DNA of 64,000 nt, taken from contig NZ_KV440950.1 in the NCBI RefSeq assembly GCF_001636405.1, positions 3,080,778-3,144,777 of the forward strand, read 5' to 3'. The DNA comes from Peribacillus frigoritolerans. Lineage in GTDB: Bacteria > Bacillota > Bacilli > Bacillales > DSM-1321. Every line of letters begins with the position of its first letter. Position 1 is the stretch's first letter. Of this stretch, positions 1-64,000 are shown in pieces. The position numbers and the translations under genes were made by a program. The notes under the pieces were generated by a model. The model searched no databases and was not told the DNA's origin. It saw only the letters and a list, made by a program, of their open reading frames with translations.

Positions 1-410
1 AGACCCCACAGTCGTTTACTGTGACGGGGCCCGCCGGACTGTAGGCGCATAGGCAGCGCATTGCTGAAATCAACTGGAACTTATTCAAAGAAAAAACTCC
101 AGGCAAACGCGTTTTCTTCGTATATGTCTAAAAACAAGACAAGAGTAACCTTCATGTTTTTTACTGTAATCCTTATTGGATGGAAGAAATTTGCAAAAAT
201 CCTGCCGAATAACTGGCTTGCCGAGACCCCACAGACGCTTACTTTGATGCGGCTTGGCAGACAGTCGGCGGAAAGGGAGCGGATTTCTAAAATCAACTGG
301 AACTTATCCGAAAGAAAAAACTCCAGGCAAACGCGTTTTCTTCGTACTTATTTAAAAACAAGACAAGAGTAACCTTCATGTTTTTTACTGTACTCCTTAT
401 TGGATATGGC
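1..410. repeat. Tandem intergenic repeat, two copies of a ~223-bp unit (first copy cut by window edge)
   Basis: A unit starting AGACCCCACAG occurs at 1 and again at 224. The parts at about 66-180 and 292-405 are nearly identical over some 115 bases, sharing ATCAACTGGAAC, the AAAAAACTCCAGGCAAACGCG block and the AAGACAAGAGTAACC block. The middle segment (GGCGGAAAGGGAGCGGAT followed by AAATCAAC) resembles the GC-richer interspersed repeats common between Bacillus genes. Short open frames inside it are not credible genes. A related half-unit lies near 49690-49725. Confidence 0.8.
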
Positions 411-571
411 AGCTTATGCATTCAGAAACACACTCTTTTGTAGGTTATTGTTATATTGTGTCAGATTATACTAAGAATTCTTTACATATTAAAGGGTTCA
501 AGTCTTAATTGGAGAAGTATATAATCATGATGTTTTTAGCAAAGGATTACTGACCGCAAGGATTTTGACGT

Positions 572-580
572 AAAAGGAGG
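572..580 (+). promoter_or_regulatory. Ribosome-binding site that decides an ATT start
   Basis: AAAAGGAGG ends at 580, seven bases before the ATT at 588. The reading frame is open from the stop TAG at 537 and holds no ATG, GTG or TTG before 765, yet residues from 588 form a signal peptide. The site therefore points to ATT 588 as the initiation codon. Confidence 0.75.
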
Positions 581-587
581 GCTCTTA

Positions 588-2567
588 ATTAAAAGGCAGC
601 TGTTTAAACTAAGTATATTTTGCTTTATAATCTTTGTTCAAACATTATGGTCTCCCGCTGTTTTTGCTGAAGAAAAAACATTTATAATTGCTGGAGAAAG
701 TGCCCTTCCACCATTTTCATTTGAAAATGAAGCTGGTGAACTGACAGGCATCAATATTGATTTAATGGAGGAAATAGCGAAATATAATGACGTAGATTTC
801 AAATATATTCCGATGAGGATGGAAGAAGCCGAAAAAGCCTTAAGTAACGGAACAATTGATGCAATTGTTGGAAGTACCTATAATACCGAAAAAGATAACC
901 AATTTGATTTCACGCAATCCTATTTTACAATGTCCCAATCCATAATCATTCCTAGTAAAAGGAAACAGGATATTCATACGTTAACGGATCTACGTGATTC
1001 ACATGTTGTCCTTGACCATAACACACCAGTTATCAGTACATTTCTAAATATGAGGAATACAAACATAACGACCGTTTCAAATCAATACTCAGGAATTTTA
1101 ACATTATTGAACAACCGAGCTGATGTGTTCATCGGAAACAAATGGACTGCTGATTTCTATTTAAAAAAATTCCGCCAAGAAAAGAATTACATCATTCTTG
1201 ATGAAGTCATTGAACCTGCGGATTATACGATTGCAGTGAAAAAGGGAAATCAATCGCTTCTTTTCATGTTGGACAATGCACTCACAGAACTTAAGGCAAA
1301 CCGAAATATCAATGGGATAATCGATAAATGGGTAATGCCGCAATCCAATCAGAAAATTGCCAGACTCGAACAATTCATATTTTGGTTGATCATAATCTTA
1401 ACTGCCGTGGCCCTTATCCTTCTAATCATTTACATATGGAATCAAAAGCTAAAAAAATCCGTACATAACCAGACTTTGAAATTACATTTATTAAATAAGG
1501 ATTTAGAGAAACAACGGCAAAACATCGCTAATGCTGAAGCGTTCAAAGATCAAATCTTAAACAATATCAATAATGGCATCATAACATTCGATCTCAATTT
1601 CATGATTACCAGCTGCAATTCAAAAGCATCGGACATTCTTAACATTTCCAAGGAAATGATTCTGAATCTTACGAATCATTCGCAATTGATGAAGAATTTC
1701 GAAGCTTTACATCAAGAACAATATGATAATAATTGTATGGGTTCTTTTCGAATCTTGGTATTAAATGAGGAAAATGAACAGAAGGTGATTTCTTATTCGA
1801 TGCATAAGATATTCAATACTGAAGATATACAAACCGGATACTTACTTTCCATGAATGATGAGACGGAAAAGAAAACATTGGAGAAAAAATTGGTCACACA
1901 AGAAAAGCTGCACGCTCTTGGTCAACTCGTTGCAGGTGTCGCACATGAAATTAGGAATCCTTTAACATCGATTAAAACATTCATTGATTTACTTCCGAGT
2001 AAATATGATAATCCTCAATTCCGACAAGTTCTAATGGAACACTTACCTACTGAAGTTAACCGCTTGAATGGGATTGTTACCGATTTAATTGAATATGCAC
2101 GTCCGCGGCCGCCAAATATTACAAATTGCCACGCTCATGAGCTTATATCCTTACTTGCTTTTCATAAGGTGACGATGGAAAAAAACCAAATAAATTTCGA
2201 GCAGATGATTGAGGAGGACATTATATTTTATATAGATTTACAACAAATTCAACAAGTACTTCTTAACTTGGTGTTGAATTCGATTCATGCCGTTGAAGAA
2301 ACAAAGGAAAAGACCATTAAAATCACCATTGATAAAGTGAACGAAAAGACAGGGCGGATTGGCATATCGGATACGGGAAAAGGGATGAAGCAGGAAGAAC
2401 TGAACCATATTTTTGAGCCTTTTTTCACAAATAAAGAAAAGGGCGTTGGTTTGGGACTTACGTTATCGTATAGGCTTATTAAAGAAAATAACGGAGATAT
2501 CCATGTGAAAAGTTATCCTAATTCAGGAACGACATTCACCATTTTACTACCTATATATATTGAATAG
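588..2567 (+). CDS. Sensor histidine kinase with extracytoplasmic SBP_bac_3 domain, PAS, HisKA and HATPase; apparent ATT start
   Basis: Membrane sensor kinase of about 659 residues, partner of the next gene. From ATT 588 the protein begins with a positively charged, hydrophobic signal peptide ending near VFA-EE. A periplasmic-binding-protein type 3 domain follows (about 28-255), then a transmembrane segment (about 262-283), a PAS-like region (about 320-430), an H-box AHEIRNP with the phospho-accepting His near 453, and an ATPase domain with N-box LNSIHA, DTGKGM and GVGLGL. The first ATG (765) would remove the signal peptide and the first strand of the binding domain, so it is unlikely to be the true start. 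The domain order suggests direct sensing of an external solute. The ligand is unknown; the neighbouring transport and dehydrogenase genes suggest a small organic acid or amino-acid-like compound. Confidence 0.88.
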   Translation: MKRQLFKLSIFCFIIFVQTLWSPAVFAEEKTFIIAGESALPPFSFENEAGELTGINIDLMEEIAKYNDVDFKYIPMRMEEAEKALSNGTIDAIVGSTYNTEKDNQFDFTQSYFTMSQSIIIPSKRKQDIHTLTDLRDSHVVLDHNTPVISTFLNMRNTNITTVSNQYSGILTLLNNRADVFIGNKWTADFYLKKFRQEKNYIILDEVIEPADYTIAVKKGNQSLLFMLDNALTELKANRNINGIIDKWVMPQSNQKIARLEQFIFWLIIILTAVALILLIIYIWNQKLKKSVHNQTLKLHLLNKDLEKQRQNIANAEAFKDQILNNINNGIITFDLNFMITSCNSKASDILNISKEMILNLTNHSQLMKNFEALHQEQYDNNCMGSFRILVLNEENEQKVISYSMHKIFNTEDIQTGYLLSMNDETEKKTLEKKLVTQEKLHALGQLVAGVAHEIRNPLTSIKTFIDLLPSKYDNPQFRQVLMEHLPTEVNRLNGIVTDLIEYARPRPPNITNCHAHELISLLAFHKVTMEKNQINFEQMIEEDIIFYIDLQQIQQVLLNLVLNSIHAVEETKEKTIKITIDKVNEKTGRIGISDTGKGMKQEELNHIFEPFFTNKEKGVGLGLTLSYRLIKENNGDIHVKSYPNSGTTFTILLPIYIE

Positions 2568-2591
2568 AAGCCTGGAAAGAGGAGGAGTCAT

Positions 2592-3968
2592 ATGAAAATG
2601 CAAGTATTGGTGATTGATGATGAACCTGCTATTTGCACCGCTCTTAGCTTTGCATTGGAAGATTCTTATGATGTCATGACAACTATGGAACCGGATGAGG
2701 GTCTACGGAAAATAGACAATCAGCACTTTGATATTGTGTTACTTGATTTGAGAATAGGAAATAAAAGTGGACTTGATGTCCTACAGAAAATCAAACAAAT
2801 ATCACCTAACGTAACAGTCATCATGATGACTGCCTATTCATCCATTGAAACTTCCATTGAGGCCATAAAAAAAGGAGCCTACTACTATATTGAAAAGCCA
2901 ATTAATATTGAAGAACTTTCTTTGTTGTTGATGAGGGCAGCCGAATTCAAACAGATGTCCAATCAATTGGAGACATTACATGAAGAATTAGAGATTCAAA
3001 AGGGATTCGGTAACTTTCTTGGTAACAGCAAGGCTATGCAGCGTATTTTCTCAATGATCGAAAGAGTGAAAGATATTGATTCCAGTGTTCTCATCACGGG
3101 AGAAAGTGGTACTGGAAAGGAGCTTGTAGCCCGAAATATCCATACGTTGGGAAGAAGGAAAAACAATCCAATGCAGATCGTCAACTGTGCAGCAATTCCT
3201 GAGATGCTGCTGGAATCTGAATTGTTCGGTTATGAGAAGGGAGCATTTTCAGGTGCAACTCAGAGGAAGGAAGGGAAATTCGTTGCTGCTAATGGAGGCA
3301 TCCTTTTTCTGGATGAGATCAGTGAAATGCCCCTTCCACTTCAAGCCAAATTATTAAGGGTATTGCAGGAACGGGAAGTGACGCCTCTGGGATCCAATAC
3401 AAAAATCTCATTGGACGTCCGTATTATAAGTGCAGCCAATAAAAACCTGGAACAAATGGTGATGGAAGGGGAATTTAGGGAGGATTTGTTTTTCAGGCTA
3501 AATGTCATTCCCATCTCGATGCCGCCACTAAGAGATAGAAAAGAAGATTTACCGATCCTTATGGATTATTTTATAAAAAAACACGCGAAGGATATGAATC
3601 GTGAAGAAAAGATGTTCTCGGCAACCGCACGTCGGATTTTACTGGATTATCATTACCCTGGGAATGTCCGGGAGCTTGGAAACATTATAGAATATGCTGT
3701 TGCCCTATCAAACTCAAAAAAAATGGAAGAAACCGACTTGCCGCAATATGTTCAAGAACAGAAGTTCATTCTCCAGCCGGATGGCCCTGCCGATGATTTT
3801 AACAGTTTCAGGATTCCCATTGGGATTTCCATGAAAGAGATAGAAGAAAAAGTCATAACGGCCACACTTCAATATTGTAATAATCATCGGCAAAAAACAG
3901 CCCAAATCCTAAAAATTTCTGAAAGGAGCCTTCGTGATAAAATCAAGCTCATTTCAAAAGAAGAATAA
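2592..3968 (+). CDS. NtrC-family sigma-54-dependent response regulator
   Basis: 458 residues. Receiver domain (1-120) with acidic pair D9-D10, phospho-acceptor D52 (LLDLR) and the conserved Lys in EKP. A sigma-54 AAA+ domain follows (about 140-370) with Walker A GESGTGKE, Walker B ILFLDEI and the sigma-54 contact loop written GAFSGA rather than the usual GAFTGA. A Fis-type helix-turn-helix ends the protein. It starts 24 bases after the kinase stop behind GGAGG, so the two are co-transcribed. The sigma-54 promoter just downstream (4085) is the obvious target. Orthology to DctD, GlnG or other named members cannot be settled here. Confidence 0.93.
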   Translation: MKMQVLVIDDEPAICTALSFALEDSYDVMTTMEPDEGLRKIDNQHFDIVLLDLRIGNKSGLDVLQKIKQISPNVTVIMMTAYSSIETSIEAIKKGAYYYIEKPINIEELSLLLMRAAEFKQMSNQLETLHEELEIQKGFGNFLGNSKAMQRIFSMIERVKDIDSSVLITGESGTGKELVARNIHTLGRRKNNPMQIVNCAAIPEMLLESELFGYEKGAFSGATQRKEGKFVAANGGILFLDEISEMPLPLQAKLLRVLQEREVTPLGSNTKISLDVRIISAANKNLEQMVMEGEFREDLFFRLNVIPISMPPLRDRKEDLPILMDYFIKKHAKDMNREEKMFSATARRILLDYHYPGNVRELGNIIEYAVALSNSKKMEETDLPQYVQEQKFILQPDGPADDFNSFRIPIGISMKEIEEKVITATLQYCNNHRQKTAQILKISERSLRDKIKLISKEE

Positions 3969-3983
3969 AGGGTTCATCGTGTT

Positions 3984-4025
3984 AACCGGCAATTTTTTCT
4001 GGAAAACCGGAAAAAATTGCCGGTT
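3984..4025 (+). terminator. Long perfect hairpin after the response regulator; terminator and/or enhancer site
   Basis: Arms 3984-3998 and 4011-4025 pair perfectly (AACCGGCAATTTTTT with its complement), and the inner bases extend the stem to about 19 pairs around an AAAA loop. Only a weak T tract follows. It lies 60-100 bases upstream of the sigma-54 promoter, the usual distance for an activator-binding inverted repeat, so both roles are possible. Confidence 0.6.
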
Positions 4026-4084
4026 TATCCTTGTTTAACATTCTTGAAATCGGCAGGATTTGCGTTTTAAAGCAGAAAATCGAC

Positions 4085-4101
4085 TTGGCATGGCATTTGC
4101 A
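4085..4101 (+). promoter_or_regulatory. Sigma-54 (-24/-12) promoter
   Basis: TTGGCATGGCATTTGCA matches the consensus YTGGCACGNNNNTTGCW with GG and GC at the required spacing. It sits 30 bases before the TAXI gene start at 4131. The upstream gene encodes a sigma-54 activator, which supports the call. Confidence 0.9.
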
Positions 4102-4130
4102 TCTAAATTCATTAAGAAAGGAGGATCACG

Positions 4131-5138
4131 ATGAAAAATGGAGCACTCTTTATAAAAGTCGCTTTGTTATTTTGTTTCATGACAGGATGTTCTTTTATGA
4201 ATGAGCAGCAGGAAATATCTAAACCTGCTACTACCTTGATCCAGAGGCAACTAACTTCTGAAGGACAGGATTTAAATAACAGGATGTTAATCATTGGAAC
4301 CGGAGATATGACAGGTGTTTACTTTTCATTGGGACAAAGATTATCAAATATGTATGAAAAATACAACGGGGCTGTGTCAGGTACCCAAGTCACCGATGCT
4401 TCCATCGAAAATACTGAATTGGTTAGCCGTCATCGGGCAGAAATTGGTTTTACCTCAGTGGATGTACTGGATTTGCCTGAAACGGATAAATCCAAGTTAA
4501 GAGCTTTAACGGCCCTATATTCCAATTATGTTCAAATTGTTTCTACTAAACAAAATGATATTGATTCCTTGGAAGATTTAGTGGGTAAACGCATTAGTGT
4601 AGGGACGGCTGGAAGCGGTACAAGGCTTATTGCAGAGCGGATACTGTTAGAATCCGATTTACCGACTGATCAATTGAATTTATCCTATCTTTCTTTTTCT
4701 CAATCTGCAGAAGCATTACGAAATGGTACCATTGATACAGCTTTCTTTTCTTCGGGAATCCCTAATAATGAAATCGCTTTCATATCCAAGCAGACGGAAC
4801 TAACTTTCATTCCAATACCGGGAGACATCATTGAACGCCTTCAAAAACAATATGGAGTTTATACTCATAATGAAATTCCCAAAGATACATACAGGGGGAT
4901 GAAAAAAAATGTCCAAACGATTTCAATTAAAAATGTCCTGGTAACCTACAAGGAAATGTCTAATCCTCATGCTTACAATCTTGTGAAAACATTATATGAA
5001 CATCTGCCTGAACTGCAGCATACACACCCAGCCGCTTCTGATATTTCAATAACGGAAGCAACTAACCAAGTTCCCTTGGATTTTCATCCAGGGGCCGTGA
5101 ATTATTTCACCGAACAAGGAATTATTGGAAATCAATGA
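4131..5138 (+). CDS. TAXI-family solute-binding lipoprotein (orphan)
   Basis: 335 residues. The N-terminus is a lipoprotein signal with lipobox FMTGC, so Cys20 should be lipidated and the protein anchored on the outer face of the membrane. The body is the TAXI fold: IIGTGDMTGVYFSLG near residue 55, then the DLVGKRISVGTAGSGT motif near 150. TAXI proteins normally feed a TRAP permease, but no TRAP membrane subunit lies nearby; an ABC importer follows instead. It is the first gene behind the sigma-54 promoter. It may be a periplasmic receptor presenting ligand to the sensor kinase, or a second binding protein for the ABC system; both are inference. Confidence 0.88.
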   Translation: MKNGALFIKVALLFCFMTGCSFMNEQQEISKPATTLIQRQLTSEGQDLNNRMLIIGTGDMTGVYFSLGQRLSNMYEKYNGAVSGTQVTDASIENTELVSRHRAEIGFTSVDVLDLPETDKSKLRALTALYSNYVQIVSTKQNDIDSLEDLVGKRISVGTAGSGTRLIAERILLESDLPTDQLNLSYLSFSQSAEALRNGTIDTAFFSSGIPNNEIAFISKQTELTFIPIPGDIIERLQKQYGVYTHNEIPKDTYRGMKKNVQTISIKNVLVTYKEMSNPHAYNLVKTLYEHLPELQHTHPAASDISITEATNQVPLDFHPGAVNYFTEQGIIGNQ

Positions 5139-5157
5139 AAAATGGGAGGTAATGACT

Positions 5158-6258
5158 ATGAAAAAGCTGATGAGTTTTTTATCAATAATAGTATTGATCG
5201 CTCTTGCGGGATGTGGTAATCCTACTCCGCAAAAACCAGGGGAATCCGTACAAACGGGTGCAGGTGAAAAAGGAGAGAAAAAAATAACGATAGCCGGTAA
5301 TGGCGGTGTCATCGAAAGTGCCATCCGAGATGTGATCGCCCCAAAATTCAAAGAAGAAACGGGAATCACGGTTAATTATATTTCCGGTTTATCAGGTGAA
5401 ATCCTATCCAAAGTGGAATTACAGAAGAATGCTCCGCAAATAGATGTTGCCCTTTTTGTACCGGTTGATGTTATACGCGCTAAGGAGAAGGAACTGATCG
5501 TACCAATTGATGAGTCCAATGTTCCCAATATGAAATCGGTGGATTCACGGTTCATTCCGGTTGAAAATGCGGCCGCTCCAGCATTTGGTTTAGTCATTGC
5601 ACCAGCTTATAATACGGAAACCTTTAAAAAGGAAGGCTTAAAATCAATTGAATCATGGAATGATCTTGTCTCACCTGATTACCAGGGTAAAACGGCATTT
5701 TCAGATATTACGAATGATTGGGGTTTCAATACCCTTAATGGTCTGGCCATTTCAAACGGCGGCAGTACGGAAAACATGGAACCAGGTCTCGAAAAGGCAA
5801 AAGATCTTGCAGCGTATTCCAATACATTTTATAAAAATTCAACGCAAATGATGCCAGCGATCCAACAAGGAGCTGCTGACGTAACGGTCATGGGAAGTTA
5901 TTCCATAGGTGAATTAGCCGTTTCAGGTATTCCGATTAAGATGGCCGTGCCTAAAGAAGGCGTGCCGCTTCAGGCTTTCAGCGCTGGTCTAGTGAAAAAT
6001 ACGCCAAATAGCAAAGAAGCCCTAGAATTCATCAACTATGTAATCAGTGAAGAAGCACAAGCATTAATTTCGGAAAAAGGATTTTATCCGACAGTCGAAG
6101 GCATGAAAATTCCAGAAAAATATGAAGACTCAATCGGGCTTAAAGCAAGTGATAAAACATTCAAACCTGATTTCGCCAAGTTTGCTGAGATCCGTGCAGA
6201 GGTGTCAGACAGATGGGCGAAAGAGGTTACTCCTGAATTAGGGAAAAAACTCAAATAA
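5158..6258 (+). CDS. ABC transporter substrate-binding lipoprotein (PotD/iron-type, cluster D)
   Basis: About 366 residues. The signal sequence has lipobox ALAGC. The mature protein shows the type-2 periplasmic fold of polyamine/iron/phosphonate binders: KITIAGNGGVIESAIRD, VNYISGLSGEIL, then WNDLVSPDYQGK. Start 5158 was chosen because GGGAGG ends 8 bases before it; the in-frame ATG at 5152 sits too close to the site and the TTG at 5125 overlaps the previous gene. Together with the next three genes it makes a complete importer. Substrate unknown; the family covers polyamines, ferric iron, 2-aminoethylphosphonate and carboxylates. Confidence 0.9.
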   Translation: MKKLMSFLSIIVLIALAGCGNPTPQKPGESVQTGAGEKGEKKITIAGNGGVIESAIRDVIAPKFKEETGITVNYISGLSGEILSKVELQKNAPQIDVALFVPVDVIRAKEKELIVPIDESNVPNMKSVDSRFIPVENAAAPAFGLVIAPAYNTETFKKEGLKSIESWNDLVSPDYQGKTAFSDITNDWGFNTLNGLAISNGGSTENMEPGLEKAKDLAAYSNTFYKNSTQMMPAIQQGAADVTVMGSYSIGELAVSGIPIKMAVPKEGVPLQAFSAGLVKNTPNSKEALEFINYVISEEAQALISEKGFYPTVEGMKIPEKYEDSIGLKASDKTFKPDFAKFAEIRAEVSDRWAKEVTPELGKKLK

Positions 6259-6277
6259 AAAGGAGCGTGTTGATCAC

Positions 6278-7438
6278 ATGGAAGTATTAAAAAAAGATGT
6301 GGAAAATAATAGGCAACACCTGGAGGCAGTTCAGGGGGTTGGCTCAAATAAAAATGATGTAGAGATAAAAGGCGCGTTTAAACAATTTGGAGCGAATGTT
6401 GTCCTGAATGGCATTGATTTGGAGGTGAAACAAGGAGAGTTACTCACTCTTCTTGGTCCTTCCGGGTGCGGAAAGTCCACAACCTTAAACCTTATTGCCG
6501 GGTTCCTCGATCCGGATCGGGGCGAGGTCCATATTAAAGGCAATAATGTTACGAAGGTTCCGCCTTACAAGCGTGATTTAGGAATGGTTTTTCAAACTTA
6601 TTCGCTTTTTCCCCATATGACAGTTTATGAAAATCTCAGTTTTGGCTTGAAACTGCGCAAAGTCGGGAAAGCTGAGCAAAAAAAGAAAATTAGTAAAGCG
6701 CTTGAATTAGTGAAAATGTCAGGATTGGAGAATCGTTATCCAAGGGAATTATCAGGAGGTCAGCGTCAGCGTGTAGCGATTTCAAGGGCACTTGTTGTTG
6801 AACCGGAGCTCCTTTTGCTTGACGAGCCGCTTTCAAACCTTGATGCAAAGCTGCGTCATGAACTAAGGGCCGAGATTAAGCGTTTACAAAAGGAAATTGG
6901 CGTAACGACCATTTTTGTGACTCATGATCAAGAAGAAGCTCTATCCATGTCTGATCGAGTCGTGGTCATGAATGCAGGGAAAATTGAACAAATCAGTACT
7001 CCGACTGAGATATACAATCATCCGAAGACAGAGTTCGTCTTTCAATTCATCGGGAAATCGAATTGTTTTGAAGGGAATGTGTCTGCTGTCGATAAGCGGA
7101 AAATTGCCGTCAAGATCGGTTCTGATATCACTCATGTCGACACAAATAACGTCATGGGAAATGAAAGTGATCTGAAAACCGGGGATGAGGTAAAGCTTTA
7201 TATTAGACCGGAAAAACTCCAAGTTGTTTCTCTTGATGAAAAATCTTCATCTCCATTGGATTTCCATCGTGCCAAGATCAGTCAAATGAACTATCTCGGT
7301 ACCTCATGGGAAATCAATGTTCTGTTACAGGGGAAAAGTATTCAAGTATTGACTTCCGCTTTCGATTCATCATGGCAAAATGGAAGTGAGGTGTTGATTG
7401 GATGGAGCCCATCAGAAGTTATGCTAGTCAAGAAATAG
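6278..7438 (+). CDS. ABC transporter ATP-binding protein (PotA-like)
   Basis: 386 residues, cytoplasmic ATPase subunit. Walker A GPSGCGKST, signature LSGGQRQR, Walker B LLLLDEPLSNLD and switch His in VTHDQEEA are all present, followed by a C-terminal TOBE-type regulatory domain (about 290-386). A 25-30 residue N-terminal extension precedes the ATPase core. It starts 19 bases after the binding-protein stop and overlaps the first permease by 37 bases, indicating tight translational coupling. Confidence 0.95.
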   Translation: MEVLKKDVENNRQHLEAVQGVGSNKNDVEIKGAFKQFGANVVLNGIDLEVKQGELLTLLGPSGCGKSTTLNLIAGFLDPDRGEVHIKGNNVTKVPPYKRDLGMVFQTYSLFPHMTVYENLSFGLKLRKVGKAEQKKKISKALELVKMSGLENRYPRELSGGQRQRVAISRALVVEPELLLLDEPLSNLDAKLRHELRAEIKRLQKEIGVTTIFVTHDQEEALSMSDRVVVMNAGKIEQISTPTEIYNHPKTEFVFQFIGKSNCFEGNVSAVDKRKIAVKIGSDITHVDTNNVMGNESDLKTGDEVKLYIRPEKLQVVSLDEKSSSPLDFHRAKISQMNYLGTSWEINVLLQGKSIQVLTSAFDSSWQNGSEVLIGWSPSEVMLVKK

Positions 7439-8346
7439 AACAGCAAACGAGTCCTATTGAGCCGCAAAAGAAGCCTAAAAGCAAGAAAAGGAAAGTCTGG
7501 GTGCCGGGATTACTCCTTTTAACGCCGATTCTGCTTTTCATATTTGGTTTCTTTGTCATACCCATGCTATACATTTTATATTTAAGCTTCATATCCACAG
7601 ATAATCTTGGAGGAGTGGAGGCAGTTTATAGCATAAAAAACTATACACAACTATTTTCCGATAGCTATTACTTATCTTCCTTATGGCTGACAGTGAAGAT
7701 CAGTTTATATTCGGTCTTGGTTGCTTTATTTCTAGGATATCCAGTAGCTTTGACAATGGCCAAAAGTTCAGCGCGGATCAGAGGGTATATCACTCTCTTG
7801 ATCGTGTCACCGCTCTTGGTGAGTATAGTTGTCCGTAATTTTGGCTGGTACCTTTTGCTCTTGCCTAATGGAACGATTAATCAAACCTTGATGGCCCTTG
7901 GCATAATAGATGCACCATTGAAACTATTGTTTTCGGAGATAGGAGTTGTGATTGGGCTTTCCAATGCATATCTTCCTTTCATGATCTTATCCATCGTAGC
8001 AAGTCTTTATAATATCGATCCTTCTCTTGATAAGGCAGGAGCCATACTTGGGGCAAGCCCATTCAGAAGGTTCTTTTCCATTACATTGCCGCTAAGCATC
8101 CCAGGTATCGTATCTGGCTGCATTCTCGTATTCAGTTTGTCAATGAGTGCTTATGTTACGCCTGCACTAATGGGGGGAGCCAACGTGCCCGTGATGCCTG
8201 TTGTCATCTATGATCAAATTAATAACCTGCTGCATTGGACATTCGGATCTGCTCTTTCTTATATTCTATTAGCAACCACTGTCATATCGGTAGCCGTCTT
8301 TACCAGAGCGTTTGAAAAAGGGAAATTCAAGGAGGTATTCCGATGA
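7402..8346 (+). CDS. ABC transporter permease (PotB-like)
   Basis: 314 residues, inner-membrane subunit with about six transmembrane segments and a Lys/Arg-rich cytoplasmic N-terminus. The EAA coupling loop is visible as DKAGAILGASPFRRFF. The start lies within the end of the ATPase gene and the stop overlaps the start of the second permease by four bases (ATGA), as expected for an importer operon. Confidence 0.93.
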   Translation: MEPIRSYASQEIEQQTSPIEPQKKPKSKKRKVWVPGLLLLTPILLFIFGFFVIPMLYILYLSFISTDNLGGVEAVYSIKNYTQLFSDSYYLSSLWLTVKISLYSVLVALFLGYPVALTMAKSSARIRGYITLLIVSPLLVSIVVRNFGWYLLLLPNGTINQTLMALGIIDAPLKLLFSEIGVVIGLSNAYLPFMILSIVASLYNIDPSLDKAGAILGASPFRRFFSITLPLSIPGIVSGCILVFSLSMSAYVTPALMGGANVPVMPVVIYDQINNLLHWTFGSALSYILLATTVISVAVFTRAFEKGKFKEVFR

Positions 8347-9152
8347 TGAAAACGTTTGGCGGCCTTCGGGTTGCAGTAGCCGTTTTGGCCATTATCTATA
8401 TCTTGATCCCGCTCATTGTCGTTATTCCCGCTTCTTTTACAAGTGCCAATTATCCAAGTTTTCCGGCTGAAGGCTTTTCACTGCAATGGTATGCCAAGAT
8501 CTTGGAGCGCCCTGAATTTTTGGAAGCATTTTTGAATAGTGCGAAGTTCGCAGCATTAGCTGCCCTTTTCTCCGTCATATTCGGTACTTTGGGTGCCCTT
8601 GGCATCGCAAAGTATGATATTCCGGGAAAATCGTATATTACGGCCCTTTTAACTTCTCCACTAAGTGTGCCGCAATTAGTCTTAGGGATCGCACTCTTAA
8701 TGTACTTTACACCAATGATGCTTGCCGGTACGTCTACAGGATTTTTAATTGCCCATATCGTGATTTGCATACCATATGTCATGCGGCTCGTATTAACCGG
8801 TTTAAGTGGATTTGATTATAATCTCGAAAGGGCTGCGGCCATACTTGGAGCCAATCCACTAACGGTATTCATGAAAGTGACACTGCCGCTAATTGGATCC
8901 GCGGCCATCTCAGGGGGATTATTCGCATTTTTGACATCATTTGATAATGTAACGGTCTCTCTTTTTATGGTATCACCTGAAATGAGAACGCTGCCGATCG
9001 AGATTTTCTCGCAAATGCAGGATGCCTACAATCCAATCGTCGCATCCGTGTCGAGCGTGGTTATTTTCATATCAGTCCTTCTGATTGTCATACTTGAAAA
9101 AATTCAAGGTGTAGGCAAAGTTTTTGGCGGTTCGCATCATACAAACGGTTAA
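8343..9152 (+). CDS. ABC transporter permease (PotC-like)
   Basis: 269 residues with about six membrane spans and an EAA loop ERAAAILGANPLTVFM. It starts at the first of two adjacent ATG codons and is the last gene of the sigma-54 operon. No clear terminator is visible before the converging gene that ends at 9217. Confidence 0.93.
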   Translation: MMKTFGGLRVAVAVLAIIYILIPLIVVIPASFTSANYPSFPAEGFSLQWYAKILERPEFLEAFLNSAKFAALAALFSVIFGTLGALGIAKYDIPGKSYITALLTSPLSVPQLVLGIALLMYFTPMMLAGTSTGFLIAHIVICIPYVMRLVLTGLSGFDYNLERAAAILGANPLTVFMKVTLPLIGSAAISGGLFAFLTSFDNVTVSLFMVSPEMRTLPIEIFSQMQDAYNPIVASVSSVVIFISVLLIVILEKIQGVGKVFGGSHHTNG

Positions 9153-9216
9153 AAAACGGTATATATGATGTGACATACGATCATGCTGGCAAAGTTATGA
9201 TTTTTTCGAAGAAAAC

Positions 9217-9858
9217 TCATGTGTACATTCCATTCAAATGGGCCAAACACCTTTTCGCAGCCAATAACGGCGCCGTTAGGACAGGGACAGAGGGATTAAC
9301 CTGCTTTGCGATATGTTCCATACTATATTGTGAAAGCAAAATCACTTCTGTCTTTCCATCCAATTGTTCCACCATCTTTTTAACCCGATCGTCATGTTCC
9401 TTTCTTTTTCCTTGTGATAATAAATGGATGATTCCGGGATCGACCAATGACTCGATCATACAGTCCGGATTCTTATTTAATAGGTAATTTTGAAGGGCGA
9501 TCGGCGTTTCTTTTACGGTGGAAACCAGGCCAATGCGAGTATAGCGAAGAGCTTCATCAAGCATGGCCTCATCTGAACGAAATAACTTTACAGAGTATAA
9601 AGGCTGTAAAATTGCAGTGATGTCATAAAAGGCAGAGCAAGTAAGCTGGATGCATGAAACATCAGAATTATAAGCTAAATTCACTAATGCAGAAAAGCGG
9701 CGGATGATTTCAGGAGTTAACTTGCCGCTCTTTTCCATCAAGGAGAGAAGGGACGTGTCCATGAAATGAAGGAGTTCAATGTTCGGTGCAACCGTCTGAA
9801 AGGCAATTTCAATTGGTTTTAGTGCAGTTGTGGTTGCATGAATCAGTGCGATTTTCAA
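9217..9858 (-). CDS. Asp/Glu racemase-superfamily protein
   Basis: 213 residues. TTG start at 9858 follows AGGAGGG at good spacing. The N-terminus (IALIHATTTAL) and LTCSAFYDI match the Asp/Glu/hydantoin racemase fold and give one candidate catalytic Cys. The second half, where racemases normally carry GCT or ACT, reads LLSQYSMEHIA, so the second Cys appears absent. Single-Cys relatives include arylmalonate decarboxylase-like enzymes. It lies between the importer and the hydroxyacid dehydrogenase genes, divergent from the latter. Activity uncertain. Confidence 0.75.
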   Translation of the reverse strand: MKIALIHATTTALKPIEIAFQTVAPNIELLHFMDTSLLSLMEKSGKLTPEIIRRFSALVNLAYNSDVSCIQLTCSAFYDITAILQPLYSVKLFRSDEAMLDEALRYTRIGLVSTVKETPIALQNYLLNKNPDCMIESLVDPGIIHLLSQGKRKEHDDRVKKMVEQLDGKTEVILLSQYSMEHIAKQVNPSVPVLTAPLLAAKRCLAHLNGMYT

Positions 9859-9970
9859 AAAAACCCTCCTTTTTTTTCATCATTATTATACCTAGCAGAA
9901 TCCTAAAATGCCATTATATTACATACGGGTAGACCTTACCATATTTCTATTAAGAAAGGAAGTGGGAAGC

Positions 9971-11377
9971 ATGGAGAAAGAAGCCTTGGTCGATCTTCGA
10001 AAGGTAATTCCAGGTGACAGAATGTTTCTTGATTTGGCAGAAAGGTACTGTTATAGCTATGACGCTTCTTTTGGGGAATATTTACCCGAAATCGTCATCC
10101 AGCCAAAAAACGCGGAGGAAATCAGTGCAGTGGTTAAATTGGCTAATACTCACAAAATACCTGTTTACCCTAGAGGATCAGGAACTTCGCTAAGCGGCGG
10201 CCCTTTACCTGTTAAAGGGGGGATGGTTCTTGATATGACCCTTTTGCGGGATAAATTGATCATTGATCGGGAAAATATGCTTGCCATAGTCTCTCCAGGT
10301 GTGATTACGGCAGATATTCATAAAAAGGCTGAAGAAGCCGGCTTATTCTATCCGCCGGATCCAAGCAGTTCCAATGTAGCCACTATAGGCGGGAATCTAT
10401 TAGAAAACTCCAGCGGGCCAAAGGGATTGAAATACGGAACGACAAAAGAATACGTGATAGGTCTGGAAGTGGTCACCCCGACGGGAGAAATCATTCGTAC
10501 TGGCGGAAAGACCGTAAAAAATGTAACTGGGTATGATTTGACCCGATTGATCGTAGGATCGGAAGGTACTCTGGGCATCGTAACTGAGGCAATCATCCGC
10601 TTAATACCAAAACCTCAATCTAAACAAACATTTGTCGCCCACTTCAATCATTTGATAGATTCTGGACATGCCATTACCAGCATTTTATCATCAGGAATTC
10701 TACCCTCTGCCCTGGAATTGATGGATAATGCTTGCATCCGTGCTGTTGAAAGCTACCGTCCTTCCGGGTTGCCTCTTCAGGCAGAAGCCATTCTTATCAT
10801 AGAAATAGATGGACACCCATTGGCGATTGAGGAAGAAATCAATAAATGCGCCGATATATGCAGGGCAGAGGGTGCTTCCTACGTCAAGATAGCGGAGACA
10901 GAGGAAGAGCGCCAAACGATTTGGAGTGCGCGTAAATTGGTTTCTCCGGCCATTACACAAATGGGTCCTACAAAAATTTCTGAAGACGCGACCGTTCCAC
11001 GCAGTCAAATACCGGCAATGATGGAGAGATTAAACAATATCAGGGAGAAATACGGGTTGAACTTGGTTGTATTCGGTCATGCAGGGGATGGGAATTTACA
11101 TCCGAACATCATTACAGATAAACGAAATATTACGGAAATGAAAAAAGTGGAGCTTGCTGTCAGTGAAATTTTTGAAGCGGCAATCGATTTAGGCGGAACA
11201 CTTTCAGGGGAACATGGAATCGGTACTTTAAAGTCACCATATATGGAAATGGAATTAGGAATAACCGGAGTGAATATGATGAAAAAAATTAAAGAAGCAT
11301 GGGATCCCAATAATATCCTGAATCCAGGGAAGATTTTTCCTGACAAGGGACAGACAAGGGTCGTGTTGGTTCCATGA
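9971..11377 (+). CDS. FAD-linked 2-hydroxyacid dehydrogenase subunit (GlcD-like)
   Basis: About 468 residues. An FAD-binding type-4 (PCMH/VAO) domain holds PRGSGTSLSGG and IVGSEGTLGIVTE. The C-terminal FAD-oxidase domain ends with FGHAGDGNLHPN and LSGEHGIGTLKS, then NPGKIFP. The family oxidises glycolate, D-lactate or related 2-hydroxyacids. Start 9971 was chosen because AAAGGAAGTGGG precedes it; an ATG at 9908 in the same frame lacks a site. It overlaps the next gene (ATGA), so it probably works as a complex with that iron-sulfur subunit. Substrate may be linked to the importer upstream. Confidence 0.92.
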   Translation: MEKEALVDLRKVIPGDRMFLDLAERYCYSYDASFGEYLPEIVIQPKNAEEISAVVKLANTHKIPVYPRGSGTSLSGGPLPVKGGMVLDMTLLRDKLIIDRENMLAIVSPGVITADIHKKAEEAGLFYPPDPSSSNVATIGGNLLENSSGPKGLKYGTTKEYVIGLEVVTPTGEIIRTGGKTVKNVTGYDLTRLIVGSEGTLGIVTEAIIRLIPKPQSKQTFVAHFNHLIDSGHAITSILSSGILPSALELMDNACIRAVESYRPSGLPLQAEAILIIEIDGHPLAIEEEINKCADICRAEGASYVKIAETEEERQTIWSARKLVSPAITQMGPTKISEDATVPRSQIPAMMERLNNIREKYGLNLVVFGHAGDGNLHPNIITDKRNITEMKKVELAVSEIFEAAIDLGGTLSGEHGIGTLKSPYMEMELGITGVNMMKKIKEAWDPNNILNPGKIFPDKGQTRVVLVP

Positions 11378-12705
11378 ATCTACCCGCCAAACCGAATGAG
11401 TCAAATGCCGCGGTCCAAAATTTATATTCAGATGCCTATGATTGGACAAATCAATGCGTAAAATGCGGATACTGTTTACCGGCATGCCCTACATATGAAT
11501 CAATGGGTGTGGAATCCGCCTCTCCACGCGGTCGTATCAATCTAGTGAAAATGGCAGCCGAAGGAAAAATAGATTTCCAAAAAGATTTAGCTGAACCAAT
11601 CGACTTATGCTTAGGCTGTCGTGCTTGTGAAACAGCATGTCCTGTTGGTGTGCCATACGGACATATACTGGAAGCGGCTAAAGAAGCCATTGAAAACTCC
11701 CCGTCAGCAAACCAAAAAAACAAAATGACAAGAATCAAAAAACTGGCATTGGTTCATTTTTTTCCATATCCAAAACGAATGAACAGGATTGGAAGTGCAG
11801 TGCAGCTCTATCAAAAAACCGGCTTATCCAAGCTTATCCGTTCATCAAATATATTGCAGAAGGTTTCCCCTGCCCTTGCATATTTAGAACAGGCACTTCC
11901 AGACATCGAGACTTCTTCCAAACGTATCCGGCCAGGTACGATTATGCCGGCAAAAGGGGAAACGAAATTAAAAGTGGCATTTTTTACAGGGTGTATCATG
12001 GATTCCATGATGTCACGAATTAACCGTCTTTCCATTGAGCTGCTTACCATAGCAGGGTGTGAGGTCATTCTCCCTGAAAATCAGAATTGCTGCGGTGCTC
12101 TGCATTCCCATCAAGGTGAAACAATACAAGCGAAAGCATTGGCAAAGAGGAATATCCAAGCCTTCATGCAAACGGATGCTGATGTAATCGTAAATAACGC
12201 AGGAGGCTGCGGTGCTTCGCTTCTTGAATATGGACATCTATTGGCAGAGGATCAAGAATGGGCTGCGGCGGCAAGGGCTTTCTCGGAAAAATCAAAAGAT
12301 ATCAGTCAAATTCTACATCAATTGGGGCCGCTACCCTTCACTGAAGGATGGCAAGGCATCGTTTCCTATCAAGATTCATGTCATTTACGCAATGTACAAA
12401 AGGTCCAAAAGGAACCTCGTTTATTATTGCAATCCATACCAGGAGTTTCCTATGTCGAAATGGAAGGGTTTGACCGTTGCTGTGCATCTGGAGGCATATA
12501 CAATCTTCTCCACTTTGATGAATCCATGAAAATTCTTGATGAGAAAATGAAGAATCTTAACGAAACGAAAGCAACTACCATTGTTACGGTTAACCCAGGA
12601 TGCCAAATGCAAATGAGCATTGGCATCCAAAGGGAGGGAGCGGCGAACCAAATGAAAAGTTTGCACCTTGTTGAAGTACTTGCCAAGGCTTGCGGCTTGG
12701 ATTGA
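11374..12705 (+). CDS. Iron-sulfur subunit of 2-hydroxyacid dehydrogenase (GlcF-like)
   Basis: 443 residues. Two 4Fe-4S motifs near the N-terminus (CVKCGYCLPACP and CLGCRACETACP) are followed by two CCG domains, with NCCGALHSHQG and FDRCCASGG. This is the electron-transfer partner of GlcD-type flavoproteins, passing electrons towards the quinone pool at the membrane. Translationally coupled to the flavoprotein by an ATGA overlap. A clear terminator follows at 12743. Confidence 0.93.
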   Translation: MNLPAKPNESNAAVQNLYSDAYDWTNQCVKCGYCLPACPTYESMGVESASPRGRINLVKMAAEGKIDFQKDLAEPIDLCLGCRACETACPVGVPYGHILEAAKEAIENSPSANQKNKMTRIKKLALVHFFPYPKRMNRIGSAVQLYQKTGLSKLIRSSNILQKVSPALAYLEQALPDIETSSKRIRPGTIMPAKGETKLKVAFFTGCIMDSMMSRINRLSIELLTIAGCEVILPENQNCCGALHSHQGETIQAKALAKRNIQAFMQTDADVIVNNAGGCGASLLEYGHLLAEDQEWAAAARAFSEKSKDISQILHQLGPLPFTEGWQGIVSYQDSCHLRNVQKVQKEPRLLLQSIPGVSYVEMEGFDRCCASGGIYNLLHFDESMKILDEKMKNLNETKATTIVTVNPGCQMQMSIGIQREGAANQMKSLHLVEVLAKACGLD

Positions 12706-12742
12706 CAAAAAGGGATACTTCAAACTTCATAGGACATTACTT

Positions 12743-12788
12743 CGTCAGTATTTCCTGCACCTATGGGAAAATACTGACGTTTTTGTTT
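12743..12788 (+). terminator. Rho-independent terminator of the glcDF-like operon
   Basis: Stem CGTCAGTATTT / AAATACTGACG (12743-12753 with 12769-12779), followed by TTTTTGTTTT. Confidence 0.9.
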
Positions 12789-12873
12789 TAAATGATGAAG
12801 ACGGAAAAATCTTTGCAGTCAATAAAGCAGTGCCATATGTATAATTAAAAAGATATCGGTGCCGGTTCGTAAA

Positions 12874-12902
12874 TGAAAAAAACCGTTCAATTATCTGAAC
12901 GG
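12874..12902 (-). terminator. Terminator of the LysE-type exporter gene
   Basis: CCGTTCA (12883-12889) pairs with TGAACGG (12896-12902). On the minus strand the stem is followed by a T run, the complement of the A run at 12876-12882. Confidence 0.8.
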
Positions 12903-12921
12903 AATGTGTGAGTAAATGAAT

Positions 12922-13551
12922 TTAAATTCCTGTTTTTATTCCAAAACCGATTAAAATTAAGCCAGTTGACTTTTGGAATGCTTTCTGGAATTTGGAATTG
13001 TTCATCCATTTTTTTGCGTAATCAATTAGATAAACAAGAAATAGAAACCACAGTACAGCGAGCAAGGTTAAGATGAAGGCTAATATAATCAATTGCTGGT
13101 TTACATTTCCGTTCAAATTGATAAATTGCGGCATGATTGTGATATAAACTAAAACGGTCTTTGGATTCAGAATATTATTAAGTAATGCTTGCATGAAGGA
13201 ATCTTTATTGTGCCGGTTTGAATACTTAACAGGTGTATTTGCTTGTGCTTGAATTTCTTTTAAGGAAAAAACGCTTTTAGCAAAAAAACTTTTTATCCCT
13301 AAGTAAATTAAGTAGGCGGCTCCCAAATATTTGATTGTACTGAAAAGAATCACAGACTTTGCAATGACAACAGATAGTCCAAGAATGGCTATAAGCGTCC
13401 AAAAAGAAAGTCCCGTTGCCATTCCGAGAACGGTATAACGTCCCGCTTTCGGACCATGGCTAAGCGTGTTTTTCAGTAAGAGCATTGTATCTGCTCCCGG
13501 TATAATAACCATCATCGCCACTATTGATATGTATGTAAGTAAGCTGTCCAA
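12922..13551 (-). CDS. LysE/RhtB-family amino-acid exporter
   Basis: About 209 residues with five to six hydrophobic segments and the family N-terminus SLLTYISIVAMMVIIPGAD. These membrane proteins export amino acids or their analogues. TTG at 13551 is the preferred start because GGAGGGGG lies six bases upstream; an in-frame ATG at 13575 would add eight Gly/Arg-rich residues encoded by that site itself. It is transcribed away from the TrmB-like regulator, with operator-like palindromes between them. Confidence 0.88.
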   Translation of the reverse strand: MDSLLTYISIVAMMVIIPGADTMLLLKNTLSHGPKAGRYTVLGMATGLSFWTLIAILGLSVVIAKSVILFSTIKYLGAAYLIYLGIKSFFAKSVFSLKEIQAQANTPVKYSNRHNKDSFMQALLNNILNPKTVLVYITIMPQFINLNGNVNQQLIILAFILTLLAVLWFLFLVYLIDYAKKWMNNSKFQKAFQKSTGLILIGFGIKTGI

Positions 13552-13576
13552 ACTAATTCCCCCTCCCACTCTCATA

Positions 13577-13596
13577 GTGGTTACTAAAGTAACTAC
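13577..13596. promoter_or_regulatory. Operator-like palindrome, copy 1
   Basis: GTTACTAAAGTAAC (13580-13593) is a perfect palindrome, extended by near-symmetric flanks. It lies just upstream of the exporter start. A related copy lies at 13653. Probably the binding site of the divergent TrmB-like regulator. Confidence 0.55.
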
Positions 13597-13652
13597 TTAA
13601 TAAGTATATTAGATGAAAATGGAAAACGTCAACAGATTTTGCTAAAATATTA

Positions 13653-13666
13653 GTTACAAAGGTAGC
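13653..13666. promoter_or_regulatory. Operator-like palindrome, copy 2
   Basis: GTTACAAAGGTAGC matches copy 1 at 11 of 14 positions. It sits 25-38 bases before the regulator's start, suggesting autoregulation. Confidence 0.45.
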
Positions 13667-13690
13667 GACTACGGTTGTGTTGGAGGGTTT

Positions 13691-14518
13691 ATGAAAGAAA
13701 CCATTTTAGAAACATTAAAAAATCTGAATTTCACCGAATATGAAGCGAAAGCATATCTTGCCTTATTGGAAGAATCGCCATTAACAGGCTATGCAGTAGC
13801 AAAAAACTCCGGTGTACCACGTTCAAGAATATATGAAATTCTGGATAGTCTCGCCATACGCGGAGATATTCTGGTCAGTCCTGGAAACACACCACAGTAT
13901 ACTCCTGTTCCTGCAAAGGAGCTAATAAAAAACCGGCGGATGAAAGCGGAAGAGAATTTTGAACTGGCAGAAAAATCATTGGCGGAGTTCGAACGATCTG
14001 CAAATGATCGTGAAAATATCTGGAATATAATGGGACGCAATGAAATACTCGATAAGGTTAAAGCTTGTATATTATCTGCTAAAAAAAGAATACTCTTAGA
14101 GATTTGGGAAGACGAATTCGAAGAATTAGAACCTGAACTAAGACAGGCCGCAAATGGTGGGGTCAATGTAACAATTATTGCCTATGGGGAAATCGTCTGT
14201 GATTTTGCAAATGTTTACCTCCATTATATGGGTTATGAAATTACAGAAGAGTATGGTGGGCGATGGCTTGTTATCAGTGGAGATGATTCAGAAGTAGTCG
14301 CTGGTATAGTCTCTCTTGGTAAAGATAGCCGTGCAGCATGGACCATGCATGTAGGTTTAGTGATGCCCATTACAGAAGTCATGATTCATGATTTGTATCT
14401 CATGGAAATCATGGAGAAACATAAGGAACTTTTAGAAGAAAGTTTTGGTGTAAACCTCGTCAATTTACGTAAAAAATTTTCTATTCATCCAGATAATAAA
14501 AAACATTACGTGGACTAG
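13691..14518 (+). CDS. TrmB-family transcriptional regulator
   Basis: 275 residues. The N-terminal winged helix (about 1-75: FTEYEAKAYLALLEESPLTG, then SRIYEILDSL) is typical of TrmB, followed by a coiled linker and a C-terminal PLD-like/TrmB sensor region. ATG 13691 follows TGGAGG. Divergent arrangement with the LysE-type exporter and shared palindromes suggest it controls that gene. Ligand unknown. Confidence 0.88.
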   Translation: MKETILETLKNLNFTEYEAKAYLALLEESPLTGYAVAKNSGVPRSRIYEILDSLAIRGDILVSPGNTPQYTPVPAKELIKNRRMKAEENFELAEKSLAEFERSANDRENIWNIMGRNEILDKVKACILSAKKRILLEIWEDEFEELEPELRQAANGGVNVTIIAYGEIVCDFANVYLHYMGYEITEEYGGRWLVISGDDSEVVAGIVSLGKDSRAAWTMHVGLVMPITEVMIHDLYLMEIMEKHKELLEESFGVNLVNLRKKFSIHPDNKKHYVD

Positions 14519-14789
14519 ATTTGTACATGTTCAATAATAAAAGCATCCTTCAAAGTGGCATGAATCCAGACAGGATTTATGCCTTTTAAAGTTAGGCACA
14601 GGTAAATTGAAGACAAACAAAGCATCTCGCCCCGGAACCCGGGTGATTGACGATACGGATAAATTTAAATATATATTAATATGGAAAAGGGTATAATGAA
14701 GAAGGAATAAGCCATTTTGGTAATGGGATTATCATATCGGATACATGTTTGATATCCGGATCACTAAGATAGAAGGAGAAATGATTCAT

Positions 14790-15236
14790 TTGAATAACAA
14801 GGAAACAAAGGGTATCGAGTTACCTGCCAACTATGAGGAATTAAAAAAATCTGCCAATCGCAAATCTAATTGGAGAGAACGTTTAGATGCAATCGAAGAA
14901 TTAGGTCAAGCAAAAAACAAACAAGTAATCGACATTCTCACACATATCATGAATAATGATTCTGTATATAAAGTTCAAGAGGCAGCCTACCGTCAATTGA
15001 AAAGTTTAGGCGAAGATGTGCAAATGCCAGCAAGGAAAAAGGGCGAGTTGATCAAAGGTTTGACCAAAATCTTAGTGAGGATCAAGAAGAGTTTACCTGA
15101 AAATCACACATATCATGAATTCAAAGACAAATTCCAGAAGATGAGAATGGATATATATGATACATATGAGGGTGAAAAAGGAGCAGACTTTGATAAATGG
15201 CTTGAAAATACGTGGTCAGCTTTATCGAAAAGATAA
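14790..15236 (+). CDS. Small HEAT-repeat-like cytoplasmic protein
   Basis: About 148 residues, mostly helical and charged. One HEAT-like repeat is visible: WRERLDAIEELGQAKNKQVI followed by a second helix ending in AAYRQLKSLGE. TTG 14790 has AAGGAG at 11 bases; ATG 14781 has the same site only two bases away, so the exact start is uncertain. It resembles conserved Bacillus proteins of unknown role; probably a protein-interaction module. A terminator follows. Confidence 0.78.
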   Translation: MNNKETKGIELPANYEELKKSANRKSNWRERLDAIEELGQAKNKQVIDILTHIMNNDSVYKVQEAAYRQLKSLGEDVQMPARKKGELIKGLTKILVRIKKSLPENHTYHEFKDKFQKMRMDIYDTYEGEKGADFDKWLENTWSALSKR

Positions 15237-15265
15237 AAGTTTTTAGAAAAATAAGCAATATGGAT

Positions 15266-15292
15266 AAAGGAGCAAAGTTTTTGCTCCTTTTT
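15266..15292 (+). terminator. Terminator after the HEAT-like gene
   Basis: AAAGGAGCAAA (15266-15276) pairs with TTTGCTCCTTT (15280-15290) around GTT; T run follows. Confidence 0.88.
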
Positions 15293-15409
15293 CTTATGTT
15301 TAAAACAAAGTTTTAGCTATGTTATGCTAATATATTTAAAAGAGGAAGTATTTGGCTGTTTGCTTTAATTTGAAAACTGATAACTACATACAAATTCAGG
15401 GGAGAAAAG

Positions 15410-16228
15410 ATGACAGATTATATTGAACTTTGGAAACAGGCAATGACAGATCATACAGGGAAGATACCTAACAGGCTAAAAGATGATGCTGCAGAAGAAG
15501 CTTTTTGGGCTTCCAAGGTTGCAATGAAAAAACAACATAAAGAGGACCCTTATGCAAAAATTGTGCAGCAAGAGTTATTGGCATTATTAAAACAGGAGGA
15601 TCATGTATTGGAAATCGGCCCTGGATGGGGCAATTATACATTTGATATTGCAAAAGAGGTCAGGAAGCTAACTTGTATAGATAGTTCCAAAAGCATTATC
15701 AGTTTTTTGGAATCCCAGGCAAACGAAAAAGGTTTCGAAAACATGGAGTTAATTCATGATAAGTGGGAAAGTGATAACAAAAAAGTCAAATATGACGTAG
15801 TATTTGGTTTTAATTGTTATTACCGAATGAGTGATATCGGTCATACCTTATTAAAAATGAATGATTCTGCAGCTCGTATAGCGATAGTAGGTATGACAAC
15901 CGGACCAGAAAAACCTCATTATATGGAATTGAAGCAACGAGGATATACGATCAATTTAAGAAGACGGGATTATATACACATCTTGAATGTTTTGTATCAA
16001 CTTGGAATACTGGCGAACTGTAAGATCGTTAAATTGAAAAGTAAAAAAATCTATTCCACCTATGAAGAAGCGATCCGAGATAATACAACAAAAATTCTTG
16101 ATGAACATTTTTCCTATGATGAAGTAAAAACGATCCTAAATAAATATGTGGCGGAAAAAGAAGGAGTTTTCGAATACGAATATCCGTTTCATGCAGCTTT
16201 GATGTATTGGAATCCAAGGTTAAAATAA
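15410..16228 (+). CDS. Class I SAM-dependent methyltransferase
   Basis: 272 residues. Motif I is VLEIGPGWGNYTFDI (about residues 66-80), with the acidic SAM-ribose contact following in LTCIDSS. The rest has the Rossmann-like layout of small-molecule methyltransferases. The N-terminal segment WKQAMTDHTGK occurs in metal/corrinoid-associated or unassigned methyltransferases; the substrate cannot be named. Monocistronic: its own GGGGAGA site and terminator at 16238. Confidence 0.85.
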   Translation: MTDYIELWKQAMTDHTGKIPNRLKDDAAEEAFWASKVAMKKQHKEDPYAKIVQQELLALLKQEDHVLEIGPGWGNYTFDIAKEVRKLTCIDSSKSIISFLESQANEKGFENMELIHDKWESDNKKVKYDVVFGFNCYYRMSDIGHTLLKMNDSAARIAIVGMTTGPEKPHYMELKQRGYTINLRRRDYIHILNVLYQLGILANCKIVKLKSKKIYSTYEEAIRDNTTKILDEHFSYDEVKTILNKYVAEKEGVFEYEYPFHAALMYWNPRLK

Positions 16229-16237
16229 CAATTTTAG

Positions 16238-16276
16238 TACCTTTTTCTCTGGCCCTTCAGGAAAAAGGTATTTTTT
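16238..16276 (+). terminator. Terminator of the methyltransferase gene
   Basis: TACCTTTTTC (16238-16247) pairs with GAAAAAGGTA (16261-16270), followed by TTTTTT. Confidence 0.9.
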
Positions 16277-16346
16277 CGGTTGGATATTCGCAAAATAATA
16301 GTAACAAGGCTACAAATATGCTGAAAAAACGGAGTGTGAATGATAA

Positions 16347-16487
16347 ATGAAAGAAATATCCGAAAAGAGATTTTGTGAAACTTGTAAAAAAGAGACAGTT
16401 CATACAGTAACTGAGGATGCATTGGAAATAGAATATTCATGTAATGAATGCGGTAAGCACCAGGATATTTTCAAGACATTTTTTTAG
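16347..16487 (+). CDS. 46-residue zinc-ribbon-like protein
   Basis: A short open frame with two CxxC pairs: FCETCKKE near residue 9 and SCNECGKH near 31, the usual spacing of a zinc ribbon. It begins with ATG 16347 and ends with TAG at 16485. GGAG lies about 12 bases upstream, a long but possible spacing. Such small zinc proteins are common in Bacillus. Function unknown. Confidence 0.65.
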   Translation: MKEISEKRFCETCKKETVHTVTEDALEIEYSCNECGKHQDIFKTFF

Positions 16488-16847
16488 AAACACAAATTTC
16501 ACTTGAAAATGGTCAGTAAAGTGAAGAAGTATCCAATTCATTCGCGAAAAAAATATCCAATATTTGTTATTTCTGAAAGCGATAAACTGCAAATGCCGTT
16601 AGTCTCAATCTAGTGTACTAAGAATTTTATAATACAAACAATGGTATACAAAAAAATAGAACTTTATTTTTAATCAGTGAATCGTTGTAAATCTAAAGCT
16701 CGAGACTCATGGTAGAAGGATTACTTTCATCATCGTAAAGAAGTGTTTTTACTATGGAAGGATTCCCTTTTATTATGTGAAAAGATGCTTGATGTTTTAT
16801 TAAAGGACCCAGATTTAAAATGTTCTATAATTCCTTCCAACGGCATG
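16488..16847. other. Intergenic region without a recognisable gene
   Basis: AT-rich, with frequent stops in all frames. No hairpin with a T tract stands out and no protein similarity was recognised. Confidence 0.5.
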
Positions 16848-16871
16848 TAATATGTGATATATTGCATATTA
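16848..16871. promoter_or_regulatory. Palindromic operator-like site before the GntR gene
   Basis: TAATATG (16848-16854) and CATATTA (16865-16871) form perfect arms around TGATATATTG, 30-53 bases before the GntR start. GntR/FCD regulators often bind such symmetric AT-rich sites at their own promoters. Confidence 0.5.
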
Positions 16872-16900
16872 TATATCTGTATTTTAAGGAGGTATAGCCG

Positions 16901-17596
16901 TTGAAGCATTCATATTCTTCACAAAAAATTAAACGTACGTCTGTACGTGAAGAAGCATACATGATATTGCGGGATTGGATTGTCCAGGGGATCCTGACGC
17001 CAGGCCAACAATTACGCGACAAAGAATTAGCCGATCAATTGGGAGTAAGCAGAACCCCTATTAGAGAAGCACTTTTAAGGCTTGAGGATGAGGGATTTGT
17101 CGAGACCAAGCCGAGCCGTTCAACTATTGTTTCCCCTATTCGATTCGAAGGGGGATTAAACATATATTCCCTTGTTTGGACACTGGAAAAGCTGGCTATG
17201 GAACAGGCTTTTGATTTCATTGAAGAAAGACACTTAATGGAAATGGAAGCCATCAATCATGAAGTGAAAAACGCAATCGACGAGGGAAATCAAATAGTGG
17301 CCGTCCAGAAAGATAATGACTTTCATTCCATTTACATCAATCTTTCAACAAATGATGAGTTGAAGCGGATTCTATCGGGACTCAAACAAAAACTTATACG
17401 AATGGAACTGTTTTATTTCAATCAGGTAAGTGATGTTCACTTTTCCGTTGATGAGCATGATCAGATCATACAGGCAATCAGGGGGGGAAATCTCACTATG
17501 GTGCTTAAGGAGATAGAAAAGAATTGGAAAGAAAGTTACTTTAGAATTCAAGCCCATACGGAACGTGTAAAAAGTGGGAAAGAAAAAAATGAATAA
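16901..17596 (+). CDS. GntR-family regulator, FCD (FadR-like) subgroup
   Basis: 231 residues. TTG start behind AAGGAGGT. The winged helix (about 15-80) contains DKELADQLGVSRTPIREALLRLEDEG, here cited as LGVSRTPIREAL for the recognition helix. The C-terminal all-helical FCD domain has conserved Asp and His residues (NDFHSIYI and DEHDQIIQAI) that bind metal or a carboxylate effector in this family. It overlaps the start of the DMT transporter gene by eight bases, so it probably regulates that transporter. Confidence 0.9.
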   Translation: MKHSYSSQKIKRTSVREEAYMILRDWIVQGILTPGQQLRDKELADQLGVSRTPIREALLRLEDEGFVETKPSRSTIVSPIRFEGGLNIYSLVWTLEKLAMEQAFDFIEERHLMEMEAINHEVKNAIDEGNQIVAVQKDNDFHSIYINLSTNDELKRILSGLKQKLIRMELFYFNQVSDVHFSVDEHDQIIQAIRGGNLTMVLKEIEKNWKESYFRIQAHTERVKSGKEKNE

Positions 17597-18505
17597 TGAT
17601 ACTTTAGTTGCTATATCACCTTCAAGAAATAAAGGGATTGCACTGGTACTGACTGGCGCTGCGTTATGGGGAGTGTCAGGAACGGCAGCTCAATATCTAT
17701 TTCAGCAGCAAGGTTTCAGTCCTGAGTGGCTCACTGTTGTACGCTTGTTGCTTTCTGGAATCATTTTATTGGTGGTCGCTTACAAGAATGAAAGACTGAA
17801 AGTTTTTGAGATTTGGAAAACTAAAAATGATGCGCTTCAAATTATCCTTTTTGCCATTCTGGGCATGCTCGCTGTTCAATACACATATTTTGCAGCAATT
17901 GAACATGGCAACGCAGCCACTGCCACTGTCCTTCAATACTTGGCCCCGGCACTGATCACTTGTTATTTAGCCATTCGTTCCAAACGTTTTCCAAGCATTA
18001 CGGTGAGCGTAGCTGTAATCATAGCGATTTTAGGCACTTTTTTGCTTGTGACGGGAGGAAGCATACGTACACTCTCCATTTCTGGGTGGGCAGTATTTTG
18101 GGGAGTAACATCAGCCTTTGCCTTGGCATTCTATACATTGCAGCCTTTTAAACTCCTTTCAAGATGGGGTTCAATGATTGTTGTGGGTTGGGGCATGTTG
18201 ATTGGAGGCATATGCTTTAGCATGATCCATCCCCCATGGGCATTTGAAGGCAAATGGACGTTACCTTCATTTTCAGCGGTTTTATTCATCATCATTTCGG
18301 TACGATCATTGCTTTTTATTTTTATTTGGAAAGTACAAAATTCATATCTGCTTCAGAGGTAAGTTTATTGGCTTCCGTTGAGCCATTATCCGCAACCTTA
18401 ATATCCGTTTTATGGTTGAATGTAACGTTCGGTTTTGCCGAGTGGCTCGGCACACTCTGCATTATAAGCACCATTACGATACTATCCATCGTAAAAAACA
18501 AGTAA
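17589..18505 (+). pseudogene. EamA/DMT-superfamily transporter with a frameshift near 18290
   Basis: A ten-helix drug/metabolite transporter read in two frames. The first (from ATG 17589) covers about eight helices up to SAVLFIII. The second continues from FGTIIAFYFYLESTKF through EPLSATLISVLWL to the stop at 18505. Joining them at ATCATCATTTCGG needs one extra T (ATTTTCGG) and gives a full-length EamA protein of about 305 residues. The break leaves a 258-residue truncated product. It is either a real inactivating deletion or a homopolymer sequencing error. EamA carriers export amino acids or metabolites. Confidence 0.85.
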
Positions 18506-18642
18506 TGTCATTGTAAACCGGGGAAAATCTGCTGTAGTTTATTTTTACTTGGCGATAAAAAACCATAGTCTACACTATAAGGGGATGGCCCGAACATTAA
18601 AGAAAGCTTTATTAGCATGGGTTATATCCATACACTTCTTTA

Positions 18643-18677
18643 AAAAGCAATTACACTGCATGTGAATTGCTTTTTTT
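18643..18677 (+). terminator. Terminator downstream of the DMT transporter
   Basis: AAAAGCAATT (18643-18652) pairs with AATTGCTTTT (18665-18674), T run to 18677. Confidence 0.85.
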
Positions 18678-18788
18678 GTATCTTACGGGTTTTACGCATA
18701 CATTGAGCCATTCAAAATTCGTTAATTAGACTGTTAAACTTATACAGCAACACTTATAGCCCATGTATTTCAACTAATAAAAGGAGAA

Positions 18789-18845
18789 ATGGCATGGAAA
18801 CCGAAATATAAATACGAGTATGGCCGCAATTTTTCAATGAAGTGA
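18789..18845 (+). other. Possible 18-residue peptide frame with RBS
   Basis: AAGGAG followed three bases later by ATG GCA TGG AAA CCG and a stop at 18843. Spacing is short and the peptide (MAWKPKYKYEYGRNFSMK) matches nothing recognised. Reported only because of the ribosome-binding site. Confidence 0.2.
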
Positions 18846-18910
18846 AATCATGAATTAATTCAATGAATACAGAATGGGCTTATTAAATAGCAATTGATCT
18901 TAAGACTAAA

Positions 18911-18954
18911 AATAGATCACAGACTGTTCGATTCCAATCAGGCTGTGATCTATT
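18911..18954. terminator. Hairpin, probable terminator
   Basis: AATAGATCACAG (18911-18922) pairs with CTGTGATCTATT (18943-18954), with A and T runs on either side. It lies just past the end of the minus-strand SDR remnant and may have been its terminator. Confidence 0.7.
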
Positions 18955-19013
18955 TTATTAACCTGCGTCCTATCTGTTATTGGAATGTCCTCAGTGAGAA
19001 AACTTTTATCGAT

Positions 19014-19188
19014 TTAAGGCTGTTGTCGAGATGGTCTTACAATAAACTCATTAACGGTAACATCTTTAGGTTGATTCAAAGCAAAACAGAATCATTTCCG
19101 CTATACGGGTAGGACTAATCGCAAAAGCATCGTATAATTCTTCGAACGGGCCTTTCAAATCTGTGTCAGTAATAGTTTGCGTCTACCG
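19014..19188 (-). pseudogene. C-terminal remnant of a short-chain dehydrogenase
   Basis: Reading the minus strand gives TITDTDLKGPFEELYDAFA, then ISPTRIAEMILF, then after a one-base frame change QPKDVTVNEFIVRPSRQQP and a stop at 19014. This is the typical C-terminus of YdfG/serine-dehydrogenase-like SDR enzymes (PxRIA...AI..P..VxVNEixxRPT). No Rossmann-fold N-terminus is left upstream, so the gene is both truncated and frameshifted. Confidence 0.65.
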
Positions 19189-19292
19189 ACCCAAATTAAT
19201 ATATTATTGCTATAAATGGGGATAAGCCGTTAACAAGGATTACTTGACCGAATAAGATGAAAGAAAATGTAATGACAACAGGGGGGAAATAC

Positions 19293-20054
19293 ATGAAAGT
19301 AGTAATCCTATGTGGAGGAAAGGGTACAAGGATGAGTGAGTTGACAAATGATGTACCCAAACCATTAGCCCAAGTAGGAGGCAAGCCTTTGCTGTGGCAT
19401 ATCATGAAACTATATAAACATTATGGTTTTGATGATTTTATTTTATTGCTTGGATATAAAGGAGATCAGATAAAGGAATACTTTATGAATTATGATTGGA
19501 AAAATCATAATTTTACATTAGATACTTCTACCGGAAACATTCAATTGTTGCAACATCCAGAAAAATGGAAAATCACCTTTCTCGATACCGGCTTAGAGAC
19601 CATGACGGGAGGCAGAATAAAAAGAGCAGAAGAATATATAGGAAACGATACCTTTATGCTTACCTATGCTGATGGATTGGCCAATATAAATTTATTGGAA
19701 TTATTGAAATTCCATAAAGGCAATGGGGCAATTGCGACCGTAACAGGAGTAAATAAAATTAGTCAATATGGTATTTTAACTGTTAATAAAGGAATAGCAG
19801 AATCATTTGCTGAGAAATCACGGAGTGAAGGGATTATTAACGGAGGTTTTTTTGTATTAGAACCTAAAGTATTCGAATACTTAACCGATCATCCCAATTG
19901 CATTTTTGAAGAAGAACCCTTGAAAAATCTGACACTAGATCGTCAATTGGCAGTGTATCTTCATGAAGGATTCTGGATGGGAGCGGATACCTATAAAAAC
20001 GTGTTAGAACTAAATGAAATGTGGAAGCAAGGTATGAATTCTTGGGCGAAGTAA
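19293..20054 (+). CDS. rfbF: Glucose-1-phosphate cytidylyltransferase
   Basis: 253 residues. It makes CDP-glucose from CTP and glucose-1-phosphate. The nucleotide-binding N-terminus VVILCGGKGTRMSELT, the PKPLAQVGGKPLLWHIMKLY segment and the later TGLETMTGGRIKRA and TYADGLANI are characteristic of RfbF. ATG 19293 follows GGGGGGAAA; an upstream in-frame ATG at 19257 lacks a site. First gene of a sugar-nucleotide cluster with RfbG, so the product CDP-glucose is used locally. Confidence 0.93.
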   Translation: MKVVILCGGKGTRMSELTNDVPKPLAQVGGKPLLWHIMKLYKHYGFDDFILLLGYKGDQIKEYFMNYDWKNHNFTLDTSTGNIQLLQHPEKWKITFLDTGLETMTGGRIKRAEEYIGNDTFMLTYADGLANINLLELLKFHKGNGAIATVTGVNKISQYGILTVNKGIAESFAEKSRSEGIINGGFFVLEPKVFEYLTDHPNCIFEEEPLKNLTLDRQLAVYLHEGFWMGADTYKNVLELNEMWKQGMNSWAK

Positions 20055-20083
20055 CGAATTAAGATGGAAGGCAAAGAATGTGA

Positions 20084-21067
20084 ATGAATAGTATGAATCC
20101 ATTTTGGAAGGATCGGAATGTTTTAGTTACAGGATGTACAGGCTTTCTGGGAAGGTATTTAGTAAATGAATTGACAAAATCAGGTGTAAATGTAACAGGA
20201 CTTATTCGAGGGAAAGGTTTGAACTCCTCTTCTTTTCACGAGGACCTATGTTCAAACATCAACTATGTTCACGGAACATTAGCGGATCTCCCAATGATCC
20301 AAGAGGCACTGGAGAAATATGAAATAGATACTGTTTTTCATCTGGCTGCACAATCCATCGTGGGGACAGCGAATCAGAATCCAGTTCATACTTTTGAAAC
20401 CAATATACGTGGTACATGGAACCTATTAGAAGCTTGCCGGCATCATCCGGTAAAAAGAATAATCATTACATCAAGTGAAAAATCATATGGTCATCATACA
20501 CGAGTCCCACTTGATGAAACCTTCCCCCTACAAGGGAGACAACCATATGATGTTTCAAAAAGCTGTGCTGACCTAATAGCCCATACCTATTTTTATACTT
20601 ACAAACTGCCTGTATGTATCACAAGATTCGGAAATGTATACGGGGGTGGAGATTTAAACTTTAATCGGATCATACCTCAAACCATCCGCTCTATTATTCA
20701 TCATAAATCCCCCGTAATAAGGAGTGATGGCACTTTTGTTCGCGACTATTTCCATGTTGAAGATGCCATACATGCCATGATGCTATTGGCAGAAAAAATG
20801 GAGGAATTGGAGATTGCGGGAGAAGCGTTTAACTTCAGTAATGAAAAACCGTTAAGTGTATTGGATGTCGTAACTAAAATATTGACTGTTATGAATAGTG
20901 ATTTGCATCCAATCATTCTAAAATTAGCAAACAACGAATCAAAACAGCAATTTCTGTCTGCCCAAAAAGCAGAAGAGGTATTAGGCTGGAAACCAATCTT
21001 TAGTTTTGATGTAGGTTTAAAGAGAACAATAGAATGGTATAAGGAATATTTCCGATTAGGAGAGTAG
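20084..21067 (+). CDS. NAD(P)-dependent sugar-nucleotide epimerase/reductase
   Basis: 327 residues, extended SDR fold. The dinucleotide site is [12 protein letters not shown]. The catalytic Ser lies in TSSEKSYG and the Tyr-Lys pair in [19 protein letters not shown] and DYFHVEDA complete the family pattern. Placed between rfbF and rfbG, it probably converts the CDP-4-keto-6-deoxyglucose made by RfbG, by epimerisation or 4-keto reduction. No rfbH-like 3-dehydrase is in the cluster, so a 3,6-dideoxy sugar is not supported. Exact product unknown. Confidence 0.88.
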
Positions 21068-21106
21068 AATTGAACAATTTGAGGAATGAAAAGAAGGTGT
21101 TAGTTT

Positions 21107-22201
21107 ATGAATAAAGATTTTTGGTATGGAAAAAAAGTACTTGTTACCGGTCATACCGGATTTAAAGGTTCCTGGTTATGTTTGTTGCTTTATTCATTAG
21201 GCGCTAAGGTAACAGGATATAGTATGAGGCCCCCAACTTCCCCCAGTTTATTCGAATTATGCCGTATCGACCAGCTGATACCTACCCGATATGCGGATAT
21301 TAGGGACATCAACACATTACAATCCACTATTTTAGAACTAATGCCTGAAATTGTCATTCATATGGCAGCACAGCCATTAGTTAGAGCCTCCTACTTAAAC
21401 CCAGTTGAAACCTATGAAATTAACGTAATGGGAACCGTTCACTTACTAGAAGCCGTCCGAAATGCCATCCACAAGGGCATTCCCATCAAAGCCGTGATTA
21501 ACGTAACCACTGACAAATGCTATGGAAATAAGGAGTGGTTTTGGGGTTACCGGGAAAACGATGTGCTCGGCGGATATGATCCATATTCCAGCAGTAAAGC
21601 CTGCTCAGAATTAGTCACTGAAGCTTATCGAAAATCATTTTTTAATTTGGAGGATTATGAATCGCACGGAGTAGGGGTCGCAACTGCAAGAGCCGGTAAC
21701 GTCATCGGCGGTGGTGATTGGGCGGTTGATCGCTTAATACCGGATTGCATTAAAACCTTGTTAAGGGGAGAAAAAATTAAAATTAGAAATCCTTATGCTA
21801 TTCGGCCGTGGCAGCATGTCCTCGATCCGTTAAGTGGGTACCTATTATTGGTAGAGAAATTATATAGTGATGGAAAGCAATATTCCGAAGGCTGGAATTT
21901 TGGTCCAGACGATGATAGCGGAAAATCCGTTGAATGGGTTGTGAAGAGTCTTTGTTCCAAATGGGGAGAGGATGCCACATATGAAATTGAAAACGGACGT
22001 CATCTACATGAAGCCCATCAATTAAGACTCGATTGCTCAAAAGCGAAATTCAAATTGGGGTGGTATCCGAAATGGAATACCGAATGTGCAATTGACAAAG
22101 TCATTGAATGGACACAGGCCTATCAATCTAATTCTGACTTGATGGCTGTTTGCATGAAGCAGATTGATGAGTATCGTAATATTGATATGAAATCTATTTA
22201 A
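21107..22201 (+). CDS. rfbG: CDP-glucose 4,6-dehydratase
   Basis: 364 residues. Converts CDP-glucose to CDP-4-keto-6-deoxyglucose using bound NAD. VTGHTGFKGSWLCLLL is the RfbG-type nucleotide-binding loop. VTTDKCYGNKEW and YDPYSSSKACSEL hold the catalytic Thr/Asp/Lys and Tyr-Lys residues, and ARAGNVIGGGDWAVDRLIPD is diagnostic of this enzyme (longer than usual epimerases). It follows the epimerase by 39 bases, one operon. Confidence 0.95.
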   Translation: MNKDFWYGKKVLVTGHTGFKGSWLCLLLYSLGAKVTGYSMRPPTSPSLFELCRIDQLIPTRYADIRDINTLQSTILELMPEIVIHMAAQPLVRASYLNPVETYEINVMGTVHLLEAVRNAIHKGIPIKAVINVTTDKCYGNKEWFWGYRENDVLGGYDPYSSSKACSELVTEAYRKSFFNLEDYESHGVGVATARAGNVIGGGDWAVDRLIPDCIKTLLRGEKIKIRNPYAIRPWQHVLDPLSGYLLLVEKLYSDGKQYSEGWNFGPDDDSGKSVEWVVKSLCSKWGEDATYEIENGRHLHEAHQLRLDCSKAKFKLGWYPKWNTECAIDKVIEWTQAYQSNSDLMAVCMKQIDEYRNIDMKSI

Positions 22202-22278
22202 CTCATAACATTCAAAATTTTTCAACTGTAGTTATATAGGAACTAATTTATCTTAAAAAAAGAAAATGAGGTGCTTCA

Positions 22279-23190
22279 ATGGAAAATGTTTATTGTTCCA
22301 TTTTATCGAAAGGCAGGGTATACCAATTCCTTGCCTTGGTTTTTTCCTTGCAAAAGATGTCAAAGGAGGATTTTGATCTATTCGCACTTTGCATTCAAGA
22401 TGAGACGTATAACTTATTGGAAAAATTAAATATTAAAAATCTTCACGTCGTTCATGAAAAAGAACTTGGAGAAGAAGTTCTAGCTTTAAAAACAGAAAGA
22501 AAGATCCATGAATACTGTTGGACGTTAAAACCTATTTTTTTAGAACATCTTATGATGAAACATCATTCGGCAAGTCGATTAACCTATCTTGATTGTGATT
22601 TATATTTTTGGAATGACCCTTCCATTATATTCAAGAATCAACCAGATTGCTCGGTCCTATTGTCTCCGGAAGAAAAGTACAACCCCTCTTGGAGTCCCGG
22701 CTTTATGCATTATATGCAAAAAATAACGGGAGTTTATAACTCTGGATATATAAGCTTCAAAAAGGATGAATTTGGTCTATCTTGTTTGCAGTGGTGGAAA
22801 AAGAAATGCATTGAACGATGTGAAATTGTACCTAGTGAGGGGTTTTTTGGTGATCAGAAATATTTAGATCAAATGCCAAAGTTATTTTCCAATGTTTGTG
22901 ATATCACAACACCAGGAGTCAATATCGGTATATGGAATGACCTGAAATTTCAATTCCATGAAGATGATGGTGCAGTTTATGTAAATAAAGATAGGCTTAT
23001 CTTTTATCACTTTTGCGGTTTGAGAATTGTGAATAAAAATAAAATCGAGTTAATATTTAACCAGAAAAGTGTTCCATTTATCTTTGAGTATTATCAACAG
23101 AAGCTCCAGGAGGCAATCGATTTGGCAGAAAAAATTGATCCCCCTTTCAACGGATATGCATCTGAAGAAGATTTGAAACGGTATTGGTAG
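22279..23190 (+). CDS. Putative nucleotide-diphospho-sugar transferase (GT-A fold)
   Basis: 303 residues. The DxD-like sugar-nucleotide/metal motif is visible in LTYLDCDLYFW near residue 105, following KPIFLEHLM. SPGFMHYM and GVYNSGYISFK resemble GT8/GT77-like transferases. No membrane segments. Cluster context suggests transfer of the local 6-deoxy sugar, or of an adjacent sugar, onto a glycan. Acceptor unknown. Confidence 0.8.
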   Translation: MENVYCSILSKGRVYQFLALVFSLQKMSKEDFDLFALCIQDETYNLLEKLNIKNLHVVHEKELGEEVLALKTERKIHEYCWTLKPIFLEHLMMKHHSASRLTYLDCDLYFWNDPSIIFKNQPDCSVLLSPEEKYNPSWSPGFMHYMQKITGVYNSGYISFKKDEFGLSCLQWWKKKCIERCEIVPSEGFFGDQKYLDQMPKLFSNVCDITTPGVNIGIWNDLKFQFHEDDGAVYVNKDRLIFYHFCGLRIVNKNKIELIFNQKSVPFIFEYYQQKLQEAIDLAEKIDPPFNGYASEEDLKRYW

Positions 23191-23269
23191 CTGAATGGGT
23201 ACTCGCAATTTGTCAATAATGGCTTTGGATGTATAAATGATTCCCATCACAAATGAAGAAGGTGAAATG

Positions 23270-24481
23270 ATGAAAGCAAGTATTATTATCCCATCCTATA
23301 ATGCAAAGGAACGGTTATATTTAAACCTGCTCTCTCTATCGTACCAAGACTACCCACATCAGGATTTTGAAGTGATTGTGATCGACAATGGATCAACAGA
23401 TGACACGATTGATATGCTATCTAAATTCGAAGCAAAATTCCCTCTTATAACATTACGAGTGGATCAGAATAGGGGAATCGCCTATGGGAGGAACCTAGGC
23501 ATATTAAAGGCTAACGGAGATATTCTGATTTTTCATGATAGTGATATGATCGCGTCAAAAGATTATGTAAGAAAGCATATCGAGGCACATCAAGAAAAAA
23601 ACAAGGTGGTTTGTGGATTATGTTGGCTGAGAATATACAGTTTTTATTATGAAAATTTTAAATCCTTTCACCAACAGCTATTTAAAAGGTTAAACAACCC
23701 ATATACTGGGGTTCAACAAGTAAACGATATTGTCTATCAACTAATATCTGAAAAACAGATCAAAGACGGCTCGTTTATGAACTATAGCTTCGAATTTGAT
23801 AACGTTATTCTCTTTTCCTATTTAAAACAAACCCTTCAAACGTATAAGGAGAATTTAACGGGTTACCATTTTCCATGGAGGTATTTTCTAACAAATAACG
23901 CTTCAGTTGAACGAAAAAGGGTTTTGGAAATTGGTTTATTTGATGAAAAAAATGCAAATTGGGGATTTGAGGACTTTGACTTAGGCTATAGGCTCTACAA
24001 ATCCGGTAGTGAATTTTCTGTCAGACACGATATTATAAGCGCACATCAAGAACATGAGCGAAATTATACGACCAAAGAAATTAAAGCAAGTACTGATTAC
24101 TGGTTTGAAAAATATAATGAAATTGATTATATAGATATGCTTTTAAGCCTGCTATTTGACATCGCTTCTATTTTTCCACCCATGGAACCCATTATCGAAT
24201 CAACGCATTTAAACAGTTTGATGGAAGAAATATACGAAATACGTAAACTCTCAAAGTACAGTGATCTATTAGATTTTTTTCGGGAAATGCTACAAATAGC
24301 CAAAAAGAAATATTTGAAACAAGAGGATCAAATTCAATTAAATGATTTGGGTAAAAGTATAGATTTTAATATTGTTTTCCAAAAGGTAAACGAAATTCAT
24401 GAAAAATTTGGCATGATTCATTTTTATAACGCCTTTTTTGCATTAAATAATTATATTTCAAATAGTTTTTCGACAAAGTGA
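23270..24481 (+). CDS. Family 2 glycosyltransferase (paralogue A)
   Basis: About 403 residues. GT-A N-terminus ASIIIPSYNAKERLYLNLLS, then VIVIDNGSTDDT and the DxD-type HDSDM. The acceptor-side motif is FDEKNANWGFEDFDLGYRL (ED catalytic pair). Start ATG 23270 aligns with the paralogue at 25554; an adjacent ATG is at 23267. The C-terminal 130 residues are helical and of unknown role. It overlaps the following kinase region by spacing typical of one operon. Confidence 0.88.
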   Translation: MKASIIIPSYNAKERLYLNLLSLSYQDYPHQDFEVIVIDNGSTDDTIDMLSKFEAKFPLITLRVDQNRGIAYGRNLGILKANGDILIFHDSDMIASKDYVRKHIEAHQEKNKVVCGLCWLRIYSFYYENFKSFHQQLFKRLNNPYTGVQQVNDIVYQLISEKQIKDGSFMNYSFEFDNVILFSYLKQTLQTYKENLTGYHFPWRYFLTNNASVERKRVLEIGLFDEKNANWGFEDFDLGYRLYKSGSEFSVRHDIISAHQEHERNYTTKEIKASTDYWFEKYNEIDYIDMLLSLLFDIASIFPPMEPIIESTHLNSLMEEIYEIRKLSKYSDLLDFFREMLQIAKKKYLKQEDQIQLNDLGKSIDFNIVFQKVNEIHEKFGMIHFYNAFFALNNYISNSFSTK

Positions 24482-24495
24482 AAGGGGTTTTCAAC

Positions 24496-25446
24496 ATGGA
24501 CTTTCCATTAGGCGACCTCCAATCAATATGCAGGGAATTTGGAATTGGAGATCTGATAGCAGTTGAAGGCCGCCTTGGTGGGTTTGTAAATACGAATTTA
24601 AAAATCAAAACAAAAAAAGGCCTTTTTGTCATTCGAATCTATAGAGAAAAGTTTGATCCACAACGTATTCACTATGCACATGATATCATTTCGATTCTCC
24701 GTTCATCCAATGTACCAGCATTAATGCCTATACAAAATAAATTTGAAAACTATTTTTCAACATACAATGAACATTTTATAGAAGTTACTCCGTTCGTACA
24801 GGCTAATCATTTCCAGTGGATTCCAAACCAAGCCTACTTCAGCGGCATCATGCTGCGAAAAATGCACCAAACACTAATGCATGTTAAAAAAGATCCTCCA
24901 CCAAGAAAGTCTATATACGATTATTACAATTGGAGTGTGTTGGACGATATGTCTAAATTACAGCCACTTTACAACTGGACGAATCAGAACATATTGGAAA
25001 TCTATCAAATAAATGAATTGATTCTGAATAATTCCCGAAATTTAGAAAGCGCTTCCATAGATCTACCTACAACGATTTTACATGGCGATTGGCACCCCGG
25101 GAATCAGCTTTACCAAAAAAACAGTGAAGTGTGCTGTATATTGGACTTCGATTCGATTCAGCGAGGGGAATGTGTCTTTGATGTGGCCTACGCACTTTAT
25201 TTTTACTTATTAAAAGATAAAAGCGAAGCATTTGGGAAGCCTTTTTTGCAAGGTTATGGCGCATTATCTGAACAAGAACAAATGGTACTCCCTGTTATGA
25301 TTGCTAAACTTGGATTGTTTTTTGGGAGTTTTATTAATAAAGGGGATTTAGAGTTTTCAAAGCAAAAGGAATTAGTGGAATGGGTACTCTCCCATGAAGG
25401 TATCAAAACGCTGCAAGATATGGTCAGACCGGATATTGCACGCTAA
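24496..25446 (+). CDS. APH-fold phosphotransferase (small-molecule or sugar kinase)
   Basis: About 316 residues. The kinase-like catalytic loop is LHGDWHPGNQL and the metal-binding motif LDFDSIQRG, as in aminoglycoside phosphotransferase/choline kinase-like proteins. ATG 24496 follows AAAGGGG at 8 bases; a GTG at 24478 overlaps the previous stop. Lying between two paralogous glycosyltransferases, it more likely phosphorylates a sugar or glycan component than an antibiotic. Substrate not known. Confidence 0.85.
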   Translation: MDFPLGDLQSICREFGIGDLIAVEGRLGGFVNTNLKIKTKKGLFVIRIYREKFDPQRIHYAHDIISILRSSNVPALMPIQNKFENYFSTYNEHFIEVTPFVQANHFQWIPNQAYFSGIMLRKMHQTLMHVKKDPPPRKSIYDYYNWSVLDDMSKLQPLYNWTNQNILEIYQINELILNNSRNLESASIDLPTTILHGDWHPGNQLYQKNSEVCCILDFDSIQRGECVFDVAYALYFYLLKDKSEAFGKPFLQGYGALSEQEQMVLPVMIAKLGLFFGSFINKGDLEFSKQKELVEWVLSHEGIKTLQDMVRPDIAR

Positions 25447-25553
25447 CACTGGAATTTTGCTTAATCTTAAACTAGTACATCCCAATTGACATTATCCTTT
25501 TTGTTTTGTCATTTTGTTAGGATTTATAAGCTACATTAGCGAGGTGTACCTGT

Positions 25554-26783
25554 GTGAAAGCAAGTATTATTATTCCGTCTTACAATGCATGTGAACGTCT
25601 TTATTATAATCTGCTATCCCTAAATCTTCAGGACTATCCCCATGAGCAATTTGAAGTCATTGTCATCGATAATGGTTCTACTGACAGTACTGCCAAAATG
25701 CTATCGGAATTTTCAGCGAGTTTCCGACTTGAAACTGTTAGAGTAGCTGAAAATAAAGGTATTGCATATGGAAGAAACCAGGGTATTTCAAAAGCGACAG
25801 GAGATATACTCATTTTTCATGACAGTGATATGATTGCTGAGAAAAATTTTGTCAGAAAACATTTGGAAGCACATCATAATGAGAATACGGTAGTTTGCGG
25901 GTTCATTTGGAAGGAGATTTTCACCTATTATTACAAAAATTTTGAGGATTTCAGAATCTCCGAATTTGATAAAGTAAAAGATCGATTTCACTACCAATCC
26001 AAGGATTTCGATCAAGATATACTTCAATTGATTCCTCCAGAAAAGATCACCGATGGCAGTTTCATAAAATATAGCTTCGGAAAAGAAACGCCCTTTATCG
26101 ATTCTTTAGAAAAAGTCATTCAAGAATTTGGATCAGACCTAAAACGATACCATTTGCCTTGGAGGTTTTTTATCACCAATAATTCATCAGCACCTAGAAA
26201 AAAAGTAATAGAAGTCGGCATGTTTGATGAAAAGATTGTGAATTGGGGTTTTGAGGACTATGACCTTGGGATTCAGCTATATAAGTCTGGTTGTAAATTT
26301 AAACTCTCGAATATTGTAAACGTCCATCAGGCACATCCAAAAAATTACATGAAAGGTGAGGCCCTTAAAAGCTTTGAATATATATGTAATAAGTATAACG
26401 ATATTAGGCATATTGATATTGTTCTCGCTTGCATATGCACATTTTTGCGTGGTTCCCTATCCATTGACGAAAAAGGGTTGAACCATATCGTGGAAGATCT
26501 TTATATTCTTCAAGAAATAGGTAAATACAATAGACTGTTGAGTTATTATCTAGAACTCCTCCAAATGAAAAGGAAATCCTATTTTAAAATGGGAGATAAA
26601 AAATTAAAAGAAGCGCCAAGTGCTGGCATGGAGGAAAGTGAACTAGAGCAGCAGATCAATGAATTGTTGGAAACATATGAAATACGACATTTTGCACATG
26701 CACTTTTAGCCTTGCGAAGGGATTTAAAAAGGAATTTAACAGAAGGAGACAGAAGTTTTAGAGGGCACTATAAATCCGAATAA
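25554..26783 (+). CDS. Family 2 glycosyltransferase (paralogue B)
   Basis: 409 residues, GTG start behind GAGGTG. It shares the layout and most motifs of the gene at 23270: ASIIIPSYNACERLYYNLLS, VIVIDNGSTDSTA, FHDSDMIAEKNFVRKH and NWGFEDYDLGIQLYKSG. The two plainly arose by duplication, including their helical C-terminal tails. It ends the cluster; a terminator follows at 26832. Confidence 0.88.
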   Translation: MKASIIIPSYNACERLYYNLLSLNLQDYPHEQFEVIVIDNGSTDSTAKMLSEFSASFRLETVRVAENKGIAYGRNQGISKATGDILIFHDSDMIAEKNFVRKHLEAHHNENTVVCGFIWKEIFTYYYKNFEDFRISEFDKVKDRFHYQSKDFDQDILQLIPPEKITDGSFIKYSFGKETPFIDSLEKVIQEFGSDLKRYHLPWRFFITNNSSAPRKKVIEVGMFDEKIVNWGFEDYDLGIQLYKSGCKFKLSNIVNVHQAHPKNYMKGEALKSFEYICNKYNDIRHIDIVLACICTFLRGSLSIDEKGLNHIVEDLYILQEIGKYNRLLSYYLELLQMKRKSYFKMGDKKLKEAPSAGMEESELEQQINELLETYEIRHFAHALLALRRDLKRNLTEGDRSFRGHYKSE

Positions 26784-26831
26784 GGTAAAGGTTGACTAGT
26801 AAAGTGATTATGTCATTTTCCATATCTGATC

Positions 26832-26858
26832 AAAGAGAGGGCACTACGCTCTCTTTTT
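26832..26858 (+). terminator. Terminator of the CDP-sugar cluster
   Basis: AAAGAGAG (26832-26839) pairs with CTCTCTTT (26849-26856), with a T run. Confidence 0.85.
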
Positions 26859-26930
26859 CGCATGATTGCCGGGTGTAAGATCACGGAGGGCACGCGTAGA
26901 TTACTGGTCCTTTGTTCGAACTTATATGAT

Positions 26931-27356
26931 CTAAGTTAGAACTAAACCTGTTTCTCCGTTTTCGGTGGAAAAGAACGGTGTTCCTAGCAGCTTTAATTTA
27001 TCTTCAGATATTCCTACTCCTGTATCAACTCACTTTTATATGAATCTCTCCATTTTTATAATAATGTTCAATTCTAATTTTCCCCTTGCCTTGAAATTCA
27101 TCCATTGCCTCAATTGCATTCTTCAACAAGTTAAAAAAGGGTTTTAGGAATAAATTACTCTTTCTAAATTTCTCTCTGTATCACTTAGAGCCCATTCTAT
27201 TTCCACCTTATAAAGTTTTTCTTGGAATAAAAACAAAATAGAAGCTAACCCCTTACATAAATCACTGGGAACAAAGGGTTCCTCATGTAAATCGGTTTAG
27301 AAACGTGTAATAGATTTTGCAGAGCTTCTAATGCTTTTTTCTAATTTAGCTTCTAT
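26931..27356 (-). pseudogene. Decayed sensor histidine kinase (C-terminal part)
   Basis: The minus strand, read across two in-frame stops and small frame changes, gives KLEKSIRSSAKSITRF, TDLHEEPFVPSDLCKGLAS, LLKNAIEAMDEF, GEIHIKVS (stop) VGISEDKLKLLGTPFFSTENG and TGLVLT before a stop at 26931. These are the N, G1, F and G2 boxes of a Bacillus sporulation-kinase-type ATPase domain. Everything upstream, including the phospho-accepting His, is lost. Not functional as a kinase. Confidence 0.75.
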
Positions 27357-27487
27357 CGTATCAAAATAAGGATGAGTTTAGCTCTTTATTTATAAAAAAC
27401 TATAACTAAATAATTTTGATATTTTCTTATCCAACACAGGGGTTCGATTGATACATATTCAGGTGTAGCTAAGTTAAAATTTATTAG

Positions 27488-27529
27488 TCAAAGAAAAAAT
27501 ACAAAAGGGCACCTCTAAAGTTGCCCTTT
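27488..27529 (-). terminator. Terminator downstream of the receiver-like gene
   Basis: AAAGGGCA (27504-27511) pairs with TGCCCTTT (27522-27529). On the minus strand a T run follows, the complement of the A run near 27492-27499. Confidence 0.75.
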
Positions 27530-27673
27530 CGAACTATTATTTACTACTGTCCATTGGGAATTAAAGTAAATTAAGGTATTTATATGATTCTGAATCCAAT
27601 TTTACCAATCCAATAAACTGGCTTAAAAAAGAATAATCATGGATGAAATGTAACAGAGAGGTAGCGAGTTAGT

Positions 27674-28045
27674 TTACCTTATTTCTATATAATGTTGCAG
27701 AACCCTTGGAGGGAAGAATTTGAGGGGCAATGGTCGTAAGGATACGATAATGGCAGGGGGCATAGTTAAATTCCGTTGTGCTTGCTTTAAACAGTTGTAC
27801 ATCGCTTTACCGCCAACTGAATTGGCAGAGTGAATAGTAATGCGATTAGCAAATAGTTTTTCTTTCACCATCATTTGAACAAGCATAGAACCATTCCTGG
27901 TTTTATTTAATAAATCATGGTCCAAAGAGAGATGTTCAATATCAAAGTTTTGCAATAGCTCTAAACATTCGTCAATAGTCTCGACTAACACATAGCCATC
28001 GGGTGCTTTCCGATAGTCATCCAAAAAAACGCTGATTTTCTCCAT
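27674..28045 (-). CDS. Stand-alone receiver-like domain protein (cyclic-phosphate-processing receiver type)
   Basis: About 123 residues. ISVFLDDYRKAPDGY at the N-terminus and HLSLDHDL in the middle match the small receiver-like family proposed to process cyclic phosphates in RNA-repair contexts (cPPRD). ITIHSANSVGG forms the later strand. ATG 28045 follows AAGGAGTGAAGGA. No kinase or RNA ligase is adjacent, so its role is not evident. Family assignment is from motif resemblance. Confidence 0.7.
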   Translation of the reverse strand: MEKISVFLDDYRKAPDGYVLVETIDECLELLQNFDIEHLSLDHDLLNKTRNGSMLVQMMVKEKLFANRITIHSANSVGGKAMYNCLKQAQRNLTMPPAIIVSLRPLPLKFFPPRVLQHYIEIR

Positions 28046-28363
28046 TTCCTTCACTCCTTTGCTTATGCAAGTGTGACTAAGAAAAGTCAATTAAACCCAA
28101 GAAAATATATGGTTTTATCTTTTAAGTCTAACACAATAAGGTAAGAAGGGGGCATATTCGACGTTTAATACTACTATACGACAGCCTTTTTAATAAATAT
28201 TCTATATAATGATCGTCGTGTTCTTCAACTAACGGACCTTTACTATAAGAAGGAACTGTTACTGAGCAATCCCTTGTGAATATAGTACAAAACATCCACT
28301 TATAAGTTAACGATTGTAATAATTTGGGTAAAAGGTAATATCTTGATTAAAAGGAGAAGTGAT
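28046..28363. other. Intergenic region
   Basis: AT-rich with stops in every frame; contains the promoter-proximal regions of the flanking divergent genes, but no site stands out. Confidence 0.4.
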
Positions 28364-28543
28364 ATGTTACATCCAGACGAGATTTACCTTATATTAAGGG
28401 ACAAAACGCTGCTGTTGGAGTTAAAGGAACAAATTAATGACTATCATATTTCCTACTTATCAATGATTAATGAACAGCTTTCATTGATTGATAATGCTTT
28501 AAAAGTATATAACATTGATTCCTTCACTATGTCAAAAGGATAA
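28364..28543 (+). CDS. 59-residue hypothetical protein
   Basis: ATG 28364 lies seven bases after AAAAGGAG. The protein is helical and charged (LELKEQINDYH, NEQLSLIDNALKVY). Its size and Leu-rich pattern loosely recall Spo0E-like phosphatases, but the SQxLD motif is not present, so no family is assigned. A terminator follows at 28598. Confidence 0.6.
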   Translation: MLHPDEIYLILRDKTLLLELKEQINDYHISYLSMINEQLSLIDNALKVYNIDSFTMSKG

Positions 28544-28597
28544 AACCAACATTTACTTATATAGGGGATCAATTTTTTAACTATAATTAACCAGCTT

Positions 28598-28625
28598 AGC
28601 GCCCTCTGAGAAAGGCGCTTTTTTT
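28598..28625 (+). terminator. Terminator
   Basis: AGCGCC (28598-28603) pairs with GGCGCT (28614-28619), followed by seven T. Confidence 0.85.
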
Positions 28626-28731
28626 ATTGGGCAAAATAGTGTCAATTAATAGGCCAAGGTTAAAAAATCACTTAGTTGATAATTTTAGAGTTGTAATTCC
28701 ATATTGGGTTAATCATATTGCAAGCGGAACT

Positions 28732-29520
28732 TTATTTTTCACCTACAGCATTGTGAGGCTGGTCTTTTTCATTTGGATAAGCAGCAATTTTTGCTTCTTC
28801 TCTAATGCTTTCAAGTGTAGCCGCAGCCATCTGCTCTCTAATGCGAATGATATGGGCATTCATTAGTTGCTTGGCTTTGTCCGCGTCCTTTAATGCGATG
28901 GAATAGTAGATTTCTTTATGTTCTTGAAGCGTTTCTTGAAAATGACCTGGTTTTGCGAAACGATGCCGTCTGGTGGCACGAATCGTATTTTTCATTTGGT
29001 CACTTAGAGTATGAACCAATCCAGCATATATGGAATTATTTGTGGCTTGTGCAATACTATGGTGAAAAAGCAGATCTGCTCGCAAGCCTAATTCTTCATC
29101 ATGTTCCGAGCGTGCCATTTCTTCTAGAGCCTTAAGGATATTTTGTAAATCAAGAGAGTTTGCTCTTTGCGCAGCAAGAAAAGCACACTCCGTTTCAATT
29201 ACTCGACGGACTTCAAGCATTTCATAGACCATGTTGTCCTCAGCCTTGATGATTGAAGTGGATAGCTGTTCGATTAGTGACTGAACGTCAGATTGTCTGA
29301 TAAATGTTCCATCACCTGGTCTAATCTCAATGACTCCGTTAACCTCCAATACTCGAAGGGCTTCCCTGATTGATGTTCGACTCACTTTAAAACGGTTGGA
29401 TAATTCGCGTTCAGGCGGTAATTTATCTCCAGGTTTCAATTCACCGCTATTAAAAGATTCCTTAATTTGATTGAAGATCATTTCGTATACTTTGGGAGAT
29501 TTAACTGGTATTGAATCCAT
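28732..29520 (-). CDS. FadR/LldR-type GntR regulator (FCD domain)
   Basis: About 262 residues. Winged helix (about 10-75) with PGDKLPPERELSNRFKVSR and SIREALRVLEVNG, then an FCD effector domain with metal-ligand residues in FHHSIAQATNN and EHKEIYYSI. M at 29520 fits the family start; an ATG-like start at 29559 would add 13 residues. It is divergent from a D-lactate-dehydrogenase-like operon. Two identical TTGGTTAGACCAA sites lie in the shared region, the classic TTGGT...ACCAA motif of FadR/LldR/LutR-type repressors. The effector is probably a hydroxyacid. Confidence 0.9.
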   Translation of the reverse strand: MDSIPVKSPKVYEMIFNQIKESFNSGELKPGDKLPPERELSNRFKVSRTSIREALRVLEVNGVIEIRPGDGTFIRQSDVQSLIEQLSTSIIKAEDNMVYEMLEVRRVIETECAFLAAQRANSLDLQNILKALEEMARSEHDEELGLRADLLFHHSIAQATNNSIYAGLVHTLSDQMKNTIRATRRHRFAKPGHFQETLQEHKEIYYSIALKDADKAKQLMNAHIIRIREQMAAATLESIREEAKIAAYPNEKDQPHNAVGEK

Positions 29521-29672
29521 TACTTTCTTCACATCCTTCCATGACAACCCTAACAACATGCTGGTACGACTATTAGTGGAATCATTCTAACAAGCATTCA
29601 TTTATGAAGCAAGGGGATAATCAGCAATATTAAAATTAAAATAAATAACTGTTGAAACAATCTGATATTTTA

Positions 29673-29687
29673 ATTGGTTAGACCAAT
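29673..29687. promoter_or_regulatory. FadR-type operator 1
   Basis: ATTGGTTAGACCAAT, a perfect inverted repeat (TTGGT-TAG-ACCAA core), about 153 bases upstream of the regulator start. Likely autoregulation. Confidence 0.8.
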
Positions 29688-29835
29688 ATTGTAAAAATAT
29701 AATGTCTAAATTCAATCAAATTACGTTCACATAGCTATTAAAGGTCATTTGGGTTTTGTCATAAGGATGAAAATCCCCTATAAATATTGAGAATAAAGCA
29801 TTTTTTTATGGGGAAAAGTATAAAACGGATAATTG

Positions 29836-29863
29836 TTGAAAAAGTCAAAAAATTTAGTATAAT
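29836..29863 (+). promoter_or_regulatory. Sigma-A promoter of the D-lactate dehydrogenase/BASS operon
   Basis: TTGAAA at 29836 and TATAAT at 29858, 16-base spacer. Transcription should start near 29870, inside operator 2. Confidence 0.75.
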
Positions 29864-29866
29864 GTA

Positions 29867-29883
29867 AATTGGTTAGACCAATT
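29867..29883. promoter_or_regulatory. FadR-type operator 2, overlapping the transcription start
   Basis: AATTGGTTAGACCAATT, perfect palindrome, immediately after the -10 box. A bound repressor would block initiation. Identical core to operator 1. Confidence 0.85.
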
Positions 29884-30049
29884 ATCCGATAAAATGGAAA
29901 CGATATCTTATTAAGCTATTAAAGAGAGGGAAACCATCTCTTGATACTACAGTTGAAGAATTGTAGTAGAAACTAATTCTTGATATAGGTGCGACCAAAG
30001 TTTTTGATATGACAAAAACGGATGTTATAGCAGAAAGAAGGAGAATAGA

Positions 30050-31438
30050 ATGGAAGCGGCTAGTGTAAATTTAATCAACGATTTAAAGCAAATCCTTTTG
30101 GAAAGTCAAGTAACGGAAAACCAGACAGTAAGAGAATTGCATGGCAGAGATGAATCCTATCATGCTGTAAGTCTTCCTGATATCGTTGTATTTCCGGAAA
30201 CAGCACAGCAAGTCAGTGAAGTTGTGAAATTGGCAAATAAGTACAAAATTCCGATGGTTCCTTTTGGATTGGGATCAAGCCTCGAGGGACATGTCATACC
30301 ATACAACCATGGCATAACTATTGATTTTTCACTAATGAATAAAATCCTGGAAGTGCGTGAAAACGATTTTCTCGTAAAAGTTCAGCCTGGCGTAACGCGT
30401 TCGCAACTAAACAAAGAATTGAAAAAATACGGTTTGTTTTTTTCCGTTGACCCGGGAGCTGATGCTACTCTTGGCGGAATGGCGGCAACAAATGCCAGTG
30501 GAACGACATCAGTTAAATATGGTGTGATGCGTGATCAAGTCCGTGATCTTGAAGTGGTACTTGCAGATGGTTCGATTATACATACTGGCAATTTGGCCGC
30601 TAAATCGTCATCAGGCTACCATCTAAACGGCCTTTTTGTTGGATCAGAGGGAACGCTTGGCTGCTTTACGGAATTGACGTTAAGAGTTTACGGAATTCCT
30701 GAGCACGTTATGGCGGCAAGGGCATCATTTCCGACATTGACCAATGCGGTGGAAGCTGTTGTATCCATTTTGCAGTCAGGTGTTCCAATAGCAAGGGTGG
30801 AACTTGTCGATGAACCATCAATGAAACAGGTTAACCTTTATAGTGATACAAGCTATAACGAAGCGCCTACACTATTTTTGGAGTTTCATGGCAATGAAGC
30901 CGGGTTGAAGCAAGACGTAGAGTTCACTAAGGAAATAGTAGCTGAACATAATTGTCTCGATATTGAATTTGAAACAGATAATGCTGCCAGGAACCGCCTA
31001 TGGGAAGCTCGCCATAATCTTGCCTATGCTTATATTCATGGCAATCCTGGGAAAAAACTGATGGTGACTGATGTCTGCCTTCCGATTTCAGAGCTGTCCG
31101 GTGCCATTCACCACGCAAGGGAAGCTGTTGATCTCCTTGGCCTTACCGGTGGGATCGTCGGCCATGTAGGCGACGGGAACTATCACGTACTTTTAATGAT
31201 CGATAACAATAATCAAGAAGAGATTAAAAGAGCTGAAAAGCTAAATGAACAAATTGTCATGTATGCCCTTGAGCGTAAGGGAACATGTACAGGCGAACAT
31301 GGTGTTGGGGTCGGTAAACAAAAATATCAGATAAAAGAACATGGGGACGCCCTGTTTGTGATGGAAAAAATCAAAGTGGCCCTTGATCCAGATAATTTAT
31401 TAAATCCAAATAAAATATTAATGCTAGAAAGAGTGTGA
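30050..31438 (+). CDS. FAD-binding D-lactate dehydrogenase-like oxidoreductase
   Basis: 462 residues. FAD PCMH domain with PFGLGSSLEGH and ATLGGMAATNASGTTSVKYG, close to cytochrome-type D-lactate dehydrogenase (LDHD) rather than to GlcD with a partner. The C-terminal domain carries IVGHVGDGNYHVL and CTGEHGVGVGKQKY, the conserved His/Glu region near substrate and FAD, and NPNKILML. It has no iron-sulfur partner gene. It lies four bases before a BASS transporter gene and is controlled by the divergent FCD regulator. D-lactate or another D-2-hydroxyacid is the likely substrate. Confidence 0.9.
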   Translation: MEAASVNLINDLKQILLESQVTENQTVRELHGRDESYHAVSLPDIVVFPETAQQVSEVVKLANKYKIPMVPFGLGSSLEGHVIPYNHGITIDFSLMNKILEVRENDFLVKVQPGVTRSQLNKELKKYGLFFSVDPGADATLGGMAATNASGTTSVKYGVMRDQVRDLEVVLADGSIIHTGNLAAKSSSGYHLNGLFVGSEGTLGCFTELTLRVYGIPEHVMAARASFPTLTNAVEAVVSILQSGVPIARVELVDEPSMKQVNLYSDTSYNEAPTLFLEFHGNEAGLKQDVEFTKEIVAEHNCLDIEFETDNAARNRLWEARHNLAYAYIHGNPGKKLMVTDVCLPISELSGAIHHAREAVDLLGLTGGIVGHVGDGNYHVLLMIDNNNQEEIKRAEKLNEQIVMYALERKGTCTGEHGVGVGKQKYQIKEHGDALFVMEKIKVALDPDNLLNPNKILMLERV

Positions 31439-31442
31439 TGGA

Positions 31443-32417
31443 ATGAAAGTATTAGAAGCATTAAGCGCAGTAGCCGGAAAATATTTTGCTGTTTGGGTTA
31501 TCTTAATATCCGTCATTGCCTTCATTTTTCCTGAGCCATTTTTGGGATTGGGGGGATTCATTACAATATTGCTTGGCGTTGTCATGTTTGGAATGGGGCT
31601 CACTTTGAAGGCAGTTGATTTTAAAATCATCATTACTAAACCACTGCCCGTGATAATTGGAGTTTGCGCCCAGTTTATCATCATGCCAATTGTGGCATTC
31701 CTAATTGCGAAACTCATGAATTTACCAGCCGAATTAGCTGCAGGTCTGGTATTGCTTGGCTGTGTACCAGGCGGAACAGCCTCTAACGTGATGGTATATC
31801 TTGCAAAAGGGAATGTACCTTTATCGATAGCTATGACTTCGGTATCAACTTTACTGGCACCAATCATGACACCGCTGCTTCTGCTTTTGCTGGCAGGACA
31901 ATGGATGCCGGTTGATTTTTTTGATATGTTTAAGTCCATTGTACAAGTCATCCTTCTTCCGATTGTTTTAGGATTGGCCATTAAGCGGTTTTTCCCAGTA
32001 GCAGTTGAAAAAAGCCTGACCGTTTTACCACTTATTTCGGTAGCAGCCATCATTACTATTGTAAGCGCAGTAGTCTCAGGCAACGCAGCTAGCATTGCTG
32101 CTTCCGGGTTCCTTATTTTTACTGCCGTGATGCTTCATAACGGATTTGGGCTACTTTTGGGTTACTTAGCAGCAAAAGTGCTTGGACTTGATGAAGTGAA
32201 TAGAAGAGCGATTTCGATTGAAGTGGGCATGCAGAACTCCGGGTTAGGTGTTGCGCTTGCCACTGCACATTTCGGCCCGCTGGCAGCCCTCCCAAGCGTC
32301 CTGGCTGCTGCATGGCACAACATATCCGGACCAATTCTCGCGACTTACTGGTCAAAAAAACATGCTGGCGACAGTATAGAGGAAGCGCCAGTTCATCCGG
32401 CGGAGACCAAGCTTTAA
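31443..32417 (+). CDS. Bile acid:sodium symporter (BASS) family transporter
   Basis: 324 residues, about nine to ten membrane segments. Family motifs include FGMGLTLKAVDF, LLGCVPGGTASNVMVYLAKG (the crossing region that binds sodium and substrate) and EVGMQNSGLGVALA. Bacterial and plant BASS carriers move pyruvate, pantoate or glycolate as well as bile acids. Coupling to a D-2-hydroxyacid dehydrogenase suggests a hydroxy- or keto-acid substrate here (inference). A strong terminator follows. Confidence 0.92.
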   Translation: MKVLEALSAVAGKYFAVWVILISVIAFIFPEPFLGLGGFITILLGVVMFGMGLTLKAVDFKIIITKPLPVIIGVCAQFIIMPIVAFLIAKLMNLPAELAAGLVLLGCVPGGTASNVMVYLAKGNVPLSIAMTSVSTLLAPIMTPLLLLLLAGQWMPVDFFDMFKSIVQVILLPIVLGLAIKRFFPVAVEKSLTVLPLISVAAIITIVSAVVSGNAASIAASGFLIFTAVMLHNGFGLLLGYLAAKVLGLDEVNRRAISIEVGMQNSGLGVALATAHFGPLAALPSVLAAAWHNISGPILATYWSKKHAGDSIEEAPVHPAETKL

Positions 32418-32422
32418 TTATA

Positions 32423-32476
32423 TGTAGACAGCAAAAAAGATCCCTTACTTCAGCAGGGATTTTTTTGCTGTCTACA
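32423..32476. terminator. Long bidirectional terminator
   Basis: TGTAGACAGCAAAAAA... (32423-) pairs with its complement ending at 32476, about 22 pairs with one bulge; inner stem ATCCCT/AGGGAT and internal T run. Confidence 0.9.
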
Positions 32477-32510
32477 AAACCCTGCACTAAGTAAGGGTTT
32501 TAACTTTCCA

Positions 32511-33542
32511 CTAATTGCTTGTTACCATTTTGCTTAAACGCCTTTTGAAATATTGAAGCAGGTCATAAGAAATGTAAGACATCGTAATTATAAGGAGTGT
32601 CTCAAGTAGTTTTAAGAAAAGATTGTCAGCTATATGATCCATTCTTAGTGCCGATATAATTAAATCAAAAATCTCGATGAAGACTACATGAACAATGTAT
32701 ATCCCCAGGGCTCTTCCTCCTACTTTAGTAATGAACAAATCCTTCCCCAATGTTTTATTATTCAATGCAAATAAAAAAAGAAATGCAGTTAAAAAAATGG
32801 TAGAAATAAAATATTCCCCATGACTTCCCAATAATATCTTTTCTAATAAGTATCCTTCTACCACTTGGATAGTAAAGAAGATAAAAATTAAAGATAAATT
32901 GGTTTTGGCTGTTATTGCTCCCGACTTTTTAAAGAATTTATCATCCGCAAAGAAGAATCCCAAAGTTGTATAAAAAAGACCAATGAATAAAGCATCCCGT
33001 GTACTCAGTGGAAGATCATAGAACGCCGAATACGATTGTCCGAAAAGACCAAACAAGTTGAATATTAAGCTAATGGTTAAAAGAAGCCTTGCTTTTTTAA
33101 ATTTAGAAAAACCGAATAGAATGATAACACTCCAAATTAATGCGGTTAAAAACCACAATTGGTATCCGCTAGTCCCAGTTCCGTAATATATAAGGTCAAG
33201 AAAAGAAAAATGATTAATGTATTGCGCAAATTCCTTTGGTACATCGGCAGCATCTTTATAAAGAATTAGAACATCATACATCATATAAAAGAAGAGCCAG
33301 CACAAATACAGTTTCAAGATTTTTATAATATACCTTTTAAAATAATCAAAGGAATCCCTTTTATGTATCATCTTTTGACCGAACAAATAACCAGATGCAG
33401 TAAAGAAGAATGGCACCGCAAACCTTGAGAAGTTATCGAGAATAAATAGACCAATTTGGCTATCCCTAGGGAATACATGAATGACGACAACAGATAATAT
33501 GGCAAAAAATTTAATAAAGTCAATCGCGTTATTTCTTTCCAT
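32511..33542 (-). CDS. Acyltransferase family 3 membrane protein
   Basis: 343 residues, about ten transmembrane segments. The N-terminus AIDFIKFFAILSVVVIHVF contains the conserved His of acyltransferase-3 proteins, and FFTASGYLFG follows. They O-acetylate or otherwise acylate cell-surface glycans. ATG 33542 follows AAGGGTG. No glycan gene is directly adjacent, but the CDP-sugar cluster is about 7 kb away. Substrate unknown. Confidence 0.88.
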   Translation of the reverse strand: MERNNAIDFIKFFAILSVVVIHVFPRDSQIGLFILDNFSRFAVPFFFTASGYLFGQKMIHKRDSFDYFKRYIIKILKLYLCWLFFYMMYDVLILYKDAADVPKEFAQYINHFSFLDLIYYGTGTSGYQLWFLTALIWSVIILFGFSKFKKARLLLTISLIFNLFGLFGQSYSAFYDLPLSTRDALFIGLFYTTLGFFFADDKFFKKSGAITAKTNLSLIFIFFTIQVVEGYLLEKILLGSHGEYFISTIFLTAFLFLFALNNKTLGKDLFITKVGGRALGIYIVHVVFIEIFDLIISALRMDHIADNLFLKLLETLLIITMSYISYDLLQYFKRRLSKMVTSN

Positions 33543-34272
33543 TTGTTCACCCTTTTCATAACACTTTTACTATCATTGGTTATTCCCTATATTATGTACA
33601 CCAAAGAAAAATTTATTTTTTTCTTTCTGATTCCAATTACAAGATACTGTAAGACTTAATTAATGAACAGCTAATCGTTCAGGAGGGTGGACTGTTTGTA
33701 GTAGTAGCTTCACTATACGGATAGTAATCATTTGAATGCCTATGTTCTTGTTAAACTGGCTCTTATAGAAAAAAAACTATTATCAAGCCTTTTGACTAAG
33801 GGAAATGAAGGGACTTTCTGATTGCAACTTGCAAATTGATATTTAATTATCATTGCTTGGAGCACTGCACACATGCTGGAGCATAAGTCCTGCTGATATA
33901 TTAAAAACATTTAATTTTTGCTGCTCTAGAATGCTTAATAGTTTTGGTAAGACAATGGGATGAAGGGGGAGGAGGCGTTCTTATTTTCTACTTTCTCTAT
34001 TAACTTGCCCCTTTGCGTCTCATTCCTGAATTTTCAAGTAATTCAAACATTGATTCATCATATTTCAAGCACCGATGCGACGTAGTTGTGTCTGTGTATT
34101 AATATCATGATTGATGACCCGATTTTATACAAAACAGCTTACATTGGACGATGTGAGTCCAACTAATTCCACTTTAATATAAACATGGTAAGTACAAGCA
34201 ATTTTATGCATATAAAAATCGCATATATCAATAATAAAAAGGAACTTTTTAACTTTGGGAGGAGATGGTTTT
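33543..34272. other. Intergenic region, no gene recognised
   Basis: About 730 bases. Both strands are broken by stops; short frames show no recognisable motif. A GGGAGGAG near 34258 is the site of the next gene. Confidence 0.5.
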
Positions 34273-34914
34273 ATGAAAAAATTATTGTTGATGGGATTTA
34301 TTTTATTATTTCCTCTAAACATGGTGGCCGGAACAACTAGCGCATACGCTAAGCCACAGGAACAACGTATTAGCCAATCTGAGGTAAACTTCGAAAATGA
34401 ATTCAGAAGACTTTGGATTGATCATGTATTATGGACAAGTAATTATATAACAAGTGCAACCACCGCTGGAGCGGAGGATCAAACACAGGTACTGGCTAGA
34501 CTTCTAAAGAATCAGGAGGATATTGGTAATGCTGTAAAGCCAGTATACGGAGAGAAAGCTGGTAACAAACTTACGGATCTGCTTAAGGAGCATATTGTTA
34601 TTGCGGGAAAGATTGTAGATGCGGCTAAAAGTGGAAATGATGCCTTGGTGGAACAGCTAAACAAAGAATGGTATAGAAATGCTGATGAAATTGCAGCTTT
34701 CCTTAGCAGTGCCAACCCCCATTTAAAAAATGAAGATCTAAAAAATTCCCTGTATATGCACCTGAAATTAGTGACAAATGATTTATCTGCAAGCTTAGCA
34801 AAAGATTGGAACGCAAGAATCGCTGCAATAGACGAAGGGGTCACACATATAATCTTAATGGCAGATACTATCACTGCGGGAGTTATAAAGCAGTTTCCGG
34901 ATAAGTTTAAATAA
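34273..34914 (+). CDS. Secreted protein of unknown function
   Basis: About 213 residues. ATG 34273 follows GGGAGGAG. A signal peptide (KKLLLMGFILLFPLNMVAG) ends near TTSAYA, so the protein is exported without a lipobox. The mature part is helical and charged: RRLWIDHVLWTSNYITSA, then EQLNKEWYRNADEIAAFLSS. The pattern recurs in secreted Bacillus proteins often carrying misleading names in databases; no catalytic motif was seen. Terminator at 34922. Confidence 0.85.
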   Translation: MKKLLLMGFILLFPLNMVAGTTSAYAKPQEQRISQSEVNFENEFRRLWIDHVLWTSNYITSATTAGAEDQTQVLARLLKNQEDIGNAVKPVYGEKAGNKLTDLLKEHIVIAGKIVDAAKSGNDALVEQLNKEWYRNADEIAAFLSSANPHLKNEDLKNSLYMHLKLVTNDLSASLAKDWNARIAAIDEGVTHIILMADTITAGVIKQFPDKFK

Positions 34915-34921
34915 TAATCTT

Positions 34922-34954
34922 AAGAATCCTCCAGCAATCTGTTGGAGGATTCTT
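34922..34954 (+). terminator. Terminator of the secreted-protein gene
   Basis: AAGAATCCTCCA pairs with TGGAGGATTCTT (34943-34954) around GCAATCTGT. Confidence 0.85.
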
Positions 34955-35002
34955 ACTCCTCTAGTGAGTAACCAAAACCACCACGTTCAGTAAATCGGAA
35001 AA

Positions 35003-35027
35003 AGCCCACAACATCTAGGTTAGGGCT
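35003..35027 (-). terminator. Probable terminator of the collagen-like gene
   Basis: AGCCC (35003-35007) pairs with GGGCT (35023-35027); on the minus strand the stem runs into a short T tract (GGGCTTTTTCC). Weak stem. Confidence 0.55.
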
Positions 35028-35057
35028 CTTCTTGCTCCTATTTAATGACTCCGGCAG

Positions 35058-35795
35058 CTAGTTGGCGATTTTTGTGACTACCAATGATGGATACCTATAC
35101 ATTACATTGGCAGATGCAGTAATAACTCTAATGCTTAGCCTATCGTTTGCGGATAAACGACGTTGGATTGTTCTTCCTATCGTGTTTCTAGTTTCAACTT
35201 GCGATGGTTGACCGCCTGGACCGCCAGAAATACGATTAAAGGATTCAAAAGTACTTTCAAGAACCGGGGTTGTGTCATTGATGAATAACCTGAACTGCAC
35301 TTCGGTATTAAACGTCAAGTTAGAAGCATTAATCAATCTAGCTGTTAAATCCATGCTAATCTCATATACCCCAGCAGTCAGAACCTCAATATCAGTATAA
35401 GGTCCAAGACCAGGAGGAAAAGGAGCTGTTCCTAATAACGGCCCAGGAGTTGTGAAAACAACCTTCTGCCCCAGAGCAGGGGGATTTACCGTAGACACTG
35501 TGACAAAATTTCCAGACGGATCGTACAATGATCCATAAGCCAAAGCACCCCCTGGTCCTGGGGGTCCAGTTTCTCCTTGTGGTCCTGGGGGTCCTGGAAG
35601 TCCTTGAAATCCTTGAGGTCCTTGAGGTCCTCGAGGACCTTGTTCACAATCCTTACATTTTTTATGATCGTTTATATTGAGGAAATCGTCTTTTTTATTA
35701 AAGGAATCATCTTTTTTACATTTATAGGTCGTGTCAACAAATCTACGACCTTGAATTGGCTTATCTATTTTACTCACCCTTTTCTCATTGTTCAC
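35058..35795 (-). CDS. Collagen-like exosporium-type glycoprotein (BclA-like)
   Basis: 245 residues. A hydrophilic leader (about 1-51) with CKDCEQ is followed by ten uninterrupted G-X-Y triplets (about 52-81: GPR, GPQ, GPQ, GFQ, GLP, GPP, GPQ, GET, GPP, GPG) and a beta-rich C-terminal domain (YDPSGNFVTVS, VLTAGVYEISMDL, FRLFINDTTPV) like the trimeric C-terminal domain of BclA. The start codon is GTG 35795 with only a weak site. Such proteins form filaments on the spore surface. The stalk here is very short, and a decayed relative lies beside it. Confidence 0.85.
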   Translation of the reverse strand: MNNEKRVSKIDKPIQGRRFVDTTYKCKKDDSFNKKDDFLNINDHKKCKDCEQGPRGPQGPQGFQGLPGPPGPQGETGPPGPGGALAYGSLYDPSGNFVTVSTVNPPALGQKVVFTTPGPLLGTAPFPPGLGPYTDIEVLTAGVYEISMDLTARLINASNLTFNTEVQFRLFINDTTPVLESTFESFNRISGGPGGQPSQVETRNTIGRTIQRRLSANDRLSIRVITASANVMYRYPSLVVTKIAN

Positions 35796-35927
35796 TTTCC
35801 GAAAACTCGAGCAGTGAAGCTTTTTTTCTGTTTTTTCCGCTTCTCTTTCTGCTTAATAGTTTCTATTTCCTCTTTAGCAGAGGATACAAGGGGTCCTATA
35901 CGTTTTACAGTAAGTGACAGAGATCTA

Positions 35928-36365
35928 TAAGAAACACTTCCACTCACATTTTGAATAAACAATCACTTTTTCTCCTGCATTTAATTCCACTTGGACGGTC
36001 TTACCTATAGTGTTAAACCATGAAGGTTCTCCAGTTTGATATGTCAATCCTGTTACGATTTCGAAAGAGGAACCTGGAATGGGACCTATACACTTCATTT
36101 AATCGTGAATTGAATAATGAAGTTTCAAGTTCATTAGTAACAACAACAAGGTCGGCACTTATTTCATAGACACCACTTAGAGAGACAGTGATCTCATTTG
36201 TTTCCGGATTCGGGATTGTATTTAAACTAAATCCTGGGAAATCAAAATCTATAACACAAAATTCCCAGACGGAATTTACAATGAGTAAGCCAAAGCACCC
36301 CCTGGTCCTTGGTCCTGTTTTCCGCAGTGTGATTCTTTGCAACAATTATTATCGTGATCGGCCAA
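35928..36365 (-). pseudogene. Decayed paralogue of the collagen-like gene
   Basis: TTG 36365 behind AAGGAGTG starts a frame with GKQDQGPGGALAYSL and a stop, corresponding to GALAYGSLYDPSGNFV in the intact neighbour. After a frame change the sequence gives SLSGVYEISADLVV, then NSRLNEVY, and after another shift IGPIPGSSFEIVTGLTYQTGE and EKVIVYSKCEW to a stop at 35928. Two or more frameshifts plus a stop make it inactive. Only two GX triplets remain. Confidence 0.8.
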
Positions 36366-37592
<1,227 letters not shown>

Positions 37593-37940
37593 TCATTTCA
37601 CTCTAAGGATCTCTAATTGCTTGGTTGTGGTAATTAAATCTATTTTATTATTTCCCTTCATGTATAAAACGGAAGCGCCCTCACTTTTCCCCTTTTTCCA
37701 TCCATTCGCTTTAAGGGCCATTGCATATCCATATGGAATGCCGTCTTCTTCAGAAGCCCTTGACCATTCATATCTATTCCCTTGTTCATTTAACTGAACC
37801 AATTCAGCATTTTTAGGTACAGGGAATTCATTTAAATCTTCTGTAGCTGTGTATAAAGAAATAGAAATTGAGTAATAAATGATTGCCCCTCCTATTAAAA
37901 AAGTAGCTAGGGTAAGTGCACAACTAATCTTTTTCTTCAT
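37593..37940 (-). CDS. Small membrane-anchored hypothetical protein
   Basis: About 115 residues. ATG 37940 follows GGAAAGGAGAGAGG. One N-terminal membrane helix (ISCALTLATFLIGGAIIYY) is followed by an extracytoplasmic domain with EFPVPKNAELVQ and MALKANGWKKG. No family recognised; the codon use and site make it a real gene. Isolated, in gene-poor DNA. Confidence 0.75.
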   Translation of the reverse strand: MKKKISCALTLATFLIGGAIIYYSISISLYTATEDLNEFPVPKNAELVQLNEQGNRYEWSRASEEDGIPYGYAMALKANGWKKGKSEGASVLYMKGNNKIDLITTTKQLEILRVK

Positions 37941-38631
37941 ATTGCTTCCTCTCTCCTTTCCTAAAGACCTATTCAAAGAATAGTTATCTAATAACCTGTA
38001 GTAATCTAAATATCCCGGTTTTATTTACATTTTTTATCATTTTTATTATTCTTATATATAAATTAAATGGCAAAATGAGAAAAATCACGGGTTAACACTT
38101 GTGAAAAGTTATATAAATATAATTTACCTCAATGACAATTCAAAAGGTTTTTTATCATGCAAGTTCCGCTTTCCACCTGAAATTGATGATAGCTCCTCCA
38201 TTTAGCCACATAATTACAATATAAGCTTTCTTAATTAACCTCATAGCAGCCTTTAGCATGAGAATGAAATAAAATCGTAAAAGCCGATTTTTACATTTTA
38301 TATAAAAAGATTTAAAAGTTTCAGGAATCAAAAATGCCAGAAGAAATTAGAATGGTTTTAATATCTCAAGCTTTATTTGATTTAGTTGAATAAAAATGTT
38401 ATGTAAACACTCACGAAATGTTAATTACCTTTTTCTTTGGTTTTTTTACATGTGAAAGTCTTTATTAAGAAGCTGCTGAAAGTTAGTTAGCAAGTAATTG
38501 ATGGGCTATGTAGCTTTTTTCTATTGAATTGGCCTTTTAGTTATAAATCATTCTTCTGTTATAAATAACGGTCATGCATTTTAAAAAAAGTCTATTCTTA
38601 ACCACCTATGGGACTTTATGTTTAATTAAAT
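37941..38631. other. Gene-poor AT-rich region
   Basis: About 690 bases with stops in all frames; no hairpin with a T run or protein similarity recognised. Confidence 0.5.
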
Positions 38632-38670
38632 AAAAAAAGGAACACGAAATCACTATTGATCGCATGTTCC
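38632..38670 (-). terminator. Terminator of the nitronate monooxygenase gene
   Basis: GGAACACG (38639-38646) pairs with CGCATGTTCC (38661-38670) with one mismatch; on the minus strand followed by a seven-T run. Confidence 0.75.
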
Positions 38671-38681
38671 AGTTAGGTTAT

Positions 38682-39659
38682 TTATGTTCGAATGGATTCG
38701 ATACGGCTTTGGATGAATTCGAACGAGTTTTTTGCTTCTTGGACGATTTGTTTGATCAGTTCATTGACGGTCAATATTTCTTTTATGAGTCCTACGGATT
38801 GACCGCATGACCAGATGCCTCCGTCCAAATTTCCTTCAAAGTATACTTTCTTGCTTCTTTGTCCTGTAATTAGCGGAATCAATTCCTCTATAGTGGCACC
38901 TTCATTTTCAAGTTTGTCCACTTCTTTACTGACGGCATTTAATGCTACACGCGAAGGGCTGCCTATATTCCGTTGGATGACGACCGTATCCGTTTCATTG
39001 GCCGATACCATCCACTGCTTCACGTTTTCATGAATCGGTGCTTCTTGCGTTGCCATAAAGCGAGTCCCCATGACGATACCTTCAGCTCCGAGTGATAAGG
39101 CGCTGATAAGGCCCCTGCCATCCGAAAATCCCCCTCCAGCTATTACTGGTATATTTACAGAGTCAACGGCTCTAGGGAGCATGACAAGCGTTCCTACATC
39201 TCCCATGCCTGGATGCCCGCCTGTTTCATTCCCGACAATAATAATTGCATCGACTCCTAATTTCTCTGCAGACACAGCGTTTTTGACGTTCGCTACCTTA
39301 TGTAACACGGTAAAGCCGTGCTCTTTAAGTCTGGGCATTAAACTTTCTGGGCTTCGGCCACTTGTTTCAACAATTTTCACATCTTCCTCAATTAAAATAT
39401 CGATGAACTCATCATTCGGGGTTGCCGTTTGACTTGGAAATAGGTTCAGGTTGACAGCAAAAGGTTTCTTGGTCAAAGTTTTCACTTTGCGTATTTCATC
39501 ACGGAGACCCTCTGGTGTCACCTGTGTTTTCGAAGTGATGATACCAAGTCCCCCCGCTTCTGAAACAGCGGCTGCGAGCGGGGCCCGGCCAACTTGAAAC
39601 ATCCCGCCGCAAATAATCGGATATTCAATCCCCAATAATTCAGTCATTCTCGTTTTCAT
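38682..39659 (-). CDS. Nitronate monooxygenase / 2-nitropropane dioxygenase-like FMN enzyme
   Basis: About 325 residues, FMN-dependent TIM barrel. The N-terminus TELLGIEYPIICGGM, NETGGHPGMGDVGTL (containing the conserved active-site His) and IPVIAGGGFSDGRG, ALGAEGIVMGTRF-type FMN-phosphate loop are visible. ATG 39659 follows AAAGGGG. FabK enoyl reductases share the fold; the GGHPG motif fits both. Lies downstream of acoR on the same strand but separated by 72 bases. Confidence 0.85.
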   Translation of the reverse strand: MKTRMTELLGIEYPIICGGMFQVGRAPLAAAVSEAGGLGIITSKTQVTPEGLRDEIRKVKTLTKKPFAVNLNLFPSQTATPNDEFIDILIEEDVKIVETSGRSPESLMPRLKEHGFTVLHKVANVKNAVSAEKLGVDAIIIVGNETGGHPGMGDVGTLVMLPRAVDSVNIPVIAGGGFSDGRGLISALSLGAEGIVMGTRFMATQEAPIHENVKQWMVSANETDTVVIQRNIGSPSRVALNAVSKEVDKLENEGATIEELIPLITGQRSKKVYFEGNLDGGIWSCGQSVGLIKEILTVNELIKQIVQEAKNSFEFIQSRIESIRT

Positions 39660-39730
39660 TTGCCATACCCCTTTCATTTTTCAAGGATTTCTATAATTCT
39701 GCTTTTCTTACATAATGTACACACGCATGT

Positions 39731-41617
39731 CTATATACCATACTTATGGAGCCGCTTGTAAAATGTACTTCTTGGAATATCCATCAGCTTTGCTGCAGCA
39801 GTGACATTTCCTCTTGATTTTTGTAATGCTTCTATCATTAGATCCCGTTGAATTTTTTCACGGATCGTGAGTTCATTTCCCTTGATGCCATTTTTACCCG
39901 GTTCTTCCCATGCAGGGAAATCATCATGCCGTGTATCGGGCTGGGAATGAATGGTATTCAACACTTTAACATAATCAAGAGGTCCTTCTGCAAGTAAGAT
40001 GGTCAATCGCTGAAGTACATTCTGCAGTTCTCTAATATTGCCTGGCCAATTGTACTCCTTTAAATGATTCAATAATTCTTCAGTTAATGGAATATTCCAA
40101 TTATTCATCAAACACAGGTAGTTGACTAGATAAGTAATATCTTCAATCCTTTCCCTTAAGGGAGGTACATGAATGGGGTAAACGTTCAGCCGATAGTATA
40201 AATCCTTACGAAAGGACCCTTCATTGACAAGCTCTTCAAGATTACGGTGTGTTGCAGTGATAATGCGAATATCCAATGATATGCTTTTTGTGCCGCCGAC
40301 CGGAACGATTTTTCTTTCCTGAAGAACACGCAGTAAGGCAACTTGCATCGCTGAAGGGACTTCACCGATTTCATCGAGAAAAATGGTCCCTCCATTTGCC
40401 TGCTCGAACTTCCCTTTGTGCCCTTGCCGTTTAGCCCCTGTAAAAGCGCCATCAACATACCCGAATAATTCACTTTCCATTAAATCCTTAGGTATGGCTC
40501 CGCAATTTATCGTGACGAATGGTCCTTTTTTGCGCATGCCATTTTCATGAATAGCCATGGCAATAAGCTCTTTCCCGACACCTGTTTCACCGGATATATA
40601 CACATTCGCTTCTGTCGGTGCAACAAGCTTCACTTTACGTAATGTGTTATGAAAGGATTCACTAATCCCTCTTTCACCTTCGAAGACAAATCTTTCTGAA
40701 GGCATTGAAGCAGGAAAAAGCCTATTGGTTTCACGACCATGATTCTCTGATAAGAATAAACACTTACCGGAAACCCTATTATCCTCTTTGGATAAAAGCG
40801 GATTTTCCTTTACGATTCGATATCCATGATTTAACAGATCGGGCAACGCCATACCAATGGATTGAGGAATTTTTTTGCGAACCTGTTTACTGGCGGAAAT
40901 TATCATTTGTTTATGATTACATACGATAAAAGGCAAATCTGGATAGGTTTCTGCAAGTTCTATCGAGTGCTGGGTCAGTGCCAGCTCCTTTTTATAGGAA
41001 CGCATTCCCATTTCCTGTTCGATTGTATACGCCAAATTGGCTACCATCCCCAGCATGGAGGGATGAAAATATTCTACTGGACATGATATATCCAAAACTC
41101 CCAATATCTTACCGTCCTCATTTAATATGGGCATTGCAGAGCAACTCCATTTGTGCGAGGCAATCGAATAGTGTTCGGTACCTTGGATCATTACAGCTTC
41201 ACCCGTTTTCAAAGCTGTTCCAATTGCGTTAGTTCCGACCTCACCCTCCGTCCAGCATACACCCTCCACAAAATTTATTTTTCCTGCCTCATCGAGGATT
41301 TTCTCGTTTCCGGAAAGTGAAAGGACATATCCATCCGGATCGACCAATAAAGCCATCATTCCAGATTCTTTTATCGATTGATTCATCCTGGATAATTGGG
41401 GTGATGCCACTTCTAATAGGAAGGAGTTTTTTTCTCTTTGAATGTCCAATAATTCATCCGTCAAAATGTGTTTGCCTTTATTAAGGTATGGGTTGACTTG
41501 ATCTTTTTTGCAGCGATACCAGGATTCCATTATTCGCTTGTTCAGACGATTTGAATCGAGAACCCCTTCACTGACAAAGCGTTCCCATGTACGTAGATAA
41601 CAACTGGTGGAAAGCAT
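39731..41617 (-). CDS. acoR: Acetoin operon sigma-54 activator AcoR
   Basis: 628 residues. An N-terminal GAF-type sensor region (about 70-200: VEGVCWTEGEVGTNAIGTAL) as in AcoR is followed by a sigma-54 AAA+ domain with Walker A GETGVGKE, intact GAFTGA and Walker B GTIFLDEIGE, and a C-terminal Fis helix-turn-helix (RGNVTAAAKLMDIPRSTFYK). There is no receiver domain, so it senses effector directly. It is on the same strand and downstream of the aco genes. The sigma-54 promoter before acoA (47452) is the likely target. Confidence 0.93.
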   Translation of the reverse strand: MLSTSCYLRTWERFVSEGVLDSNRLNKRIMESWYRCKKDQVNPYLNKGKHILTDELLDIQREKNSFLLEVASPQLSRMNQSIKESGMMALLVDPDGYVLSLSGNEKILDEAGKINFVEGVCWTEGEVGTNAIGTALKTGEAVMIQGTEHYSIASHKWSCSAMPILNEDGKILGVLDISCPVEYFHPSMLGMVANLAYTIEQEMGMRSYKKELALTQHSIELAETYPDLPFIVCNHKQMIISASKQVRKKIPQSIGMALPDLLNHGYRIVKENPLLSKEDNRVSGKCLFLSENHGRETNRLFPASMPSERFVFEGERGISESFHNTLRKVKLVAPTEANVYISGETGVGKELIAMAIHENGMRKKGPFVTINCGAIPKDLMESELFGYVDGAFTGAKRQGHKGKFEQANGGTIFLDEIGEVPSAMQVALLRVLQERKIVPVGGTKSISLDIRIITATHRNLEELVNEGSFRKDLYYRLNVYPIHVPPLRERIEDITYLVNYLCLMNNWNIPLTEELLNHLKEYNWPGNIRELQNVLQRLTILLAEGPLDYVKVLNTIHSQPDTRHDDFPAWEEPGKNGIKGNELTIREKIQRDLMIEALQKSRGNVTAAAKLMDIPRSTFYKRLHKYGI

Positions 41618-41767
41618 ATAATCCTCCTCTAATCATTTGGTTTGAACCTTCATTTGACCAGTCAATCTAGAGGAAAAATACCATGGAGTAATAAAATAGG
41701 ATGTTAATCGAGGTCTTTTTAATTATAGTAGATTATGTATTCGCTTACAATATTTAGATTGAGTTTG

Positions 41768-41803
41768 CAAAAAAAGCATCATGTGATCATTCACATGATG
41801 CTT
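41768..41803 (-). terminator. Terminator of the aco operon
   Basis: AAGCATCATGTGA (41774-41786) pairs perfectly with TCACATGATGCTT (41791-41803) around TCAT; minus-strand T run from the A run at 41768-41775. Confidence 0.93.
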
Positions 41804-41823
41804 CTCCATTTAAACAATAAACT

Positions 41824-42600
41824 TTATGAGAAAATAACTCCTCCATCAATCATGATGGATTGACCTGTCATATAATCCGAATCCGGTGAAGCAAGGTAAG
41901 AGACGAATTTCGCCACATCTTCTGGGGTTTCGGAGCGCCCCAAGGTTATGGAATCTGTGAACTTTTTAAATGTTTCCCCTTTAGCAAGATTCATATATGG
42001 ACCCATTTTTTCATCGATTAAATCCCACATTTGCGTGCCGACGATTCCTGGACAGTATGCATTCACCGTAATGCCGAACTGTGCCAATTCCTGTGCTGCC
42101 GCTTGTGTAATGCCCCTAACGGCAAATTTTGTGGCCGAATATGTACCAAGTAAGCTAAAACCTTTATAACTGGCTATGCTGGCAGCACTTATGATTTTCC
42201 CTCCTTCTTGCTTTTTCATTTGTTCTGCCGCGGCTTGCAGGCAAAAGAGGACACCATTTACATTTATATTGAAAATCTGTTCAAGATCTTCTTGAGTTAC
42301 TTCCAATAGAGGCTTTATTTGAGCAATTCCTGCATTTGAAACCATAACATCCAGTTGTCCAAAACGTTCCACAACTTGATTCACCATTTCGAATACTTCC
42401 CGTCTGTTGCTTACATCCGCTTTAACGGCAAAGCTTTCACGTCCAAGTTCCCTTATCTCATTCACGACCGATTCAGCCGTATCCAGATTGACGTCGTTAA
42501 TGACCACATTCAATCCATCTTGAGCTAATCTTAATGCAATGGCACGTCCGATACCACGTCCTGCACCAGTGACGACTGCCGTCCGTTGACTGCTAACCAT
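41824..42600 (-). CDS. Diacetyl/acetoin reductase (SDR family)
   Basis: 258 residues, classical SDR. NAD-binding [19 protein letters not shown] motif in VSNAGIAQ, Tyr-Lys pair in [10 protein letters not shown] and [15 protein letters not shown], the last typical of (S)-acetoin-forming diacetyl reductase (BudC/ButA). It interconverts diacetyl, acetoin and 2,3-butanediol with NADH, supplying acetoin to the dehydrogenase complex. Last gene of the aco operon, 35 bases after acoL. Confidence 0.92.
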
Positions 42601-42635
42601 ACAAAATCCCCCTTCAGTAAAAAAACTTATTTATT

Positions 42636-44018
42636 TTAGGAATGCACAGCTTGACCTACTACATTTAAAAGAGCTTCATGTATGGATTCCGACAAGGTTG
42701 GATGCGCCGCCACTAAATCTTCCATCATATCTGCCGTTATTTCTGCATGCAGCATGATCGTTCCTTGTCCAATCAATTCTGTTGCATGCTGAGCGACAAT
42801 GGAAAAACCTAGAATTTCATTATATTGTGGGTTCACTAGGACTTTGACCTTTCCTACCGGTTTATTGGAAAGGGCAGCTTTCCCATTTGCCAAAAAAGCG
42901 AATTCACCAACTTTAATTTCACCATATTTTTGACGCGCTTCTTTTTCGGTCAAGCCTACACTGGCAATCTCCGGGGAGGTATAAATGCAGCGAGGGATTG
43001 CCCGGTAATTCACTTGTGCAAATTGGCCGCAGGCATTCAGAGCCGCCACCCGTCCTTCATGAAAAGCTACATGGGCAAGTTGGATGCCTCCTATCACATC
43101 ACCGCAGGCATAAATCGTTGGATTGCTTGTTTGCATTCGATCATCCACCGAGATGCCAAACCGGGAAAAATCAATATCGTTTTCCTCTAAGCCTACTCCG
43201 TTCACTCTTGGTCTTCTCCCTATAGATACGAGTACGTAATCAGCTTGTATTTCTTCCAATTTTCCATCGCTATTTTCCAAAAATACCGTTTTACTGGTTG
43301 CATTGATGTTTTTGACAGCTGTGGAGGTATGGACCGTAACGCCTTGGTTTTTCAATTCTTCATGCAGAATGCTCGTGATATCCTCATCTTCCCCTGGAAG
43401 CAGCTTTTCCCCCATTTCGATAACGGTAACCTTGGTGCCCAGCCTGCTATAAATGCTGGCAAATTCACATCCGATGACACCGCCTCCGACAATTAGCAGG
43501 GAATCGGGAATGACAGGAAGTGACATGGCATGACCACTGTGGATGATCCATTCACCATCAAACGGTGCAAAAGGGAGTGGAATCGGCTCTGATCCCGTTG
43601 AAATGATGATCTTACTTGCATCAATCACTTCATTTTCATTTCCGTTCTCGATCCGCAGTCGATTGCTTGAAAGGATAGAAGCCCTGCCCTGTATAACTTT
43701 TATTTTATTCTTACCCATTAAATATCGAATGCCGTTCACTAGTTTAGAAATGACCTCTCTTTTTCGTTCCTGTACGGTATCCCAATCTACTTCAATCGAA
43801 TTGGGGGAAAGGCGAATTCCCATTTGCCCGGCATTTTTCACCAAGTCATACGTATCGGCACTTTTCAATAATGACTTCGTTGGCATGCAGCCTTCGTTTA
43901 AACAGGTTCCGCCCAATGGCCCATCGACTACCAATATGACCTCCTTATCCTGCTGGGCAGCAGTGATTGCCGCTACATACCCTGCAGGACCACCGCCTAT
44001 AATAACTATACGATTCAA
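42636..44018 (-). CDS. acoL: Dihydrolipoyl dehydrogenase of the acetoin complex (E3)
   Basis: 460 residues. FAD site VIIGGGPAGYVAA, redox-active disulfide GGTCLNEGCMPTKSLL, NAD site LIVGGGVIGCEFA, and the C-terminal catalytic His-Glu in HPTLSESIHEAL. Reoxidises the lipoyl group of E2 and makes NADH. It starts 16 bases after acoC, same operon. Confidence 0.95.
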   Translation of the reverse strand: MNRIVIIGGGPAGYVAAITAAQQDKEVILVVDGPLGGTCLNEGCMPTKSLLKSADTYDLVKNAGQMGIRLSPNSIEVDWDTVQERKREVISKLVNGIRYLMGKNKIKVIQGRASILSSNRLRIENGNENEVIDASKIIISTGSEPIPLPFAPFDGEWIIHSGHAMSLPVIPDSLLIVGGGVIGCEFASIYSRLGTKVTVIEMGEKLLPGEDEDITSILHEELKNQGVTVHTSTAVKNINATSKTVFLENSDGKLEEIQADYVLVSIGRRPRVNGVGLEENDIDFSRFGISVDDRMQTSNPTIYACGDVIGGIQLAHVAFHEGRVAALNACGQFAQVNYRAIPRCIYTSPEIASVGLTEKEARQKYGEIKVGEFAFLANGKAALSNKPVGKVKVLVNPQYNEILGFSIVAQHATELIGQGTIMLHAEITADMMEDLVAAHPTLSESIHEALLNVVGQAVHS

Positions 44019-44034
44019 GGCTTTCCCTCCTTTT

Positions 44035-45255
44035 CTATAAAATAACGGTGATCGGCTCTTCTAAATACCGTTTTAGTGTTTGTAAAAAGGCAGCAGCGGG
44101 TGCCCCGTCCAGTACACGGTGATCAAAAGTTAAACTGAGTGGCAAGATCGTTCTTCTCTCCAATTCTTCGCCAATATAAAGCGGGGTATCATAAGCAGAG
44201 CCAACTCCAAGTATCCCCGTTTCCGGTGTATTGAGAATGGGTGTGAAATGCTCAACGCCATATGCCCCGAGGTTACTGATTGTAAAAGTGGAACCTTGCA
44301 TGTCTTCAATAGGCAATTGACCGTCACGTGCACACCGGGCCAACTCCTTCCCCTTTTTCGATAACTGTCTTATGGTACAATTTTCGGCATTTCTTATGAC
44401 GGGAACTACTAGTCCATTCTCCAAGGCCACCGCTAATCCAAGATGGATAGACTCATACAAAATGATGTTATCTTCAATATAGGCACTATTCATTTTAGGG
44501 TGCTCTTTAAGTGAAAGCACGACAGCCTTTGCAACAAAGTCCGTTAAAGTCAATTTAGTTGATTCATGTTTTTGCAGCGTTTCTGTAGCCTGTTTTTGCA
44601 AAATGACTAGATCAGTGACATCAACTTTCATCGTTAGCGTTAATTGGGCACTGCTTTGCAAGCTCTCTTTCATACGTTTGGCAATGATGTTCCTCATTCC
44701 CTTAACAGGAATCTGCTGCTGACTCTCTATAGCAGGTTTTGGCGGAACTATTCTTTCTTCTGTACTTACCGGGATGGAATCCCTTTTCTCAATTACTTTC
44801 TGGACATCTTCTTTAGTGATTCTTCCTCCTGGTCCGGTGCCTTGAATCATCTCAATGTCAAGATTCGCTGCCTGTGCCATTTTTCGTGCAACCGGAGTGA
44901 TCATCAAACGATCTCCCATTGGCAAAGTGGGGGACTCTTTTGTTTTCGGCTTTTCTTGTTCATCAATTTCCAAATGGGTCTCTACAGCAACAGGTTCATC
45001 GAACTTTATTTTTTCATTCGGATCTCCGATATGACAGATAACGGTTCCTGGAGGTACTCCTTGTCCTTCTTGAACAGCTATATTCAGAATCGTACCTTCC
45101 GCTGGAGATTCAATATCCATTTCTATTTTCTCTGAATTGATGCTGGCTATTGCTTCGCCTTTTTCGACTGGATCCCCAACAGCCTTACTCCATAACGAAA
45201 CAGTGCCTTCTTTCATTGCCATGCCCAATTTCGGCATTACCACTTCGACAGCCAT
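44035..45255 (-). CDS. acoC: Dihydrolipoamide acetyltransferase of the acetoin complex (E2)
   Basis: 406 residues. One lipoyl domain (about 1-80) with the lipoylated Lys in INSEKIEMDIES, a peripheral-subunit-binding domain (about 120-155: ITPVARKMAQAANLD, GPGGRITKEDV), and the 2-oxoacid acyltransferase domain ending with HRVLDGAPAAAF (catalytic His and Asp). Transfers the acetyl unit from acetoin cleavage to CoA. An approximately 105-base gap with a hairpin separates it from acoB. Confidence 0.94.
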   Translation of the reverse strand: MAVEVVMPKLGMAMKEGTVSLWSKAVGDPVEKGEAIASINSEKIEMDIESPAEGTILNIAVQEGQGVPPGTVICHIGDPNEKIKFDEPVAVETHLEIDEQEKPKTKESPTLPMGDRLMITPVARKMAQAANLDIEMIQGTGPGGRITKEDVQKVIEKRDSIPVSTEERIVPPKPAIESQQQIPVKGMRNIIAKRMKESLQSSAQLTLTMKVDVTDLVILQKQATETLQKHESTKLTLTDFVAKAVVLSLKEHPKMNSAYIEDNIILYESIHLGLAVALENGLVVPVIRNAENCTIRQLSKKGKELARCARDGQLPIEDMQGSTFTISNLGAYGVEHFTPILNTPETGILGVGSAYDTPLYIGEELERRTILPLSLTFDHRVLDGAPAAAFLQTLKRYLEEPITVIL

Positions 45256-45306
45256 ATCTAATTTCTCCCTTCATAATGGTTTGTTTTATCCATCATTGGT
45301 TTTGTT

Positions 45307-45344
45307 GCTCCAACTTTTGCTGTTCTATGCGAAAAAGCTGGAGC
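45307..45344 (-). promoter_or_regulatory. Intra-operon hairpin between acoB and acoC
   Basis: GCTCCAACTTTTGC (45307-45320) pairs imperfectly with GCGAAAAAGCTGGAGC (45329-45344). No T run follows on the coding strand, so it is more likely an mRNA processing/stability element or weak attenuator than a terminator. Confidence 0.4.
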
Positions 45345-45360
45345 ATGCATCTGGATTTAT

Positions 45361-46395
45361 TTACACTCCTAGAATGGAAGGTTCCCCTAATAATTCTGAA
45401 ACGGCTTGTATCACTTTTTCTGATGTAGGAAGGTAAATATCTTCAAGCGGTGGAGAAAAAGGGACAGGTGTATGTGGTGCCGTAATCCTCTTGATTGGCG
45501 CATCGAGCGTGTCAAATCCCTTATCCGCCACCAGTGCGGCAATATCCGTTGCGACACTGCATCTTGGGTTCGCTTCATCGATCACGATCAAACGATTTGT
45601 TTTTGCAACAGAGGAGAGAATCGATTCTTCATCCAGTGGTGACAAGCTCCGCGGGTCGACAATCTCAACTTCAATTCCTTTAGCTGTGAGTTTTTCAGCA
45701 GCCTCCATCGCGGTGTGAACTTGTTTACCGATGGCAACGATCGTCAAATCTGAGCCTTTCCTTTTCATTTTTGCTTTGCCGATTGGGATTGTATAGTAGC
45801 CTTCCGGAACCTCCCCTACCATGTTGTATAGCGTTTTATCTTCAAAAAAGATGACAGGGTCATTATCTTCAATGGCTGAAAGTAAAAGCCCTTTTGCGTC
45901 ATAGGGGGATGAGGGAACGACGACCTTCAATCCTGGAATGCTGGTGAACAAGGCATAAAGGCTTTGTGAATGCTGAGCTGCAGCCCTGAACCCTGCACCA
46001 TGCATCGTACGGATCGTCACGGGAACCTGTGCTTTCCCCCCAAACATATAGCGGAACTTCGCACCTTGATTCAATACTTCATCCAAACAGCTGCCAATGA
46101 AATCGTTGAACATTAACTCGGCAATCGGTCGCAAGCCTGTCGAAGCAGCTGCCATGGCCGCTCCCATATATCCTGCTTCCGCAATGGGTGTGTCAAGAAT
46201 TCTATCCCGGCCAAATTCTTGAACCAATCCTTTCGTGACACCTAAGACGCCACCCCATGCTTCGTCATCCTGCAAATGATCGACCTCTGCACCGCCGGCT
46301 ACATCTTCTCCCATGAGGATGACATTCTCGTCTTTTCTCATTGCCATGGCCATTGCTTCATTTATTGCCTGCGACATACTGATTTTTCTACTCAT
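45361..46395 (-). CDS. acoB: Acetoin dehydrogenase E1 beta subunit
   Basis: 344 residues. E1-beta of the pyruvate/acetoin dehydrogenase family: MGEDVAGGAEVDHLQDDEAW near the N-terminus, GMAEAG-equivalent TPIAEAGYMGAAMA, VPVTIRTMHGAG and the C-terminal EIVDPRSLSPLDEE. Forms the thiamine-diphosphate tetramer with AcoA. AGGAGG lies before ATG 46395; 21 bases after acoA. Confidence 0.94.
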   Translation of the reverse strand: MSRKISMSQAINEAMAMAMRKDENVILMGEDVAGGAEVDHLQDDEAWGGVLGVTKGLVQEFGRDRILDTPIAEAGYMGAAMAAASTGLRPIAELMFNDFIGSCLDEVLNQGAKFRYMFGGKAQVPVTIRTMHGAGFRAAAQHSQSLYALFTSIPGLKVVVPSSPYDAKGLLLSAIEDNDPVIFFEDKTLYNMVGEVPEGYYTIPIGKAKMKRKGSDLTIVAIGKQVHTAMEAAEKLTAKGIEVEIVDPRSLSPLDEESILSSVAKTNRLIVIDEANPRCSVATDIAALVADKGFDTLDAPIKRITAPHTPVPFSPPLEDIYLPTSEKVIQAVSELLGEPSILGV

Positions 46396-46416
46396 CTCAA
46401 TTCCTCCTTTTATGGT

Positions 46417-47409
46417 TTAATAAGATACATAAACATCGTTTAATAAATCGGACGCTTCTGGATATGGGCTATCTTCACTGAACTTAACTGCTTGTTTAAT
46501 AGATTCCTCAACGGCATTCTCAAGAGAAACCAGTTCTTTTTCCGCCAGCAGATTCTGATTCAGTAAGTAATTCCTAAATAGGGCAATCGCATCTTTCTCT
46601 TGTTTATGTTCCTTTTTTTCTTGTTCCTTTTTATATTTCTGTGCATCTCCCTCGAAATGGCCATAATTACGATACGTAACGCATTCGATCAATGATGGGC
46701 CTTCTCCCCTGCGAGCCCTCTGAATCGCTTCTTCAGCAGCCTTATACACGGCCAATACATCTTTCCCATCCACCCGGACACCCGGGATATTGTAGCTTAT
46801 CGCCCGATCGGCTATCGTTTTACAGCTAGAAGCATAGTTGAAAGGCGTGGCTTCTCCATACCCATTATTTTCAGCGATGAAAATTACGGGCAGCTTCCAG
46901 ATTGCCGCAAGATTTATCCCTTCATGGAATGTCCCATGATTATTGGCACCATCACCAAAAAAACATACACTAACGTGATCTGTCTTTTTATACTTGGCAG
47001 TTAATGCTGCACCGCATGCGAGCGGAAAGCCTCCGCCGACTATCCCGTTTGCACCTAACATCCCCTTGTCCAAATCGGCAATATGCATCGAACCGCCTTT
47101 TCCTTTGCAAAGCCCAGTCACTTTCCCATAGATTTCAGCCATCATCCCGTTTAGGTCGCATTCTTTTGCAATACAGTGGCCATGCCCCCTGTGAGTGCTT
47201 GTAATGTTGTCCTTTTCGGATAGGTGGGCACATACACCGACAGCAACCGCTTCTTCCCCTGCATATAAATGGACAAACCCAGGTAAAATCCCTTTTGCAA
47301 AAGATTCATGAACTTGGTCTTCGAATTTTCTGATTTCCAGCATTTTCTTGTACATCCAATAAGCCTTGTCCTGTGATAACTTTATTTCATTCGATTGAAC
47401 CGTTTCCAT
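46417..47409 (-). CDS. acoA: Acetoin dehydrogenase E1 alpha subunit
   Basis: 330 residues. Thiamine-diphosphate motif GDGANNHGTFHEGINLAAIW with ENNGYGEATP, and the family HRGHGHCIAKE. Cleaves acetoin to acetaldehyde and a bound acetyl unit. First gene of the operon, 42 bases downstream of a sigma-54 promoter. Start ATG 47409. Confidence 0.95.
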   Translation of the reverse strand: METVQSNEIKLSQDKAYWMYKKMLEIRKFEDQVHESFAKGILPGFVHLYAGEEAVAVGVCAHLSEKDNITSTHRGHGHCIAKECDLNGMMAEIYGKVTGLCKGKGGSMHIADLDKGMLGANGIVGGGFPLACGAALTAKYKKTDHVSVCFFGDGANNHGTFHEGINLAAIWKLPVIFIAENNGYGEATPFNYASSCKTIADRAISYNIPGVRVDGKDVLAVYKAAEEAIQRARRGEGPSLIECVTYRNYGHFEGDAQKYKKEQEKKEHKQEKDAIALFRNYLLNQNLLAEKELVSLENAVEESIKQAVKFSEDSPYPEASDLLNDVYVSY

Positions 47410-47451
47410 TTTTCAGCCCCCAATCAGTAATAGCGAGTCAATCTTATATAG

Positions 47452-47468
47452 TGCAATTGCCGTGCCAA
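47452..47468 (-). promoter_or_regulatory. Sigma-54 promoter of the aco operon
   Basis: On the minus strand TTGGCACGGCAATTGCA, essentially the consensus (TTGGCACG-N4-TTGCA). Positioned 42-58 bases upstream of acoA. Confidence 0.95.
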
Positions 47469-47510
47469 AATGGGAGACGGTAAAATTAGGACTTTAACTA
47501 TTTTCAGCAG

Positions 47511-47562
47511 AAACAAAACGAGACAAAATGAGATTGCTGTCTCGTTTTGTCTCGTTTTGTTT
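47511..47562. promoter_or_regulatory. Large inverted repeat, candidate AcoR enhancer site (or terminator of the upstream gene)
   Basis: Arms 47511-47533 and 47540-47562, 23 bases each with one mismatch, around TTGCTG. Each arm contains direct copies of AAACGAGAC/AAATGAGA. It lies 43-110 bases upstream of the sigma-54 promoter, the expected distance for an activator. It is also downstream of the minus-strand FMN reductase gene and could double as its terminator. Confidence 0.65.
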
Positions 47563-47634
47563 AAAAGTTTGAATGTGGAACGCAGCCTGCTTATGCTTAA
47601 GGAATAAGCTCTTTATGCACCTTTTATTTAGGCT

Positions 47635-47649
47635 TCAGTACTTACTAAC
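47635..47649. promoter_or_regulatory. Possible third TetR-type site
   Basis: TCAGTACTTACTAAC matches the operator core at 49370-49384 at 14 of 15 positions. Lies between the FMN reductase gene and the aco operon. Confidence 0.4.
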
Positions 47650-47703
47650 ATGAATTTTGTTAAATAGTTAGAGAGGAAGGACCTAGCTAGTAAACTATCA
47701 AGC

Positions 47704-48246
47704 TTAACGTAAATTTTTTAGCGCACCGCTCCATGCAATTGTTTGATCTAGCATTGCATGGACATTACCAAGATGTAAATCAGCTGGTTTAAACGTTTTG
47801 AAGTTATCAAAGTCTGTAAATAGCGATAATGTTGGATTTACACGAACGTCCGCAACTAGTAATTCCCCTAATATGCCACGCAAATGTTCGGCTGCACGGG
47901 CTCCGCCAGTTGAACCATAGCTTACGATGCCCGCAGCTTTGTTGTTCCATTCATCACGTGCGGAATCAAGTGCGTTTTTTAATGCCCCTGTAATGCTGTG
48001 ATTATATTCTTGTACGATAAACACAAAACCATCCAAGCTAGAGAGTTTTTCTGACCAAGCTAATAATCCTGGTTCTTTACCAGTGCCTTCTCCAAAAAAC
48101 GGCAATTTGAAATCTGCGATATCGACGATTTCATAAGTTGCATCTTCTCGTTTATCAGCTATTTCTTTAATCCAATTTCCCACTTGTGGACTTACGCGTC
48201 CTATTCGTGTGCTTCCTAAGATAATTCCAATCTTTAATTTTTCCAA
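47704..48246 (-). CDS. NAD(P)H-dependent FMN reductase / quinone reductase-like
   Basis: 180 residues, flavodoxin-like. IGIILGSTRIGRVSPQVG is the FMN-phosphate loop, PFFGEG and FVFIVQEYNHSITGALKNALD complete the family pattern, and VSYGSTGGARAAEHLR follows. Start is TTG 48246 behind GAGGAGGAG. The neighbouring ABM-type gene and TetR regulator suggest a role against quinones, electrophiles or a xenobiotic. Confidence 0.9.
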   Translation of the reverse strand: MEKLKIGIILGSTRIGRVSPQVGNWIKEIADKREDATYEIVDIADFKLPFFGEGTGKEPGLLAWSEKLSSLDGFVFIVQEYNHSITGALKNALDSARDEWNNKAAGIVSYGSTGGARAAEHLRGILGELLVADVRVNPTLSLFTDFDNFKTFKPADLHLGNVHAMLDQTIAWSGALKNLR

Positions 48247-48318
48247 TGTTTTCTCCTCCTCGTAAAAACTTACTGGCCAATTAATTGTTTAAGAATATAA
48301 CCTCATAAGTTGAGGGAT

Positions 48319-48648
48319 TTACATATTTTCAATCTCTTCCACTAACGTGTAGTACCCACCTTCTGTATCTTCAATGAGATGGTTTATTTTGTTAAGATGT
48401 TCTCTGAATTCACTTTTTTCTAACCAATTTTTATGAAAATCAATACTCTCAAAGATCGTTACCATAATTGCCTTATCATTATCTACAGAACGATGCCAAC
48501 GGCTGCTGATCCAACCGGGAACACCTTGTGATCCCTTCTTGAAATTGAGCAGTTCTTCAGCTTGGATAGCAACCAATTCATCTAGTTTGCCTGGTTTAGC
48601 TGTAAATACATTAATCCATACTATTGTATTACTTGATTTCATATTCAT
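48319..48648 (-). CDS. Antibiotic biosynthesis monooxygenase (ABM) domain protein
   Basis: 109 residues, dimeric alpha-beta barrel type. WINVFTAKPGKLDELVAIQ, GWISSRWHRSVDNDKAIMVTIF and FHKNWLEKSEFREHL match the ABM/YgiN-like fold, which includes quinol monooxygenases and heme-degrading enzymes. ATG 48648 follows AGGAG. It is 72 bases upstream of the FMN reductase gene on the same strand and has a palindromic operator in its promoter. Confidence 0.85.
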   Translation of the reverse strand: MNMKSSNTIVWINVFTAKPGKLDELVAIQAEELLNFKKGSQGVPGWISSRWHRSVDNDKAIMVTIFESIDFHKNWLEKSEFREHLNKINHLIEDTEGGYYTLVEEIENM

Positions 48649-48715
48649 AATCTCCTGTCATTTAATCTATTTTTTTAATACATTAAAAATTGGCATTTCT
48701 TTCATCACCATAGCG

Positions 48716-48729
48716 AGTCAGTACTGACT
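48716..48729. promoter_or_regulatory. TetR-type operator before the ABM/FMN reductase operon
   Basis: AGTCAGTACTGACT is a perfect palindrome 68-81 bases upstream of the ABM gene. It shares GTCAGTA...TGAC with the site at 49369. Confidence 0.65.
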
Positions 48730-48750
48730 GTCATAATTCTTCATGAAAAA

Positions 48751-49344
48751 CTAGGGAGTCAAAGCCCTAGTAAATGTTTGCACACTCTCCATGATAAATG
48801 CCTCCAGGGACACGGTTGGATAGTTCTCATCGGCATCCAGATTGTTCATAAAGGCACCAAAATTCATCATCATGAACGACAACGCCTGAAGCTCTGGGTC
48901 TGTGGGGATAAGCTTTCCTTTTTCATGCATCGTGTTAAAATAGTTTGTCAAAATTCCCAGTAACTGTCGGGGATGCTTTTGTGTTTTTTCTCGAAAACCA
49001 GGTAAATTGCCTTCCTCCTTGATACTTATCATAATCATTTTCCGGTTACGATTCATGATTTCATGATATGTTCGACTGATTAGTAGTAAATCTGAATGCA
49101 AATCCCACACGATTTGCTCTTCATTAAAAAGTTTGGTCATCTCTTCAGCATAATGATATCGGTCAAATGCCGTTTCTAAAAGATTTTGCTTGCTTCCAAA
49201 CCGACGGAATAGTGTTTTTTCACTAAAACCTGCGGAACCAGCAATTTCCTGAGTAGAAACACCATTGTACCCTTTCTCTGCAATTAGATCGATTGCCGCC
49301 AACAGCAGCTTATCATCGGTACTAAGCTTATTACTGCTACTCAT
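48751..49344 (-). CDS. TetR-family regulator
   Basis: 197 residues. N-terminal helix-turn-helix (about 15-60: LLLAAIDLIAEKGYNGVST, IAGSAGFSEKTLFRRFGSK) and a helical ligand-binding domain with no recognisable sub-family. A palindrome sits just before its own start and a related one before the next operon, implying that it represses itself and the redox pair downstream. Ligand unknown. Confidence 0.9.
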   Translation of the reverse strand: MSSSNKLSTDDKLLLAAIDLIAEKGYNGVSTQEIAGSAGFSEKTLFRRFGSKQNLLETAFDRYHYAEEMTKLFNEEQIVWDLHSDLLLISRTYHEIMNRNRKMIMISIKEEGNLPGFREKTQKHPRQLLGILTNYFNTMHEKGKLIPTDPELQALSFMMMNFGAFMNNLDADENYPTVSLEAFIMESVQTFTRALTP

Positions 49345-49368
49345 GCTCTCACTTCCTCCGAATAGACT

Positions 49369-49384
49369 GTCAGTACTTACTGAC
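49369..49384. promoter_or_regulatory. TetR operator, autoregulatory
   Basis: GTCAGTACTTACTGAC: arms GTCAGTA and TACTGAC around CT, 25-40 bases upstream of the tetR-like start. Confidence 0.65.
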
Positions 49385-49602
49385 TTTCCATTTTATTCTA
49401 TTCATCTGTTTATAAATTGTCAAGAAAATATTTCCAACAGCACATTTTATTTTTAAGATTGAACGGGAAAAGGTGCACTATACGTATGAGAGTCATGGAT
49501 GGCATATGGCATAAACTTCTAAAATCAAAGACCAGTATCCAGAAATGGAGAAGTTGCTCGTTGGAGAATCATCTCTAAGTTCAATCAAGAGAAATTTAAA
49601 AA

Positions 49603-49826
49603 GACGGAGCTTTTTGCTCCTCCTCAGTTTGTAGACAAAAGGGGTCTATTTAAAAATTAAAACAAAATTGATTAGAACGGTAGGTACGAGAATCCTGCGG
49701 GAAAAGCGAGTGCCTTGAGTGGAAATCAACGTATAAATTACACAAAACACTAAAAAAACTGTAGACAAACTCGATATTCATCGAGATTGTCTACAGTTTG
49801 AGATGAAGCTTTTTGCTCCGCCTGAA
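49603..49826. repeat. Intergenic repeat fragments
   Basis: GGAGCTTTTTGCTCCTCCTCA (49605-49625) is echoed by GAAGCTTTTTGCTCCGCCTGA (49804-49824). Between them 49690-49730 holds CCTGCGGGAAAAGCGAG...GTGGAAATCAAC, which resembles the GC-rich half of the tandem repeat at the window start. No gene lies between 49385 and 49828. Confidence 0.6.
49751..49798 (-). terminator. Terminator of the acetoacetate-CoA ligase gene
   Basis: AACTGTAGACAA (49758-49769) pairs with TTGTCTACAGTT (49787-49798); inner CTCGAT/ATCGAG stem. On the minus strand a T run follows. Confidence 0.9.
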
Positions 49827-49828
49827 TT

Positions 49829-51817
49829 CTAGAATATTTTTTTCTCATTCAACTCGAGTGCCAATTTTTTAAAAAACTGAAGCGATTCTGGATTTCCCAT
49901 GGAGTCTGCATTCACTACTTTATCAAACTCGAAACCTAATAACACTTTACGTATCGGGACTTCCATCTTCTTTCCGTTCAACGTTTTAGGAATTTGTCCA
50001 ACGACATGGATTTGGTCAGGGATAAAGCGAGGGGATACATGCCCTCTTATTTGTTCCTTGATTTTTGCCGTCAATGCTGCATCCAGACTTTCCCCGGGCT
50101 TAAGGACTACGAACAACAGCAGTGAGGAACCGCGGCCTAGCACTTCCCTATCAATGACTAGGCTTTCCATCACCTCGTCTAACGCTTCGACGACCCGGTA
50201 GATATCGCTAGTTCCCATCCGTACACCAGAACGATTGATGGTCGAGTCGGAACGTCCATAAATGATACAGCTGCCCTTGTCGTCGATCTTTATCCAATCA
50301 CCATGTTTCCATATGCCAGTATACGTATCGAAATAACTCTCATAGTATCTTGTCCCATCTTGATCATTCCAGAAGTATAGTGGCATGGACGGCATCGGTT
50401 TGGTAATGACCAATTCACCGACTTCATTAATCAATGTTTGACCATGCTCATCAAAGGCTTCCGCACAAACACCCAATGCCCTTCCTTGTATCTCTCCGAT
50501 CCTCACGGGCAATGTTGGAACACCCCCCACAAATCCAGCACATACATCGGTCCCGCCACTGGATGAACTGAGCCAGATATCCTTCTTGACATTTTCATAC
50601 ACCCATTTATAACCGTCTCCAGATAATGGAGCTCCAGTAGAAAAAAGAGCCCTCAATTTCGATAAATCATATTTCCCCAGGGGCTTGTTTCCTAACTTCA
50701 TGGAATTCGTAAGGAATGGTGCACTTGTTCCAAAGAAAGTCATGCCTGTATCTTGCGCCAATTCCCAAAGAACATCCATATTCGGAAAAGAGGGACTGCC
50801 GTCATAAAGGACGATGGTCCCTTCATTAAGCAAACCACCCATAAGGAGATTCCACATCATCCAGCCTGTCGTCGTAAACCAGAATACGGTATCCTCGGAA
50901 GTCATGCCTTGATGAATTCTTGTTGATTTTAAATGCTCCAATAATATACCGCCATGCCCTTGTACAATCGGTTTTGGCATTCCGGTTGTACCAGATGAAT
51001 AGAGAATCCAAAGCGGATGGTCGAACGGAACATTTTCAAAAGATAATTCTGCCTTTTCTTTTAATAGGTCATCCCAAGGAACTGTATCTGCCAGATTCAC
51101 TTCCAAAATCTTTTTTTCTATGTAAGGAACCAGCACGGTATGCTTGACAGTGACCAATTCCTGCTTAAGCTGGGAGACGACCGATGTTTTATCATATACA
51201 TTTCCATTGTACTGATATCCATCAACCGCCAGTAATACAACTGGTTCAATCTGTTTGAAACGATCTATGACGCTTCTTGCCCCAAAGTCAGGTGAACAAC
51301 TGGACCAGATGGCACCTATGCTTGCTGTTGCCAAGAAGGCTATGACCGCTTCAGGTATGTTTGGCATATAGGCAACAACACGGTCACCTGATTTCACACC
51401 AAGTTTCCTTAATGAATGGGCGACAGATGCCACTTTTTCTTTCAGCTCTTTCCAGCTAACCTCTTGCTGCCTGATATGTTCGGAACGAAAAAAAATCGCC
51501 GTTTTCTCTTCTTGATCATTCAATAATGCATTTTCAGCATAATTAAGCCTTGCCCCCTCGAACCATTTCGCACCTGGCATAGTTTGCTCGGCTAAAACCC
51601 TGTCATATGTCCTGCCGGCTTTTACATCACAATAATCCCAAATTGAAGCCCAAAATTGCTCCAGTTCATCTACCGACCATTTCCATAATTCATGATAGTC
51701 ATGAAATGTTAAACCTTTCTTTTCTTTTAACCATTTCACATATTGAGTCAATACCGTTTGCTCGATTTGTTCCTTTGTCGGTTCCCAAATGATTTGTCCA
51801 TCTGTAAGCGATTTCAT
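49829..51817 (-). CDS. Acetoacetate-CoA ligase
   Basis: About 662 residues, ANL (AMP-forming) superfamily. The N-terminal extension W-rich segment (FHDYHELWKWSVDELEQFW) is typical of acetoacetyl-CoA synthetase. The ATP loop is LYSSGTTGMPKPIVQ, the substrate region STGAPLSGDGY, and the catalytic Lys lies in PKTLNGKKMEVPI. Activates acetoacetate for CoA-thioester use. Start 51817 follows AAGGGA; an in-frame start at 51850 lacks a site. Monocistronic. Confidence 0.93.
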   Translation of the reverse strand: MKSLTDGQIIWEPTKEQIEQTVLTQYVKWLKEKKGLTFHDYHELWKWSVDELEQFWASIWDYCDVKAGRTYDRVLAEQTMPGAKWFEGARLNYAENALLNDQEEKTAIFFRSEHIRQQEVSWKELKEKVASVAHSLRKLGVKSGDRVVAYMPNIPEAVIAFLATASIGAIWSSCSPDFGARSVIDRFKQIEPVVLLAVDGYQYNGNVYDKTSVVSQLKQELVTVKHTVLVPYIEKKILEVNLADTVPWDDLLKEKAELSFENVPFDHPLWILYSSGTTGMPKPIVQGHGGILLEHLKSTRIHQGMTSEDTVFWFTTTGWMMWNLLMGGLLNEGTIVLYDGSPSFPNMDVLWELAQDTGMTFFGTSAPFLTNSMKLGNKPLGKYDLSKLRALFSTGAPLSGDGYKWVYENVKKDIWLSSSSGGTDVCAGFVGGVPTLPVRIGEIQGRALGVCAEAFDEHGQTLINEVGELVITKPMPSMPLYFWNDQDGTRYYESYFDTYTGIWKHGDWIKIDDKGSCIIYGRSDSTINRSGVRMGTSDIYRVVEALDEVMESLVIDREVLGRGSSLLLFVVLKPGESLDAALTAKIKEQIRGHVSPRFIPDQIHVVGQIPKTLNGKKMEVPIRKVLLGFEFDKVVNADSMGNPESLQFFKKLALELNEKKIF

Positions 51818-51925
51818 GCAATCATCTCCCTTAGGTATCAAATGCGTCATTGAATCATTTCATAATATTGGTAGTTTACTTAAATTGTAATCTATGAGTT
51901 TTAAAGCTGTCAATTTACACTAAAC

Positions 51926-53197
51926 TCAATTAGGCTCGTATTTATGTATGGGCAGGTTAATGGAGAAACATGTCCCTTTCCCTTGTACACTTGACACATG
52001 TACCGTACCATCCATGCTTTTGATAACGCTATATGAAACCATCATGCCCAACCCCGTCCCTTTATTTTTTGTCGTGAAGAAAGGCTCACCTAAACGGTAT
52101 ATCTGTTCCTGTGTCATTCCAATTCCCTGATCTTGGATTTTAATTTGGATGGTGGAGGCAGCACGAATTAAATCTATGTATATTTCGCCAGCATGGTCCA
52201 TCGATTCTATGCCATTCTTTAGGATATTGAACAAGCACTGCTGGAATTTCTTCCTTTCCCCCATGATAGAATAAGCTCCATCTTCGATTAGTGATAACTT
52301 CAATTCTGTTCCATTATTGTTAGCTAGGGGTTTTATGCTGTTCACGACATGCTGAATTTCCTCCGATACCCTTAATCGCTCCGTGTTTTCAGGGCTTATG
52401 GAAGCAAATGTCAAATAGTCATTAATGACATCCGTGGCCCGATCCAATTCCTTCAGTGCAATATTTGCATATCTGACCTTTGTATGGGAAGAAACGTCTT
52501 CGCTTAACATTTGTATATATCCTCTGGTAACTGTAAGGGGATTTCTGACTTCATGAGATATGCTTGCAGCCAGATGACTAACGATTTGCAATTTTTCCGC
52601 TTTCACTAATTTTTCGAGAACCTGAAAATTAGTGAGGATGACCTCCCATAGTAAGATTACAACAACAATTCCAATGACTTGGATCGTGAAGTATTGTTTC
52701 CATAGACTTATGCCGATAGTGAGTTCAAATACTACTGTTGAAATAAACTGCGTGAGAATATGAACAATGAAGATTAATGATATACCGATGAGAATTTTTT
52801 TACTGACAGAGAGTTTCAAATAGTATTTAGATATTAAAAACAAGGAAACACCCACTAGTGGAAAAGTGATGCAAGATATATAAAATCCATTATCACCCCC
52901 TGATAAATAGCGGATAACAAGAGTGATGACTATCAATATGATTCCTAACCGATAGCCTCCATATAAACCGCCTAACAGAAAAGGGATCCATCTAAGATCC
53001 CAAACAAAATCCTCTTCTATAACAACGGGAAATAACATGCATAGAACAAGTGAAAGAATAGGGAAAATCGATAGGAAGGATCCTTTTAATGCATCTAAAC
53101 GGTATACATACTTCACTAGATAGCTCATTTGCAATAAAAAGATCGGAAAAAGGATAAGTAAAAAGTTAATCAGTAAATCTTTGGTCATAAGATTCAT
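51926..53197 (-). CDS. KinB-like membrane sensor histidine kinase
   Basis: 423 residues. About six transmembrane helices fill the first 195 residues, with no extracellular domain. The H-box is ASISHEVRNPLTVTRGY, followed by N-box ILKNGIESM, DQGIGM and GTGLGMMVSYSVIK. This layout is that of Bacillus sporulation kinases (KinB/KinE-like), which phosphorylate Spo0F. There is no response regulator beside it, which fits a phosphorelay kinase. Assignment to a specific Kin is not made. Confidence 0.9.
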   Translation of the reverse strand: MNLMTKDLLINFLLILFPIFLLQMSYLVKYVYRLDALKGSFLSIFPILSLVLCMLFPVVIEEDFVWDLRWIPFLLGGLYGGYRLGIILIVITLVIRYLSGGDNGFYISCITFPLVGVSLFLISKYYLKLSVSKKILIGISLIFIVHILTQFISTVVFELTIGISLWKQYFTIQVIGIVVVILLWEVILTNFQVLEKLVKAEKLQIVSHLAASISHEVRNPLTVTRGYIQMLSEDVSSHTKVRYANIALKELDRATDVINDYLTFASISPENTERLRVSEEIQHVVNSIKPLANNNGTELKLSLIEDGAYSIMGERKKFQQCLFNILKNGIESMDHAGEIYIDLIRAASTIQIKIQDQGIGMTQEQIYRLGEPFFTTKNKGTGLGMMVSYSVIKSMDGTVHVSSVQGKGTCFSINLPIHKYEPN

Positions 53198-53349
53198 TTT
53201 TACACCGAACTTTCGATATTTTTCGAAGATTTAGACAGGCATATCAATCATATCAAGATAGATAATGATAAGCTAGTGAAATTATTATGAGGAAATTAAA
53301 AGTTACCTCTTCCGCCATCCGGGAAAGAATTTGAGGTAATGTTATATAA

Positions 53350-53385
53350 AAAATACCCGTTCTTAAAGAACGGGTATTTTTTTTC
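53350..53385. terminator. Bidirectional terminator
   Basis: AAAATACCCGTTC (53350-53362) pairs with GAACGGGTATTTT (53368-53380), A and T runs on both sides. It probably ends the minus-strand gene at 53566. The rest of 53198-53565 holds nothing recognised. Confidence 0.85.
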
Positions 53386-53565
53386 ATATTGGTAAAACTT
53401 CCAAGAGAACAATTTTCAATTAGTATTAATGGGGAGATGTAAACTCTATTGATTAAATTATCGACTGATGGTTAAAAATGATCAGTCCACTGAATATCGC
53501 AATTTTTTTTCCAGAAAAGCGTCCTACAGAAATCCTTTTTAGATATAGAAGTGAGATGTTACAGT

Positions 53566-53898
53566 TCATTCACTCTTCTGGTTCTTGAATGTTTTCCCAT
53601 CATGGTAATAAAATTCAGAACCTAGATGAACATTGTCATTTTCTTTCAATTGACGAATAAGTTCTTTACTTTTTGTTTTATTCATTTCTTTATACCAGGT
53701 TCCTTGTGGATATAGAACAGCAATCGGACCATGCTTGCATTGGCCGTTGCATAATGTTTTTGTTGTGTGAATCTCCTTTTGTAGTTCTAAGTTTTTCAAT
53801 TCCCCCCTAATCGTCTCTGTTACTTCTTCTGCTCCATTTTTCGTGCATGTTTTCCCGTTGCAAATTAATAGATGTTGGCTAACCCCATCTAAGTTCAT
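53566..53898 (-). CDS. Thioredoxin-like 2Fe-2S ferredoxin domain protein
   Basis: 110 residues. The four Cys typical of thioredoxin-fold (NuoE-like) 2Fe-2S proteins appear as CNGKTCTKNGAEE and LCNGQCKHGPIAVLYPQG. Stand-alone small ferredoxins like this occur in Bacillus cobalamin or redox contexts; no partner gene lies beside it. Start ATG 53898 follows AAGGGGAA. Confidence 0.85.
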   Translation of the reverse strand: MNLDGVSQHLLICNGKTCTKNGAEEVTETIRGELKNLELQKEIHTTKTLCNGQCKHGPIAVLYPQGTWYKEMNKTKSKELIRQLKENDNVHLGSEFYYHDGKTFKNQKSE

Positions 53899-54756
53899 AT
53901 AAATTCCCCTTTTTTCTTATTATTTGACCTCTATAACGAATGGATAGCTATTGACTTTACCACAAAACTTAAATTCTCCTCAAATTTTTTATCAACCTCA
54001 AACTCTATCGGACTAACCTGATGACAAGGTTTCCGGGTTTACTATCAACAAACACATTATAAGAGTATTCAGGCAGGTCGAATTTGAGAGTATAAACGCC
54101 ATTTCCTTTTTCCACAGGATGTATGGAAACAATTAACGGCCAGATTAATAATAAACCATACCCAGGTAAAGTATATGTTACTCAAAAAGAAATCGTGCTA
54201 CAATTCGCACGTTCTTTTTTTAATGGTATGGTACATGTCTGGATTAAATTCCACTTCAACGGTTCTTTTCTCTACACTACCTTCAAGCGGTTTATTGAAC
54301 TTCCCATAAAACAAAAAAAAGCCAAGCGCCGATTCAGAGATTTTCTAATACTATTTTCTCCCGTATTCCAGAAAAAAATATAGATTGTATAAGTGATATA
54401 GAGTTGGAATATGGATTAGCGGCACAAAATGAGAAAAATGAAGAAAAACTCTGTAGAGACTCATCTCCACAGAGCTTACTTCAAATCATCAGTTAGCTTT
54501 CAACTAGGGTGGCAGGGCACCTTCCCTTTGATTAGGTGTGAATAGTACTTTTCGTGCCTCTTTTTATTTTGCAATTGAATCCATGTAAATGTTTTGTTCT
54601 AGTTTTCCCCACACTCTAGAAGTCTTACATGTGTATGGAAAAATGACTACACCTAATCATGCCCTTAAAACGAAAACACAAATTAATGTTAGAAAAAGAA
54701 CAGAAAAAACACTGAAACGATCATTTCAGTGCCATCAAAAAATATTTGAATAAGAA
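53899..54756. other. Intergenic region with a possible coding remnant
   Basis: On the minus strand 54005-54185 reads VEKGNGVYTLKFDLPEYSY then NVFVDSKPGNLVIRLVR and a stop at 54005. This looks like the C-terminus of a beta-rich exported protein, but the upstream part is closed by a stop, so it is probably a fragment. The rest contains only weak hairpins. Confidence 0.45.
54704..54731 (-). terminator. Terminator of the acyl-CoA dehydrogenase gene
   Basis: CACTGAAA (54710-54717) pairs with TTTCAGTG (54724-54731); minus-strand T run from the A run at 54704-54709. Confidence 0.85.
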
Positions 54757-55899
54757 TTAATAAAGAGCTGATTTTGCGAGCGTGGTGATTGTCGCATCAT
54801 CCATCGGAGGATTATGGAGTCCTGCGCGTACATCCCTATAGTAGCGTTGCAGGGGATTGTTTCTTTGTAAACTTTTGGCTCCGACGACTCTCATCGCTTT
54901 ATCGACGATGGAGATCGATTTGTTGACGACCGATAGCTTAACTGCCCCCAATTGCTTCGATAATTCATCATGATCTTCCGGCTGCCGCACCCATTTTTCT
55001 GCGACAGAGTAAAGGAAATGGTGTGCTTCACCCAATTCCAGTTCCATCTCCCCAATTGTACGTTGCACATTCGGAAGGTCCCTGATTGGTCCTGGTAAGC
55101 TATTCGGAGAATAGGTTTTCGCAAATTCGACTGCGTAATTTCTGGCAGCCACTGCGATTCCCAAGTAGCAAGCCGGTATATGTAATAGCCACGCTTCAGG
55201 TTTTCTTTTTTCACCAGGATTGCTTTTCATGACATAATACTTTTCAGGCAGGCTGACATCATTTAACACCAGATCATGACTTCCTGTCCCCTGCATGGAA
55301 ATCATATCCCAAGTTTCTTCTATACTTACACCCTTTACATCACGATGAACTAAAAATGTGCCAAGTCGCTCATCCTCGGGAACCCATGCCGTTACGAGAA
55401 AAATATCAAGGACGGGAGAGAGTGTAGTAAAAGTCTTTCTCCCATTCAAATTCCATTGATTACCCTTTTTGATCGCGATCGTTTCCGGTCGGCCTCCGCG
55501 CGTCGGACTCCCCGTTCCAGCCTCAGATGCTGCCGTATTGATTAGTGCACCTTTCGACACTTCATCATACAATTCTTTCATGACTCCTTTTTCCCAAGGT
55601 CTCTTCTCCGATAAGGAAAGTACCGTTCCGACATGCCAGCCTATTCCTAAGGCTGTTGGGCCGCAATATTGAGCTATTTTTTCTTGGCATAGGAGAAAAT
55701 CATATAAGGAACCGCCATATCCCCCATGCTCTTTAGCTAATGTTAATTGGGGGTATCCGAATTCCTTTAACTCCTGAATGTTTTCATAAGGAAACCCCTT
55801 TGAATCATCAAGTGCCTCAGATCGGCCGGAAAACAACTGAATCGCGTCCTCTAATTTTTGTAAATAGTCTTTTTGCTTCTGTGATTGAAAAAACGACAT
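54757..55899 (-). CDS. Acyl-CoA dehydrogenase-like flavoprotein
   Basis: About 380 residues. Family features: GYPQLTLAKEHGGYGGSLYD (N-terminal), the FAD-binding INTAASEAGTGSPTRGG, WNLNGRKTFTTLSPVLD, and C-terminal VGAKSLQRNNPLQRYYRDVRAG. The acyl-CoA dehydrogenase fold also serves DszC-like monooxygenases, and the RYYRDVRAG region fits that subgroup too. Start 55899 has AGGAGGG nine bases before; in-frame ATG 55908 abuts the site. No electron-transfer or CoA-ligase gene is adjacent, so the substrate is unclear. Confidence 0.88.
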   Translation of the reverse strand: MSFFQSQKQKDYLQKLEDAIQLFSGRSEALDDSKGFPYENIQELKEFGYPQLTLAKEHGGYGGSLYDFLLCQEKIAQYCGPTALGIGWHVGTVLSLSEKRPWEKGVMKELYDEVSKGALINTAASEAGTGSPTRGGRPETIAIKKGNQWNLNGRKTFTTLSPVLDIFLVTAWVPEDERLGTFLVHRDVKGVSIEETWDMISMQGTGSHDLVLNDVSLPEKYYVMKSNPGEKRKPEAWLLHIPACYLGIAVAARNYAVEFAKTYSPNSLPGPIRDLPNVQRTIGEMELELGEAHHFLYSVAEKWVRQPEDHDELSKQLGAVKLSVVNKSISIVDKAMRVVGAKSLQRNNPLQRYYRDVRAGLHNPPMDDATITTLAKSALY

Positions 55900-56015
55900 G
55901 AAGATCATCCCTCCTCTAGTAAACAAAAATCTTGAACCATCCAGCAGCAGATACAGAACTGCTAACTCCACTTTATCATATCACCTTAGTGTAGTTTATG
56001 GTTCGAATCTGCACA

Positions 56016-57263
56016 TTAAGAGTCAATGTCTTCATTTTTATATTCTTTGTTCGCGTTCTTATAAGCCTCCTTCGCCTGATCAATATTCTTGTTTTCTAGA
56101 AAGTAAGCTATCGCGGCTTGCCCGATTCCATAAGTGACGGCACCCGCTACCGCTCCGGAAACGACTAGACCAGCTCCTGGGATGAAACGGACTGCAGCCC
56201 TGACACCTTCCCTGACAAGGAGTCCGATGCCAACATTGATTCCTAACGCTGCAATGAATTCACTTGCCGTTTTCGTATTGATTTCTTTATCCGCGATAAA
56301 ACCAATCACCACAATCATCAAACCTTGAATGCCGGTCAAAATGGGAAAATCGGCAAAAGGTATTGGCTCTGCACCGATTAGACCTGCGATTGCCGTAAAC
56401 GTTCCCACTATCGTCCGCGCGAATTTCTTCTTAACGAATTGGCTCTGCATCGCTTTGGCTGTCTTCAGCTTCGCTTCACTGGGTAAGGCCTCAATTAAGT
56501 AATCAGAAAGCAAATCTATGTTCCAACGCATATCATATTCAATATTTCCGCTTTCATCAAAGTCAATATACGAACAAGTAGGAATAATGTTCAAAAGTGG
56601 TATTTCACTATCTTTAAATCGTTTTGACATCAAAGCGATGGCTTCATCAATATTCTTTTTTTTCTTAGGATTGGCATCAAAAGGTACTTGTTTATAATGT
56701 GGCGGATCTAATTCATCCACTTGTGTGACCACACAGATGACAGGAACATCATAATGGTGATTCTCTTTAACGATCTTGCGCAGCTTATTTAATTCTTGTA
56801 AATCTTCTTCAATACGTGAATCCGCTTCTTTTGCTTTAATTAAGAAAAGAAACACATCAGGCTGTTCTTCAGTCACCGCTTTTATCAATTCATCCAATGG
56901 TGTATCTTCTTCGAACTCTTCCGTAGGAGCTTCACTCTCACCCAGCCCGCGTGAGTCCAGCAAACGAATTTTGGGTTCGGCATCACTCGGGTACCATAAC
57001 CATTTACCCTTACCCGTTCCAGATTTAACGGAACTGACATATTGCCGTTCCTGACCAAACATCGCATTGATCAGTGAGGATTTTCCAGACCCTCTTCTAC
57101 CGACAAGAGCAATTCGCGGTTCCCTTGCATCAACAGTCATCGTTTTAAGCTTTAAGAGCTGGTCGAGCATTTTGGTCTTTTTCGATTGTGAAATTGGGAG
57201 CTTATCTACCTGGCCTTTAATGAAACTGAATATGCTTCCCATTTCATCTTGTTTTTCCGCCAT
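56016..57263 (-). CDS. Dynamin/Era-like GTPase with C-terminal membrane region
   Basis: About 415 residues. P-loop GRRGSGKSSL (about 54-63), switch/G3 DSRGLGE, and G4 TQVDELD in place of NKxD. The C-terminal 130 residues hold hydrophobic segments (AIAGLIGAEPIPFADFPIL, then LMIVVIGFIADK, AGLVVSGAVAGAVTYGIGQ), matching GTPase-plus-DUF697 proteins. The family is membrane-associated and of unclear function, possibly in stress or envelope maintenance. ATG 57263 sits eight bases after GGGGG; an overlapping GTG is at 57266. Confidence 0.88.
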   Translation of the reverse strand: MAEKQDEMGSIFSFIKGQVDKLPISQSKKTKMLDQLLKLKTMTVDAREPRIALVGRRGSGKSSLINAMFGQERQYVSSVKSGTGKGKWLWYPSDAEPKIRLLDSRGLGESEAPTEEFEEDTPLDELIKAVTEEQPDVFLFLIKAKEADSRIEEDLQELNKLRKIVKENHHYDVPVICVVTQVDELDPPHYKQVPFDANPKKKKNIDEAIALMSKRFKDSEIPLLNIIPTCSYIDFDESGNIEYDMRWNIDLLSDYLIEALPSEAKLKTAKAMQSQFVKKKFARTIVGTFTAIAGLIGAEPIPFADFPILTGIQGLMIVVIGFIADKEINTKTASEFIAALGINVGIGLLVREGVRAAVRFIPGAGLVVSGAVAGAVTYGIGQAAIAYFLENKNIDQAKEAYKNANKEYKNEDIDS

Positions 57264-57377
57264 CACTCATTCCCCCTTTATAAGAAGTGTATTAAGTAAC
57301 ATTTACCCTTGAACGATTCAATTTAAGCATGTAACTTTCTACTTGCAAATTAAGGGGCTCCATTTTGGTCTAATCAT

Positions 57378-58130
57378 TTAACTCTTTTCTTTTAAGAACA
57401 TAACGACACTGGCCATGTATTTTTGAATTTCCTGGACTTGAAAGGCCGCAGAATCCGCAATCTGTTTGTAATGATGCTGTCCTTCATCGGTTATTCGTAA
57501 ATACCGTTTAGTTCGTTTTTCACTTTCCCACCTGCCGACAAGTAGGCCGTTCTCTTCCATTTCATGAGATAAATCGTATAAATAGCCATTTGAAGCGATC
57601 CAGCCGAACTGATTTTTAAGCAGATCGCCAATTTCCCCCATATAAATGGGTTTCTTAGTGAAAGCGGCTTTTAAAGTTACATAACGGACAAGGTCCTTCA
57701 CCGATATTATTTTCGAGAAATAAGACCTGTATTCTTCTGGAAGCTCATTTACAACCGGTGGGTTTTCACCAGATCCCCTTAAATCGAACATGAAGCGATC
57801 AATGACCTTTTTCACTTCGGAAAACCGTTCCAGGAAATTTTCTTGATACCATATGTAAAGCTCTTTGCCTTTTTCCGTTATTTGATAATAATTTCTTCCC
57901 TTATTCGTATATAATGATAAATGATTGGATTCGACTAGAGTATTCGATATTTTACATAAATAGTCATAGCTATGCACTTTTCCAGTGAACGTATTTTTCA
58001 GGTCCTGATGAATCGCCCTTGGATAATTCGCTTTTATCCTCAAAGAGTGAAGTAAGAAAATCGTTAAAAATTCGCGCTGGCTCAACCCCACGGTTTCTAC
58101 CGTCGCAGACAGTTTCTCCCCTTTCTTCAC
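57378..58130 (-). CDS. Regulator with two PadR-type winged-helix domains
   Basis: About 250 residues. The first winged helix (about 15-95) contains LSQREFLTIFLLHSLR and the wing NKGRNYYQITEKG. The second (about 165-240) contains VRYVTLKAAFTKKPIYMGEI and the wing SEKRTKRYLRITDEG. The duplication within one chain is unusual, since PadR proteins normally form a dimer from one winged helix each. GTG 58130 has GGGGGG seven bases upstream; ATG 58136 is possible but too close to it. Target and ligand unknown. Confidence 0.8.
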   Translation of the reverse strand: MKKGEKLSATVETVGLSQREFLTIFLLHSLRIKANYPRAIHQDLKNTFTGKVHSYDYLCKISNTLVESNHLSLYTNKGRNYYQITEKGKELYIWYQENFLERFSEVKKVIDRFMFDLRGSGENPPVVNELPEEYRSYFSKIISVKDLVRYVTLKAAFTKKPIYMGEIGDLLKNQFGWIASNGYLYDLSHEMEENGLLVGRWESEKRTKRYLRITDEGQHHYKQIADSAAFQVQEIQKYMASVVMFLKEKS

Positions 58131-58324
58131 AGTCATTCCCCCCTTAATACTGTATATAATTAAATATTTCTTCCTTCCCCTTATTATCCTGTGCTGCCAC
58201 ATAATAGTAAAGTTTTTAATGCCAAACTGCCTAGTACTAATTTTTTGGATTCGATCTATTGTGGGATAGGGGAATTCTGAATATTCTGTCGAGGTTTATT
58301 GTGAAATAGTTTAAAACAAAAAAA

Positions 58325-58357
58325 GAAACGGCCTATGATAAGGCCGTTTCTTTTTTT
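58325..58357. terminator. Terminator downstream of map
   Basis: GAAACGGCCT (58325-58334) pairs with AGGCCGTTTC (58341-58350), A and T runs on both sides. Confidence 0.92.
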
Positions 58358-58359
58358 GC

Positions 58360-59106
58360 TTACTGTTCCGTTAAAATGATCGGATCTTCTTTTGTAATGA
58401 CGAGGGTATGTTCATATTGGGCGGAAAGCTTTCCATCTGCCGTTCTCGCCGTCCAGCCGTCTTGGTCCATTTTCATATGCCATGTTCCTGCATTCAGCAT
58501 AGGCTCAATCGTGATGACCATGCCCTCTTTTAAACGGGCACCTTTACCTGGCTTACCATAATGTAGGACGGTAGGGTCCTCGTGCATGGTTTTTCCGATT
58601 CCGTGTCCTGTAAAATCGCGGACAACAGAAAACTTTTCACCTTCTGCATAAGACTGAATTGCATGCCCGATGTCCCCGAGACGATTTCCTGCCCGTGCAA
58701 CTTCAATACCTCTGTATAAAGCATTCTTGGTTACATCCATTAAGCGCCGAGCTTCTTCGGAAACTTCTCCGACTGCATATGTCCAAGCTGAATCCGCCAA
58801 ACCGCCGTTAAGGTTCACCACCATATCAATCGTGACGATGTCTCCCTCTTTTAGGGCTTTCTTTTGCGGAAACCCGTGACAAATCACATCATTCACTGAT
58901 GCACATGTTGCATATTTGTAGCCGTTATAGCCCTTTTGTTCAGGTGTAGCACCATGCTCTGCCAAGTACTTATCAACAAATTCTTCGATTTCCCAAGTCG
59001 TGATTCCCGGCTTTATCATTTTTGCAATTTCTCTATGCGTCGCAGCAAGAAGTTTGCCCGCTTCATGCATCAAATTTATTTCTCGTTCACTTTTAATGGT
59101 TATCAT
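58360..59106 (-). CDS. map: Methionine aminopeptidase, type I
   Basis: 248 residues. Removes initiator Met from nascent proteins. The five metal ligands are visible: Asp in VTIDMVVN, Asp in GLADSAW, His in DFTGHGIGK, Glu in TIEPML and Glu in AQYEHTL, along with the substrate His in CASVNDVICHG. Isolated from ribosomal genes, so it is likely the extra YflG-like paralogue that Bacillus carries rather than the one in the ribosomal operon. Confidence 0.93.
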   Translation of the reverse strand: MITIKSEREINLMHEAGKLLAATHREIAKMIKPGITTWEIEEFVDKYLAEHGATPEQKGYNGYKYATCASVNDVICHGFPQKKALKEGDIVTIDMVVNLNGGLADSAWTYAVGEVSEEARRLMDVTKNALYRGIEVARAGNRLGDIGHAIQSYAEGEKFSVVRDFTGHGIGKTMHEDPTVLHYGKPGKGARLKEGMVITIEPMLNAGTWHMKMDQDGWTARTADGKLSAQYEHTLVITKEDPIILTEQ

Positions 59107-59373
59107 GTAAAATCCTCTTTCGTTTTATAACTTTTCTGCTTGAGACTCCTTATTTATCATATGCCTTTTTTTATATAAAAAGCAACCAAAAACCCGGTAA
59201 AAATCACCGGGTTGATTAATTCATGAGATTTTCTGTAGCTTTAATTCTGATAAAAATAAGCTAAAAATTACAAAATGCTAAAGGATCCAGGGATTACTTA
59301 TTTACGCGATTGAATATTCCAGCTCTGAATTACCAAGAACATATTAATCCTGTGACTTATTTTCTTAATAGTT

Positions 59374-60000
59374 CTATATAGGCCCGTGTGTATTAATTGG
59401 GTACAGTTTCCCATTCAATGCAAATGAAACTCTTCCTGTTTCCTCTGATACTACCAATACAAGGGCATCACTCCGTTCAGATAAACCCAAAGCAGAGCGG
59501 TGGCGTGTTCCCAGTTTTTTTTCCCCGGTTGACCTGTCTGAAAGCGGAAGGACATTTGCTGCGGAAACAATCTGGTTTTGACTAACCAAAACGGCACCAT
59601 CATGCAGTGGATTTCCTGGAAAAAAAATCGATTCCAATAAAGAATGGGTTAACTCCGCTCCTATTGAAATACCGGGTTGAATCAATGAATCAAGGGAATC
59701 TCCCCGTTGAATCACAATCAATCCGCCATGTCTCAAATTCGATAAATTTTGAACGCATGTTGATAATTCGGGATATTTGTCCGTAAACGGTGACAAATAA
59801 CAGTTTAAATAAAATGTTGCTGCTTTCATATCAATGTATATGAATTTATCCTTTATTTTCTCGAAATTCCCAAGAAGACAATAATTTTCATCACCCATTG
59901 CTTCTAAGTTATCCTGTAATGCCGATATTACTTGGCGTATCTCCTCTTTTAACGTTTGTTTCATTGGTGAAAAATCACAATGTCCATTATTCACAGGCAT
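59374..60000 (-). CDS. cdaS: Sporulation-type diadenylate cyclase
   Basis: 208 residues. The DAC domain carries the DGA motif LHDGAVLVSQNQIVSAAN and the RHR motif GTRHRSALGLSE, and IFFPGNPLHDGA shows the ATP site. An N-terminal helical segment (about 1-60) precedes it, and there are no membrane helices, as in CdaS rather than CdaA or DisA. It makes cyclic di-AMP, in B. subtilis in the forespore. ATG 60000 follows AAGGGAGG. No adjacent phosphodiesterase. Confidence 0.92.
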   Translation of the reverse strand: MPVNNGHCDFSPMKQTLKEEIRQVISALQDNLEAMGDENYCLLGNFEKIKDKFIYIDMKAATFYLNCYLSPFTDKYPELSTCVQNLSNLRHGGLIVIQRGDSLDSLIQPGISIGAELTHSLLESIFFPGNPLHDGAVLVSQNQIVSAANVLPLSDRSTGEKKLGTRHRSALGLSERSDALVLVVSEETGRVSFALNGKLYPINTHGPI

Positions 60001-60267
60001 GCACCTCCCTTTAATTATTCGATTCTTTTTTTCAATGGATCTTAATTCCCACTAAAAGACCATGCTTATTTTCCCTAACTCTATTTATCCCTTTTTAACA
60101 TTAATAATTATGAATGTACTTAAAGTTTGTCTTCACGATAATTAATTATTCATCTTTACTATCAATCAGCAGTGACTTCACATTTTTTTATGTCATATGG
60201 ACATGGTAAGAGAATAGATATATTAATGACCTGTTGATAGATATCCTATAATAAGAGGTGGTATTAG

Positions 60268-60588
60268 ATGCCTTATGTAACAGTATTTGACCAAGGAACA
60301 TTTGAAGTTGAAATGGGAAAAAAATTAGTATTGGCATTGGAAGATAACGGGATAAATATTCTCCACCGATGCGGTGGGAAAGCTAAGTGTACAACTTGCA
60401 GAGTGGAAATATTGGCAGGTGATTTTTTGGAGGTCACACATAAAGAAAAAAAGGTCTTTGAGGAAAAAGGAATGGAAGATCATTTACGTTTATCTTGTCA
60501 AATTTACGTGAATGGAGACATAACAATTCGGCCGATCAAAACGGTTGAGAACTCTGGACTTCCTGCTGGGCCAAGGCCTGAAGACTAA
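60268..60588 (+). CDS. 2Fe-2S ferredoxin
   Basis: 106 residues, plant/adrenodoxin-type beta-grasp ferredoxin. The cluster ligands are CGGKAKCTTCRVE and the distal Cys in LRLSCQIYV. AGAGGTGG precedes the ATG. Monocistronic. Electron donor role; partner unknown. Confidence 0.92.
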   Translation: MPYVTVFDQGTFEVEMGKKLVLALEDNGINILHRCGGKAKCTTCRVEILAGDFLEVTHKEKKVFEEKGMEDHLRLSCQIYVNGDITIRPIKTVENSGLPAGPRPED

Positions 60589-60616
60589 ATGTTTCATAAA
60601 GAGTGTAGTTTGATCA

Positions 60617-60668
60617 AAAAACATCAAAACGACTAAAAATATTTTTTCTAGTCGTTTTGATGTTTTTT
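60617..60668. terminator. Strong bidirectional terminator
   Basis: AAAACATCAAAACGACTA (60617-60634) pairs with TAGTCGTTTTGATGTTTT (60649-60666), shared by the ferredoxin gene and the converging VOC gene. Confidence 0.93.
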
Positions 60669-60685
60669 ATCTTTAGCTAAATGAT

Positions 60686-61066
60686 TTACTTCTTTTCCAT
60701 GACCGCAAAGTAATTATCTTCATTATCAGCAAAATTGAAGACTCTTCCAGATGGCATATTTACAAGTTCTCCCACTTTGATATTCTTATCCGAAAAGTCT
60801 TTATATAATTCATCAAGATTATCCGAGTAAAACATTAATGAAGGTGTAGCAAGATTTAATTCAGGCTGCATTTTAGCAATGAATTCCTTATTATGCAGGA
60901 TGATACTCGTTTGTGCTTCCTTTGTTGGTGCTATTTCAATCCATCTTAACCCTTGGCCGTTATCTTCTTCAGAAATTACGCTAAATCCGAATTTTTCCGT
61001 CCAAAATTTCAATGACTCATCTTGGTTATTAACGTATAACATAATTTGGCCGACTTTATTAATCAT
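60686..61066 (-). CDS. VOC-superfamily (glyoxalase-like) protein
   Basis: 126 residues, single beta-alpha-beta-beta-beta repeat pair: VGQIMLYVNNQDESLKFWTE, then LRWIEIAP and NFADNEDNYFAVME. No clear metal-ligand His at the usual positions, so possibly a binding rather than catalytic protein. AGGGAGAG precedes the ATG. First of three VOC-type genes in 3 kb. Confidence 0.85.
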   Translation of the reverse strand: MINKVGQIMLYVNNQDESLKFWTEKFGFSVISEEDNGQGLRWIEIAPTKEAQTSIILHNKEFIAKMQPELNLATPSLMFYSDNLDELYKDFSDKNIKVGELVNMPSGRVFNFADNEDNYFAVMEKK

Positions 61067-61240
61067 TGGCTTCTCTCCCTTTCTGCTGGTTCCGTTATTA
61101 ATTGAATCATTTATGGATAAGCATCTGCTGGTTGGGAAAATATAACTGATTAAATCGTATAATAAATGAAAGATTTAATCAATTTCTTTTGGGAAGGTTT
61201 TTGAAAACCAACACAATTGTTTAAGGGAAGCCGATATCTC

Positions 61241-61732
61241 TTACGACCTTTGCTTAATTGTTTCTTCTACATATTCCAAGAAATCTGTATGTGACGGATT
61301 CCCTTGCAGATGTTGAGCTACCACAGTCAATGGCATTATAACTCTATCTCTCTTTTTGGAGTAAAGAACCGTCTCTGTTTTAATGTCCCTATTCACTTCA
61401 TCAAGTGCAGAAGAAAAATGATAAACAGAATCATATTCATACCATTTATAATCCTGATTTATATTCCTTTTTATAACTTCCCCAATATACGCACCTATCC
61501 TTACCACAAAATTATCAAAATGATTCTTTAAAAGTTCCCTACCCATTTGAGTAGTGCTTAATCTTTTCGTATAAGCATCTATATAACGAATGCTTTCAAT
61601 AGTAAAATCTAAATTTCTCTTTGTTAGGTTCTCTTGATCCCAAGTGTCATCTTACACATCCTGATACATTAATTTAGCAATGCCTTTTAAATCATTTTTT
61701 ATTAATTTAGTTTTATTTAAGGAACCGAACAT
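61241..61732 (-). pseudogene. DUF-type gene interrupted by an in-frame stop
   Basis: From ATG 61732 (preceded by AAGGGGA) the frame reads FGSLNKTKLIKNDLKG and LMYQDV, a TAA at 61654-61652, then without a shift DDTWDQENLTKRNLDFTIES and on through MGRELLKNHFDNFVVRIG and GAYIGEVIKRN to the stop at 61241. The whole length is about 163 residues. The stop is a single nonsense change (a Gln or Lys codon would restore it), so a true point mutation or a sequencing error. Family not recognised. Confidence 0.8.
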
Positions 61733-61895
61733 ATGACATTTCCCCTTTTTACTTTATCTATTGGTTAATTATACATGAATGGAATTGCTCCATTGTTTAT
61801 TAAAAAAGCTATGCATTCTTTATATTCAGGAATTAGCAGGACTTTTCGATTTTTCACAGAACTTTTATACAGAGTATTGATCAAAGGAGAGTGAA

Positions 61896-62363
61896 ATGGT
61901 GGTTCTTTCGAAAGAGGGTTTGTTAAATATATTGGAAGGCAACAGGAGATTGACGTTGCGGGTGGTTGAAGCTTTCCCTGAAAAGGAATTATTTCATTAT
62001 ACACCGGCCGGGGAGCTTCGCCCTTTCGCAGAGATGGTTAAAGAAGTCATGAACATTGAGACTGGATATATGCGTGGAATTGCACTGGGTATTTGGGAGT
62101 TTCCAGATTCCTTTGCCGTAATCTCCACCAAAGAAGAACTCGTATCAGCATGCGAAGCAGTAAGGGATGAGACGAGGAAATTGTGGGAGGAAATGACCGA
62201 GGAAACGCTTGATGTGGTTGAAAAAGATCCTTTTTTCGGTCCTTCACAAAGCCACTTTGATAGACTTCAATATGCCCTGGAAAATGAGATCCACCATAGG
62301 GGACAGGGTTATATTTATCTTAGAACCCTTGGAATTGAACCACCGGAATTTTTCGTAAGGTAA
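61896..62363 (+). CDS. DinB/YfiT-like protein
   Basis: 155 residues. Four-helix bundle with the metal His residues of this family: HFDRLQYALENEIHHRGQGYIYLR near the C-terminus carries an H-x3-H-like site, and an early ELFHYTP. Putative thiol-transfer or metal enzyme of unknown substrate. AAAGGAGAG precedes the ATG. Same strand as two VOC genes downstream. Confidence 0.82.
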   Translation: MVVLSKEGLLNILEGNRRLTLRVVEAFPEKELFHYTPAGELRPFAEMVKEVMNIETGYMRGIALGIWEFPDSFAVISTKEELVSACEAVRDETRKLWEEMTEETLDVVEKDPFFGPSQSHFDRLQYALENEIHHRGQGYIYLRTLGIEPPEFFVR

Positions 62364-62425
62364 TCATACATTAAGTAATAAATTGGGAGCAATGAAAAAT
62401 AAATAAGAAAATAGGAGTGAGATAC

Positions 62426-62839
62426 ATGTCAGTTGATGCATATCTTAATTTTAATGGTAATTGTCGACAAGCAGTAGAGTTCTACGCAGAGGTTTTTGGA
62501 ACGGAACAACCAAATATCATGACCTTTGGGGAAACACCGCCTAATCCGGAATTTCCCCTTCCAGAAGAAGCGAAAGATTTAGTCATGCATTCAAGGCTTA
62601 CTATTAATGGTAGCAATATCATGTTTTCAGATACTTTTCCTGGTATGCCTTTTGTAGAAGGAAATAACATCAGCCTGGCATATGTCGGTAATGATGTGGA
62701 GGAAATTAAATCGATCTTTAACAAACTAAGTGAAGGCGGCACGGTTGGTCTAGACCTGCAGGAAACATTCTGGAGTAAAATTTACGGTCAGTTAACCGAT
62801 AAATTCGGAATCCAATGGCAATTTAACTTCGAAAGCTGA
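62426..62839 (+). CDS. VOC-superfamily PhnB-like protein A
   Basis: About 137 residues. PhnB/YjdN-like: SVDAYLNFNGNCRQAVEFYAE, TFPGMPFVEGNNISLAYVG, and EGGTVGLDLQETFWSKIYG, ending FGIQWQFNF. ATG 62426 has AGGAG eight bases before; GTG 62417 overlaps that site. Function of the family is unassigned. Confidence 0.85.
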   Translation: MSVDAYLNFNGNCRQAVEFYAEVFGTEQPNIMTFGETPPNPEFPLPEEAKDLVMHSRLTINGSNIMFSDTFPGMPFVEGNNISLAYVGNDVEEIKSIFNKLSEGGTVGLDLQETFWSKIYGQLTDKFGIQWQFNFES

Positions 62840-62851
62840 GAAACGGAATTT

Positions 62852-62894
62852 GGATATAGGACTTTTCACGGTTGAAAAGTTTCTATATCCTTTT
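62852..62894 (+). terminator. Terminator
   Basis: GGATATAG...ACTTTTCA (62852-) pairs with TGAAAAGT...CTATATCC (to 62890) with small internal bulge, T run after. Confidence 0.85.
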
Positions 62895-63121
62895 GTATTT
62901 CCATCACCATAAGGCTAGGATATTGTAACAAGCAAAGGATTAAGGGGATTAGTTAAATGATCGGTTGGAATAAACAAAACACAACCTAACTTTACATCAT
63001 TATCTTGGTTCATGATAAAAGGTGTATAGTGAAAGGGTACTTTCAATGTATTTAATCTTATCGAATCAATTCTCATTTCCTGATCATAATAGCAAGGATG
63101 AAACAATAAAGGAGAAAAATC

Positions 63122-63622
63122 ATGAAAAACAAAATTCAAAAAATCACAACTAACCTTTGGTTTGATTCACAAGCCGAAGAGGCGGCGAAGTTCTACACAT
63201 CCATCTTTGAAAATTCTAAGATTGGAAGAATCACTAGCTATGGAAATGAAGGAAATCAAATCCATGGAAAGACAATGGGTTCTGTGATGACCGTGGAGTT
63301 TGAATTGGAAGGACAAACATTCGTAGCATTAAATGGCGGTCCTCAATTCAAATTCACAGAGGCAATATCATTTATCATCCATTGCGAGGATCAAAAAGAA
63401 TTGGACTATTATTGGGGAAAGCTCTCGGAAGGCGGAGATGAAAAGGCGCAAGTGTGCGGTTGGCTAAAAGATCAATTTGGCGTGTCTTGGCAAATCATCC
63501 CAGAAAATCTAACCGAGATGGTGAACGACTCCAATCCTGAAAAATCGGAAAGAATGATGAAAGCGCTGCTCCAAATGAAAAAAATTGACATTAAAACTTT
63601 AGAGCAGGCATATCAAGGTTAA
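63122..63622 (+). CDS. VOC-superfamily PhnB-like protein B
   Basis: 166 residues. KITTNLWFDSQAEEAAKFYTS, SIFENSKIG, then SVMTVEFELEGQTFVALNGG and a longer C-terminal helix (MMKALLQMKKIDIKTLEQAY) than paralogue A. This is the 3-demethylubiquinone-9-like VOC subgroup. AAAGGAG precedes ATG 63122. Confidence 0.87.
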   Translation: MKNKIQKITTNLWFDSQAEEAAKFYTSIFENSKIGRITSYGNEGNQIHGKTMGSVMTVEFELEGQTFVALNGGPQFKFTEAISFIIHCEDQKELDYYWGKLSEGGDEKAQVCGWLKDQFGVSWQIIPENLTEMVNDSNPEKSERMMKALLQMKKIDIKTLEQAYQG

Positions 63623-63677
63623 GTTCCAATAAACAACATTCTGATTAGGCAGAAGAGTGAACGATTTTGAAATAGTT

Positions 63678-63715
63678 AAAACCTAATTTCCCGGTACTTG
63701 TGAAATTAGGTTTTG
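63678..63715 (+). terminator. Terminator of the last VOC gene
   Basis: AAAACCTAATTT (63678-63689) pairs with AAATTAGGTTTT (63703-63714). Confidence 0.88.
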
Positions 63716-63782
63716 ATATTTACCAAAGTAGAAAAGAAACAAATGGCATAATGATCTAGATGGTTTTTAAGGGAGAAATAAG

Positions 63783-64000
63783 ATGATGGACAAAATATTC
63801 ACAACAGCACTTCAACGTGGCAATGAAATAATTGAAAGAAAAATCCGCTATGACTCTTTAGTTGTAGAACATACCTGTTTGCTATTAAACGCACAAAATC
63901 ATCATGTCGTGCTTTTTCATGAAATCATGGATGCGTTCACGATGAAAGCGGGTCCTATAGAATTAAACATACCCATTGGAAGTTATACGATAGCTTATTA
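63783..64000 (+). CDS. DUF402-family protein, 5' part only
   Basis: The frame starts at the ATG pair 63783/63786 after AAGGGAG and runs off the window end (about 72 residues seen). IIERKIRYDSLVVEHTCLLL and LNIPIGSYTIAY match the first strands of DUF402 barrel proteins, found as single-domain proteins with a phosphate/nucleotide hydrolase fold in Bacillus. Partial, so the family call is moderate. Confidence 0.7.
   Translation, partial: MMDKIFTTALQRGNEIIERKIRYDSLVVEHTCLLLNAQNHHVVLFHEIMDAFTMKAGPIELNIPIGSYTIAY

Follow-up and report, generated by a model that had tools for sequence, protein, structure and literature searches.

What does a seven-gene sugar-making cluster do in the chromosome of a soil Peribacillus, and why does it encode two dehydratase-like enzymes next to each other? 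The cluster lies at 19293-26783 of the window, i.e., the whole 64,000-nucleotide stretch of Peribacillus frigoritolerans DNA that was analysed, and all of its seven genes are on the plus strand. The features on which the analysis rests are as follows.

18997..19183, minus strand: 3' remnant of a short-chain dehydrogenase gene at the left cassette edge (91% identity)
19144..27670 (about), no strand assigned: acquired cassette with the seven genes (empty site in three sister genomes)
19293..20054, plus strand: RfbF/YfnH, likely glucose-1-phosphate cytidylyltransferase (TIGR02623, 281 bits; 63-65% identical to YfnH orthologues)
20084..21067, plus strand: YfnG-type SDR, the "epimerase" of the initial annotation (S-E-K with E132, Yx3K; 60-62% identical to YfnG orthologues)
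21107..22201, plus strand: RfbG, canonical CDP-glucose 4,6-dehydratase (TIGR02622, 490 bits versus a cut-off of 278; T-D-K, Yx3K)
22279..23190, plus strand: YfnF-type glycosyltransferase, 303 aa, predicted GT-A fold (43-47% identical to YfnF orthologues; DxD at D105, D107)
23267..24481, plus strand: YfnE-type GT2 A with a C-terminal tail (PF00535, 99.5 bits)
24496..25446, plus strand: APH-fold kinase (PF01636, 64 bits)
25554..26783, plus strand: YfnE-type GT2 B (PF00535, 103 bits; 47% identical to GT2 A)
26934..27376, minus strand: histidine-kinase remnant at the right cassette edge (93% identity)

All six genes listed in the initial annotation have open frames on the plus strand, and RfbF, RfbG, the two GT2s and the APH-fold kinase are what it had called them; the 303-aa gene at 22279-23190 had been missed. 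The GT2s are indeed paralogous, with 47% identity over 393 columns that include most of the C-terminal tail. RfbF scores below the TIGR02623 cut-off (281 versus 300 bits); its assignment as a glucose-1-phosphate cytidylyltransferase is nevertheless likely, because the YfnH orthologue in locus L085, which is 63% identical to it, scores 302.6 bits. Neither Pfam nor NCBIfam matches the 303-aa protein at E 0.001, and PHROGs gave nothing for it. Its structure model (pLDDT 72.6) is matched by Foldseek to GT-A enzymes with probability 1.00 and query TM values of 0.33-0.56 among the 50 matches listed, and D105 and D107 of its DxD motif are invariant across 10 aligned sequences.

Among the loci examined, the nearest relatives of the window RfbF, SDR, YfnF-type protein and GT2s are the yfn genes. 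The likeness to the B. subtilis operon yfnHGFED was judged from five Bacillus-like genomes (L083-L087) that have the yetO-yfnI-yfnH neighbourhood; the available part of PMC6255753 places yetO and yfnI on the flanks of yfnHG in B. subtilis, and the operon in L085 is preceded by a P450-reductase fusion and a sulfatase-fold, LTA-synthase-like gene. Orthologues of YfnH, YfnG, YfnF and YfnE stand in the window in operon order and on one strand, with RfbG between G and F; five of the seven window genes match four genes of yfnHGFED, and RfbH is missing from both. Identities to the GT2s are 44-47%: in L084 the YfnE orthologue matches GT2 A best (47%), and in the other four loci it matches GT2 B best (44-46%). 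The order RfbF-SDR-YfnF-type-GT2 was also seen in five further 4-kb loci. Unlike yfnHGFED, the window cluster has gained RfbG, the APH kinase and a second YfnE, occupies another chromosomal site and has no SigK-like site upstream; YfnD is absent from its 3' end, and no second YfnF-type gene was found in it (a paralogue of the YfnF-type gene in the same five Bacillus-like operons has 27-33% identity). Judged by these sequence comparisons, the cluster belongs with the Bacillus yfnHGFED spore-crust glycan operon, as a variant of it. According to the parts of the sources available, yfnHGF is controlled by SigK and GerE, and yfnED by SigE and SigK (PMC517825); yfn mutants have altered crusts, quinovose is present in the B. 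subtilis spore surface, and what the yfn genes do was not yet known in 2020 (PMC7439481).

The cluster was found in 2 of 36 genomes of the genus. Three sister genomes (L129, L130 and L131, in G026, G030 and G003) carry an empty site, in which the equivalent of position 19143 is followed within ~20 bases by that of 27671, and the flanks match. At the same site, G022 (L128) has both genes intact: a 246-aa gene (PF00106), whose end the left-edge remnant matches, and a 356-aa histidine kinase (PF02518, PF00512), part of which corresponds to the right-edge remnant. The two Peribacillus copies represent one lineage, and dN/dS between them is 0.04-0.39 across the seven genes. The copy on a Stutzerimonas plasmid (L119), whose frames are broken, served for reading of the motif but not for the dN/dS, tree and invariant-column comparisons. 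Taken together, we give a probability of about 0.6 to the reading that the cluster is a yfnHGFED-type operon, rearranged and gained by horizontal transfer, whose product is a surface glycan, with the spore as its likeliest site.

The first two steps would be those of the CDP-3,6-dideoxyhexose pathways (RfbF-RfbG-RfbH), with RfbF producing CDP-glucose and RfbG converting it to CDP-4-keto-6-deoxyglucose. The window RfbG carries TDK and YSSSK, and falls inside the RfbG clade. Unlike those pathways, the cluster has no RfbH, as the initial annotation stated, and across the whole genome the matches to the RfbH model are weak, none scoring above 100.5 bits against a cut-off of 423; the model recovers a real RfbH, in locus L029, at 731 bits. 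Because RfbH is missing, the expected product is of the CDP-6-deoxyhexose type, not a 3,6-dideoxyhexose, which agrees with the earlier proposal. The further suggestion that such CDP-sugar genes are unusual in Gram-positives does not stand, and the missing rfbH was rejected as a special feature: canonical RfbG was found in 43 of 398 sampled Bacilli, window genome included, and 18 of 22 RfbF-RfbG loci examined in Bacilli (drawn from 43 places outside the window genome) had no RfbH more than 50% identical within ~9.5 kb. In Campylobacter HS:41, as described in the available part of PMC12369002, there are also a cytidylyltransferase and a CDP-glucose 4,6-dehydratase, with C4 reduction and no RfbH step; however, HS:41 reduces C4 with an NADPH reductase of its own and also has a 3,5-epimerase and a mutase, whereas the cassette offers no candidate for the reductase other than the YfnG-type SDR.

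This SDR was initially taken for an epimerase, an assignment by family that we reject. In the tree (which includes 14 of the 17 outgroup SDRs), its clade is the sister of the RfbG clade, and its best family model is TIGR02622, CDP-glucose 4,6-dehydratase, at 205 bits, below the cut-off of 278; three of its relatives are likewise below the cut-off (191-224 bits). PHROGs matched it to a nucleotide-sugar epimerase family, and a phage collection held one weak relative (30%). Since the two window enzymes fall in different clades, RfbG among the RfbG proteins and the SDR among the YfnG-type ones, the SDR is not a recent copy of its neighbour either. Its relatives look like stand-alone dehydratases. 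L029 has the RfbH and no RfbG on its contig, and an RfbH-like neighbour was found in 10 of 19 viral SDR loci, RfbG in none. L092, in G028, was excluded, since length and content show it to be the same contig as L028. In the other loci read, no YfnG-type SDR adjoins a canonical RfbG; G234 and G352 carry both, at distant places.

The window SDR differs from its relatives in its catalytic motif. The available part of PMC8987622 (Table 1) lists an S-D-K type fingerprint for CDP-glucose 4,6-dehydratase, and S-D-K is present in all 37 relatives counted: 12 of 12 non-Peribacillus rows, 6 of 6 more and 19 of 19 viral-contig rows with at least 200 bits. S-D-K is also the reading for the broken-frame Stutzerimonas SDR. 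The window SDR departs from the [ST]DK...Yx3K pattern with SEK and YDVSK; the motif Lys and the Tyr/Lys pair are retained, and E132, found in none of the 37 relatives, is confined to the Peribacillus copies. In a comparison with 25 other sequences, from which 5 of the 19 viral rows were excluded (L151, L154, L161, L164, L177), the Peribacillus SDR breaks 4 of 41 otherwise invariant columns, D132E among them, the most of 20 groups; of the other 19 groups, 16 break none, one breaks one and two break two.

One explanation is that dehydration passed to RfbG and that the SDR moved to another reaction, perhaps reduction of the 4-keto sugar. We hold this new role after RfbG as tentative. The SDR would then most likely no longer dehydrate efficiently, and would reduce the 4-keto group left by RfbG to give a CDP-6-deoxyhexose of the quinovose or fucose type. 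An acceptor in the coat or crust would receive sugars from the YfnF-type enzyme and the two YfnE-type GT2s, while phosphorylation of a sugar or of the glycan would fall to the kinase. The fuller scenario, in which RfbG joined the operon, the SDR lost the Asp of its acid-base pair and gained a new step (reduction or epimerisation) on a CDP-4-keto-6-deoxy sugar, so that the pathway arose from two sister dehydratases and the kinase may add phosphate to a spore glycan, is more doubtful.

Conversely, it is quite possible, though short of even odds, that the SDR is still a CDP-glucose 4,6-dehydratase and RfbG is redundant, with a C4 reductase elsewhere in the genome or a product that stays a keto sugar. 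D132E is conservative and Glu, a similar acid, may still serve; the listed part of PMC8987622 Table 1 gives a Glu acid, at the next motif position, for GDP-mannose 4,6-dehydratase. The retained Lys and Tyr/Lys pair and the dN/dS of 0.28 for the SDR are in line with continued dehydration, and the similarity of SDR-YfnG identity (60-62%) to RfbF-YfnH identity (63-65%) points to no general loss of constraint. Against this are D132E with the three further changes at invariant positions, and the pairing with a canonical RfbG seen nowhere else. That the SDR is a 4-epimerase acting on CDP-glucose, supplying two donors (CDP-hexose and CDP-6-deoxyhexose) to the three glycosyltransferases, is very unlikely: the cluster does combine several glycosyltransferases with two SDRs, and UDP-glucose 4-epimerases are among the solved relatives of the SDR, but the tree joins it to RfbG, and GalE in the same table has no acid-base pair listed beyond the triad, whereas here the Lys is kept and the acid is Glu.

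The Peribacillus cassette, in which a YfnG with an altered acid-base pair lies beside a true RfbG, offers a natural experiment on the number of changes that may suffice to give a dehydratase a different job. The tree, the motif and the RfbH neighbours tie YfnG to CDP-glucose 4,6-dehydratases, so that YfnH-YfnG can be tested as the origin of a CDP-6-deoxy precursor. The cluster is otherwise mostly ordinary; the exception is the SDR, in which a catalytic residue kept by its close relatives is altered, precisely in the cluster that has gained another enzyme of this type.

As to location, the initial annotation had proposed a spore or surface role and suggested a check of sporulation promoters. 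A spore-surface role is likely from homology, because five of the seven genes match four yfnHGFED genes, and from the one close relative of the kinase, which is near Coat_F genes. The promoter did not appear: no SigK-like site with ≤1 mismatch to the consensus is present in the 594 bases upstream (18700-19293). Such a site is perfect in two of the five Bacillus-like yfnH loci and has 1, 2 and 2 mismatches in the other three. A SigK-like site before GT2 B is reached in 26 of 300 single-base shuffles of that short stretch and is no denser than background: the 7.5-kb cluster has 4 such sites, and the same strand of the whole 64-kb window has 49. The best SigE-like sites do not stand out either. 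In 18400-28000, sigma-70-type sites are not in excess (32 versus a shuffle mean of 37.3), and no terminator-like site was found on the plus strand. This genome has only part of the B. subtilis crust scaffold, since a Coat_X protein is present and the CotZ family model has no match.

The failure to find a SigK-like promoter would suit a cassette making a capsule or secreted polysaccharide of growing cells, as would an SDR relative outside Bacilli, which lies on Sphingomonas plasmid p02 among Wzz and flippase genes, in a locus for polysaccharide export. We consider this unlikely: no recognised flippase, polymerase or export gene was found in the cassette, RfbF, the SDR, the YfnF-type protein and the GT2s are nearest to yfn genes among the loci examined, and the relative of the kinase is near Coat_F genes.

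The APH-fold kinase has one weak match in PHROGs, a poor structure model (pLDDT 53.3) and a score of 86 bits against the homoserine kinase model PRK05231 (cut-off 271). CotS, a family of spore coat kinases, is also APH-like, and kinases are tied to spores in both cases; however, membership of the CotS family (TIGR02906) was rejected, since the model has five matches in the genome and none at this kinase. At E 1e-20, the kinase has one other match in 398 Bacilli, on a plasmid of Alicyclobacillus dauci, where it is beside glycosyltransferases; the APH catalytic motifs HGDWHxxN and DxD are kept in the window kinase and in this relative.

The genes named in the initial annotation are all present with open reading frames, as judged from ORF calls and Pfam and NCBIfam matches, and one further gene, absent from that annotation, encodes P4, a YfnF-type protein of 303 aa without a Pfam or NCBIfam name at E 0.001. 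The features are as follows:

19293-26783, + strand, cluster of seven genes: RfbF, YfnG-type SDR, RfbG, P4, GT2 A, APH-fold kinase, GT2 B
20084-21067, + strand, YfnG-type SDR
22279-23190, + strand, P4

RfbF most likely starts at 19293 and not at the longer 19257, with a good ribosome-binding site preceding 19293; the most likely start of GT2 A is 23267. The DxD motif of P4 (D105, D107) is invariant in ten aligned sequences. Its structure model (mean pLDDT 72.6; poor at residues 247-303) resembles GT-A enzymes with Foldseek probability 1.00 and a modest query TM of 0.33-0.56 among the 50 matches listed, which include xyloside xylosyltransferase 1, LARGE1, glycogenin and B. subtilis SpsA.

The YfnG-type SDR was sought at E 1e-60 in an order-level sample of 397 genomes and was found in ten besides our own, all of one genus. 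Five of these, represented by 20-kb stretches, have the order RfbF, SDR, P4, GT2, P4 paralogue, and the 4-kb loci of the other five read RfbF-SDR-P4-GT2. In L085 the operon is preceded by genes for a P450-reductase fusion and for a sulfatase-fold protein, an arrangement like that of B. subtilis, where yetO and the LTA synthase yfnI flank yfnHG (PMC6255753). From this neighbourhood and the gene sizes, the ten genomes are probably Bacillus and the operon yfnHGFED. This labelling agrees with the B. subtilis control, whose match to the RfbG model passes a threshold of E 1e-60 and not one of 1e-90; no canonical RfbG was found at E 1e-90 in the five genomes with 20-kb stretches. Compared to yfnHGFED, the window retains H, G, F and E and has no D; its additions are RfbG, the kinase and another copy of E. 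GT2 A and GT2 B are 47% identical, and both are 44-47% identical to YfnE; the duplication looks old, since the distance between the two is about that of either to YfnE.

Other yfn-like genes were also seen. A Stutzerimonas stutzeri plasmid record (NZ_CP078511.1) carries a yfn-type operon with broken frames (RfbF 62%, SDR 65% over 151 columns, P4 44%); this record, labelled as a Gram-negative plasmid, may be contaminated or poorly assembled. In a Bacilli locus (L109, 11456-16156), RfbF-RfbG is followed by four P4-type genes, 24-27% identical to that of the window. Distant YfnE-type GT2 genes (28-35%) occur on 16 Priestia plasmid records, including Priestia megaterium pBM600, and in L134, one of two loci inspected (L132, L134), nucleotide-sugar genes adjoin a YfnE-type GT2.

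The SDR had been called an epimerase; its best NCBIfam model is instead CDP-glucose 4,6-dehydratase, at 205 bits, below the cut-off of 278, and three relatives score 191-224 bits. In a tree of 51 sequences (13 YfnG-type SDRs, 24 RfbGs, 14 other SDRs), in which the program flagged long branches, L029 and the outgroups among them, the YfnG-type SDRs form one group (99/98) adjoining the RfbGs (100/100), and the pair is joined at 100/99 against the other SDRs. Table 1 of PMC8987622 lists the fingerprint [ST]DK...Yx3K, with Asp as the acid, for CDP-glucose 4,6-dehydratases and also for UDP-GlcNAc inverting dehydratases. This Asp is present in 24 of 24 RfbG rows, two solved CDP-glucose dehydratases, all 12 non-Peribacillus YfnG-type rows and six more (L144-L149). 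The 19 viral rows that score 200 bits or higher, some of them near-duplicates (L150/L151, L153/L154), all share it too. D-K is kept in 13 of the 17 viral rows with lower scores; the other four (L183-L186, 62-125 bits) look like other SDRs.

YfnG-type SDRs recur on IMG/VR contigs (L150-L186), often adjoining RfbH-like genes. At the 19 higher-scoring viral loci, with flanks of up to 4 kb and many contigs ending early, an RfbH-like neighbour (at least 42%, rounded) was found in ten, an RfbF-like one in three, and RfbG in none; the only RfbG in 37 viral loci belongs to a canonical RfbG-RfbH-RfbF locus (L176), not of YfnG type. Another locus, L029, comprises the end of RfbF, the SDR, a second SDR, an acetolactate-synthase-like enzyme and RfbH (731 bits), and RfbG was not found on its 9.3 kb. 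RfbH requires CDP-4-keto-6-deoxyglucose, so the simplest reading is that in these loci the YfnG-type SDR acts as the dehydratase, the alternative being a dehydratase encoded elsewhere in the genomes. The IMG/VR contigs, viral or mislabelled, carry CDP-dideoxysugar genes among which this SDR seems to stand in for RfbG.

Both Peribacillus copies of the SDR read S-E-K (E132) at this motif. They differ at 10 of 76 columns invariant in 11 relatives, and break four of 41 invariant columns in 25 sequences, 14 of them viral (D132E, Y143L, Y224H, I286S). Among 19 other SDR groups, 16 break none of the 41 columns, one breaks one and two break two, even though identity between the viral rows and the window SDR is just 38-46%. 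Y224H by itself says little, since RfbG has His in that column. Decay of the gene appears unlikely, given a dN/dS of 0.28 (few differences) between the two copies. The change co-occurs with RfbG in the same operon: RfbG would provide dehydration, and the SDR may have shifted to a later step. In Campylobacter HS:41, a separate NADPH C4 reductase yields CDP-fucose from the same keto sugar (PMC12369002). As no separate C4 reductase gene of this type was found in the cassette, the inserted DNA with the cluster, we infer that the SDR is the candidate for this step.

A 6-deoxyhexose carried as a CDP derivative had been considered unusual in Gram-positives. Canonical RfbG, however, occurs in 43 of 398 Bacilli, our own genome counted. 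We inspected 22 of the 43 RfbG places outside our genome, about 9.5 kb per side (2.4 kb on one side of L100); eight are from one genus, such that the 22 are not independent. RfbH more than 50% identical to that of L029 is present in four, weaker PLP enzymes in two, and neither in 16, and a further SDR lies within 3.5 kb in 17. A cluster without rfbH is thus ordinary among Bacilli RfbG loci.

A role on the spore is the favoured reading, with a probability of roughly 0.65. It draws on the homology to yfn, where yfnHGF is controlled by SigK and GerE (PMC517825), yfn mutants have an altered crust and quinovose is present on spores (PMC7439481), on a Coat_F gene near a relative of the kinase, and on a Coat_X protein encoded in our genome. 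The kinase is rare: besides our genome, it was found in one of 398 Bacilli at E 1e-20, Alicyclobacillus dauci, where two annotated glycosyltransferase genes precede it and, of two Coat_F genes, the closer one lies about 3.4 kb before it. The reading is weakened by the lack of a match to the CotZ-family model in our genome and of a SigK-like site upstream of the cluster, where sporulation promoters had been proposed as a check: 225 of 300 shuffles were as good as the best site upstream of the window cluster. Of the Bacillus-like operons, L083 and L085 are preceded by perfect sites, which 0 and 1 of 300 shuffles equal; the sites of L084, L086 and L087 stand out less, being equalled by 32, 218 and 213 of 300 shuffles. 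The kinase does not match the CotS model and scores below the cut-off of the homoserine kinase model. Directly after the Alicyclobacillus kinase (L133, 10971-11516), a small protein has a weak protein-kinase match below cut-off.

The entire cluster is present in two of 36 genus genomes, our own counted; the other is most likely the closest named record, Peribacillus frigoritolerans RU293 (96-100% amino-acid identity), and these two are the known carriers. Pieces of 13600-30000 are matched in 32 of the 36. In three sister genomes (L129, L130, L131), about 20 bases separate the left flank, which ends at 19143, from the right flank, which starts at 27671, and the cassette is, on this comparison of sequences, acquired. 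The same site in a fourth sister genome (G022) holds the following:

short-chain dehydrogenase
cupin
MerR-type regulator
histidine kinase

Remnants of the short-chain dehydrogenase remain at one edge of the window cassette and of the histidine kinase at the other. No paper on the cassette was found by title or abstract start in open-licence PubMed Central (topics: yfn, quinovose/spore, CDP-glucose, crust, exosporium, Peribacillus). An EamA-type transporter gene at 17574-18362 (+ strand) is seemingly frameshifted, with 262 aa compared to 310 aa in G022 and 314 aa in RU293.
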